This document shows, piece by piece, positions 1 through 47,202 of a stretch of 47,202 nucleotides of DNA. The notes under the pieces were generated by a model. The model made no database searches. It saw nothing but the letters and a program-made list of their open reading frames with translations, and was not told the origin of the DNA. The position numbers and the translations under genes were made by a program. Position 1 is the first letter of the stretch. Each line of letters begins with the position of its first letter. Origin of the DNA: Rhizobacter sp. (GTDB lineage: Bacteria; Pseudomonadota; Gammaproteobacteria; Burkholderiales; Burkholderiaceae_C); NCBI GenBank assembly GCA_023954175.1, contig JAMLIM010000024.1, forward strand, positions 1-47,202, given 5' to 3'.

Positions 1-864
1 CGCATCCGCGCTTTGGCGCTGCAGCATGGCCAGGACACGGGCCACGACACCGCGCAGTTCACGCCGATCGACGATCATGTCGAGCGCGCCCTTTTGCAGC
101 AGGAATTCGCTGCGCTGGAAGCCCTCGGGCAGCTTTTCGCGCACCGTGTTCTCGATCACGCGCGGGCCGGCGAAGCCGATCAGCGCCTTGGGCTCGGCAA
201 TCACGATATCGCCGACGAACGCGAAGCTCGCGGAAACGCCGCCCATCGTCGGGTCGGACAGCACGCTGACATAGGGCAGCCGCGCCTTGGCAAGCTGGGT
301 CAGCGCGGCGTTCGTCTTGGCCATCTGCATCAGGCTCAGCAGGCCCTCCTGCATGCGCGCGCCGCCGGTGGCGGTGAAACTGATGAACGGCGTCTTCTGC
401 TCGATCGCGGTCTCGACGCCGCGCACGAAGCGCTCGCCGACGACCGAACCCATCGACCCGCCCATGAAATCGAACTCGAAGCAGGCGACGACGACCGGGA
501 TCGTGTGCACCGCTCCGCCGACCACGATCAGCGCGTCGGTTTCGCCCGTGGCTTCCAGTGCTTCCTTCAAGCGTTCCGGGTACTTCTTGCTATCGCGGAA
601 CTTCAGCGCGTCGACCGGCAGCACTTCCTGCCCGATTTCGTAGCGGCCCTCGGGGTCCAGGAAGGCATCGAGCCGCGCTCGCGCGCCGATGCGGTGATGG
701 TGCGCGCACTTCGGGCAGACGTTGACGTTCTGTTCGAGATCGGTTTTGTAGAGCACCGTCTCGCAGGCCGGGCACTTGAACCACAGCCCCTCGGGCACCG
801 TGCGCCGCTCGCTCGGGTCGGTCGGCTGGATCTTCGACGGAAGGAGTTTTTCGAGCCAACTCAT
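1..864 (-). CDS. accD: Acetyl-CoA carboxylase carboxyltransferase subunit beta, 3' end cut by window edge
   Basis: AccD pairs with AccA to transfer the carboxyl group from carboxybiotin to acetyl-CoA, making malonyl-CoA for fatty acid synthesis in the cytosol. The 288 visible codons begin MSWLEKLLP. They carry the N-terminal zinc ribbon as two CPxC pairs (CPAC, then CPKC about 20 residues later), followed by the crotonase-like carboxyltransferase core with [23 protein letters not shown] and [12 protein letters not shown]. Known AccD proteins are about 290 residues, so only the last few codons and the stop are missing. The ATG overlaps the trpA stop as ATGA, so translation is probably coupled to the trp genes. 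An accD gene directly after trpA is usual in beta- and gammaproteobacteria. Confidence 0.96.
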
Positions 865-1724
865 GTTCGGGGTGCTCCTGTGCTTGCGCCGGCGCGCGCT
901 TCGTTGCCGCCCTCGGTCGCGTCCAGCGCGGCGCGGATCTCGGCGATGAATGCGCCGGCGACCTGAGCGACATTGTCGCGCGACTCGACGGCGAGCAGTT
1001 GAACGAGGCGCGATCCGATCACAACGGCATCCGCGACTTGCGCAACCGCGCTTGCGGTCGCCGCATCGCGGATGCCGAAGCCGACCGCAAGTGGGATCTG
1101 CACGTGCGCCCGGATGCGCGGCAGCATCTGCACCACCGCCGCCACGTCGAGATGCCCGGCCCCGGTCACGCCCATGAGCGAGACGCAGTACACATAGCCG
1201 CGTGCGACGCGCGCCACGTCGCGCATGCGTTGCTCGGTCGAGGTCGGCGCGAGCAGAAAGATCGGGTCGAGCCCGGCCGCCCGCAACTGCCCGGCGAAGG
1301 CTTCGCACTCCTCCGGCGGATAGTCGACCACCAGAACGCCATCGACGCCCGCCGCGCGCGCGTCGGCTACAAATGTGCCTTCGCCGTGGCGCTGGTCGTA
1401 GCGCTCGAAGGAATTCGCGTAGCCCATGAGGACGATCGGCGTGCCCGCGTCGTGAGCACGAAAGGAGCGTACCGCCGCGAGCACATGGCTCAATCCGATG
1501 CCCTTGACGAGTGCCCGCTCGCAGGCCTTCTGGATCACCGGGCCTTCGGCCATCGGGTCGGAGAACGGCACCCCGAGTTCGATCACGTCGGCACCGCCCT
1601 TGGCCAGCGCGAGCATGATGTCGACCGTCGAATCCGCATGCGGGTCGCCCGCCATCATGTAGGGCACGAGGCCCTTGCGGCCCTTGGCCTTCAGCGCATC
1701 GAAGGTCGCTGCGATGCGGCTCAT
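861..1724 (-). CDS. trpA: Tryptophan synthase alpha chain
   Basis: TrpA cleaves indole-3-glycerol phosphate to indole and glyceraldehyde 3-phosphate, and indole passes through a tunnel to TrpB. The 287-residue product is a single TIM-barrel domain with the catalytic Glu at residue 49 ([12 protein letters not shown]) and the phosphate-binding end [10 protein letters not shown]. The second catalytic acid, Asp60 in the Salmonella enzyme, lies in a DPLADGP-type motif; here the motif reads DPMAEGP, so residue 60 is Glu. The rest of the protein looks normal ([12 protein letters not shown] loop, VVIGSRLVQ). The start overlaps the trpB stop as ATGA and the stop overlaps the accD start in the same way, so the three genes form one coupled unit. 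Confidence 0.96.
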
Positions 1725-2986
1725 GCGCCTGCTCCCTGCGCCGAAGGCGTGCTGACTGCGCCCGGCTTCTGGCACGACGGCCGACAGAAGAAGTCCGCGC
1801 CCGAGATGTCGGCGACCGTGCCGATGTCCTTGTCGCCGCGGCCCGAAAGATTGACGAGCAATTGCTGGTCGCTGCGCATCGTCGGCGCAAGCTTCATTGC
1901 GTAGGCGAGCGCGTGCGCCGATTCGAGCGCCGGAATGATGCCTTCCGCGCGGCAGAGGTGATGAAAGGCCTGCAGGGCCTCGGCATCGGTGATGCCGACG
2001 TACTCGGCACGCCCGATGTCCTTCAGGTGCGCGTGCTCGGGGCCGACGCCCGGATAGTCGAGCCCGGCCGAGACCGAATGCGTCTCCGTGATCTGGCCGT
2101 TCTCGTCCTGCAGCAGATAGGTCCGGTTGCCATGCAGCACGCCCGGCGAGCCGCGCTGGAGCGAGGCCGCGTGCTTGCCGCTGTCCAGGCCCAGCCCGGC
2201 CGCCTCGACGCCGATCAGGCGCGTGCCTGCGTAGCCGATGTAGGGGTAGAAGATGCCGATGGCGTTGCTGCCGCCGCCCACGCAGGCGATCACGGCGTCG
2301 GGTTGGCGGCCGGTCATCTCGGGCATCTGCACCAGGCACTCGTCGCCGATCACGCGCTGGAAGTCGCGCACCATCATCGGGTACGGATGCGGCCCGGCAA
2401 CCGTGCCGATGATGTAGAACGTGTTCTCGACGTTCGTCACCCAGTCCCGCATCGCCTCGTTGAGCGCGTCCTTCAGCGTCTTCGAGCCGCTCTCGACCGG
2501 CACCACCGTCGCGCCGAGCAACTTCATTCGATAGACGTTCGGCGACTGGCGCTTCACGTCCTCGCTGCCCATGTAGACGACGCATTCCGTGCCGTAGCGG
2601 GCACAGATCGTCGCCGTCGCCACGCCATGCTGGCCGGCGCCGGTCTCGGCGATCACGCGGGGCTTGCCCATGCGGCGTGCGAGCAGCGCCTGGCCGATCG
2701 TGTTGTTGACCTTGTGCGCGCCGGTGTGGTTCAGGTCCTCGCGCTTGAGGTAGATCTGCGCGCCGCCGAGTTCGCGACTGGTGCGCGCCGCGTGGTAGAT
2801 CGGGCTCGGCCGGCCGACGAAATGCGCGAGTTCGTTGCGGTACTCGGCGATGAACTCGGGATCGTCACGGTAGCGCGCGTAAGCAGCCTTCAGTTCGTCG
2901 AGCGCATGGATCAGCGTTTCGGCGACGAAGGTGCCGCCATAGGGCCCGAAGTGCCCACGGGCATCGGGCTGGTCGTAGTTCAACAT
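1721..2986 (-). CDS. trpB: Tryptophan synthase beta chain
   Basis: TrpB condenses indole with serine on pyridoxal phosphate to give tryptophan, in an alpha2-beta2 complex with TrpA. The 421-residue product has the usual start ([14 protein letters not shown]). The PLP lysine is at about residue 92 in [11 protein letters not shown], the carboxylate loop is [13 protein letters not shown], the PLP phosphate loop is [10 protein letters not shown], and the C-terminal part has [10 protein letters not shown]. The ATG is 11 bases downstream of the trpF stop (AGGACACATTCCCC precedes it), and the stop overlaps the trpA start. Length and motifs match an ordinary TrpB1 enzyme. The last 25 or so residues, rich in Pro, Ala and Gly, are a little longer than usual. 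Confidence 0.97.
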
Positions 2987-3000
2987 GGGGAATGTGTCCT

Positions 3001-3648
3001 TCAGGATTCGGTGTCGGCGATGCGCGCATCCGCTTCGCGGACCGCATCGCAGAACCGGCGCATGGCCACGGCATCCTTGATGCCCTTGGCGCTCTCCACG
3101 CCGGAGCTCACGTCAACGGCCCAGGGCCGCACCTGAAGAATGCCTGCAATCACATTTGCGGCATGCAACCCACCAGACAAAACGAGCGGACGGGACACGC
3201 CGCGCGGAACCTGTGACCAATCGAAGACCTTTCCGCCCCCGCCATAGCCCTCGACGGCAGCGTCGAGCAACAGGCCGCGGGCGTCGGCAAACTGTCGTGC
3301 GAAGTCTAGCAAATCGAAGCTTGGCGCCATGCGGGCGGCGCGCAGGTAGGCGCGCTTCGCACGGTTGCACTCGGCGGGCGTCTCGTCGCCGTGAAACTGC
3401 AGCAGCATGTGCGGAATGGCATCGACTGCTCGGTCGATCCATTCCGGCGCAGCGTTCACGAAGAGGCCGACCGGCGTGACGAAGGGCGGCAGCCGCCCGG
3501 CCAACTGCGCCGCGCGGTCGATATCGACGCAGCGCGGGCTCTTGTCGTACAGCACGAAGCCGATGGCGTCGGCGCCGGCATCCACCGCTGCCTGCACATC
3601 GGCTTCGCGGGTCAGGCCGCAGATCTTGATGCGCGTGCGTCGGTGCAA
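3001..3648 (-). CDS. trpF: Phosphoribosylanthranilate isomerase
   Basis: TrpF converts phosphoribosylanthranilate to its carboxyphenylamino-deoxyribulose form in tryptophan synthesis. The product is a TIM barrel of about 215 residues. It shows the catalytic Cys in [12 protein letters not shown], the strand VGLFVNA, LQFHGDE, the Asp-bearing [14 protein letters not shown], and the phosphate site SGGL and DVSSGVE. The start is uncertain. I chose TTG at 3648 because it puts the conserved IKICG strand near the N-terminus, as in known TrpF proteins, and lies 14 bases past the truA stop. An ATG at 3690 would add 14 residues and overlap truA. Together with trpB, trpA and accD it forms a tight minus-strand operon. 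Confidence 0.92.
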
Positions 3649-3661
3649 GGGTGGATTCGCT

Positions 3662-4447
3662 TCAGGGCGGCCAGTCGCTCGCCGGAACATGGGCCGGGAT
3701 GGCCCAGTGCGCATCGTAGTACGGTCCGACGAAGTACAGGCCGGCCGCGGCGAAGGTCGGGGCCGCCACCTCCCGGCGGCGCGTGGCGAGCACCTCTGCC
3801 AGCCAGGCGGTCGTGCGCCGGCCGCTGCCGACCGCGACAAGGCAACCCATGATGTTGCGCACCATGTGGTGCAGGAACGCATTGGCGTCGAAATCGAATC
3901 GCCAGTACGCACCGCGGCGCGAGATGTCCACGCTGCGCAGGGTCTTGACAGGCGACGCGGCCTGGCATTCGGCCGAGCGGAACGCGCTGAAGTCGTGCTC
4001 GCCGATCAGCAGGGCGGCTGCGTCCTGCATCGCCGCGCCGTCCAGCGGCCGGAAGACCCAGCCCGCCAGGCCGGACTCGAGCGCCGGCCGCACCGGCGAC
4101 TCGAGCACGATGTAGCGGTAGCGCCGCCCGCGCGCGAGATTTCGGGCGTGGAAATCGCCCCCTACGGGCACGCTCCACTGCACGGCGATGTCGTCCGGCA
4201 GGTATCGGTTGACGCCACGCACCCATGACAGGGGCGCGCGCTCGACCTCGGTATCGAAATGCACGACCTGGTTGATCGCATGCACGCCGGCATCGGTGCG
4301 GCCGGCGCACAGCGTCCGAACGGGCTGGTCGGCGAAGGTGGACAGCGCCCGCTCGAGGCGGTCCTGCACGGTGCGGCCGCCGCGCTGGCTCTGCCAGCCT
4401 TGATAGGCCTGGCCGCGATAGCCGACGCCGAGCGCCACCCGCGTCAC
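3662..4447 (-). CDS. truA: tRNA pseudouridine(38-40) synthase
   Basis: TruA isomerises uridines 38, 39 and 40 of the tRNA anticodon arm to pseudouridine. The 261-residue product starts at GTG and has the family features in order: GVGYRGQAYQGWQSQ near residue 8, the catalytic Asp in CAGRTDAGVHA near residue 50, RRYRYIVL, and FLHHMVRNIMG in the C-terminal half. The length is typical. It lies between fimV and trpF, a conserved position in Burkholderiales, with 49 bases after fimV and 14 bases before the trpF start chosen here, so it is probably transcribed with both. Confidence 0.95.
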   Translation of the reverse strand: MTRVALGVGYRGQAYQGWQSQRGGRTVQDRLERALSTFADQPVRTLCAGRTDAGVHAINQVVHFDTEVERAPLSWVRGVNRYLPDDIAVQWSVPVGGDFHARNLARGRRYRYIVLESPVRPALESGLAGWVFRPLDGAAMQDAAALLIGEHDFSAFRSAECQAASPVKTLRSVDISRRGAYWRFDFDANAFLHHMVRNIMGCLVAVGSGRRTTAWLAEVLATRRREVAAPTFAAAGLYFVGPYYDAHWAIPAHVPASDWPP

Positions 4448-4496
4448 CGCCGCAGCTCCGGCGTTCGCCGCGCGGCGCGTGACACAGTTACCGCAC

Positions 4497-7166
4497 TCAG
4501 CTCAGCTTGTTGAGCATGCTGCGCGCCTTGGCCTGGACCGCGCCGTCGGCGCGGGCGATGACTTCCTGCAGCAGCTCGCGCGCACCGTCCGTGTCGCCGA
4601 TCTGGCGGAACTCCTCGGCGAGTTCGAGCTTGCGCTCGAAGGGGTCGACGCCGTCGTCCTCGAGCTCGGGAAGTTCCGAGACGCGCGAGTCCGGACCGGA
4701 AGAATCCGTCCCCGTTTCGGGCACAGCTGCCGGAGCGGGCGGCGCTGCGGCCGGTGCGTCGAGGTCGAGCGAGATTTCGCTCAGATCGAATTCCAGGCTC
4801 AGGTCACGCGGCTGCGCGGCGTCACCCACCGCCAGCGGCGACGAGGGCGCTTCGAGCGGCAGCTCGAATGTGAGCGCGTCATCCGCACTCGCCTGCGTCA
4901 TCGGCTGCGTCTTTTCCGGCAACGCCGGCGGCGAGCCCAGGTCGAGGTCGAGATCGAGGTCGAGATCGAGGCCCTCGTCCGCAGACGGCGCCTCGGCTGA
5001 AGGCGCCGCCGCACCCGCGGCCGCCGCCGCGGCCGAAGTGGCCACCATCGCGTTGAACTGGGACGGCGACGGCAGCACCGATTGCGGCATCGTGCTCGCG
5101 CCGAGCGGCTCCTGCGGTTGCTCGTCGCCACCGGCAGCGAGCGCCGGCCGACCACCCGGCTGGTAGAGCGGGTTCTCGGGGTCGATCTGGGCGCCGAGTT
5201 CCTGCGCCGCATCCCACTCTTCGCCACGGCCACCGGTCAGGGTGTAGAGCTGCGTCGCGAGCAGTTCGAAGCCCTTGGTGTCGCGCCGCTTGGCATAGAC
5301 CTCGAGCAGCTTGCTGCGAATGGCCATGCGATCGGGCTGCGCGCGCAACGCTTCCTTCAGGATCTCTTCGGCCTGCAGGTCGCGCCCGTAGGCGAGATAC
5401 ACGTCCGCTTCGGCCACCGGGTCGACATCGCCGATCGCGTCGAGCTGGCTCAGCGAGTAGCTCATCGAAGACGGCGCGCCGGTTGCCGCGCCTTCGCGCG
5501 TGTCGATGCGCTGGCCGCCGCTGACGCCGAAGAAGGAGTCGGGCTGCAGGCGGCTCTCGAGGAAGGACGTCTCGCCGCTGTCCTTGCCCTTGCGCTTGAC
5601 GTAGCGGTAGACGCCGAAGCCGGCGAGCAAGGCGACGACGAGGCCCGCACCGCCGAGCGCCATCGGATCGTCGAGCATGGAGCCGATCAGGCTCGGCTCG
5701 TCCGCGGCCGGGGTCACGGGCGCTGCAGGCGGTTTGGCCTTGGCAACTGCCGCCGATGCCGGTGCGGGTGCGGCTGCGGGCGCCGCCGAAGCGGGCATCG
5801 CGGCAGTGGCAACCGCCACCGAGGCCGCAGCCTCGGGCAAAGAAGCTGGGGGCGGCGCCGCTTCCGGGGCCTTGGCGACCACCGCCACGGCAGGCGCCGC
5901 TGCCGACGCTGCGGCCGGCGCAGCCGCCGGCGCCGAGGTCGTGGGCGCAACCGCCGGCTTGGCGGCCGTGGCGGCAGCGAGCTTTTGCAGGTCGTCGACG
6001 TTCTTCTTCAGTTCGGCGGCACGCGCCGCCGAGTCCTTCGCCTCGCGCTCCTTGGACAACTGCTCCTCGGGGGCCGAGGCCTTCACGCTGCCCTTGCTGA
6101 GTGTCAACTTGTCGGGGGCGGATGCCGCGGACTGCTTGCGGTCGTCGACCGCTGCCTGCACCTTGCCGCTCGCCTGTCGCGTACCGCCCTCGGGCGCGGC
6201 GACGGCGGCGCCCGCCAGGCGCTGACGGTAGGCGTTGAAGTCCGCGCTTTGCGCCTGGATGATCTGTCGTGCCTCGCCGGACGGGATGGCCTTTGCCGCA
6301 TCGCTCTGCTGCACATTGAGCAAAGCGCCGGCTTTGAGCCGATTCATGTTCTCGCCGATGAAGGCCTCTGGATTGGCGCGGTACAGCGCGACCAGCATCT
6401 GGTCGAGCGAGACATCGCCCGCAGCGTTCTGTGCCTGCGCGATGCCATAGAGGGTATCGCCGCGCTTGACGCGATAGGTGTCGGCCGCAGGGGCCGCGGC
6501 GGCCGCCTTGCGCGGTTCGGGCGCGGGCGCCGCTGTCGGCGCTGGGACCGGCGCCGGCCTGGGCGTGGCGGTCTTCGTTTCCGGCGCACGCGCGGCAGGC
6601 GCGGGTGCCGGCGCAGGTGCCGGCGGACGTGTTTCGAGCATCGCCGGCGGCGGCTTCGTGACCGCACGCGGCTGGGCCGGGGTGGCGGGCGGCGCGGCGG
6701 AGACGATCGCGGGCGTCGCCGGCTGCGCGGCGGGCGCCTGTGCGCGGGTCGTTGGCGGGTCGAACAGCAGGGTGTACTCGCGCACCAGCCGCCCGGTGTT
6801 CCAGTTCAGCTCGAGGATGACGTCGACGAAGGGTTCCTGCACCGCACGATCGCTGCTCAGCCGCAGATACGGGCGCCCGTCGGGGCGGCGCTGCAGCAGC
6901 ACCTGGGCGCCCGTCAGGATCGCGTTGTAGTCGACGCCGGCGGCCTGATAGGCCTCGGGCGTGGCGATCCTGATCTTCAGATTGGACGCCTCGTCCGGCG
7001 ACATGCTGCTCACGTCGATCTCGGCGCGAAGCCCTTCGCCGAGCTTGGACTGCACGACGAGCGGGCCGAGCCCCAGGGCCCAGGCACCCGGCATGGCCAG
7101 ACACAAGGCTGCCGCGGCAACCCTCGAGAGGGCAAAGCGCCCAGGCATCAGCGACGAACTTTTCAA
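4497..7166 (-). CDS. fimV: FimV-type polar peptidoglycan-binding inner-membrane protein
   Basis: FimV/HubP proteins are polar organisers; in Pseudomonas FimV supports twitching motility and type IV pilus function. In order, this protein of about 889 residues has a signal peptide ending near ALGLGP, the FimV N-terminal domain, a long Pro/Ala linker, a LysM domain at about 232-290 (YRVKRGDTLYGIAQAQN), a short coiled segment at about 370-400 (LSKEREAKDSAARAAELKK), a second Ala/Pro linker, one membrane helix at about 505-525 (LGGAGLVVALLAGFGVYRYV), TPR-like helices, an acidic Asp-Leu repeat, and the conserved C-terminal FimV domain (FERKLELAEEFRQIGDTDGA). I chose the TTG at 7166 because GGGAGA lies five bases upstream; an in-frame ATG at 7148 is the alternative. 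No pilus gene is in the window. Confidence 0.9.
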   Translation of the reverse strand: MKSSSLMPGRFALSRVAAAALCLAMPGAWALGLGPLVVQSKLGEGLRAEIDVSSMSPDEASNLKIRIATPEAYQAAGVDYNAILTGAQVLLQRRPDGRPYLRLSSDRAVQEPFVDVILELNWNTGRLVREYTLLFDPPTTRAQAPAAQPATPAIVSAAPPATPAQPRAVTKPPPAMLETRPPAPAPAPAPAARAPETKTATPRPAPVPAPTAAPAPEPRKAAAAAPAADTYRVKRGDTLYGIAQAQNAAGDVSLDQMLVALYRANPEAFIGENMNRLKAGALLNVQQSDAAKAIPSGEARQIIQAQSADFNAYRQRLAGAAVAAPEGGTRQASGKVQAAVDDRKQSAASAPDKLTLSKGSVKASAPEEQLSKEREAKDSAARAAELKKNVDDLQKLAAATAAKPAVAPTTSAPAAAPAAASAAAPAVAVVAKAPEAAPPPASLPEAAASVAVATAAMPASAAPAAAPAPASAAVAKAKPPAAPVTPAADEPSLIGSMLDDPMALGGAGLVVALLAGFGVYRYVKRKGKDSGETSFLESRLQPDSFFGVSGGQRIDTREGAATGAPSSMSYSLSQLDAIGDVDPVAEADVYLAYGRDLQAEEILKEALRAQPDRMAIRSKLLEVYAKRRDTKGFELLATQLYTLTGGRGEEWDAAQELGAQIDPENPLYQPGGRPALAAGGDEQPQEPLGASTMPQSVLPSPSQFNAMVATSAAAAAAGAAAPSAEAPSADEGLDLDLDLDLDLGSPPALPEKTQPMTQASADDALTFELPLEAPSSPLAVGDAAQPRDLSLEFDLSEISLDLDAPAAAPPAPAAVPETGTDSSGPDSRVSELPELEDDGVDPFERKLELAEEFRQIGDTDGARELLQEVIARADGAVQAKARSMLNKLS
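4941..4970 (-). repeat. Five-copy hexanucleotide repeat inside fimV
   Basis: Five tandem copies of (G/A)TCGAG on the plus strand encode an alternating Leu-Asp stretch in the acidic cytoplasmic part of FimV. Acidic low-complexity stretches are common in FimV/HubP proteins. The hexamer keeps the reading frame, so copy-number changes would only alter the length of the acidic tract. Confidence 0.8.
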
Positions 7167-7436
7167 GGCATCTCCCAATCGATCGAACGGGCGGGCAGCG
7201 CCACGCGCAGGTGCGGGCCGCCTTGGAGGCGGAAGGGTCCGAAGCTTTGCATTGTGATCGGGCCGGGCCGGCCGCAGGCCGCAAACAGCGCCGGCTTCGC
7301 GCCGTAAATCACAATAACATCAGGCAGATAGGGTGACAAGCTCATGCATCGCCTGACATTTGCCGCAGACACACTCCGATACCGTCGGAGGCGGCGGACG
7401 TTGTGATCAGGCAACGCATACGCACTCGTCAGCCCC
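7167..7436. other. Intergenic region between asd and fimV
   Basis: This 270-base gap lies between asd and fimV, both on the minus strand, so it should hold the fimV promoter. I see one clean inverted repeat at 7374-7390 (CTCCGA, five-base loop, TCGGAG), located after asd. It has no T-run on the minus strand after it, so it is only a weak terminator candidate. No convincing -35/-10 pair and no small gene are apparent. Confidence 0.5.
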
Positions 7437-8570
7437 TCAGCGTTCGAGCAGGATGCGCAGCATGCGCCGCAACGGCTCGGCCGCACCCCACAGCAGTTGA
7501 TCGCCGATCGTGAACGCGCCCAGGTAGCGGGGGCCGAGCGCCATCTTGCGCAGCCGGCCGACCGGGATGTACATCGAGCCCGACACCGCGACCGGCGTGA
7601 GCTGGCGTACGGACGCCTCGCGCGTGTTCGGCACGAGCTTCACCCACGGGTTGTCACTGGCAATCATCTGCTCGATATCGGCCAGCGGCACGTCGCTCTT
7701 GAGCTTGATCGTCAGTGCCTGGCTGTGGCAGCGCATGGCGCCGACGCGCACGCAGATCGAATCAATCGGCACCGCGGGCGTCTTGAACGGCGCGCCGCGG
7801 CCGAGGATCTTGTTCGTCTCGGCGCCGCCCTTCCACTCTTCCAGGCTGGTGCCGTCGCCGCGGTCGGCATCGATCCAGGGGATCAGGCTGCCGCCGAGCG
7901 GGACGCCGAAGTGCGCCGTCTCGTCGTCGCCGAGCGCGCGCTGCTTGTCGATCACGAGGCGGTCGATCTCGAGGATCGCCGACGCCGGGTCGTCCAGCAG
8001 CGCCCGCACTTCGGCGTTGAGCGTGCCGTACTGCGTCAGCAGCTCGCGCATGTGCTGCGCGCCGCCGCCGGACGCCGCCTGGTAGGTCGTGCAGGTCATC
8101 CACTCGACGAGGTCGGCCTTGAACAGGGCGCCGACCCCCATCAGCATGCAGCTCACGGTGCAGTTGCCGCCAGCATAGTCGCGCACGCCGCGGGCGAGCG
8201 CCTCGTCGATCACGGGCCGGTTCACCGGGTCCAGGATGATGACGGCGTCGTCGTTCATGCGCAGCGTCTTCGCGGCGTCGATCCAGTAGCCCTTCCAGCC
8301 CGCCGCGCGCAGCGCCGGATGAACTTTCTTCGTGTACTCGCCGCCCTGCGCGGTGATGATGATGTCGCAGCGCGCGAGCGCTTTCAGGTCGTGCGCGTCC
8401 TGCAGCGTCGTCTCGTTCTTCGCCTGCGCCGGTGCCTTGCCGCCCGCGTTGCTCGTGCTGAAGAAGAGCGGCTCGATAAGGTCGAAGTCCCCCTCGGCCT
8501 GCATGCGGTCCATCAACACCGAGCCGACCATGCCGCGCCAGCCCACCATTCCTACCAAAGTCGAAGCCAT
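7437..8570 (-). CDS. asd: Aspartate-semialdehyde dehydrogenase
   Basis: Asd reduces aspartyl phosphate to aspartate semialdehyde with NADPH, at the branch to lysine/diaminopimelate, threonine and methionine. The 377-residue product starts [19 protein letters not shown], a Rossmann fold with the NADP-binding loop at residues 7-16. The active-site cysteine is in [10 protein letters not shown], the substrate-binding segment is around [10 protein letters not shown], and the catalytic His is near [11 protein letters not shown]. The length fits the gammaproteobacterial-type Asd of about 370 residues. The ATG at 8570 follows GGGAA. It sits 67 bases downstream of leuB and is probably part of the leu transcription unit, as in other Burkholderiales. 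Confidence 0.96.
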
Positions 8571-8637
8571 TTCCCGTCTCACTTTTCAATCAGATTTGAA
8601 TTGCCTCGCGCTGCGGCGAAGCCCCATCGGTGTGCGC

Positions 8638-9717
8638 TCAGCCCTGGCGTTTCAAGGCGGCCACCACGGCGTCGCCCATCGCCTCGGTGCCGACCTGGGT
8701 CGTACCGGCACTGTGGATATCGGCCGTGCGCAGGCCCTGGCTCAGCACGTTCTTCACCGCCGCCTCGATGCGATCCGCAGCCGCTGCCTGATTCAGGCTG
8801 AAGCGCAGCATCATCGCCGCCGAGAGAATCGTCGCCAGCGGGTTCGCGACACCCTTGCCGGCGATGTCGGGCGCGCTGCCATGGCTTGGCTCGTAGAGGC
8901 CCTTGGCCGCAGCGTCGAGCGACGCCGAGGGCAGCATGCCGATCGACCCCGTCAACATCGCCGCCTCGTCCGACAGGATGTCGCCGAACATGTTGCCGGT
9001 GACGATGACGTCGAAGCTCTTCGGCGCCCTCACGAGTTGCATCGCCGCGTTGTCGACGTACATGTGGTCGAGCGCGACATCCGGGTACTGCGCGTGGACC
9101 TCGGTCACCACGTCCTTCCAGAACTGGAAGGTCTCGAGCACGTTGGCCTTGTCGACGCTCGTCAGCCGCTTGCTTCGCTTGCGCGCCGCCTGGAATGCGA
9201 CGTGCGCGATGCGCTCGATCTCCGGGCGCGTGTAGCGCATGGTGTCGAAGGCCTCTTCCGCACCGGCGAACGCGCCATCGGCTGCGACGCGCCGGCCGCG
9301 CGGCTGGCCGAAGTAGATGTCGCCCGTCAACTCGCGGATGATCAGGATGTCGAGCCCTGCCACCAGTTCCGGCTTCAGGCTCGACGCCGCCGTGAGCTGC
9401 TCGTAGCAGATCGCGGGCCGGAAATTGGCGAACAGCTGCAGGTGCTTGCGCAGCCCGAGGATCGCCTGCTCCGGGCGCAGCGCGCGCTCGAGCGTGTCGT
9501 ACTTCCAGTCGCCGACGGCGCCGAACAGCACGGCGTCCGCGGCCTTGGCGAGCGCGAGCGTTGCCTCCGGCAGCGGATGGCCGGCGACCTCGTAGGCCGC
9601 GCCACCGACCGGCGCCTGCTCGGCCTCGAAACGCAGGTCGAGCGCCTTCAGCGCCTTCAGCGCCTGGGCCATGATTTCGGGCCCGATGCCGTCACCCGGC
9701 AAGACTGCAATCTTCAT
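8638..9717 (-). CDS. leuB: 3-isopropylmalate dehydrogenase
   Basis: LeuB oxidises and decarboxylates 3-isopropylmalate to 2-oxoisocaproate with NAD, the third step of leucine synthesis. The 359-residue protein has the standard motifs: [10 protein letters not shown] at the N-terminus, [17 protein letters not shown] with the substrate Arg and Tyr, [16 protein letters not shown] with the catalytic Lys, [19 protein letters not shown] with the metal-binding Asp residues, and [14 protein letters not shown] in the NAD-binding loop. Length and motifs are normal. It follows leuD after 83 bases and precedes asd. Confidence 0.97.
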
Positions 9718-9800
9718 CGCGGATCCATCGTCAAAGTTCAGCGGCGGCCGTTGTGGTCGCTCGGGCCGCCTGGGTTCCCTGGCCTATGCCCGGCGCGTCC

Positions 9801-10445
9801 CTACAGGGTCGCCGCCAGCCACGGCATGCGCAGCAGGCGCGCCGATTCGAATTCGCGAATCTTGTCGGCGTGCTGCAGCGTGAGGCCGATCTCGTCGAGC
9901 CCGCCGAGCAGGCAGTGCTTGCGAAACGGCTCGATCTCGAAGGCGATTTCGCTGCTGTCCGGCTTGACGACGACCTGGCGCTCCAGATCGATCGTCAATG
10001 CGTAGCCGACGAACGCCGCCACCGCATCGAACAGCCGCGCCACCTCGTGCCCGGGCAGGACGATCGGCAACAGGCCGTTCTTGAAGCAGTTGTTGAAGAA
10101 GATGTCGGCGTAGCTCGGCGCGATGATGGCGCGGAACCCGTACTGATCGAGCGCCCACGGCGCGTGCTCGCGCGAGGAGCCGCAGCCGAAGTTGCTGCGC
10201 GCGAGCAGGATCGACGCCCCCTGGTAGCGCGGCTGATTCAGCACGAAGTCCGGGTTCGGCCGGCGCGACGCCGGGTCCTGCCCCGGCTCGCCCGGATCGA
10301 GGTAGCGCCAGGCGTCGAACAGGTTCGGCCCGAAACCGCTGCGGTGGATCGACTTCAGGAACTGCTTCGGGATGATCGCGTCGGTGTCGACGTTGTCACG
10401 GTCCAGTGGCGCGACCAGGCCCTTGTGCGTGTGAAAGGCTTGCAT
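9801..10445 (-). CDS. leuD: 3-isopropylmalate dehydratase small subunit
   Basis: LeuD is the swivel-domain small subunit that pairs with LeuC to isomerise 2-isopropylmalate to 3-isopropylmalate. The 214-residue protein contains [17 protein letters not shown] at the N-terminus, the substrate loop [14 protein letters not shown] and [15 protein letters not shown], all typical of the bacterial small subunit. It follows the small lipoprotein gene after 6 bases, which in turn follows leuC after 10 bases, so leuC, the lipoprotein gene and leuD are almost certainly cotranscribed. Confidence 0.97.
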
Positions 10446-10451
10446 CTCGTC

Positions 10452-10583
10452 CTACTTCTTCTTCGACGCGTCTTCGATCGACTGGCCGGTCGCCTTGATG
10501 TCCTTGCCCATGCCGTTGATCGTGTTGCACCCGGTGAGCCACAGGGCCATCGCCAGTGTCAGCAGTGAAAGCATCGTTCTCAT
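10452..10583 (-). CDS. Small entericidin-type lipoprotein in the leu operon
   Basis: This 43-residue ORF begins MRTMLSLLTLAMAL and has a lipobox LTGC with the lipidated Cys at residue 19. A short hydrophilic tail ends in three lysines and contains NGMGKDIKATGQSIE, the core of entericidin A/B family lipoproteins. A strong ribosome-binding site (GAGGAG) lies seven bases before the ATG. The product should be exported and lipid-anchored. Entericidins were described in E. coli as a small antidote/toxin lipoprotein pair, but the role of single copies such as this one is unknown. Its place between leuC and leuD is shared by other Burkholderiales as far as I recall. The call rests on the lipobox and tail motif. 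Confidence 0.85.
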   Translation of the reverse strand: MRTMLSLLTLAMALWLTGCNTINGMGKDIKATGQSIEDASKKK

Positions 10584-10593
10584 CGTTCGCTCC

Positions 10594-12018
10594 TCAGGAC
10601 AGCCGGCGCACGTCGACGAAATGGCCGTGCATTGCCGCCGCCGCCGCCATTGCCGGGCTCACCAGGTGGGTACGGCCGCCCGCGCCCTGGCGGCCTTCGA
10701 AGTTGCGGTTGCTCGTCGAGGCGCAGCGCTCGCCGGGCTCCAGGCGGTCGGCGTTCATCGCCAGGCACATCGAGCAGCCCGGCTCGCGCCACTCGAAGCC
10801 CGCACCCTTGAACACCGCGTCCAGCCCTTCGCGCTCGGCCTGCGCCTTCACGAGGCCCGAACCGGGCACGACCATCGCCAGCTTGACGCCGGCCGCCACC
10901 TTGCCGCCGATGCGGCGCACCACGGCCGCGGCTTCGCGCAGGTCCTCGATGCGGCTGTTGGTGCATGACCCGATGAAGACCTTGTCGATGCCGATGTCGG
11001 CGATCGGCTTGTTCGGCTCGAGCCCCATGTAGACGAGCGCGCGCTCGATCGCGCCGCGCCGGGTGGCGTCCTTCTCCTTGTCCGGGTCGGGCACGCGATC
11101 GTCGATAGCCAGCACCATCTCGGGCGACGTGCCCCAGGTGACCTGCGGGCGCAGTTGCGACGCGTCGATGTTCACGACCTTGTCCCAGGCGGCACCCGGG
11201 TCCGACTGCAGCGTCCGCCAGTAGGCGACCGCCTGATCCCATTCGACGCCCTTGGGCGCCATCGGCCGGCCCTTCACATAGGCGATCGTCGTCTCGTCGA
11301 CCGCGACGAGGCCGGCGCGCGCACCGGCTTCGATCGCCATGTTGCACAAGGTCATGCGCCCTTCCATGCCGAGCGCACGGACCGCCGCGCCGGCGAACTC
11401 GATCGTGTGGCCGGTGCCGCCGGCGGTGCCGATGCGACCGATGATGGCGAGCGCGATGTCCTTCGCGCTGCAACCGCGCGGCAGCGCGCCATCGACCTGC
11501 ACGAGGAGGTTCTTTGCCTTCTTCGCAAGCAGCGTCTGCGTCGCCAGCACATGCTCGACCTCGCTCGTGCCGATGCCGTGCGCGAGCGCGCCGAAGGCGC
11601 CATGCGTCGAGGTGTGCGAATCGCCGCAGACGACCGTCATGCCGGGCAGCGTGGCGCCCTGCTCGGGCCCGATGACGTGGACGATGCCCTGGCGCTTGTC
11701 GAGGAACGGGAAGTACGCCGCCGCGCCGACCTTGCCGATGTTCGCGTCCAGCGTCGTCACCTGCAGGCGCGAAATCGGATCCGTGATGCCGTCGTAGCCG
11801 CGCGACCAGCCGGTGGTCGGCGTGTTGTGATCGGCGGTCGCGACGATCGAACTCACGCGCCAGGGTTTGCGGCCCGCCAGGCGCATGCCCTCGAAGGCCT
11901 GCGGGCTCGTCACCTCATGCACCAGGTGGCGATCGATGTAGAGCACGGCGGAGCCGTCCTCCTCGGTGTGGACGACGTGCTCGTCCCACAGCTTGTCGTA
12001 GAGGGTTCGTGCGGTCAT
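10594..12018 (-). CDS. leuC: 3-isopropylmalate dehydratase large subunit
   Basis: LeuC carries the [4Fe-4S] cluster of isopropylmalate isomerase, the second step of leucine synthesis. The 474-residue product starts [16 protein letters not shown]. It has [36 protein letters not shown], and three cluster cysteines: one in FIGSCTNSR and two in GCSMCLAMN. The length is typical of the LeuC1 class. It is the first gene of the leu-asd run. A divergent gene starts at 12210, so the 191 bases between should hold the leu promoter. I saw no clear leader peptide rich in leucine codons there. Confidence 0.97.
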
Positions 12019-12209
12019 GGCAATGGCTTCTCTTCCAACCCGTGATTGTCCCGGATTCCGGAAGCCACTGAAGCGGGGCGGGACGCGTTGCGCGCTGGCA
12101 CCGGAAATGGCACCAGCGATGGCACCGAAGACATGTCGTCTGCGAAAGGCCGTCCGGAGCACTGCGGCGCGGTGTAGGCTCCAGCCTTCAACCCGCCGGA
12201 GACAACCCG

Positions 12210-12956
12210 ATGCCATTCAATCGCAACCACGTGCGCTCCTTTCTCGCCAAGACCGAGATCGGCCTGTTCGAGTCCAGCCTGGGGGCCGACCTCAAGGCCC
12301 TGAGCGCCGCCGAAGTGCAGCGCCGCATCGATCGAACGCGCAAGCTGCGCGACAAATACCGCGACCTGCTGCGTCGGCAGAAGCTCGCCACCCGCGCACG
12401 CACCGGCAGCAAGCGCGGCCTCAGCGGCGTCGCGAACGAACGCACCGCAAAGAAGGCCAAGGCCTTCGAAGAAACCCTCGCGCGCTTCGAGGCCCAGGCG
12501 AAACACCTGGCCGCTGCCGCCGAGAAGGCAGCCAAGAAGGCGGCCGCGAAGGCGAAGAAGAGCCCGGCGGAAGCCAAGCCGGCGGCAGGCAAGAAAAAGG
12601 CTGCAAAGACGGGTACGAAGGCGGGTACGAAGGCGAGTACGAAGGCGGCCGCAAAGACGGCCGCAAAGAAGCGGGCGCCGAAGAAGCAGCCGGTGCCGGC
12701 AGCCGTGGTGCTGCGCGGTGCGCTGGAGAAGAAGCGCGACGCCAAGGTGCTCGCCCTCGCCAAGCGCCCGACACGCAGCGCCAAGGCGCCGGCGCGATCA
12801 CCCGCTGCCGCGACCGGCGGCGTGAGTGCCACACCCCCCGATGTCCGCGCCGCAGCGGTCGCGTCGCGCATCAATCAATCGGGCATGGCGCGCATTCAGG
12901 GCCATACCGGCACCCAGGTCCGCAACGCGCAAGCCAAGCGCGACCAGCTCGACTGA
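12210..12956 (+). CDS. Lysine/alanine-rich basic protein with histone H1-like tail
   Basis: The 248-residue product has two parts. Residues 1-100 look folded and helical, with many charged residues ([15 protein letters not shown]). Residues 105-160 are almost pure Lys/Ala with [13 protein letters not shown] repeats, like the tails of histone H1 and of the bacterial AlgP and BpH1-type proteins. The C-terminus ends [20 protein letters not shown], which resembles a conserved tail of uncharacterised betaproteobacterial proteins. It probably binds DNA or RNA, but that is inferred from composition only. A ribosome-binding site GGAG precedes the ATG. It is divergent from leuC and is followed by about 300 non-coding bases. 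Confidence 0.7.
12606..12665 (+). repeat. Five-copy 12-base repeat encoding Lys/Ala/Thr units
   Basis: Five imperfect 12-base units starting with AAG encode K-(T/A)-x-(T/A) blocks inside the basic tail. The units differ at one to four positions. Repeats of this type expand and contract readily, so tail length may vary between strains. Confidence 0.75.
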
Positions 12957-13270
12957 GTTCGGCGGCAGGCGAAGCCCGGTCAGATGTTCTCGACACCGCG
13001 CCTCGCCTCACGACGATTGGCGCGGCGCAGGCTGATCGGTCTTCGATCGCAATCCGCGCTGAGCTTCACGGGTGGTTGATGCCGCCGCTGACAGCAGCAA
13101 CCGCCCTGCTGACGCGCCCGACGCATCGCACGGCCGATCCATCAACCTCCGATCATCGCGGTCGGGCAGCCGAGCCGATGCTGCCACCGCGCGCGGTTGT
13201 GTGGGCAAAGCGCGCCGCGGGCGGGAGGCTCGCGTTCAGTTCTACCGCGCAGTCAGCGGCAACACACTAC
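12957..13270. other. Non-coding stretch between convergent genes
   Basis: These 314 bases lie between the ends of the H1-like gene (plus strand) and the PEP-CTERM gene (minus strand). Short open frames exist on both strands, but none has a recognisable product or ribosome-binding site. I see no strong terminator hairpin, tRNA or repeat. Confidence 0.5.
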
Positions 13271-14110
13271 TCAACGCTTCCGCCGCAGTAAGGGCAGTGC
13301 AACCAGACCCAGCGCAAGAAGCAAGGCACTGGCCGGCTCCGGCACCGCGCTCAGGAAGACCCCCGACTCCGACACGAAGGTCGACCCGTCAGGCATGGTG
13401 AGCGTGACCGATGCGGTGTTGGAAAAGTCCATTGGCCCGCCCGCCTGCAAACTCATTGCAAAGCCCACCGTTGGATCATCTCCGGAGATATCGATGCTGG
13501 CGATGAAATGGTTCGTCGCCAGCTGGTTCCAGTCGCCAATCTTGGTGAAAGTGTAGAACTCCTCGGGCGCGGCCGTCGAGTTGACCACATCGCTGCCCGG
13601 GCCCGTCCTCCATGCTACCGAGCCCGCGACGTGGTCGAAGAATCCTGGCAGGCCGAACAGCCCACTTCTCGCGTCGAACGAGTAGTTGGCATGGCCACGG
13701 TCCTGACCAGGCGCGCGCCCATAGGTGCCGTTGACGATGAGGTCGAAGCTGATGGTCTGCACCTCGCCCGGATCGAGACCGGGGATGGTCAGCCACAGCA
13801 TGTCCGCGAGTTGGGCCTGTCCCCCGCCGGACGCGTTAGCGGAGAGGCGCAGCTTGCCGTCACGCAGATCGGCGCTGGCGAAGACGTTTACGTCGGCATG
13901 ACTGACGTAGGGGTCGGTGCCAGTCTGATAGATGGGACTGCACGCCGCGTAGTCGCCCGGCGTTGGGGCGGAATTGCACAGCGCAACCACTTCCGGCCCT
14001 GAGGGGAGCAGCGACACGGTATCCAGACTGACCCGATACGCCCAAGCCGGCTGTGCGATCAACACAAGTGCCGGAACGAAGACCTTTAGCAACCCATGAT
14101 GCAGCGCCAT
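13271..14110 (-). CDS. PEP-CTERM sorting-domain protein
   Basis: This 279-residue secreted protein has a signal peptide at the N-terminus (LLKVFVPALVLIAQPAWA) and a C-terminal PEP-CTERM signal: VPEPASALLLALG, a hydrophobic helix, then LLRRKR. Such proteins are processed by exosortase (EpsH/XrtA type) and occur in exopolysaccharide- or biofilm-forming Gram-negative bacteria. The middle is rich in Ser, Gly, Asp and beta-strand patterns and has no known domain. The ATG at 14110 is supported by GAGGAG eight bases upstream; an in-frame upstream start would only lengthen the signal peptide. No exosortase gene is in the window, so it must be elsewhere if the signal is functional. Confidence 0.88.
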   Translation of the reverse strand: MALHHGLLKVFVPALVLIAQPAWAYRVSLDTVSLLPSGPEVVALCNSAPTPGDYAACSPIYQTGTDPYVSHADVNVFASADLRDGKLRLSANASGGGQAQLADMLWLTIPGLDPGEVQTISFDLIVNGTYGRAPGQDRGHANYSFDARSGLFGLPGFFDHVAGSVAWRTGPGSDVVNSTAAPEEFYTFTKIGDWNQLATNHFIASIDISGDDPTVGFAMSLQAGGPMDFSNTASVTLTMPDGSTFVSESGVFLSAVPEPASALLLALGLVALPLLRRKR

Positions 14111-14478
14111 GGCACTTCTCCTCTTGTGGATGACCAAGCGCACAACGTAGACAGGGCGGTGAGTGTCGTCAATCCCAAGTTCAGCACGAACACCCGCAGG
14201 CTTTGCGCCAGGTCAAAGATCGCGTCGAAGCGTTGACCCCCTGGTGGCCGCTGGCAAGCAGCAAGACAGCCTCCGATTTGGTGCCTATCGACCGGTGCCT
14301 GAGGAGCGCGGGCAGCAAGGCCAGCTTGGCAACGCGTGGGCAGCACGGGGTTGACGGATACAAGATCGGCCTCTTACGTGACTAGGGGCACCACGCACGG
14401 CCGTGGCCACCCGCACGCACCATTGCGTTGGCGCGACGACTACCAACAACGCGCCATTCCATGCCGGACAGCCTTCGT
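14111..14478. other. Intergenic region between the VOC gene and the PEP-CTERM gene
   Basis: The 368 bases between two minus-strand genes should hold the end of the pcc transcript and the promoter of the PEP-CTERM gene. The only recognisable element is the GAGGAG ribosome-binding site at the low-coordinate end. Short open frames here match no protein I recognise. Base composition is less GC-rich and less codon-like than the neighbours. Confidence 0.45.
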
Positions 14479-14957
14479 TCACCCCAGCGCGCGAACCACC
14501 TCCGCAGGCGCTTGCACCAACTCGATCAACACCCCTTCGCCGCCCAGCGGGAACTCCTCGTTCCCCTTCGGGTGGATGAAGCAGATGTCGTAGCCCGACG
14601 CGCCCTTGCGTATGCCGCCCGGTGCGAATCGCACGCCGTGCGCCGTCATCCATGCCACCGCTGCGGGCAGGTCGTCGACCCAGAGGCCGACGTGATTGAG
14701 CGGCGTCGCGTGCACGGCCGGCTTCTTGTCGGGATCTAGCGGCTGCATCAGGTCGACCTCGACCGCGGTCGGGCCGCTGCCGAGTTGGCAGACGTCCTCG
14801 TCGACGTTCTCGCGTTCGGAGACGAAGTTGCTCTTGACCGTCAGGCCGAGCATGTCGACCCACAGCGCGCGCAGGCGCTGCTTGTCGGGGCCGCCGATCG
14901 CGATCTGCTGGATGCCGAGGATGCGAAACGGCTTGTCGCTGTTGGCGTTCGTGCTCA

Positions 14958-14958
<1 letters not shown>
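14479..14958 (-). CDS. VOC-fold protein, probable methylmalonyl-CoA epimerase-like
   Basis: The 159-residue protein has the two beta-alpha-beta-beta-beta repeats of the vicinal oxygen chelate superfamily. Its position directly after pccA suggests a role in epimerising (S)- to (R)-methylmalonyl-CoA. Candidate metal ligands are Glu in AVEVDLMQP, His in [11 protein letters not shown] and Glu in GVLIELVQ. The first ligand, a His near the N-terminus in known epimerases (a HIGIAV-type strand), is replaced here by Gln18 in GIQQIAIGG. This could be a functional variant or a related VOC enzyme such as a lactoylglutathione lyase homologue, so I give no gene symbol. The start overlaps the pccA stop as ATGA. 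Confidence 0.8.
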
Positions 14959-16953
<1,995 letters not shown>

Positions 16954-16961
<8 letters not shown>

Positions 16962-17109
16962 GATGTGCTCCCGCGGCTCGATCGCCGCTCGCTGCGCTCG
17001 CCAGGCGATTTGGCTCCGACATCACATCGGCTGCGCCGATATGAGTCTGCGCCGCAACGGCTTGCGGGCCGTTGTCACCACGATTCGCAATCAGTATTTT
17101 CTTGAACAT
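16954..17109 (-). CDS. 51-codon ORF repeating the start of PccA, upstream of and overlapping pccA
   Basis: This ORF starts at ATG 17109 with a strong ribosome-binding site (GAGGAG). Its first 11 residues, MFKKILIANRG, are identical to the first 11 of PccA, with Asp instead of Glu at residue 12. It then diverges into an unrelated tail (NGPQAVAAQTHIGAADVMSE and onward) and stops at TAA inside the pccA start (GTGTTTAA). Over the 12 aligned codons, nine differ: the start codon and eight third positions, seven of those silent. The copy is therefore old, or is kept at peptide level. It could be a relic of a second biotin carboxylase gene, or a leader ORF that couples pccA translation to pccB. Function unknown. 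Confidence 0.6.
16973..17074 (-). other. Three consecutive hairpins in the pccB-pccA junction
   Basis: Three perfect inverted repeats lie in the non-homologous tail of the 51-codon ORF. They are CAACGGC/GCCGTTG with a 6-base loop (17055-17074), ATCGGC/GCCGAT with a 3-base loop (17026-17040) and GCGGC/GCCGC with a 6-base loop (16973-16988). The last abuts the GGGAG ribosome-binding site of pccA. They could act as RNA processing or stability elements, as a translational brake melted by ribosomes on the leader ORF, or be a dispersed repeat element inserted in the operon. Confidence 0.6.
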
Positions 17110-17120
17110 GCCGTCGCTCC

Positions 17121-18653
17121 TCAGAGGGGGATGTTGCCGTGCTTGCGCCACGGGTTTTCCAGCTTCTTGTCCCGCAGCATCGCCAGCGAGCGGCAGATTC
17201 GCTTCCTCGTCTCGTGCGGCATGATGACGTCGTCGATGAAGCCGCGCGCGCCGGCGACGAAGGGGTTGGCGAAGCGCGCCCGGTATTCCGCCTCGCGCGC
17301 CGCGAGCTTGACCGGGTCGCCCTTGTCCTCGCGGAAGATGATCTCCACCGCGCCCTTCGGCCCCATCACGGCGATCTCGGCGGAGGGCCAGGCGAAGTTC
17401 ACGTCGCCGCGCAGGTGTTTCGACGACATCACGTCGTAGGCGCCGCCATAGGCCTTGCGCGTGATCACCGTGACCTTCGGCACGGTGCACTCGGCGTAGG
17501 CGTAGAGCAGTTTGGCGCCGTGCTTGATGATGCCGCCGTATTCCTGCGAGGTGCCGGGCATGAAGCCGGGTACATCCACGAACGTCACCACCGGGATGTT
17601 GAAGGCGTCGCAGAAACGCACGAAGCGCGCGCCCTTGATCGAGCTCTTGATGTCGAGGCAGCCTGCCAGCACCAGCGGCTGGTTGGCGACGATGCCCACC
17701 GTCTGTCCGGCCATGCGGCCGAAGCCGATCACGATGTTCTTCGCGAACTCCGGCTGCAGCTCGAAGAAGTCGCCCTCGTCGACCGTCTTGGCGATGAGCT
17801 CCTTGATGTCGTAGGGCTTGTTCGGGTTGTCCGGCACCAGCGTGTCGAGCGACATCTCGATGCGCTCCGAGGGGTCCTCGGTCGGCACCACCGGCGGCTT
17901 CTCGCGGTTGTTCGAGGGCAGGAAGGAGACGAGGCGCCGCAGCATCATCAGCGCCTCGACGTCGTTCTCGAAGGCGAGGTCGGCCACGCCCGACTTGGTG
18001 TTGTGCGTCACCGCGCCGCCGAGCTCCTCGGCCGTCACTTCCTCGTGGGTGACGGTCTTCACCACCTCGGGGCCGGTGACGAACATGTAGGACGAATCCT
18101 TCACCATGAAGATGAAGTCGGTCATGGCCGGGCTGTACACCGCGCCGCCGGCGCAGGGCCCCATGATCATCGATATCTGCGGCACCACGCCGGAGGCCAG
18201 CACGTTGCGCTGGAACACGTCGGCGTAGCCGCCGAGCGAGGCGACGCCCTCCTGGATGCGCGCGCCGCCCGAGTCGTTCAGGCCGATCACCGGCGCGCCG
18301 GCCTTCATGGCGTGGTCCATCACCTTGCAGATCTTCTCGGCGTGCGCCTCCGAGAGCGCGCCGCCGAACACCGTGAAGTCCTGGCTGAAGACGAACACCA
18401 GGCGGCCGTTGATGGTGCCGTAGCCGGTGACGACGCCGTCGCCCGGGATCTTGTTGTCCTGCATGCCGAAGTCCGCGCAGCGGTGCTCGACGAACATGTC
18501 CCACTCCTCGAAGCTGCCTTCGTCCATCAGCAGTTCGATGCGCTCGCGCGCCGAGAGCTTGCCCTTCGCATGCTGGGCCTGCACACGTTTGAGGCCGCCG
18601 CCCTGGCGTGCTGCCTCGCGCTTCTTCTCCAGCAATTCGATGATGTCGTACAT
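17121..18653 (-). CDS. pccB: Propionyl-CoA carboxylase beta subunit
   Basis: PccB is the carboxyltransferase that moves CO2 from biotin on PccA to propionyl-CoA. The 510-residue product has two crotonase-like halves. The N-half has [33 protein letters not shown] and [15 protein letters not shown]; the C-half has [28 protein letters not shown] and GAVEIIFRE. This pattern and length match PccB rather than the acetyl-CoA enzyme AccA/AccD. The ATG at 18653 is preceded by GGAG, which lies inside the last codons of the upstream kinase-like gene, leaving a one-base gap between the genes. The stop is followed after 11 bases by the leader ORF of pccA. Confidence 0.96.
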
Positions 18654-18654
18654 C

Positions 18655-19452
18655 TCACGCTCCTTCGGTTGATGTGTACCGCAGTGACCAGGCATGCAGG
18701 AACGCCGCGAGCGCCTGCAGGCTCACGACGTCGCGCCCCCAGGGCCGGCGCCTGGTGGGAAGCTGGCGCAGCCAGAGCAGGCGCCGCGTATCGTCGCGCA
18801 GGCATTGCAGCACCGGCGCGGGCATCGCACGCGCCGTCGCGTCCCACACTTCGAGCAGCGCGGCACGTGGCGCCTTCAGCAGCCAGATGCTCGAATGCAG
18901 ATAGGCGAGCCAGTCCCGCGTTTGCGCCTGCACGAGGCTCATCGTCTCGAGCGGGTCGTCCTCGAAGTCGATGAACCAGATGCGCGCGTCGTGCTCGAGC
19001 ATGTTGCGTGCAAAGGCCTGGCTCAGATACTGGCCGCGCGCGTGCACGTCGGCTATCGCGTCCAGCCCGCGGCGCCATGCGGCGAGCCCGGTCGCGGCGT
19101 CGAGCTTGAAGCGCTCGACGAGTGCCTGATCGCCGACGAACTGCAGCACGATCTCCTGCCCGCTGTCACGCAGCACGGCCGGCACGTTGACGCCGGCGGC
19201 GCGCAGTTCGCGCAGGCGACGCAGCTCGATCGCCTGCGCGCGCGCGCCGCCGTGCGCCGGCACCGGCAGCAGCGTCTGCACGCCGGACACGCGCGCCGCA
19301 AACCGCATCAAGGCATAGCGCCAGGCGCCGTGCGCCGGGCGCTGGCGCTTGAGGATCGCCAGAGCATCCTGGTGCTCGACGCGCTGCACACGCGGGAGCG
19401 CAGAAGCCGCAGGCGCGCCTTGCGGCGCTGGCGGGCGCATCGAGCTTGTCAT
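18655..19452 (-). CDS. Kinase-fold protein with altered catalytic loop, in the propionate operon
   Basis: The 265-residue protein has features of small protein or sugar kinase folds: a helix with [20 protein letters not shown], a hinge-like [13 protein letters not shown], a catalytic-loop-like [16 protein letters not shown] and a DFG-like [11 protein letters not shown]. In active relatives the loop reads roughly H-x-D-x-x-x-x-N; here the Asp position looks like Gln, while the Asn and the DF motif remain. It may be a pseudokinase, or a family with a shifted catalytic residue. I know no substrate. It overlaps the meaB stop as ATGA and ends one base before pccB, so it is an integral part of the operon. 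Confidence 0.65.
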
Positions 19453-20556
19453 GCTGCGCGACACGCTGCACCCTGCGGCCGATCGTCGGCGGTGCCCGTC
19501 CCCTCATCCGCTGCCCTCGCCACGCCCGACTCGCCCGACTCGCCAGACCCGAACAGCGCGAGCAATTGGCGTGCTGCGACCGAGGCCACGAGCTGACCTT
19601 CGCGCACGCGGCGCACCGTCTCGGGCAGGGCGGCGCGCACTGCGGCGTCGGCGCGAAAGGCTTCGCGCAAGCCGGACTCGATGCGCTGCCACATCCACGC
19701 CTCGTCCTGGCGATGGCGACGCGCGAGGTCCTGCCCGCTCGAGCGCTGCAGATCGCGAAAGCGCGACACATGGCCCCAGAACGCGTCGAGCCCCGCGCCG
19801 CGCAGCGCGCTCGCCTGCATTACCTGCGGGTGCCAACGCGTGCGGTCGTGTTGCGCGTGCTCGGGTCGGCCGTGCTGGCCGAACAGACGCATCGCCGACG
19901 TGATCTGCGCGCGCGAACGCGTCGCCGCATCCTCGTCCAGATCGGCCTTGTTGATGACGACAAGGTCGGCGAGCTCCATCACGCCCTTCTTGATCGCCTG
20001 CAGTTCGTCGCCCGCGTTGGGCAGCTGCAGCAGCACGAACATGTCGGTCATGCCGGCGACGGCCGTTTCACTCTGGCCGACGCCGACCGTCTCGACGATC
20101 ACCACGTCATGGCCCGCCGCCTCGCACACGAGCATCGCCTCGCGCGTCTTCTCGGCGACGCCGCCGAGCGTGCCGCTCGCCGGGCTCGGGCGCACATAGG
20201 CATGCTCGTCGGTCGCGAGCCGCTCCATGCGCGTCTTGTCGCCGAGGATCGAGCCGCCCGACACGCTCGACGACGGATCGATCGCGAGCACCGCGACGCG
20301 ATGTCGCGCGCGATCAGATACAAGCCGAGCGCCTCGATGAAGGTGCTCTTGCCCACCCCCGGCACGCCGCTGATGCCGAGCCGGAACGCCTTGCCGCTGT
20401 GCGGCAGCAAGGCGTTGAGCAGGGCGTCGGCACGCGCCCGATGGTCGGCACGCGTCGATTCGAGCAGCGTGATCGCCTTCGCGAGCGCGCGGCGTTGCGC
20501 GACACCCGGTGCGCCGAGCAGCGCCTGCGTCAACGCGGCGTCGGCCGACACGGGCA

Positions 20557-20557
<1 letters not shown>
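19449..20557 (-). CDS. meaB: MeaB/ArgK-type G-protein chaperone of methylmalonyl-CoA mutase, apparent frameshift
   Basis: MeaB is a GTPase that loads and protects the B12 cofactor of methylmalonyl-CoA mutase. The N-terminal frame has [20 protein letters not shown] followed by [15 protein letters not shown], with the Walker A loop GVPGVGKS. The C-terminal frame continues with [19 protein letters not shown], then [10 protein letters not shown] and the guanine motif NKAD. The two parts are in different frames, and one missing G near 20304-20306 explains it: adding it gives ...[16 protein letters not shown]... and a 369-residue protein of normal length. Sequencing error or recent mutation are both possible. 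The start overlaps the mcm stop as TGATG and the stop overlaps the next gene. Confidence 0.9.
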
Positions 20558-22718
<2,161 letters not shown>

Positions 22719-22753
22719 CGTGAATCTCCTCCGGCACTTGCTGCGCAGGCTAC

Positions 22754-22769
22754 ATTATGCATAATTATG
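22754..22769. promoter_or_regulatory. Overlapping palindromes between mcm and gntR, probable operator
   Basis: ATTATGCATAAT (22754-22765) and CATAATTATG (22760-22769) are both perfect palindromes and overlap in an AT-rich patch within GC-rich DNA. They lie in the 52-base gap between divergent mcm and the GntR-family gene, and the second ends one base before the GntR start codon. A two-fold symmetric site here fits binding by the dimeric GntR product, giving control of both promoters. Binding is inferred. Confidence 0.65.
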
Positions 22770-22770
22770 A

Positions 22771-23499
22771 ATGCAAAACCTACGCAAACTTGACGACCCT
22801 GGCCCCGTGATGCCCGTGACCCCTGCTGCCGCGACCCCGCCGACCCTCGCCCGCCACGCCCTGTACCAGGAGGTGGCCGAGCGGCTTCGCGAGCAGATTT
22901 TCGCGCGCATCCTCGAGCCCGGCGCATGGATCGACGAGCAGACGCTTGCCGCCGAATTCGGCATCAGCCGCACGCCGTTGCGCGAGGCACTCAAGGTGCT
23001 GGCGGTCGAGGGGCTGGTGACGATGAAGCTGCGCCGCGGCGCCTACGTCACCGAGATGTCCGAGCGCGACGTCGGCGACGTCTACCACCTGCTCGGCCTG
23101 CTGGAAAGCGACGCCGTTGCGCACGTCGCACGCAGCGCGAGCGCGGCGCAACTCGCCGAACTCGAGGCGATGCACGCGGAGCTGGAGGCGGCGGTCGACG
23201 ACCGCGAAGCATTCTTCCGCCTGAACGAGGCCTTCCACCTGCGCATCCTGGCGATGGCCGACAACCGCTGGCGCAGCCAGATCGTGCTCGATCTGCGCAA
23301 GGTGATGAAGCTCAACCGCCACCACTCGCTGTTCCGCGAGGGGCGGATCGCCGAAGCGCTGGCCGAGCACCGCGCGCTGATGGCCGCGCTCAAGCGCCGC
23401 GACGCCGAACGCGCAAGCGCACTCAGCCAGGAGCACTTCCGCAACGGCCTCGCGGCGGCGGCCCCGGCACCGTCGCCACGCCGGGGCAAGGCGGCTTGA
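22771..23499 (+). CDS. GntR-family transcriptional regulator (FCD/FadR type)
   Basis: The 242-residue protein has a winged-helix domain at residues 30-95 (LREQIFARILEPGAWIDEQT, EFGISRTPLREALKVLAVEG) followed by an all-helical FCD effector domain with the metal/ligand pattern FRLNEAFHLRI and AEHRALMAALKRRD. Members usually bind small organic acids. Its place divergent from the methylmalonyl-CoA mutase operon suggests control of propionate use, with a propionate-derived acid or CoA intermediate as a possible ligand; this is inferred from context. The start at 22771 is the first in-frame ATG; GTG/ATG starts around residue 13-14 are alternatives. It ends four bases from the convergent gltA stop. 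Confidence 0.88.
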   Translation: MQNLRKLDDPGPVMPVTPAAATPPTLARHALYQEVAERLREQIFARILEPGAWIDEQTLAAEFGISRTPLREALKVLAVEGLVTMKLRRGAYVTEMSERDVGDVYHLLGLLESDAVAHVARSASAAQLAELEAMHAELEAAVDDREAFFRLNEAFHLRILAMADNRWRSQIVLDLRKVMKLNRHHSLFREGRIAEALAEHRALMAALKRRDAERASALSQEHFRNGLAAAAPAPSPRRGKAA

Positions 23500-23511
23500 A
23501 GCCTCAGCCGC
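23491..23511. terminator. Hairpin shared by convergent gntR and gltA
   Basis: GCGGCT (23491-23496) and AGCCGC (23506-23511) form a perfect six-base stem with a nine-base loop. The loop contains the TGA of the GntR gene and touches the gltA stop on the other strand. It is placed to end transcripts from both directions, but has no T-run on either side, so it may be a weak or Rho-assisted terminator. Confidence 0.4.
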
Positions 23512-24817
23512 GCTGGGCGAGCGGGACGACCTCGCGCGTGGTCGCCCCGCTGTAGAGCTGGCGCGGACGGCCGATCTTGTATTCCGGGTCGCCGATCATC
23601 TCGTTCAGCTGCGCGATCCAGCCGACCGTGCGCGCGAGGGCGAAGATCGCGGTGAACAGCGGCACCGGGATGCCGATCGCGCGCTGCACGATGCCGGAGT
23701 AGAAGTCCACGTTCGGATAGAGCTTGCGCGAGACGAAGTAGTCGTCCTCGAGCGCGATCTTCTCGAGCGTCATCGCGAGCTTGAAGAGCGGGTCGTTCTG
23801 CAGGCCGAGCGAGTCGAGCACCTCGTAGCAGGTCTCGCGCATCAGCTTGGCGCGCGGGTCGTAGTTCTTGTAGACGCGGTGGCCGAAGCCCATCAGCTTG
23901 ACGCTGGAGTTCTTGTCCTTCACCTGCTTGATGAACTCACCGATGCGCTCGACGCCGCCCATCGCCTGGATGTCGCCGAGCATGTTCAGCGCCGCCTCGT
24001 TCGCGCCGCCATGCGCCGGGCCCCACAGGCAGGCGACACCGGCAGCGATCGCGGCAAACGGGTTCGTGCCCGACGAGCCGCACAGGCGCACGGTCGACGT
24101 CGAGGCGTTCTGCTCATGGTCGGCGTGCAGGATGAAGATGCGGTCCATCGCGCGCACCAGCACGTCGTTGGGGATGTAATCCTCGCACGGCGTCGCGAAC
24201 ATCATGCGCATGAAGTTGCTCGCGTAGGACAGGTCGTTGCGCGGGTAGACGTAGGGCTGCCCCATCGTGTACTTGTAGGTCATCGCGACCAGCGTCGGCA
24301 TCTTCGCGATGAGCCGGATCGCCGAGATCTCGCGATGGCGCGGATTGTTGATGTCGGTGCTGTCGTGATAGAAGGCCGACATGCCGCCGACGAGGCCGGT
24401 CAGGATCGCCATCGGATGCGCATCGCGGCGGAACCCGCGCAGGAAGAACTGCATCTGCTCGTGGACCATCGTGTGCTTGGTCACGAGCGCGTCGAACTCG
24501 GTGTTCTGCGCCGTGTTGGGCAGCTCGCCGTTGAGCAGCAGATAGCAGGTCTCGAGGTAGTCGCACTTCTCTGCGAGTTGCTCGATCGGATAGCCGCGGT
24601 ATTGCAGTTCGCCGCGGTCGCCGTCGATGTAGGTGATCGCCGAATCGCACGCCGCGGTGGACATGAAGCCGGGGTCGTAGGTGAACTTGCCGGTCTGCCC
24701 GTAGAGCTTGCGGATGTCGATCACATCCGGGCCCATGGTCCCCTTGTAGATCGGCAGATCCATGCTCGGGCTGCCATCCGAGAATGACAGGGTGGCTTTG
24801 AGGTCGGACGAGATCAT
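23504..24817 (-). CDS. gltA: Citrate synthase (type II)
   Basis: GltA condenses acetyl-CoA with oxaloacetate to citrate, the entry step of the TCA cycle. The 437-residue protein shows [16 protein letters not shown] and catalytic residues His269 ([10 protein letters not shown]), His313 ([14 protein letters not shown]) and Asp371 (NVDFYSG), matching His264, His305 and Asp362 of the E. coli hexameric enzyme. The N-terminal extension of about 50 residues is also typical of the NADH-sensitive type II form. The ATG at 24817 is preceded by AAGGAAG. It is last in the sdhCDAB-sdhE-gltA run, with 59 bases after sdhE. Confidence 0.97.
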
Positions 24818-24876
24818 GGCGCTTCCTTGGCTGTGGCTTTCAAGAGCCCTTTCGGGCGGCGGCTTTCAATCGGGAT

Positions 24877-25185
24877 TCAGGTTGCGTACATCTTCGGCTG
24901 GCGCATCAGCGCCAGCACTTCCAGCACTTCCGGACACGCCAGCTCGCCCTGCGGCTCGCGCCGCGCAAGCAGCAGGTCGAGCAGATCGTTGTCCGGCAGG
25001 TCCATCAGGGCCTGCAGCGCGTGCGCCTGCGTCGCCGTCATGGTGGCCTCGTGACGGTCGAAGAAGCGCTCGACGAACAAGTCGTTTTCGAGCAGACCGC
25101 GCCGGCAGCGCCAGCGCAAGCGACTCAGCGTTCGCGCATCGAGGACAGTCTGCCGGGCGAGGCTTGCATCGGGCTGAACAGACAT
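24877..25185 (-). CDS. sdhE: Succinate dehydrogenase assembly factor (flavinator)
   Basis: SdhE promotes covalent attachment of FAD to SdhA. The 102-residue protein has the hallmark RGLLENDLF (the RGxxE motif) at about residues 31-39, followed by LMDLPDNDLLDLLLARREP and the acidic/hydrophobic C-terminus. The N-terminal extension of about 20 residues is longer than E. coli SdhE (88 residues). It starts five bases after the sdhB stop and precedes gltA, the standard betaproteobacterial order. Confidence 0.93.
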   Translation of the reverse strand: MSVQPDASLARQTVLDARTLSRLRWRCRRGLLENDLFVERFFDRHEATMTATQAHALQALMDLPDNDLLDLLLARREPQGELACPEVLEVLALMRQPKMYAT

Positions 25186-25190
25186 CGTCC

Positions 25191-25895
25191 TCAGACGGTG
25201 CGGCGCACCATCATCTCCTTGATCTTGCTGATGGCCGCTGCCGGCTTCAGGCCCTTGGGGCAGACGTCGACGCAGTTCAGGATGCTGCGGCAGCGAAACA
25301 GCCGGTACGGGTCTTCCAGGTTGTCGAGGCGCGCGGCGGTGTCCTGGTCGCGACTGTCGATGATGAAGCGGTAGGCCTGCAGCAGGCCGGCCGGGCCGAC
25401 GAACTTGTCCGGGTTCCACCAGAAGCTCGGGCAGGCGGTCGAGCAACTCGCGCACAGGATGCATTCGTACAGGCCGTTGAGCTGGTCGCGCTCCTCGGGA
25501 GACTGCAGGCGCTCCTTCTCGGGCGGCGGCGTGTCGTTGACGAGGTAGGGCTTGATCGAGTCGTACTGGGTGAAGAACTGCGTCATGTCGACGATCAGGT
25601 CGCGCACCACCGGCAGGCCGGGCAAGGGCTTGAGCACGATCGCGTCCGGCAGCGTGCGCATGTTCGTCAGGCACGCCAGGCCGTTCTTGCCGTTGATGTT
25701 CATCGCGTCCGAGCCGCACACCCCTTCGCGGCACGAGCGTCGGAACGACAGCGTCGGATCGACGGCCTTGAGCTTGTTCAGCGCGTCGAGCAGCATGCGC
25801 TCGTGGCCGTCGAGCTCGACCTCGAGCGTCTGCATGTAGGGCTTGGCGTCCTTGTCGGGGTCGTAGCGGTAGATCTGAAAGCTGCGCTTCGTCAT
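25191..25895 (-). CDS. sdhB: Succinate dehydrogenase iron-sulfur subunit
   Basis: SdhB passes electrons from SdhA to quinone through three Fe-S clusters. The 234-residue protein has the [2Fe-2S] site SCREGVCGSDAM with a later Cys (GLACLTNM), the [4Fe-4S] site CILCASCSTACP and the [3Fe-4S] site CRSILNCVDVCPKG. Length and order of motifs match bacterial SdhB. I chose MTKRSFQIYRYDPD at 25895; an earlier in-frame start would add 16 residues without conserved features. It follows sdhA after 49 bases. Confidence 0.97.
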   Translation of the reverse strand: MTKRSFQIYRYDPDKDAKPYMQTLEVELDGHERMLLDALNKLKAVDPTLSFRRSCREGVCGSDAMNINGKNGLACLTNMRTLPDAIVLKPLPGLPVVRDLIVDMTQFFTQYDSIKPYLVNDTPPPEKERLQSPEERDQLNGLYECILCASCSTACPSFWWNPDKFVGPAGLLQAYRFIIDSRDQDTAARLDNLEDPYRLFRCRSILNCVDVCPKGLKPAAAISKIKEMMVRRTV

Positions 25896-25944
25896 GATCG
25901 GGGCCTGGTTCTCGGATCGGGCGGGTTCGCTGTGTGGGGGCACG

Positions 25945-27741
25945 CTAGAAGGTTCTGACCTTGGGGGGCACGCTCTCCACCGTCAACGGCTTGAGCTTGA
26001 CCGGCTTGTACTCGAGCCGGTTGCCGTCGGCATACCAGAGCGTGTGCTTGAGCCAGTCGCGGTCGTTGCGGCCGAGCGGGAACTCGGGGCTGTCCGCGTA
26101 GTCGTCCACCGTGTGCGCACCGCGGCTCTCGTGGCGCGCGGCCGCGGAGACGATGGTGGCGAGCGCCGCCTCGATCAGGTTCTCGACCTCGAGCGCCTCG
26201 ATGCGCGCGGTGTTGAAGATCTTCGACTTGTCGGTGAGGTGGATAGCCTTGACGCGTTCGGCGATCGCCTTGACCTTGTCGACACCTTCGGTGAGCGTCG
26301 CCTGCGTCCGGAACACGCCGGCGTGGTGCTGCATCGTCGCGCGCAGGTCGTTGGCGACGTGCTGCGAATACTCGCCCGAGGTCGTCGCCTCGAACCTCGC
26401 CAGGCGCGCCAGCGTGGCGTCGGCGGCATCGGCCGGCAGCGGCTTGTGGCTGCGCTTGTCGAGCCCGCTCGCGACGATGTGGTTGCCGGCCGCGCGCCCG
26501 AAGACGAGCAGGTCGAGCAGCGAATTCGTGCCGAGCCGGTTCGCGCCGTGCACGCTGACGCAGGAGCATTCGCCGACTGCGTAGAGGCCGCCGACCGGCG
26601 TGTTCGGGTCGCCGTCCCTGGGCGCGACGACCTCGCCGTTGATGTTGGTCGGCACACCGCCCATCTGGTAGTGGATCGTCGGCACGACCGGGATCGGCTC
26701 CTTCGTGATGTCGACGTTGGCGAAGTTGTGGCCGATCTCGAACACGCTCGGCAGCCGCTTCATGATCGTCTCGGCGCCGAGGTGCGTCATGTCGAGCTGG
26801 ATGTAGTCCTTGTTCGGGCCGCAGCCGCGCCCTTCCTTGATCTCCTGGTCCATGCAGCGGCTGACGAAGTCGCGCGGCGCGAGGTCCTTCAGCGTCGGCG
26901 CATAGCGCTCCATGAAGCGCTCGCCGTCGCTGTTGCGCAGGATCGCGCCCTCGCCGCGGCAGCCTTCGGTCAGCAGCACGCCGGCGTTGTGCACGCCGGT
27001 CGGGTGGAACTGCCAGAACTCCATGTCCTCGAGCGGAATGCCTGCGCGCGCCGCGAGGCCGAGGCCGTCGCCGGTGTTGATGAAGGCGTTCGTCGACGCC
27101 GCGAAGATGCGCCCCGCGCCGCCCGTCGCGAGCAGCGTCGTCTTCGCCTCGAGGATGTAGACCTCACCGGTCTCCATCTCGAGCGCGGTGACGCCGAGCA
27201 CGTCGCCCGCGGCGTCGCGGATCAGGTCGAGCGCCATCCACTCGACGAAGAAGTTCGTCCGCGCCTTGACGTTCTGCTGGTACAGCGTGTGCAGCATCGC
27301 GTGGCCGGTGCGGTCCGCTGCTGCGCAGGCGCGCTGGACCGGCTTCTCGCCGTAGTTCGCCGTATGGCCGCCGAACGGGCGCTGGTAGATCGTGCCGTCG
27401 GCATTGCGGTCGAACGGCATGCCGGCGTGCTCGAGCTCGTAGACGACGTGGGGCGCCTCGCGGCACATGAACTCGATCGCGTCCTGGTCGCCGAGCCAGT
27501 CGGAGCCCTTGATCGTGTCGTAGAAGTGGAAGTGCCAGTTGTCCTCGCTCATGTTGCCGAGCGACGCGCCGATGCCGCCCTGCGCGGCGACGGTGTGCGA
27601 GCGCGTCGGGAACACCTTGGACAGCACGGCGACGCTCAGGCCGGCGCGCGCCAGGCGCAGCGAGGCCTGCATGCCGGAGCCGCCGGCGCCGACGATGACG
27701 ACGTCGAACTTGCGTCGGCTGAGCTTCGTGGTTGACGTCAT
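25945..27741 (-). CDS. sdhA: Succinate dehydrogenase flavoprotein subunit
   Basis: SdhA oxidises succinate to fumarate with covalently bound FAD. The 598-residue product has the dinucleotide loop VVIVGAGGSGMQASLRLARA at the N-terminus, the FAD-attachment His in FPTRSHTVAAQGGIGASLGN, the substrate-site sequences HPTGVHNAGVLLTEGCRGEG and GLYAVGECSCVSVHGANRLG, and a C-terminal helical domain. The ATG overlaps the sdhD stop as TGATG. It is a complete, ordinary SdhA, part of membrane complex II. Confidence 0.97.
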   Translation of the reverse strand: MTSTTKLSRRKFDVVIVGAGGSGMQASLRLARAGLSVAVLSKVFPTRSHTVAAQGGIGASLGNMSEDNWHFHFYDTIKGSDWLGDQDAIEFMCREAPHVVYELEHAGMPFDRNADGTIYQRPFGGHTANYGEKPVQRACAAADRTGHAMLHTLYQQNVKARTNFFVEWMALDLIRDAAGDVLGVTALEMETGEVYILEAKTTLLATGGAGRIFAASTNAFINTGDGLGLAARAGIPLEDMEFWQFHPTGVHNAGVLLTEGCRGEGAILRNSDGERFMERYAPTLKDLAPRDFVSRCMDQEIKEGRGCGPNKDYIQLDMTHLGAETIMKRLPSVFEIGHNFANVDITKEPIPVVPTIHYQMGGVPTNINGEVVAPRDGDPNTPVGGLYAVGECSCVSVHGANRLGTNSLLDLLVFGRAAGNHIVASGLDKRSHKPLPADAADATLARLARFEATTSGEYSQHVANDLRATMQHHAGVFRTQATLTEGVDKVKAIAERVKAIHLTDKSKIFNTARIEALEVENLIEAALATIVSAAARHESRGAHTVDDYADSPEFPLGRNDRDWLKHTLWYADGNRLEYKPVKLKPLTVESVPPKVRTF

Positions 27742-28103
27742 CAAAGTCTCCAGAGAACCTGCAATGCCCAGCCGGCGCACGCGAGCAGCCAGACGATCGT
27801 GAAGATCTGCGCCAGCAGGCGCACGCCGGTCGCGTGGACGTAATCCATCAACGTGTCGCGCACGCCGATCCAGGCGTGCCATGCGAGCGCCAGGATGACG
27901 ACGAAGGTGAGCGACTTCATCCACATCGGCGCGAAGATGCCGGCCCAGCGCTCGTAGCCGAGTTCGCCCGGCAGCAGCAATTGAAGCAGCACGAGCAGCG
28001 TGAAGAGCGCCATCAGCAACGCCGTGACGCGCTGCGCGAGCCAGTCGCGCAGGGCGTAGTGCGCGCCGACGACGAGGCGCTTGGTGCCGTAGTTCTGGGT
28101 CAT
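27741..28103 (-). CDS. sdhD: Succinate dehydrogenase membrane anchor subunit D
   Basis: The 120-residue protein has three membrane helices at about 23-45, 57-78 and 93-116. It has the motif WHAWIGVRDTLMDYVH, where the His contributes to heme b binding and the Tyr to the quinone site in known SdhD proteins. It pairs with SdhC to anchor SdhAB. It overlaps sdhA by one base (TGATG) and follows sdhC after 61 bases. Confidence 0.93.
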   Translation of the reverse strand: MTQNYGTKRLVVGAHYALRDWLAQRVTALLMALFTLLVLLQLLLPGELGYERWAGIFAPMWMKSLTFVVILALAWHAWIGVRDTLMDYVHATGVRLLAQIFTIVWLLACAGWALQVLWRL

Positions 28104-28164
28104 GGGGTGGTGTCTCCAGGTGAATGCGCGGCTGCCGCCGATGCGCGGGCGTCGGGTGCCTTCA

Positions 28165-28587
28165 TCAGTAGATGCCGAACAGCCGGGCGCCGAGCAAGAG
28201 CGTCAGCACAACGCCTGCGGCGAGCGTGAAAGCTGCCGTCCGGCGGCCGAAGTCCTTGTCCACGCGATGCGTGACGTCCAGGAAGACGTGGCGCAGGCCG
28301 GCGATGATGTGGTGCAGCGCGGCCCAGATCAGCGCCAGCACGACGAGCTTGATGAACCACGCCGGCATGAACCACGCGCCGGCGATGAATACCGACCTGA
28401 AGTCGTCGAACGACACCTCGGAGGTGAGGCTCGTGTCGAACATCCAGATGATGAAGGGCAGCAGCAGGAAGATCAGCAGCCCGCTTGCGCGATGCAGGAT
28501 GGAGACGAGGGCCGCAAGCGGGAGTCGGTATTGCCGAGCGTCCCAAAGGCGCATTGCACCCGGTCTGGTCTTTGCGGTCTCGGCCAT
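28165..28587 (-). CDS. sdhC: Succinate dehydrogenase cytochrome b556 subunit
   Basis: SdhC is the larger membrane anchor of complex II and supplies a heme ligand. The 140-residue protein has three membrane helices and the family motifs RLPLAALVSILHRASGLL near residue 25 and HHIIAGLRHVFLD, with the heme His, near residue 83-95. I chose ATG 28587 (MAETAKTRPG) because CAGGAA is correctly spaced; ATG 28593 would place that site too close. It heads the sdh-gltA run, so its promoter must be in the 105 bases before it, where I could not define a clear -35/-10 pair. Confidence 0.93.
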   Translation of the reverse strand: MAETAKTRPGAMRLWDARQYRLPLAALVSILHRASGLLIFLLLPFIIWMFDTSLTSEVSFDDFRSVFIAGAWFMPAWFIKLVVLALIWAALHHIIAGLRHVFLDVTHRVDKDFGRRTAAFTLAAGVVLTLLLGARLFGIY

Positions 28588-28692
28588 ACGCATTCCTGTC
28601 AAAAGTGATAGAAGCCACGCCCCTTGCCGGGCCATTTTATTGCAACGCAGCAGCGCCCCCTGCCGGCGTTGCCAATCGTCACGCCGCAAGAC

Positions 28693-29535
28693 TCAGTTCA
28701 GCTCGTTGCGATAGAAGTGCGCGCTCGTGTCGTAGAGGCCGCGCCGGAGTTCGAGCGGGCGGTCGCCATAGGTGAAGGATAGTCGCTCGACGCTCAGCAG
28801 CGGCGCGCCCGGCGCGACCTCGAGCAGCGCCGCCGATTCGGCGTCCGCGGCAACCGCGCGCAGCTTCTCGTCGGCGCGGATCATGCGCACGCCGAATTCA
28901 GATTCGAACAGCCGGTACATCGGGCCCTTGTACTCGCTCAGGCGCTCTGCCGTCAGGCCCTTGAACGCCTGCCCGGGCAGCCAGATGTCGTCGAGCACGA
29001 CCGGCCTGCCCTCGAAGGACAGCACGCGGCGCACCTGCAGCGTCGCGTCGCCCGCGCGCAAGCCGAGCGCGCGCGCGACCTCGGCCGGCGCGCGTTGGCG
29101 GCGGCAGTCGATGAAGCGACGCGCCATGCCGCCGGCGGGGCCGACGTCGGGCACCAGGCGCAGGAAGCGAAACCGCACCGCCTGCTCGGCGTGGGTCGCG
29201 ACGAACGTGCCCTTGCCCTGGCGGCGCACCAGCAGGTTGTCGTCGGCAAGCGCGTCGATCGCCTTGCGCACCGTGCCCTGGCTGACCTTGAAGCGCGCCG
29301 CGAGTTCGGTCTCGCTCGGGATCAGTTCGCCGGGGCGCCACTCACCGCCTTGCAGGCTGCTCGTCAGCAGCGCCTTGATCTGCTGGTAGAGCGGGCTGAA
29401 GGCGGGTGCCACCTCGCGCGGCGCAGGCGTGGCGCTCGTGGCCGCAGCCGCCGGCGCAACGGGAGCAGCGGCGGCGGCAGGGCCGAGGGCGGGGGCGCCG
29501 CTGCCAACGGGCTTGACGCGAGGGACGGTGGCCAT
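28693..29535 (-). CDS. GntR-family regulator (HutC/UTRA type) of the TCA block
   Basis: The 280-residue protein has a low-complexity Ala/Pro N-terminus of about 45 residues. It continues with a GntR winged helix (PLYQQIKALLTSSLQGGEWR, FKVSQGTVRKAIDALADD, RRQGKGTFV) and a UTRA ligand-binding domain (LRLVPD, RRVLSFEGRPVVLDD, RLSFTYGDRPLELRRGLYDT). Genes of this type lie between sdhC and mdh in many Burkholderiales, so control of TCA genes is likely, though the ligand is unknown. It is divergent from mdh with a strong palindrome between. The ATG at 29535 has no good ribosome-binding site; a later start inside the Ala/Pro stretch cannot be excluded. Confidence 0.88.
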   Translation of the reverse strand: MATVPRVKPVGSGAPALGPAAAAAPVAPAAAATSATPAPREVAPAFSPLYQQIKALLTSSLQGGEWRPGELIPSETELAARFKVSQGTVRKAIDALADDNLLVRRQGKGTFVATHAEQAVRFRFLRLVPDVGPAGGMARRFIDCRRQRAPAEVARALGLRAGDATLQVRRVLSFEGRPVVLDDIWLPGQAFKGLTAERLSEYKGPMYRLFESEFGVRMIRADEKLRAVAADAESAALLEVAPGAPLLSVERLSFTYGDRPLELRRGLYDTSAHFYRNELN

Positions 29536-29582
29536 CGATGGATTGCAGCACAGCGCGGCCCCATCGTCCAGAGAATGACGAT

Positions 29583-29604
29583 ATATGTCTTATATAAGAT
29601 ATAT
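29583..29604. promoter_or_regulatory. Palindromic operator between GntR gene and mdh
   Basis: The core TCTTATATAAGA (29588-29599) is a perfect 12-base palindrome, extended after one mismatch by ATAT on each side. It is the most AT-rich segment in the surrounding DNA and lies 53 bases before the GntR start and about 110 bases before mdh. It is a good candidate for the binding site of the adjacent GntR protein, controlling both genes. No second copy of the core was found before sdhC, gltA or acnB within the window. Confidence 0.7.
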
Positions 29605-29714
29605 GATTTGATGTGCGGCTCGACGTTCACCGGCCCGATTGGCTACACTCGGGAACGGTTCGGGCCGCGCACTGTCGGCCTGCCACGGCCTTTTCAATCG
29701 CACCGGAGTTCCCC

Positions 29715-30701
29715 ATGAGCAAGACCCCCGTCCGAGTCGCCGTCACCGGCGCCGCCGGCCAGATCGGCTACGCCATCCTGTTTCGCATCGCCTCGGGCGA
29801 AATGCTGGGCAAGGACCAACCCGTCATCCTGAGCCTGCTCGAAGTGCCGCTCGAGAAGCCTCAGCAGGCGCTGCAGGGCGTGATGATGGAGTTGCAGGAC
29901 TGCGCCTTCCCGCTGCTCGCCGGCATGGAGGCGCACGGCGACCCGATGACGGCATTCAAGGATGTCGACTACGCGCTGCTGATCGGCTCGCGCCCGCGCG
30001 GCCCCGGCATGGAGCGCGCCGAACTGCTCGCCGTGAATGCCGAGATCTTCACCGCACAGGGCAAGGCGCTCAACGCGGTGGCCAAGCGCGATGTGAAGGT
30101 GCTCGTGGTCGGCAACCCGGCCAACACGAACGCCTACATCGCGATGAAGAGCGCGCCCGACCTGCCGCGCGCGAACTTCACCGCGATGCTGCGCCTGGAC
30201 CACAACCGCGCGCTGAGCCAGATCGCGGCCAAGACAGGCAAGCCGGTGTCCGAGATCGAGAAGCTCTGCGTCTGGGGCAACCATTCGCCAACGATGTACG
30301 CCGACTACCGCTTCGCGACCATCGGCGGCAAGAGCGTGAAGGACATGATCAACGATCAGGCCTGGAACGCCGACACCTTCCTGCCCACCGTCGGCAAGCG
30401 CGGCGCGGCGATCATCGCGGCGCGCGGCGTGTCTTCGGCCGCCTCGGCAGCGAATGCGGCGATCGACCACATGCACGACTGGGCGCTCGGCACGAACGGC
30501 AAGTGGGTCACGATGGGCATCCCCTCCGACGGCCAGTACGGCATCCCGAAGGACGTCATGTTCGGCTTCCCCGTCACCTGCAGCGGCGGCAAGTACAGCC
30601 TCGTCGAAGGCCTGAGCATCGACGCCTTCAGCCAGGAGCGCATCAAGGTGACGCTCGACGAACTCCTCGGCGAGCAGGACGGCGTCAAGCATCTGCTCTG
30701 A
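29715..30701 (+). CDS. mdh: Malate dehydrogenase (NAD-dependent)
   Basis: Mdh interconverts malate and oxaloacetate. The 328-residue protein has [19 protein letters not shown] for NAD binding, the substrate-loop arginines in [23 protein letters not shown], and the catalytic His in [13 protein letters not shown]. This layout is the cytosolic/LDH-like MDH type of about 328 residues used by betaproteobacteria rather than the 312-residue E. coli type. A CGGAG site precedes the ATG. The next gene starts seven bases after the stop, so the two are probably cotranscribed. Confidence 0.97.
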
Positions 30702-30708
30702 CACGACA

Positions 30709-31797
30709 GTGAACGCGTCGTCCGCGTCCGGCGCCCCGGCGGGTTCACGCAGATCGCGGGGCGCGCCGCAGCGCACGGGCGCGAGCCCGCGCGAGGTGCT
30801 GTTCGGCGCCAACGATCCGGCGCCGATGCTGCCGGTGTGCGACCACTATGCGGGCGTCGAGTCGCGCATGCGCAAGGCTCTGGCCCTGCAGGGCGAGATG
30901 GGGCCGGTGTTCGACGTCACGCTCGACTGCGAGGACGGCGCGCCGGTCGGCGGCGAGGCCGAACACGCGCAGCGCGTGGCCGAGTTCATCGACTCCGCCG
31001 CCAACCTGCACGGCCGTGTCGGCGCGCGATTGCATCCGGTGCACCACGCCGCGTTCGCCCTCGAGGCCGAGACACTGGTGCGCCGCAGCGGGCATCGCGT
31101 CGCCTACCTGATGTTGCCCAAGGCCCATGGCCTGGCCGACGTGCAACGCGCGTGCGACGAGATCGACCATCACGCGCGGGTGGCTGACCTCAAGCGCCAG
31201 ATTCCACTGCACGCGCTGATCGAAACCCACGGCGCGCTGGCCGAGGTCGCGGCGATCGCCGCCCATCCGCGCATCGAGTCGCTGTCGTTCGGGCTGATGG
31301 ACTTCGTCGCCGCGCACCGCGGCGCGATCCCGCAGACGGCGATGAGCGCGAGCGGCCAGTTCGAGCACCCGCTCGTGGTCCGCGCCAAGCTCGAGATCTC
31401 GGCCGCCTGCCACGCCCACAACAAGACGCCGTCGCACTGCGTCGTCACCGAATACAAGCACCTCGACCTGCTCGAGGCCGCGGCCCACAAGGCGGCGCGC
31501 CTCTTCGGCTACACCCGCATGTGGAGCATCCACCCGGATCAGATCCAGACCATCATCGACGCCTTTGCACCCTCGGTCGCGGAGGTCGATCAGGCGGTCG
31601 AGATCCTGCTTGCCGCGCAGGCCGCGGACTGGGCGCCGACCAGCCACAAGAGCGGCAGCATCGCTACGCTGCACGATCGCGCGAGCTACCGCTACTTCTG
31701 GCACGTGCTCGAGCTCGCGCAACGCACCGGGCAGCCGCTGCCGGTCCCTGCGCGCGAAGCCCTGTTCGGCGACGCGGGCGCTTCCGCAGCACTCTGA
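30709..31797 (+). CDS. CitE/HpcH-HpaI family CoA-ester lyase
   Basis: The 362-residue TIM-barrel protein belongs to the HpcH/HpaI aldolase and citrate lyase beta family. It has [12 protein letters not shown] with the Mg-binding acids, RLHPVHH with the substrate Arg, [20 protein letters not shown] with the second Mg-binding Glu, and [14 protein letters not shown] near the C-terminus. Members cleave citramalyl-, malyl- or citryl-CoA. With no citDF genes nearby, a malyl-CoA or citramalyl-CoA lyase is more likely than citrate lyase. The start is GTG at 30709, seven bases after mdh; the first 28 residues are low-complexity and a later start is possible. Confidence 0.87.
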
Positions 31798-31907
31798 CAG
31801 CCCACACGTCTGATCTCATTTGTTGCATTGAACCCCGAGACTCACGCTCGAGAACCGGCGTCGCGCGCCGACAATCCTGCACCCTCACCACGATGCGGAG
31901 CATGCCC

Positions 31908-32447
31908 ATGAACAGAATTTCCGCCCCGACGCTGACCCTCGCGCTCGTGCTCGGCCTTGCCGGGGGCGCGCAGGCGCAGTCGGGCACCGCGACCAAGAAG
32001 TCGAAGGCCACCACCGAAGCCTCGGCATCGCGTCAGATGCTCAGCGATCAGGCCAAGGGCCTCGCACTCGCCGCCGACACGACCGAAACGATCGACGCCA
32101 ACCGGCTGGGCGTCGCCGCACGCGTGCTGACCGGCAGGGCTGACTGCGAGTTCAACCTGAGCGTCGACGTCAACCCCCTGCCGGACAAGCCGGGCTACTT
32201 CCAGGTGCGCTTCAAGAACGCGAGCTATCTGATGGTGCCCGAAGAGACGACCACCGGCGCGGTCAAGTTGCTCGAGCGTCGAAGCGGCGTGATCTGGCTT
32301 CAGATCCCGACCAAGTCGATGCTGCTCGACGGCCGCGAAGGGCGCCGACTCGTCGACGCCTGTACGCTCGCCGAGCAGCGCGCCGCCGTGAATGCCGCCG
32401 ACGCCGCCGCCGACAGCATGGCCACACCCACCGCCGTCAAGAACTAG
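31908..32447 (+). CDS. Small exported protein of unknown function
   Basis: The 179-residue product has a clear signal peptide (MNRISAPTLTLALVLGLAGG, cleavage likely after AQA) and a mature part with one Cys pair (RADCEFNL and VDACTLAEQR) that could form a disulfide. The segment KPGYFQVRFKNASYLMVPEE is beta-rich. I do not recognise the family. GGAG stands seven bases before the ATG at 31908; in-frame ATGs 6 and 15 bases upstream are less well placed. It lies between the CitE-like gene and acnB, about 100 bases from each. Confidence 0.75.
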   Translation: MNRISAPTLTLALVLGLAGGAQAQSGTATKKSKATTEASASRQMLSDQAKGLALAADTTETIDANRLGVAARVLTGRADCEFNLSVDVNPLPDKPGYFQVRFKNASYLMVPEETTTGAVKLLERRSGVIWLQIPTKSMLLDGREGRRLVDACTLAEQRAAVNAADAAADSMATPTAVKN

Positions 32448-32547
32448 CGCCGCGGGTGCCGGCATCGGTTGGATGCCGCGCCAGACGCCAGTCGATATTG
32501 CTCATCCCCACCAAGACCCATCCCCAACAAATCGCTCCGGACTCCCC

Positions 32548-35144
32548 ATGTTGCAAGCCTACAGAACCCATGTCGCCGAACGCGCCGCGCTCGGCATTCC
32601 GCCGCTTCCTCTTTCGGCATCGCAGACCGCCGACTTGATCGAATTGTTGAAGGCGCCGCCAGCGGGCGAGGAAGCGGCGCTCGTCGAGATGATCGCGCAG
32701 CGGGTACCGGCCGGCGTCGATGACGCGGCCAAGGTCAAGGCGAGCTACCTTGCGGCGGTCGCGCATGGCACCGAGGCCTGCACGCTGATCAGCCGCGAGA
32801 AGGCGGCCGAACTGCTGGGCACCATGCTCGGCGGCTACAACATCGCGCCGCTGATCGACCTGCTCGATGATGCGGCCGTCGGCGCCGTCGCGGCCGAGGC
32901 GCTGAAGAAGACGCTGCTGATGTTCGACGCCTTCCACGACGTCAAGGCGAAGGCCGACGCCGGCAGCGCCAACGCGAAGGCCGTGCTGCAAAGCTGGGCC
33001 GACGCCGAGTGGTTCACGAGCCGCCCCGAGGTGCCCGAGAGCATCACCGTCAGCGTCTTCAAGGTGGCCGGCGAGACCAACACCGACGACCTCTCGCCCG
33101 CGCCCGACGCCTGGAGCCGCCCCGACATCCCGCTGCACGGCCTGGCGATGCTGAAGAACCCGCGTCCCGGCATCACCCCGGGGAAGACGGCAAGCGCGGC
33201 CCGGTCAAGTTCATCGAGGACCTGCGTGCGCGCGGCCACCTCGTCGCCTACGTCGGCGACGTCGTCGGCACCGGTTCGAGCCGCAAGTCGGCGACCAATT
33301 CGGTGCTCTGGTTCACCGGCCAGGACATTCCCTTCGTGCCGAACAAGCGCTTCGGCGGCGTCTGCCTGGGCGGCAAGATCGCGCCGATCTTCTACAACAC
33401 GATGGAAGACTCGGGCGCGCTGCCGATCGAGCTCGACGTGAGCCAGATGAACATGGGCGACGTGGTCGAACTGCGCCCCTACGAAGGCAAGGCACTGAAG
33501 GACGGCAAGGTGATCGCCGAGTTCAGCGTCAAGAGCGACGTGCTGTTCGACGAGGTGCGCGCCGGCGGCCGCATCCCGCTCATCATCGGCCGCGGCCTCA
33601 CGGCCAAGGCGCGCGAGGCGCTCGGGCTGGCGCCCTCCACCCTCTTTCGGCTGCCGCAGAACCCGGCCGACACGAAGCGCGGCTTCAGCCTGGCGCAAAA
33701 GATGGTCGGCAAGGCGTGCGGCCTGCCGCTCGTCAACGGCAACCAGCAAGGTGTGCGCCCCGGTACCTATTGCGAGCCGCGCATGACCTCGGTGGGCAGC
33801 CAAGACACCACCGGCCCGATGACGCGCGACGAGCTGAAGGATCTGGCCTGCCTCGGCTTTTCCGCCGACCTCGTGATGCAGAGCTTCTGCCACACCGCCG
33901 CCTACCCCAAGCCGGTGGACGTGAAGATGCACCACGAGTTGCCGGACTTCATCAGCACCCGCGGCGGCATCAGCCTGAAGCCCGGCGACGGCGTGATCCA
34001 CTCCTGGCTGAACCGTCTGCTGCTGCCCGACACCGTCGGCACCGGCGGCGACAGCCACACGCGCTTCCCGGTGGGCATCAGCTTTCCCGCCGGCTCCGGC
34101 CTCGTCGCCTTCGCTGCTGCGACCGGCGTGATGCCGCTCGACATGCCCGAGAGCGTGCTCGTGCGCTTCAAGGGCAAGCTGCAGCCGGGCGTGACGCTGC
34201 GCGACCTCGTCAACGCGATCCCGCTCTACGCCATCAAGGCCGGGCTGCTGACGGTCGAGAAGAAGGGCAAGAAGAACATCTTCTCCGGCCGCATCGTCGA
34301 GATCGAGGGCCTGCCCGACCTGAAGGTGGAGCAGGCGTTCGAGCTCAGCGACGCCAGCGCCGAGCGCAGCGCCGCCGGCTGCACGGTGCACCTGAACGCC
34401 GAGCCGATCAAGGAGTACATCAACAGCAACATCACGCTGATGAAGCACATGATCGCGAGCGGCTACGCGGATGCCCGCACCCTCAAGCGCCGCATCGCGG
34501 CGCAGGAAGCCTGGCTCGCGGATCCGAAGCTGCTGAAGGCCGACGCCGACGCCGAGTACGCCGCCGTGATCGAGATCGACCTCGCCGACGTGCACGAGCC
34601 TATCGTCGCCTGCCCGAACGACCCGGACGACGTGAAGACGCTGTCCGAAGTCGCCGGCGCGACGATCGACGAAGTCTTCATCGGCAGCTGCATGACCAAC
34701 ATCGGCCACTTCCGCGCGGCGAGCAAGCTGCTCGAAGGCAAGCGCGACATCCCGGTCAAGCTCTGGGTCGCGCCGCCGACCAAGATGGACGCGCAGCAGC
34801 TCAGCGAGGAGGGCCACTACGGCGTGCTCGGCACGGCGGGCGCGCGCATGGAGATGCCCGGCTGCAGCCTGTGCATGGGCAACCAGGCGCAGGTGAAGGA
34901 AGGCGCGACCGTGTTCTCGACCAGCACGCGCAACTTCCCGAACCGGCTCGGCAAGAACGCGAACGTCTACCTCGGTTCGGCCGAGCTGGCGGCGATCTGC
35001 TCGCGCCTGGGCCGCATCCCGACCAAGGAAGAGTACATGGCCGGCGTCGGCGTGCTCGCGCCAAGCAGCGACACGATCTACAAGTACCTGAACTTCGACC
35101 GCATCGAGGAGTACACCGAGTCCGCGAAGACGGTCGCGATGTGA
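32548..35144 (+). CDS. acnB: Bifunctional aconitate hydratase 2 / 2-methylisocitrate dehydratase, apparent frameshift
   Basis: AcnB isomerises citrate to isocitrate with a [4Fe-4S] cluster and in some bacteria also hydrates 2-methylaconitate. The N-terminal HEAT-like domain ([20 protein letters not shown]) runs into the swivel domain ([20 protein letters not shown]). The frame breaks at about 33179-33184 and resumes one frame over as [55 protein letters not shown], with cluster cysteines in [11 protein letters not shown] and [10 protein letters not shown]. Adding one base gives 865 residues, the normal length. The deletion lies in a C4G4 run, so a sequencing error is likely. Confidence 0.94.
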
Positions 35145-35275
35145 GCTTCGCGCGCGCCGCGCTGCCGATGGCGGGTGGCGGCGCACTGCAGCCCCGGCGA
35201 GCCGGCACCGCGCTCTGCCGATAGGCGGTGGCTGTCGGGCCCCGCCTCCACAGCGTTTCGGCGACGATGCAGCCG

Positions 35276-35884
35276 TCAGCTGCCGCGCATCGACCAGCCC
35301 AGCATCAGCAGGCCGCTGGCCGCGATCCAGCTGCCGCCGACGCGCACCGCGATGCGCACCCACGCGGCGCGCAACGGGACGATCGCCGCCGCAACCAGTG
35401 CGACGACGACGAAGACACTCGCCGCGAGCCCGGCCATCGCGACGACGGCGGGCAGCGCCAGCCCCATGCCGCTGCCGTTGAGGTAGCCGTGGAACAGGCC
35501 CATCAGTGCCGCGAGCGCCGTGAGCGCCCCGAGCGACAGCTTCGCATCGAAGACCACCAGGCCGCCGAGCAGCACGAGCCACAGCGCCGGGCCGAGCAGC
35601 CCGGTGCCGGTCGCAGCGGTTGCCAATCCAGCGAGGCTGCCGAGCAGCCAGGCAGCCGGCAGCGTGAAGAGCACGCGCCGGCCGTGCTCGGCGCCGCGCA
35701 ACCCGGCGAGCAACGCGAGCGCGAGCGCCGGCACGAGGTCCTCGGGGCTCGTCAGAAAGTGCAGCGCGCCGTCGTAGACCGGGCCCATGCCGGTCGACTC
35801 GAGGTGTGCCTCGGCGTTCGCCCCCGCGAGCAGCAGGAAGATCGCGATCGCGCTGCGCGCCGCGGTCGAGTGGCCCTGCCTCAT
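35276..35884 (-). CDS. HupE/UreJ-family membrane protein, copy 1
   Basis: The 202-residue protein has an N-terminal signal-like helix, then about six hydrophobic helices. The motif HLESTGMGPVYDGALHFLTS with DLVPALALALLAGLRG follows the signal, as in HupE/UreJ proteins. HupE and UreJ members are thought to move nickel or cobalt, classically for hydrogenase or urease. Neither enzyme is present in the window, so the substrate is unknown. It is the last gene of the run and overlaps copy 2 as ATGA. Confidence 0.8.
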   Translation of the reverse strand: MRQGHSTAARSAIAIFLLLAGANAEAHLESTGMGPVYDGALHFLTSPEDLVPALALALLAGLRGAEHGRRVLFTLPAAWLLGSLAGLATAATGTGLLGPALWLVLLGGLVVFDAKLSLGALTALAALMGLFHGYLNGSGMGLALPAVVAMAGLAASVFVVVALVAAAIVPLRAAWVRIAVRVGGSWIAASGLLMLGWSMRGS

Positions 35885-36486
35885 GCGACAGCCCGCCACA
35901 GAAAGAACACGCCGCCCACGGCGACGCCGGCACCGGCGGCGCGCAGCAGCCGGCGGCCCCAGCCCCAGCGGTGCACCGTGCCAATGCCGATGCCTGCGGC
36001 GTGCAGGCAGCCGGTGGCGACGACGAAGCCGATGCTGTAGAGCAGCGCGTTCTGCCCCACTGGCAACTCGGTGCCATGCGCATGGCCGTGGAAGATCGCG
36101 AAGACGCCGACGATCAGCGCCGCGACGGCAAGCGCCGGGCGCAGCTCGAACGCGACCGCGGCGCCGAGCACGATCGCCGAAGTTGCGATGCCGACTTCGA
36201 TGCCCGGCACCGGCACGCCGAGAAAACCGAGCATGCCGCCGAGCGCCATCACGAGCGGGAACGCCAGCGGCAGCACCCAGATCGCCGGCGCGCCGAGCTG
36301 CGCGCCCCACAGGCCGACCGCGACCATCGCGAGCACATGGTCCGCGCCCGACAGCGGATGCGCGAACCCGGTCAGGAAACCGGCCGCCTCGCGGGCCTGG
36401 ACGTGCGCCGACGCAGCCTGCGCCCACAGGGCCAGCAGCCCGGCGGTCGCGGCGCGCGTCCACGCAAGCCGGATCGTCGCGTTCAT
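35881..36486 (-). CDS. HupE/UreJ-family membrane protein, copy 2
   Basis: The 201-residue protein has a cleavable signal (LLALWAQAASA), then HPLSGADHVLAMVAVGLWGA and FAIFHGHAHGTELP, the two conserved His/Asp clusters of the HupE/UreJ nickel/cobalt transporter family. About six membrane helices are visible. It has the most typical HupE sequence of the three in this run. It overlaps copy 1 (ATGA) and copy 3 (ATGA), so the three are translated in one coupled series. Confidence 0.88.
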   Translation of the reverse strand: MNATIRLAWTRAATAGLLALWAQAASAHVQAREAAGFLTGFAHPLSGADHVLAMVAVGLWGAQLGAPAIWVLPLAFPLVMALGGMLGFLGVPVPGIEVGIATSAIVLGAAVAFELRPALAVAALIVGVFAIFHGHAHGTELPVGQNALLYSIGFVVATGCLHAAGIGIGTVHRWGWGRRLLRAAGAGVAVGGVFFLWRAVA

Positions 36487-37520
36487 CGCAGCGCCGCGAT
36501 CAGCAGCCCGACGCGCTGGAAAGTCCAGAGCGCGCCGAGCACGCCGACCGTGTAGCCGGGCAGCAGCTGCACCCAGCGCGGCCAGTGGATCCGCAGCACG
36601 CGAAACGACTGCACCAGCGCGAGCACGAGCGCGACGAAGCCGAGCTGGCCGACCTCGACGCCGACGTTGAACGACAGCAGCGCGAGCGGCAGGTCGCTGC
36701 GCGGCAGCCCGGCGCTCGTCAGCGCGGTCGCGAAGCCGAAACCGTGCAGCAGGCCGAAGGCGAAGGCCACGACCCACGGGTGGCGGATCGTGAAGCTCGA
36801 CTCGCCGCGCCACGCGCGCACGACTTCCGGCCCGAGGAAGAGGATCGACAGCGCGATCGCCGCGTTCAGCGGCAGCGCCGGCACCTCGGCATAGCCGAGC
36901 GTCGCCATCGCGAGCGTGATGCTGTGCGCGACGGTGAACGCGGTGACGGTCTTGAGCAGCATCCAGCGCGACTGCACGATGAGCAGCAGCCCGAGGACGA
37001 ACAGCAGGTGATCGGCGCCGAACAGGATGTGGCGGATGCCCTCGACGCCGTAGGTGAACGCGACCTGCCAGCCCGTCTGCGCAGCGGGGATGTCGAGCCA
37101 CGCCTGCGACGGGCGCACGATGCTCTGCACCGTCGTGCCGTCGAGCTTCTGCACGCGCACGAGCACGTCGGTGATCGTGAACTGCAGCCCCGGGAATTCG
37201 ATGCGCCGGCCGGCGAGGCCCTGCGGCCCGGCGTCGATCGAGCGCCGCTCGAGCAGTGAGTCGGCGAGTTCGTGGACCTGCGGCTCCTGCAGGTTCTTCA
37301 CGCTGTCGGGCAGCTTGAGCAGCACCGGCAGGCGCATGCCGGCGAGCACCGGCGTGCGCCACAGCAGGTCGTAGCGGCCGGGCGCGGTCTCCTTGATCTC
37401 GAGGTAGCACGGCCGCGCCTCGTGGGCGCGGGCCGCGGGCCACGCGGCAAGCAGGCACAGCAGCGCCAGCAGCGCGATGCCGGCCTGGCGCCATGCGCCG
37501 TGCAGCGTGGTGGCGTTCAC
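36483..37520 (-). CDS. HupE/UreJ-family membrane protein with exported N-terminal domain, copy 3
   Basis: The 345-residue protein is longer than the other two. It has a signal peptide (LLALLCLLAAWPAARA), about 130 mature residues that look periplasmic (ARPCYLEIKETAPGRYDLLW, IEFPGLQFTITDVLVRVQKL), and then a membrane part with GIRHILFGADHLLFVLGLLL, FTVAHSITLAMA and LLHGFGFATALTSAGLP, the metal-family His/Asp motifs. It matches the HupE/UreJ_2 type. The start is GTG at 37520, overlapping the ppiC-type gene stop as GTGA. The periplasmic domain could receive the metal or bind a partner protein; that is inferred. Confidence 0.85.
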   Translation of the reverse strand: MNATTLHGAWRQAGIALLALLCLLAAWPAARAHEARPCYLEIKETAPGRYDLLWRTPVLAGMRLPVLLKLPDSVKNLQEPQVHELADSLLERRSIDAGPQGLAGRRIEFPGLQFTITDVLVRVQKLDGTTVQSIVRPSQAWLDIPAAQTGWQVAFTYGVEGIRHILFGADHLLFVLGLLLIVQSRWMLLKTVTAFTVAHSITLAMATLGYAEVPALPLNAAIALSILFLGPEVVRAWRGESSFTIRHPWVVAFAFGLLHGFGFATALTSAGLPRSDLPLALLSFNVGVEVGQLGFVALVLALVQSFRVLRIHWPRWVQLLPGYTVGVLGALWTFQRVGLLIAALR

Positions 37521-38449
37521 TTCGGCGTCTCGGCCGGGCGTGCCGGGCCGGTCGAAGGCGCTGACGCCGACGCTTCGGCCTCGGGCGGCGCCGGCAGCAG
37601 CACGGTGTACTTGGCGCGCATGTCCTTGTAGGCTTTGTCCCAGGCCGACGCCTTCTGTTCGCCGAGCCAGGCGGTCTTCACTTCGGGCTCGATCTCGGCG
37701 AAGGCCGGCACGCGGCCCGGCACGACGGTATCGACGTACACCAGGTGCCAGCCCATGCCCGATTCGACCGGGCCCTGCCACGCGTTCGGCGCGAGCCTGC
37801 CGACGTCGATTGCGAAGCGCGGCCCGAACTCCTTGCCGAGGAATTCGCCGGTGCGGTCGCGGTAGTAGTCCTGGAAGATCATGCGGTCGCCGAGCGAGGC
37901 GGCAGCGGCAGCGTCCTCGGGCTGGCCGGCGAGCTTCTGCAAAGCCTGCGCCGCATCGTCCTTCGCCCGCGCGCCGCGCTTGTCGGGCGAGAAGTAGAGC
38001 TGGCGAAAGCTCACCCGCCCGGGCAGCCTGAACTTGTCCTGGTTCTTGTCGAACCACGCCTCGAGCTCGGCCGAGCTCGGCTCGTGCGCCGCGGCCACGT
38101 CCTCGGCGATGAACTTCATCTTCTGCGCCATGCGGCGCTTGACGATCTCGTCATCCTTGTCGAGGCCGAGCGCGAGCGCCTCGCGGTAGAGCACCTCCTG
38201 GCGGATCCTGTCCTCGGCGAGCGCGGCGAATTCATCGACCGTCGGCGGCCGTCGCCATTGCGACTGGAACGCGGTCGCGAGTTGCAGCAGTTCGTCCGGC
38301 GTCAGCCGGATCTCGCGCGACGGATTCGGCGCCTTGCCGAGCTGCGGCTCGAAGGTCGCGGCCGCGGCGAACAGCGCCGCGCCGAGGACCAGGAAGTGCA
38401 GCAGGGGTTCGCGCAGCAGGCGCCGGATTGGCGTTGACGGGTTCGGCAT
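37517..38449 (-). CDS. Membrane-anchored parvulin-type peptidyl-prolyl isomerase
   Basis: The 310-residue protein has one N-terminal membrane helix (LLHFLVLGAALFAAAATFEP), a SurA/PpiC-like helical chaperone segment at about 50-150 (RIRQEVLYREALALGLDKDD), and a parvulin domain at about 150-270 (RVSFRQLYFSPDKRG, GWHLVYVDTV). The isomerase domain faces the periplasm. Folding of exported proteins is the likely role, possibly of the DUF3604 proteins encoded just upstream. The ATG at 38449 lies 51 bases after the stop of the preceding small gene and its stop overlaps the next start. Confidence 0.87.
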   Translation of the reverse strand: MPNPSTPIRRLLREPLLHFLVLGAALFAAAATFEPQLGKAPNPSREIRLTPDELLQLATAFQSQWRRPPTVDEFAALAEDRIRQEVLYREALALGLDKDDEIVKRRMAQKMKFIAEDVAAAHEPSSAELEAWFDKNQDKFRLPGRVSFRQLYFSPDKRGARAKDDAAQALQKLAGQPEDAAAAASLGDRMIFQDYYRDRTGEFLGKEFGPRFAIDVGRLAPNAWQGPVESGMGWHLVYVDTVVPGRVPAFAEIEPEVKTAWLGEQKASAWDKAYKDMRAKYTVLLPAPPEAEASASAPSTGPARPAETPK

Positions 38450-38500
38450 GGAGGAAGTCGGATGCGGGCGCCGGCGCGTACCCTGCGCCGCGGCGTCGGG

Positions 38501-39163
38501 TCAGTTGGCGGCGAGTCGGTGGTTCGGCTCCGGACGTGTGGCGCTGGCCGTGGCGTCGCCGCGCACGAGCCAGGCCCGCACCGCCTCGACCCTCGGCGCC
38601 GGGCCGTACAGGCGCAGGAGGCCGAGCGACAGCGCCTGCGCGGCAGGGAGTTGATTGTGGTTCAGGCGTTCGAGCACCGGCTCGTCGGTCACGGCGACCA
38701 CGTCGCCGCGCGTCGGGCCGGCGGTGTGCACGGCCAGGGCGAGGCCGGCGCGCTGCGTGCCGCCGGCGCGCACCGCGGCGAGGCGGCTCCACAGCATCGG
38801 CTCGACGAGCACGATCGCGAGCGCCGGCGCATCGGCGTCCGCCGTGGCCGCCAGGCGCGCGCGCAGCGTGACCAGCGAGGCCTCGATCCGCGCCCGCTCG
38901 GCGCGGCGTTCTTCGGCGGTCGTCGGTTCGTCGAGGCCGCGCCAGCGGTCGATCAGGCCGCTGTGCCGCGCCGCCGAGACCGCGCCGAGCACGTTGATCG
39001 CCTCGGGATAGGCGACATCCAGCGCCGAGCGTTGCAGCACGACGTCGTCACCCTCGAGCGCGCAGCCCCAGGCCGGGGCGGCGAGGCAGGCACCGGCCAG
39101 CGCCACGGCGATCACGCCAACGGGGCCGCGGCGCAGCGCGCGTGCCGGCGCTGCGCGACTCAC
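38501..39163 (-). CDS. Exported protein of unknown function linked to DUF3604
   Basis: The 220-residue product has a signal peptide ([19 protein letters not shown]) followed by a Cys at the mature end and an alpha-rich domain with [20 protein letters not shown] and [21 protein letters not shown] recognise no domain. The start is GTG at 39163 and overlaps the DUF3604 copy A stop as GTGA, so it is translated together with it. Because it stands between the DUF3604 gene and the isomerase gene, a role in the same exported system is likely. Confidence 0.7.
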
Positions 39164-41586
39164 TTCCTCACGTCCTGCGTGCGCAGGAACGCGTCCTGGT
39201 TCTCCTTCGTGTACTCACCCTTGCCGAGCCTGACGAGATTCTTCGGCCCTTCGGCGGCGACCTCGTAGTTGGCGTAGCCGAATTCGTTGCTGCGCGCGCC
39301 GTAGATCTTGTCTCCCAGCTTGTACAGCGTCATGCCGAAGGGCGTGTTGCCGACCATCGTGACGATGCGGCCGTCCTTGATCGAATACGGCGTCGGAATG
39401 GTCTGGTAGGTGTGCTCGGCGAGCTTGCCGGTCACGCCGGGCAGCGCCTCGCGCCGGCCGACGTAGCGCACCAGCATGTTGCCGGCATCGTCGTACTGGA
39501 CATTGTTGAGTTCGCCGGTCGCGTTGTTCGAGAACCAGTAGGCCTTGCCGACGATCATCGCCTTGAGTTGCTCGGTCGTCAGCGCCTTCGCGCCCTTGGC
39601 CTTGAGGTCGGCCACCGTCATGCCCGGCTTCGCCGCCTTGCGCGCCTCGTCGCTCGGCGTGTACCAGATCGGCGAGCTCCAGGCGCGCTCCTGCACCGTC
39701 TGCGGCACGCCGTCGGGCGGCGCGATGCCGATCTCGCGCGCCTGGATCAGGCTCCAGCGCGGCGTCGGGATCTCGAGCGCGCGGGCGTAGTAGAAGGCGT
39801 GCTGGCTCGGGTCGAAGTCGGGGTCGGTCCACACCGTCTTCAGCTCGACCGAGCCGACCGTGTTGGCGTAGGTCGCCTTGTCGTAGTCGACCGTGCTCCT
39901 GATCGGCGCGATGCGGCCGGTGTCGCGGTCCACCGGGCGATCGCCCGACCAGACGACGTCGTAGATCTTCTCGAAGCTCTGGCCGTTCCTGGTCCAACCC
40001 TTGACGATCTCGATGCGGTCGAGGTTGCCCGCGGTCGGGTCCTTCAGCGCCCAGACGACGAAGCTCGGTGCCTTGGCCTTCATCGGCGGCAGGTCGCCGC
40101 CCATCGGCACGCCGGCCGCATACGAGCGCTTGACCCAGTCGGCGGAGTTGGCGACGTCCTTCGCATAGTCCCAGCCGCCGAAGAAGCGGATCTTGATGCG
40201 CGGGCCGCTGGTGGCGAAGGTCTCCTTGCGGTACATCGCGTCCCACAGCGACGCGCGTGTGTTCTCCTCGGCCCAGATGCCCGACAACCCGGCCGGGTTC
40301 TCGGTGCGCACGTCCATGCCGACGAACAGGTGGCCGGACATGCGCGTCTCGATCGTGCCGTCGTTGATGCCGTGGCCGCCGTAGAAGTTCGTCTGGCGGT
40401 ACGGCGCGCCGGTGTTGTGCGAGTCCGAGCCGGCGACGAAGCCGAACTTGTACGGGTTGTAGCCGCGCGTGTCCTGCATCGCGACGCCGTCCTTGAGCGC
40501 CTGGCGCGCGTAGCTGCCGACGATGTGCGGAATGCGGCCGTTGCCGGCGGGCTGGCCGATCAGGAACATCTGCAGTTCGTAGTTCGCGAACTCGTCGTTC
40601 GGCGACAGCAGCGGGTGCGTTTCCGACTGGCCCTTGATCTGCTTCATCTCGACCAGCCGCTCGTTGCGCATGCGCGATTCGGCCCAGGCGGCGTCGATCG
40701 GCCGGCCGAAGCTGTCGACATCGGTCGGGTACATCCAGCCGTCGGAGAGGTTGGCGTTGTGCGAGATCGCGAGCAGCTCGTTGCCGGCCTTGCGCTGCGT
40801 GTCCATCCACTTCCACAGGTCCTCGGGGTGCCACGAGTCCATCGCCGTGAAGGGCTGCGTCGGCACCTTGGCGCAGTCGCGGAAGTAGACGTTGCGGTGC
40901 AGGTTGCGGTAGTTGAACTGCGAGGTGAATTCGTACGAGCAGAAGGCGGTGAACTTGCCCGGCTTGTTCTCGCTGTCGGCGATGTCGACGTTCTCCTTCC
41001 AGATCGTGCCTGCGACCTGCGGCGTCATGAAGGCCTTGATCGGCGGCTTGCTGACGAGCGAGACGAGGTAGAGAAACACCTTCTGCACGTCGGCCGGGTT
41101 GTTCGGGTCCTTCAGGATCAGTGGCTGCGCCTCGGGCAGCTTGCTCACCGGCGAGCCGGGCGTGTTGGCCATCTTGGTGACGCCGACGTATTCCGAATGG
41201 TCGGTCACGCCCATCCAGTCGAGCGGCTGCTCGATCTTGATGTCGTAGCCGAGCGGATGCTTGATCGTCGCGCCCTGCGCGTACTTCAGCGCCTCGGCCG
41301 GCCCGGTCAGGTGGTTGCCGAACAGCCAGGCGTCGACCGACCAGCTGGTGTGGATGTGCTGCTCGCCGAAGTAGGCGTTGCGCTCGGGGTTGGGCTGCGG
41401 CGCCGCGGCGCTGGCCGGGGCGCTCGCGCCCGTCTGCGCGTGCGCCTCGGAAATCAGCGACAGCCCGGTGGCCGGGGCCGCGGCGCTCGCGCCGTGCTCC
41501 GGCGCGCTGCGCTGACAGGACGCGAGCGATGCCAGTGCCGCCAGTGCGACGATCGTCAGACCGATGTGCCGAAAGTTTGAAGCCAT
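39160..41586 (-). CDS. DUF3604 family exported lipoprotein, copy A
   Basis: The 808-residue protein has a signal peptide with lipobox LASC (lipidated Cys at about 24), then the DUF3604 fold. Conserved metal-ligand-like clusters appear in order: [42 protein letters not shown] and [12 protein letters not shown]. These resemble PHP-type metal-dependent phosphoesterases, so a metallohydrolase on the periplasmic face is the best guess; the substrate is unknown. The ATG at 41586 follows CAGGTG. It is 66 bases downstream of copy B and shares a nearly identical 220-base block with it (40577-40796). Confidence 0.83.
40577..40796. repeat. Near-identical block shared by the two DUF3604 genes (copy A)
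   Basis: This 220-base block matches 43082-43301 in copy B with only 5 base differences that I can see, while flanking parts of the two genes differ much more. It covers the [13 protein letters not shown] metal-site region. Gene conversion or a local recent duplication is the simplest explanation. Confidence 0.75.
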
Positions 41587-41652
41587 CACCTGATACCCCG
41601 TGTTTGCAGCAAATAAGCCTTCGTAGCGACTCGCGCCGCCGGGTCGGGCCCG

Positions 41653-43980
41653 CTATTTCTTCGGCTCGGTCTTCGGCTCGGCCGGATGCACATCGCCCCC
41701 GCCGCCGGCCGCTTCGCCCTTGCCGAGCGGGTTCAGGAACAACGGCGGCTTGTCCAGGATCTCGTAGTTGGCAAAGCCGAATTCGTTGCTGCGCGCCGCG
41801 TAGTGCGCGTCGCCCAGCTTGTACACGGCCAGTTCCATCGGCGCCTGCGCCAGCGTCGTCACGACCTTGCCGTTGGCGATTCGGTACGGCGCGGTGACGC
41901 CTTGATAGCCGCTCTTGGCGACCGGGCCGAACAGGCTCGGCACGTTGTTTCGCCGGCCCACGTGCTGGACGATGCTCTGGCCGTCGACGTTGTAGACCAC
42001 CTTGAACATTTCGCCGGTGACGGTGTTGCGCATCCACACCGCTTTGCCCTTGTCCACCAGCAGCGCCTTCAGCTGTGCCTCGCCGAGTTGCGTGGCACCT
42101 TTTTGCGTCAGCGCGGCCACCGTCACGCCCTGCGGCGCGGCCTTGCGCGCGTCGGCGCTCGGCGTGTACCAGATCGGCGAGGCCCAGGCGCGCTCCTGCA
42201 CGATCGCCGGCACCACGTCGGGCGGGGCGATGCCCAGCTGCTTGGCCTGGATCGTGCTCCAGCGCGGCGTCGGGATCTCCAGCACGCGTGCGTAGTAGAA
42301 CGCGTGCAGGCTGGGGTCGAAGTCGGGGTCGGTCCACACCGCCTTCAGCTCGACCGAACCGACGCTGTTGGTGTAGCTGGCCCTGTCGATGTCGACGGTG
42401 CTCGCGATCGCGGGGATGCGCCCCGTCCACTTGTCCACCTTGCGGTTGCCGGACCAGGCGGCGTCGTAGATCTTCTCGAAGCTCTGCCCGTTCTTGGTCC
42501 AGCCCTTGATGATCTCGATGCGGTCGAGGTTGCCGGAGGTCGGGTCCTTCAGCGCCCAGACGACGAAGCTCGGCGCCTTGCCCTTGGGCGGCGGCAGGTC
42601 GGCGCCCATCGGCACGCCGCCGGCGTACGAACGCCTGACCCAGTCCTGGCCGGCCAGCAGGTCCTTGCCGTACGCCCAGCCGCCGAAGAAGCGCAGCTTG
42701 ATGTGCGGGCCGGAGACGCCGAAGGTCTCCCTGCGGTACATCGCGTCCCACAGCGCGGCACGCGTGTTCTCTTCGGCCCACACGCCGGTCAGGCCGGCCG
42801 GGTTCTCGTAGCGCACGTCGATGCCGGCAAAGTTGTGGCCGGCCATGCGCGTCTCGATGGTGCCGTCTTCCATCGCGTGGCCGCCGAAGAAGTTGTCCTG
42901 CCGGTACGGCACGGCGGTGTTGTGCGAGTCGGCGGCGGCGCCGAAGCCGAACTTGTAGGGGTTGTAGCCGCGCACGTCCTGCATCGTCAGGCCGTCCTTC
43001 AGCGCCTGGCGCGTGTAGCTGCCGACGAGCTTGTTGATGCGCCCCGAATCCGACGGCAGACCGAGCAGCACGCTCATGATCTCGTAGTTCGCGAACTCGT
43101 CGTTCGGCGACAGCAGCGGGTGCGTTTCCGACTGGCCCTTGATCTGCTTGATCTCGACCAGCCGCTCGTTGCGCGTGCGCGATTCGGCCCAGGCGGCGTC
43201 GATCGGCCGGCCCAGGCTGTCGACGTCGGTCGGGTACATCCAGCCGTCGGAGAGGTTGGCGTTGTGCGAGATCGCGAGCAGCTCGTTGCCGGCCTTGCGC
43301 TCGCTGTCCATCCACTGCCATAGCTCTTCCGGGTGCCAGTTGTCGAGCGCGGTGAACGGCGACGCCGGCACCTTTCCGCAGTCGCGGAAGAAGATGTTGC
43401 GGTGCAGGTTGCGGTTGTCGAACTGCGAGGTCCACTCGTAGGAGCAGAAGGCGGTGAACTTGCCCGGCTGATTCGCCGCGTCGGCGATCTTCACGTATTC
43501 CTTCCAGATCGGCTCGGTGATGTCAGGCGTCATCAGCGCCTTGACCGGCGGCGAGCTCAGCAGCTTGACGAAGGCCACGAAGGCGCGCTGCTGCTGCTCC
43601 TTGCTGTTCGGGTCGCTGATGATCAGGTCCTGCAGTTCGGGCAACTTGCTCGCCGCGGAGCCCGGCGTGTTCGCGAGCTTGCTGACGCCGACGTATTCGG
43701 AGTGGTCGGTCACGCCCATGAAGTCGAGTGGCGTATCGATCTTGACGTCGTAGCCCAGCGGATGCTTGATCTTTTCGCCCTTGGCGTACTTGTAGGCGTC
43801 GGCCGGACCGGTGATCTTGTTGCCGAACAGCCAGGCATCGGGCGACCAGCTGGTGTGCACATGGGTCTCGCCGAAGTAGGCGTTCTTGTCGGGGTTCTTC
43901 TGCGCGAGAGCCTGGCAGCTGGCCAGTGCCATGGCGCCGGCAAGGGCGAGGCGCATTGCATTCGGCATGTTCCGGTTCAT
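41653..43980 (-). CDS. DUF3604 family exported protein, copy B
   Basis: The 775-residue protein has a signal peptide (MRLALAGAMALASCQALA, cleavage likely after ALA) and the same metal-site series as copy [55 protein letters not shown]. Unlike copy A, an ALASC sequence is followed by a better signal-peptidase I site, so it may be soluble in the periplasm or a lipoprotein. The C-terminus ends in a Lys/Glu/Pro tail. The ATG at 43980 sits directly against a 14-base palindrome that contains its GAGG ribosome-binding site. It is the first gene of the run, divergent from an AraC-type gene. Confidence 0.83.
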   Translation of the reverse strand: MNRNMPNAMRLALAGAMALASCQALAQKNPDKNAYFGETHVHTSWSPDAWLFGNKITGPADAYKYAKGEKIKHPLGYDVKIDTPLDFMGVTDHSEYVGVSKLANTPGSAASKLPELQDLIISDPNSKEQQQRAFVAFVKLLSSPPVKALMTPDITEPIWKEYVKIADAANQPGKFTAFCSYEWTSQFDNRNLHRNIFFRDCGKVPASPFTALDNWHPEELWQWMDSERKAGNELLAISHNANLSDGWMYPTDVDSLGRPIDAAWAESRTRNERLVEIKQIKGQSETHPLLSPNDEFANYEIMSVLLGLPSDSGRINKLVGSYTRQALKDGLTMQDVRGYNPYKFGFGAAADSHNTAVPYRQDNFFGGHAMEDGTIETRMAGHNFAGIDVRYENPAGLTGVWAEENTRAALWDAMYRRETFGVSGPHIKLRFFGGWAYGKDLLAGQDWVRRSYAGGVPMGADLPPPKGKAPSFVVWALKDPTSGNLDRIEIIKGWTKNGQSFEKIYDAAWSGNRKVDKWTGRIPAIASTVDIDRASYTNSVGSVELKAVWTDPDFDPSLHAFYYARVLEIPTPRWSTIQAKQLGIAPPDVVPAIVQERAWASPIWYTPSADARKAAPQGVTVAALTQKGATQLGEAQLKALLVDKGKAVWMRNTVTGEMFKVVYNVDGQSIVQHVGRRNNVPSLFGPVAKSGYQGVTAPYRIANGKVVTTLAQAPMELAVYKLGDAHYAARSNEFGFANYEILDKPPLFLNPLGKGEAAGGGGDVHPAEPKTEPKK
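43082..43301. repeat. Near-identical block shared by the two DUF3604 genes (copy B)
   Basis: This is the partner of 40577-40796, in the same orientation and with the same length. The differences fall at scattered positions; the block boundaries are where codons begin to differ. Confidence 0.75.
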
Positions 43981-43994
43981 TTGAGGTACCTCAA
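43981..43994. promoter_or_regulatory. 14-base palindrome at the copy B start codon
   Basis: TTGAGGTACCTCAA is a perfect palindrome that ends one base before the DUF3604 copy B ATG, and its GAGG overlaps the ribosome-binding site. It could be a repressor/activator site, or an RNA hairpin (TTGAG/CTCAA, loop GTAC) masking the ribosome-binding site. Confidence 0.6.
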
Positions 43995-44033
43995 GATGGA
44001 GTTGCGAACCATTCTTGGATGGTAACGACGCCC

Positions 44034-44050
44034 GCAAGGTCCGACCTTGC
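44034..44050. promoter_or_regulatory. Inverted repeat GCAAGGT/ACCTTGC between copy B and the AraC gene
   Basis: GCAAGGT (44034-44040) and ACCTTGC (44044-44050) are perfect inverted arms separated by CCG. The arms share AAGGT/ACCTT with the AGGT/ACCT core of the palindrome at 43981. Both lie in the 150-base gap between divergent genes, so they may be related operator half-site arrangements for the AraC-type regulator or another factor. Confidence 0.55.
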
Positions 44051-44130
44051 AGTTCCGGACACAATCAACGCACCACGACGGCGGCGAAAGTGCCGGCAAG
44101 GAGACGATCGATGGGTGGACCATCACTGCC

Positions 44131-45183
44131 ATGAAGCAGCGCGCTGCCGCCGCCCGGGAACCGGGCCCGACGATGCGACTCAGCGCGCCGGGAGAGGTGC
44201 GTATCGGCCCGTTGCGGGCGCTGCCCACCGTGCTGCGCGAATGGGGTGTGGAGCCCCAGCGCGCGTTCGCCCGCGCCGGCGTCGATCCCGGACTGTTCGA
44301 CGACGCCGAGAGCCGCATGCCGTTCGAAGGGCTGAGCCGGCTGCTCGACATCTGCAGCAAGCTCAGCGGCTGCGCGCACCTCGGTCTGCTCGTCGGCGAG
44401 CGCTTCGACCTGCGCGCCTTCGGTCCGCTCGGCCAGCTGATGCGCAACTGCCCGACGCTCGGCGACGCCCTGCACTGCCTGCTGCACAACCTGTACCTGC
44501 AGGACCATGCCGCGACGGTGCTGCTGTTGAAGGTCGAGACGGGCCGCGTGCTGCTCGGCTATTCGATCTATCGCCACGGCAGCGCTGCGGCGCTGCAGGT
44601 CCTGGACGCAGCCATTGCCGTCGGCTACCGCCTGCTCGCCGAACTGGGCGGCAGGCGCTGGCAGCCGGTGCGCGTGCAGCTCGCGCACGGCCGGCCCCGC
44701 AGCGTCGAGGCCTTCCGCGCCGTGTTCGGCCCGCACCTCGTGTTCAATGCGGAGGTTTCGGGCATCGTCTTCGATGCAGACTGGCTGGGCCAGGGCATCG
44801 CAGGGGCCGATGCGACGCTGCATGCGCAGCTGAGCCAGGCGCTGCGCGACGCGGAGAGTGCGAGCGCGGTGCGTTTCAGCGACCGGGTGCAAAGCGTGCT
44901 GCACCAGATGCTGCTCGGCAGCGAGATCTCGACCGCGGCCGTGGCGCAGCACTTCGGCCTGCACGAGCGCGGCCTGCGTCGCCGGCTGGCCGCCGAGGGC
45001 GAAAGCCTGCAGCAGCTCGTCGGCCGCACGCGTTTCGAGCTGGCCCGGCAACTGCTGAGAAACACCGGCCTACAGGTGACGCAGATCGGCCTCGCGCTGG
45101 GCTACGAAGACGCGAACGCCTTCAGCCGTGCCTTCCACCGCTGGGCGCAATGCAGCCCCACGCAATGGCGTGCCGGGGCATGA
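44131..45183 (+). CDS. AraC-family transcriptional regulator
   Basis: The 350-residue product has an N-terminal AraC-binding-like domain (RIGPLRALPTVLREWGVEPQ, GLLVGERFDLRAFGPLGQLM) typical of OruR/ArgR-type AraC proteins. The C-terminal 100 residues hold two helix-turn-helix units (STAAVAQHFGLHERGLRRRL and TQIGLALGYEDANAFSRAF). It is divergent from the DUF3604/HupE run and is the likely regulator of it. The start is uncertain: ATG 44131 or 44173 fit the domain; I chose 44131. An effector cannot be named from the sequence. Confidence 0.86.
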   Translation: MKQRAAAAREPGPTMRLSAPGEVRIGPLRALPTVLREWGVEPQRAFARAGVDPGLFDDAESRMPFEGLSRLLDICSKLSGCAHLGLLVGERFDLRAFGPLGQLMRNCPTLGDALHCLLHNLYLQDHAATVLLLKVETGRVLLGYSIYRHGSAAALQVLDAAIAVGYRLLAELGGRRWQPVRVQLAHGRPRSVEAFRAVFGPHLVFNAEVSGIVFDADWLGQGIAGADATLHAQLSQALRDAESASAVRFSDRVQSVLHQMLLGSEISTAAVAQHFGLHERGLRRRLAAEGESLQQLVGRTRFELARQLLRNTGLQVTQIGLALGYEDANAFSRAFHRWAQCSPTQWRAGA

Positions 45184-45311
45184 GCCGGCCCAGCGCGCGC
45201 GATCGGCGTGACCTGCAGCACTGGTGGCGGCCGCGAGGGCGTTGCAGGGCTTTGCCGACGCGTCGGACGCCTGCTGTTCGCAGGCCGCACGCCGACGATC
45301 GACGTGCCGCG

Positions 45312-46745
45312 TCAGTCGGGCGGCGGTGCGATCTGCTCGGCGTAGTCGACGAGCGCCTCGAGGATCGCCTGGCCGCGTTCATCGGCCGATTCGGCGAGCA
45401 CGTCGATGCGCTCCTGATAGGCCGCGAGCGTGAGGGCGCCGGCGCTGCCGTGGTGCAGCCTCTCGCTGCAATGCTCGGTCCATCGACCGCGCTCGGCATC
45501 GTCGAGCGTCTGCGGAAAGTTGCGCGCGCGGTAGCGAAACAGCAGTTCGTCGAGGCGACCATCTTCGAAGGCAGGATGCCTGGCCGCCAGCTCGTCCGGT
45601 AAAAGGCCGCGCAGGCGCTGCAGCGTGCGGCGGTCTGCATTGCCGATGAAGCCGCCGTAGAGGTCCTCGTCGACATCGGGCGCGCGCTCCGGCGCCGGGC
45701 GCGCAAAGGCATCCGCCCAGAGTCCGTGCCGTGGCGCCGGCATGCCGCGCGCAACATCGGCGTGACGCAGCGCCAGTGCGATGTCGATGCCCCACTGCCC
45801 GGCGCGCGCGTCGTCGAGCGTGCGCAGGTTGCCGATCACGATCGGCGACTTGTTGACGTGCACCGTCTTGATCGGCAGCCGGCGCGTGCCTTCCGGCAAC
45901 TCGTCCTGCCGCACGAAAAGACGCGCGCGAATCGCGGCGGCGTCGAGCCCTTCGAGCTCGCGCGGGTCGTGCGCGAGGTCCCAGACGATCAGCTCGTTCT
46001 TGTTCGTCGGGTGGGCGGCCAAGGGCCAGACGACCGCAAGGCAGCCGCGTTCGGCCGGGTAGCGCCCAGAGACATGCAGAAACGGCCGCCCTTGCCCGAT
46101 CTCGGCCCAGACCGCGTCCTTGCGACGCAGCTTCAGGCAGAAATCCCAAAGACGCGGAACGGCGGACTTCACCCGCCGCGCGAGGGCGATCGTCGCGCGC
46201 ACATCGGACAGCGCGTCGTGAGCTGCCAGGTGCTCGACGCCGTTGGCCGCCGCGAGCTGCTCGAGCTTGAACGACACGCGCCCGTCCTCGAGCCGCGGCC
46301 ACTCGATGCCCTCGGGCCGCAGCGCGTAGACGCAGCGCATCACGTCGAGCAGGTCCCAGCGCGAGCAGTCGTTCTGCCACTCGCGCGCATAGGGGTCGAT
46401 CAGGTTGCGCCAGAAGAGAAAGCGCGTGACCTCGTCGTCGAAGCGGATGCTGTTGTAGCCGACGCCGATCGTGCCGGTCTGCGCCAGTTCGCGTTCGATG
46501 GCCGCGGCGAACTCGCTTTCGCGAAGGCCGCGCTCGAGGCAGGTCTGCGGCACGATGCCGGTCAGCAGGCACGACTCCGGATCGGGCAGGAAGTCCGGCG
46601 CCGGTTGGCAATAGTGCATCACCGGCTCGGCGATCTCGTTCAGTTCGGCGTCGGTGCGCACACCGGCGAACTGCGCCGGCCGGTCGCGGCGTGGCACGAC
46701 GCCGAAGGTCTCGTAATCGTGCCAGAAGAAACTTGTGCTGCTCAT
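45312..46745 (-). CDS. sbcB: Exodeoxyribonuclease I
   Basis: Exonuclease I degrades single-stranded DNA 3' to 5' and acts in mismatch repair and recombination. The 477-residue protein starts [15 protein letters not shown], with the first acidic pair D and E of the DEDD site. [11 protein letters not shown] carries the next Asp, and the last His-Asp pair is in [19 protein letters not shown]. The middle and C-terminal SH3-like and helical domains ([30 protein letters not shown]) match the family, and the length matches E. coli ExoI (475). The ATG at 46745 is in a 143-base gap shared with divergent acnA. Confidence 0.94.
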
Positions 46746-46888
46746 GGCGCGCAAGATACCCGATCGGCGCACGCACCTTGCCTGTCTCTGCGCAAGGGGC
46801 GTGCTCGGATCATTGCGACGTTCGGCCCGGTTCGCGCCAGAATGAGGGGACACGCGCCGCCCATGCGCAGCGAAACGAAGGAAATGCC

Positions 46889-47202
46889 ATGCCCAGCCCA
46901 CGCCAGCCCAAGTCCCACGCTTTTGCCGACACGCTGAAGAGCTTCCGCACCGCAAGCGGCAAGCAAGGCCGCTACTACTCGCTGCCCGCACTGGCCAAGC
47001 GCTACCCGAACATCGAGCGCCTGCCGGTGTCGATCCGCATCGTGCTGGAGAGCGTGCTGCGCAATTGCGACGGCCTCAAAGTCGCGCCCGAACACGTCGA
47101 GCAACTCGCCAACTGGCAGCCGGTGGCCGAGCGCAGCAACGAGATTCCGTTCGTCGTCGCGCGCGTCGTGCTGCAGGACTTCACCGGCGTGCCGCTGCTC
47201 GC
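46889..47202 (+). CDS. acnA: Aconitate hydratase A, 3' end cut by window edge
   Basis: The 104 complete codons begin [20 protein letters not shown] and continue [39 protein letters not shown] and [10 protein letters not shown], the N-terminal domain of AcnA/IRP-type aconitases. The enzyme isomerises citrate and isocitrate. AAGGAA lies five bases before the ATG. The rest, including the cluster cysteines, is outside the window. An AcnA-like methylisocitrate dehydratase (AcnD) is an alternative, but the sequence up to LLA resembles AcnA more closely. Confidence 0.9.

Follow-up and report, generated by a model that had tools for sequence, protein, structure and literature searches.

Does a HupE-type membrane protein work for a periplasmic enzyme, or is it the enzyme that works for the permease? 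This question is raised by a gene cluster of Rhizobacter sp. located in the 47,202-nucleotide stretch of DNA analysed in this work (the window), in which two genes for DUF3604 proteins share an operon with genes for a parvulin (PPI) and three HupE/UreJ-type proteins. DUF3604 is a common family, detected in 26 of the 274 genomes of our class sample (host genome counted), for which sequence searches gave no solved relative and no function is described in the literature searched. Subscription journals and preprints were outside the scope of that search, and in the text accessible to it the sole mention of the family was in a Chlamydia transposon table. With a parvulin and a metal-permease subtype that travel with it, this orphan family becomes a metalloenzyme system open to testing. 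In a preliminary description it had been proposed that a pair of periplasmic metallohydrolases is folded by the parvulin and supplied with metal by the HupE-type proteins.

Organization of the operon

ORF reading and Pfam searches agreed with the preliminary description in placing seven consecutive genes, dufA, dufB, unk, ppi, hupA, hupB and hupC, on the minus strand (Table 1). From dufA to hupC the junctions measure +66, -4, +51, -4, -4 and -4 bases. The tight spacing reported earlier was thus found, but the count of five junctions that overlap or are within 66 bases had to be corrected to six of six. Gene starts were picked by eye; the codon score would put the start of unk at 39115. By hydropathy, DufB, Unk, PPI and HupA each have a hydrophobic segment at the N-terminus, and HupA, HupB and HupC contain several membrane segments. 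The N-terminus of DufA is short and signal-like and stays under the 19-residue hydropathy threshold.

Table 1. Predicted genes of the operon and of the divergent regulator
Gene	Position	Strand	Predicted product	Length (aa)	Features	Pfam match (E)
dufA	41653-43980	-	exported DUF3604 protein, putative PHP-like metallohydrolase	775	signal-like N-terminus with LASC	PF12228 (5.9e-205)
dufB	39160-41586	-	exported DUF3604 paralogue	808	lipobox-like LASC	DUF3604 (5.4e-206)
unk	38501-39163	-	exported protein	220	Cys at likely mature N-terminus; small family	
ppi	37517-38449	-	membrane-anchored parvulin	310		Rotamase_2 (3.8e-18)
hupA	36483-37520	-	HupE/UreJ_2 protein with N-terminal extracytoplasmic domain		mature N-terminal His33	PF13795 (1.9e-44)
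hupB	35881-36486	-	canonical HupE		mature N-terminal His	PF04955 (6.1e-55)
hupC	35276-35884	-	degenerate HupE-like partner of hupB		retains the N-terminal His	PF04955 (1.7e-9)
AraC-type regulator	44047-45183, start uncertain	+	candidate regulator		divergent	Arabinose_bd PF12625 (1.1e-35); HTH_18 (1.8e-19)

The divergent regulator matches all eight members of a regulator cluster that lies in the vicinity of DUF3604 genes elsewhere; the best match has 28% identity (E 7e-38). A Sigma-70 promoter scan of positions 35000-44400 found no promoter. The scan of this region yielded 13 terminator-like hits (3.9 expected), 11 of them inside operon genes, and none was used. An Rfam scan of positions 30000-47202 of the window and of six loci revealed one tRNA and no metal riboswitch.

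DUF3604 proteins and the PHP fold

DufA and DufB, which are 67% identical, match the Pfam DUF3604 profile over its full length (positions 1-591) with 686 and 682.6 bits (cut-off 20.4). No credible sequence relative was found in the PDB, either by phmmer with DufB or by a search with the family profile. When an AF2 model of DufB (mean pLDDT 87.6) was compared with known structures by Foldseek, the best match was the PHP-like phosphoesterase 3e38 (E 3e-5, probability 1.00), and 7ug9 was also matched (E 2.2e-3, probability 1.00). The TM-scores of the PHP matches are low (0.15-0.24 for the query and 0.48-0.50 for the target, rmsd 8.6-10.8), therefore the assignment to PHP rests on the Foldseek probability and on the metal ligands. 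In PHP enzymes the ligands follow the pattern HxH, DH, E, H, DxH. Across 61 DUF3604 sequences H77, H79, H130, E219, H276, D388 and H390 are invariant and D129 is kept in at least 90%; the invariant columns are common to DufA and DufB. The alignment bears out the PHP-like ligand clusters that had been pointed out before. As judged from sequence and model, DUF3604 proteins are probably PHP-type metallohydrolases with a probable multinuclear metal site.

Conservation of the DUF3604-PPI-HupA unit

The gene-neighbourhood survey proposed earlier found the families together in other genomes, contrary to the outcome that had been named as refuting the proposal. Among the 52 DUF3604 loci with flanks of at least 4 kb, 41 had both PPI and HupA, 11 had neither, and none had a single one of the two. 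PPI was present in 57 of 79 DUF3604 loci. The PPI-HupA pairs were on the same strand in 55 of 55 cases and within 60 bases of each other in 49. In independent draws, all three genes occurred in 10 of the 13 assessable class-sample genomes with a full-length DUF3604 gene and in 4/4 further such genomes of the family sample. In a draw centred on HupA, DUF3604 lay within 10 kb in 58 of 60 plasmid records, among the matches listed. At some loci a single PPI and a single HupA are common to several DUF3604 genes. The arrangement recurs across phyla and on plasmids, some of them rhizobial, and the clustering is therefore far beyond chance. The operon of the window represents, in this genome, a widely distributed module with DUF3604, PPI and HupA as its core. 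Similar neighbourhoods of undescribed function had been mentioned for other proteobacteria; they proved to extend across phyla, and the module is not described in the literature searched.

A chance cluster was considered and rejected, PPI being found at 0 of 40 HupE/UreJ_2 places in the DUF3604-free genomes that served as control. In a tree, all 62 PPI-linked HupA proteins were set apart from 40 controls (support 0.74). In a wider tree the same was true for 88 of 89, with weak support (0.52), and L195 was the sole linked HupA that grouped with the controls. Divergence was matched across 55 loci, with Mantel r values of 0.81, 0.71 and 0.86 (0/999 permutations each).

DUF3604 without PPI and HupA was also found in genomes G178 and G244. 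On two plasmids, which are nearly the same around this place, no DUF3604 gene lies within 9 kb of the PPI-HupA pair; the pair is preceded there by genes for a GTP-binding protein, for DUF1826 and for an ABC transporter with the annotation dipeptide/oligopeptide/nickel. In G138 DUF3604 and PPI are together, and HupE/UreJ_2 is on another contig.

Other recurrent neighbours could be taken to indicate a catabolic cassette, in which DUF3604 would cleave a periplasmic organic ester, phosphate, sulfate or carbamate, and PPI and HupA would merely be co-regulated envelope functions without direct contact. Around DUF3604 (103 loci) we found clusters of a sulfatase (16/103), of DUF1254/DUF1214 (11/103), of an AraC regulator with a ligand domain (8/103) and of PF13557 porins, the identity of each cluster resting on one tested member. 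One DUF3604 protein, in addition, weakly matches the CehA/McbA metallohydrolases (E 0.008, 15.7 bits compared with a cut-off of 80). However, the links of the sulfatase and of DUF1254 to DUF3604 are far looser than those of PPI and HupA, whose all-or-none linkage spans phyla, is accompanied by matched divergence, and is tighter than would be expected for unrelated co-regulated genes. We regard a catabolic cassette of this kind as unlikely.

HupA

The anglerase-HupE/UreJ-2 permeases Ang-1 and Ang-2 are described (PMC12537917, 2025) as proteins whose signal peptide precedes a mature chain that starts with His and comprises an extracytoplasmic domain and a PF13795 membrane domain; according to the same paper, a related anglerase extracytoplasmic domain binds Cu/Ni. 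The preliminary description had ascribed a periplasmic domain of its own to one HupE-type protein. HupA has such a domain, of a kind that is Cu/Ni-binding in related proteins. With the cleavage site placed by eye, the mature N-terminal residue was His in 47 of 52 readable HupA sequences and Asp in 5; 3 of the 55 sequences were unreadable. The membrane residues H164, D170, H171, H199 and H259 are kept in 55/55. An AF2 model of HupA (mean pLDDT 93.0) shows eight strands in the N-terminal domain, to be compared with the Ig-like beta-sandwich of the anglerase domain. Foldseek gave no significant match with this model, antibody-domain matches of the N-terminal domain having E values of 0.1 or worse, and a sequence search of the PDB found no credible relative. 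A profile of the 55 HupA proteins did not match 9GCE (the Ang-1 domain) at E up to 10, whereas the DUF3604-free homologue L137, used as control, did find it (E 1.4e-8).

PPI and Unk

Parvulin PPIases have a catalytic His pair. In our alignment of 63 parvulins, position 235 is His in 62, and position 150 is His in 42 and Gln in 20, including the PPI of the window. The best PDB relative of PPI is 3rfw, cell-binding factor 2 or PEB4 (E 0.0012).

Neither Pfam nor NCBIfam gave a match above cut-off for Unk. Homologues were found at loci L057, L063, L095, L115, L116, L210, L211, L212 and L218, and C34, E37, W125 and H146 are invariant in an alignment of five sequences. Unk was rejected as an essential part, since it was present in just 2 of the 52 loci whose flanks measure 4 kb or more and in 6 of 18 plasmid regions. 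It is a minor accessory; another exported protein, C4, is commoner at other loci, and both have a Cys near the mature N-terminus.

HupB and HupC

HupE nickel permeases carry the motifs HX5DH and FHGxAHGxE. HupB has HX5DH and FHGHAHGTE, and HupC has neither motif. When 40 homologues were divided by HX5DH, the second motif was found in 19 of the 20 with it and in 0 of the 20 without it (the group of HupC). The two proteins nearly always occur as a pair; L217 has a single HupE-like gene. Of the 55 loci with HupA, 21 carry HupB/HupC, which makes the pair an optional part.

The intact motifs of HupB would be expected if the HupE proteins served a Ni/Co enzyme elsewhere in the cell, their genes being merely housed in the operon. 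The host genome does contain one NiFe-hydrogenase match above cut-off (29.7 vs 25.8 bits, over 66 of 508 positions). Inspection by eye, however, did not find the usual CxxC motif in it, and neither a urease alpha subunit nor a recognisable nickel hydrogenase was detected in this genome, which is 94.7% complete. Moreover, the only three HupE_UreJ matches of this genome are in the operon, and the HupA subtype travels with PPI. Service to an enzyme elsewhere in the cell thus appears very improbable. The candidate role of the HupE genes in serving a urease or hydrogenase was rejected on the same findings, which agree with the earlier report that these enzymes are missing.

A model for the module

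The best explanation, to which we give an even chance of being correct, is an exported-metallohydrolase module with its own folding helper and a metal-handling membrane permease. DUF3604 would be exported by the Sec route and act in the periplasm or on the outer membrane, with the membrane-anchored parvulin as its dedicated folding helper. HupA would capture a transition metal through its N-terminal His domain (Cu or Ni are the candidates suggested by the solved relative) and handle it at the same membrane surface, by which DUF3604 may be loaded with the right metal or shielded from the wrong one. HupB/HupC would constitute an optional second permease pair, and Unk or C4 would be exported helpers.

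The metal-supply step is unproven because HupE-type permeases are described as importers into the cytoplasm, and an enzyme in the periplasm would require transport in the opposite direction. Of the model put forward earlier, the conserved unit, the PHP-like fold and ligands and the HupA domain have stood. Metal feeding by three HupE proteins is not supported as stated, in view of this import direction, the missing motifs of HupC and the occurrence of HupB/HupC in just 21 of 55 loci. Against our model also count the 11 of 52 DUF3604 loci without PPI and HupA, the cases of G178/G244, the two plasmids and G138, L195 together with the weak tree support, the 5 of 52 HupA proteins with Asp, the Gln of the window PPI, the low TM-scores and the lack of a metal riboswitch.

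The described transport direction agrees instead with metal scavenging: DUF3604 would hydrolyse a periplasmic metal-binding compound (a metallophore, organic ligand or ester), and HupA, with or without HupB/HupC, would catch the freed metal by the N-terminal His and import it. The hydrolase would then work for the permease, and the roles given in the preliminary description would be inverted. The presence of as many as three N-terminal-His permeases in one operon would suit this role, several DUF3604 paralogues per permease could take different substrates, and the PPI-HupA pairs of the two plasmids follow the genes mentioned above, that of the ABC transporter among them. On the other hand, both outer-membrane protein clusters that were tested are PF13557-type, the TonB barrel match of one member being below cut-off; hydrolases (sulfatase, HAD) and DUF1254 are among the recurrent neighbours that were tested; no riboswitch was found in the scanned regions; and DUF3604 can stand alone. 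We regard scavenging as unlikely.

Comparison with known systems

The proposed exported-metallohydrolase module shares features with four groups of proteins. DUF3604 resembles the PHP metallophosphoesterases (3e38, 7ug9) and CehA/McbA in the fold match and the HxH/DH/E/H/DxH ligands, but it is much larger (a 591-position core, with a C-terminal extension in the window), is exported and has no sequence relative in the PDB by phmmer or profile. PPI, like parvulin chaperones of the PrsA/SurA/PEB4 type, combines a Rotamase_2 domain with an N-terminal membrane anchor, but it is tied to one enzyme family and has Gln in place of the usual His at position 150 in the window. With the HupE/UreJ-type nickel permeases from operons for hydrogenase and urease, HupB shares both motifs and the operon shares the combination of a permease with a metalloenzyme; here, in contrast, there is no hydrogenase or urease gene, a degenerate hupC follows hupB, and the client enzyme would be exported.

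HupA has the domain order of the anglerases (PMC12537917). Its mature sequence in the window begins HEARPCY, that of 9GCE HEVRPAI, and the spacing of its membrane His residues (7 and 28 residues for H164/H171/H199) equals that of His194/201/229 of MmAng-2a as predicted in that paper. About 127 residues separate its N-terminal His from the membrane motif, compared with anglerase linkers at residues 175-184. HupA differs in that its domain is shorter and has no sequence link to the solved 9GCE, and in that its gene is grouped with those for PPI and DUF3604; the words 'isomerase' and 'peptidyl-prolyl' are absent from the main text of PMC12537917. The DUF3604 module is a natural partner for the new N-terminal-His permeases. 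We tentatively suggest, at somewhat less than even confidence, a new envelope pathway in which an N-terminal-His permease and a parvulin load metal into, or take metal from, an exported PHP-type hydrolase. HupA would then be a third anglerase type, HupB/HupC an active and a degenerate HupE in one pair, and the whole an equivalent, for the periplasm, of the operons that mature urease and hydrogenase, partly mobile on rhizobial plasmids.

Organization of the operon

All seven genes were found where the preliminary description had placed them, and the range it gave for the operon (table) was exact. The close packing described there was also borne out, the junctions (+66, -4, +51, -4, -4 and -4 bases) being slightly tighter than had been stated. 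Two of the products are DUF3604 (PF12228) proteins (genes dufA and dufB), and one is a parvulin anchored in the membrane by its N-terminus (PPI). Three are HupE-related: HupA, of the HupE_UreJ_2 family (PF13795), carries an N-terminal domain, HupB is canonical and HupC has diverged. The seventh (Unk) is exported and falls into no family. A gene for an AraC-type regulator (possible start 66 bases upstream) is divergent from the operon. The flanks are ordinary, with an aconitase-like gene (by eye) on one side and, past the regulator, an exonuclease on the other. The aconitase-like gene is split into two overlapping frames, through either a misassembly or a frameshift in the gene itself. The distribution of the operon in this lineage is patchy, since just 8 of the 200 genomes examined from the same family, the window's own among them, had any DUF3604 match.

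The sole NiFe-hydrogenase-like match of the Rhizobacter genome (L111), judged by eye, lacks the usual CxxC motif and adjoins a gene resembling a hydrogenase-4 membrane subunit; it possibly belongs to a Ni-free complex.

Positions of the operon and of other features mentioned in the text
Sequence	Positions	Strand	Feature
Window	35276-43980	-	seven-gene operon
Window	32392-35144	+	aconitase-like gene; frames overlap at 33009-33441
L111	742-2580	-	NiFe-hydrogenase-like gene
L194	5040-6038	-	333-aa fused ORF
L114 and L209	766-9918		plasmid region with PPI-HupA
L116	4252-10553		DUF3604-DUF3604-PPI-HupA-Unk cassette
L050	13259-14350		C4 protein (example)
L217	7668-8081		lone short HupE-like match

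Linkage of DUF3604, PPI and HupA

A dufB-based pattern scan of named genomes, with the best 80 of 145 results retained, gave 79 loci with flanks of up to 10 kb, on which profiles built from the gene families were then run. Among the 79, PPI was present in 57 and PPI together with HupA in 55. Where at least 4 kb was available on both sides (52 loci), both genes were found in 41, neither in 11 and just one in none. The 11 loci with neither are L077, L082, L086, L088, L090 and L099, together with four from SAR86 and one (L107) from a gammaproteobacterial MAG, whose gene order is that of the SAR86 loci. The SAR86 DUF3604 genes (L101, L104-L106, L108 and L110) and that of L107 are solitary, with no PPI or HupA in the stretch examined, and in 6 of these 7 they are followed downstream by a gene from a cluster of which the member tested is a cytochrome P450.

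PPI and HupA were on one strand in all 55 loci, at most 60 bases apart in 49, with an overlap of 4 as the median. Up to five DUF3604 genes accompany a single PPI and a single HupA. Judged by record titles, loci with all three families (the triad) occur in Pseudomonadota, Acidobacteriota, Bacteroidota, Verrucomicrobiota and one Myxococcaceae MAG. The distances of the three proteins agree across the 55 loci (Mantel r 0.81, 0.71 and 0.86; 0 of 999 permutations each), an agreement compatible with vertical descent and joint transfer alike.

Because the scan relied on dufB-like peptides, genomes outside it were sampled too. In the class sample, 18 of 274 genomes matched DUF3604 strongly, with a best E-value of at most 2.4e-51. 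The triad was present in 10, the window itself representing its own genome; one (G138) had PPI alone beside DUF3604, two with available flanks (G178, G244) had neither PPI nor HupA, and five (G005, G011, G093, G186, G229) were left out of the verdict as short contigs or contig ends. Of eight genomes with weaker matches, inspected at one place each, G112 had weak PPI and HupA matches alongside, G012 a remnant (described below), and six neither gene. In the family sample the triad was found in all four further genomes with full-length DUF3604 and in neither of two with weak matches (G355, G457); G380 is truncated by a contig end. A table counted by hand gave PF13795 in 19 of the 26 class-sample genomes that match PF12228 and in 60 of the 248 that do not (Fisher p 1e-6).

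The ORF of L194 has a DUF3604 signal peptide and start fused onto the final part of a HupE/UreJ_2 protein, and is probably what a deletion has left of a DUF3604-HupA locus.

Plasmids were searched with HupA (60 of 93 records listed) and DUF3604 (60 of 78 listed). Forty-seven of the 60 listed HupA records were also in the DUF3604 list, with the gene pair at most 5.4 kb apart each time; among the remaining 13, DUF3604 lay beside PPI-HupA in 11 and was absent in two (L114, L209). DUF3604 thus accompanies HupA in 58 of 60 listed records, many of these plasmids being close relatives, and PPI was directly upstream of HupA in all 18 regions examined. L114 and L209 are related plasmids with near-identical surroundings, on which no DUF3604 lies within 9 kb of PPI-HupA. 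An ABC transporter group, together with genes for a GTP-binding protein and a DUF1826 protein, precedes PPI-HupA by some 475 bases, a context hinting at a metal. On a conjugative Sinorhizobium meliloti plasmid (L116) a compact cassette is flanked by type IV secretion genes and traA.

HupA compared with other HupE/UreJ_2 proteins

As control served 40 hand-picked HupE/UreJ_2 places from 39 class-sample genomes without a DUF3604 match. Neither PPI nor DUF3604 was found near any of the 40 in the stretches examined, which for most places covered some 5 kb to either side (upstream just 0.5 kb in L140 and 1.7 kb in L147); one place (L157) had a HupE-like gene nearby. E-values against the HupA profile were 9e-27 to 1e-60 for the controls, 8e-91 or better in all 55 scan loci, 8e-123 to 2e-147 on 18 plasmid regions and 4e-58 to 1e-132 in 13 other genomes; the linked HupA of L195 and L196 fell inside the control range. 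In a tree of 102 sequences all 62 linked HupA separated from all 40 controls (support 0.74). A wider tree of 129 sequences placed 88 of 89 linked proteins and no control on one side. Since L195 fell outside and the support was 0.52, a separate branch of PPI-linked HupA is likely but not firm. The N-terminal His motif and the membrane motif were 125-128 residues apart in 47 of 62 linked HupA, in which both patterns were found, and no control protein (0/40) had the two together.

HupB, HupC and accessory genes

Two HupB/HupC genes were present in 20 of the 55 scan loci with HupA, one in a single locus cut by the contig end, and none in 34. Forty such proteins were split by the first HupE motif, HX5DH: the second motif (FHGxAHGxE) was found in 19 of 20 with it (HupB) and 0 of 20 without it (HupC). 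A loose pattern for an Ala/Ser/Gly-His step near the N-terminus matched 20/20 and 19/20, respectively. Where both genes were called, B was directly followed by C in 18 of 19 loci; in the other (L041) an early start call for C enlarges the overlap. The simplest reading is that a canonical subunit is paired with a degenerate one. An exception to pairing is plasmid L217: between its DUF3604 and PPI genes lies one annotated as hypothetical protein that hits the HupB/HupC profile (9e-19) and has no partner.

Unk homologues were found in nine other loci, where they often directly follow HupA. In all five aligned, the mature protein probably begins with Cys. A second exported protein, C4, occurred in 18 of 103 loci. 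Its gene separates DUF3604 from PPI in 16 of them and PPI from HupA in one, and in one it follows DUF3604 at a contig end. CxxC (mostly CAIC or CPLC) lies just past its signal peptide in 16 of 18, the N-terminus being missing from two calls; the one member tested had no Pfam match above the cut-off.

Proposed function

The AF2 model of DUF3604 (61 sequences) matched the PHP-like phosphoesterase 3e38 (E 3e-5, probability 1.00) and the PHP domain of RNase AM (7ug9, probability 1.00); over the long query, the TM-scores were low. Invariant residues include an HxH, DH (D in at least 90%), E, H, DxH ligand set. One DUF3604 matched the CehA/McbA metallohydrolase model far below the cut-off, and PDB sequence searches gave no credible relative. 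Both window copies have LASC near the N-terminus; a lipobox-like motif was present in just 15 of 82 homologues, therefore lipidation is not general.

That DUF3604 is a hydrolase with PPI-HupA as its helper module has, in our estimate, about an even chance. It fits because in our samples DUF3604 occurs alone, PPI-HupA without DUF3604 just on two related plasmids, and because several DUF3604 genes share one PPI and one HupA. The membrane-anchored parvulin, beside a metal-binding permease, could fold and metallate DUF3604 upon exit from the Sec channel. Transport direction is the weak point, HupE proteins being described as importers; if HupA imports, it may clear a wrong metal. Metal scavenging, in which the hydrolase frees a metal that HupA imports, agrees with the described direction. 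The looser neighbours were grouped in clusters with one member each tested: sulfatases (16/103 loci), DUF1254/DUF1214 (11/103, and 5 of the 14 plasmid regions that are annotated), porins of the PF13557 type, a HAD hydrolase, DUF2092 and DUF6515. Hydrolases and porins among these neighbours lean towards an enzyme-centred system. No metal regulator was noticed beside triads by unsystematic inspection, although DUF3604 of L213 has one of ArsR/SmtB type 6 kb away. We regard scavenging as unlikely. A plain catabolic cassette appears similarly improbable.

Comparison with known systems

HupA resembles in layout the anglerases, N-terminal-His HupE/UreJ-2 permeases. In PMC12537917, one such permease is reported to bind Cu (Kd 74 nM) and Ni (220 nM) with its N-terminal domain; Cu is held through His1 in the solved form, and the authors propose metal capture for uptake. 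The window HupA has a signal peptide ending in ARA and a predicted mature start HEARPCY, and the solved Ang-1 domain (9GCE) has the similar start HEVRPAI. The N-terminal residue was His in 47 of 52 readable HupA and Asp in 5 (3 of 55 unreadable), and H164, D170, H171, H199 and H259 of the membrane part are invariant in 55. A DUF-free homologue from the control set matched 9GCE at 1.4e-8, and the profile of PPI-linked HupA did not find 9GCE among PDB sequences. Confidently modelled, the HupA domain forms eight strands, and a structural search with this model gave no significant match. Because the motifs agree and the profile misses 9GCE, HupA appears to share the anglerase plan yet is not an established Ang-1 member; it may be a third anglerase type.

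No description of the DUF3604-PPI-HupA module was found in the searched part of the literature. Every component except Unk and C4 belongs to a known family or superfamily; new to us are the way the genes are combined, the subtype to which HupA belongs and the pairing of HupB with HupC. The module would be a metalloenzyme operon with metal and folding proteins of its own, in this case for an exported enzyme.
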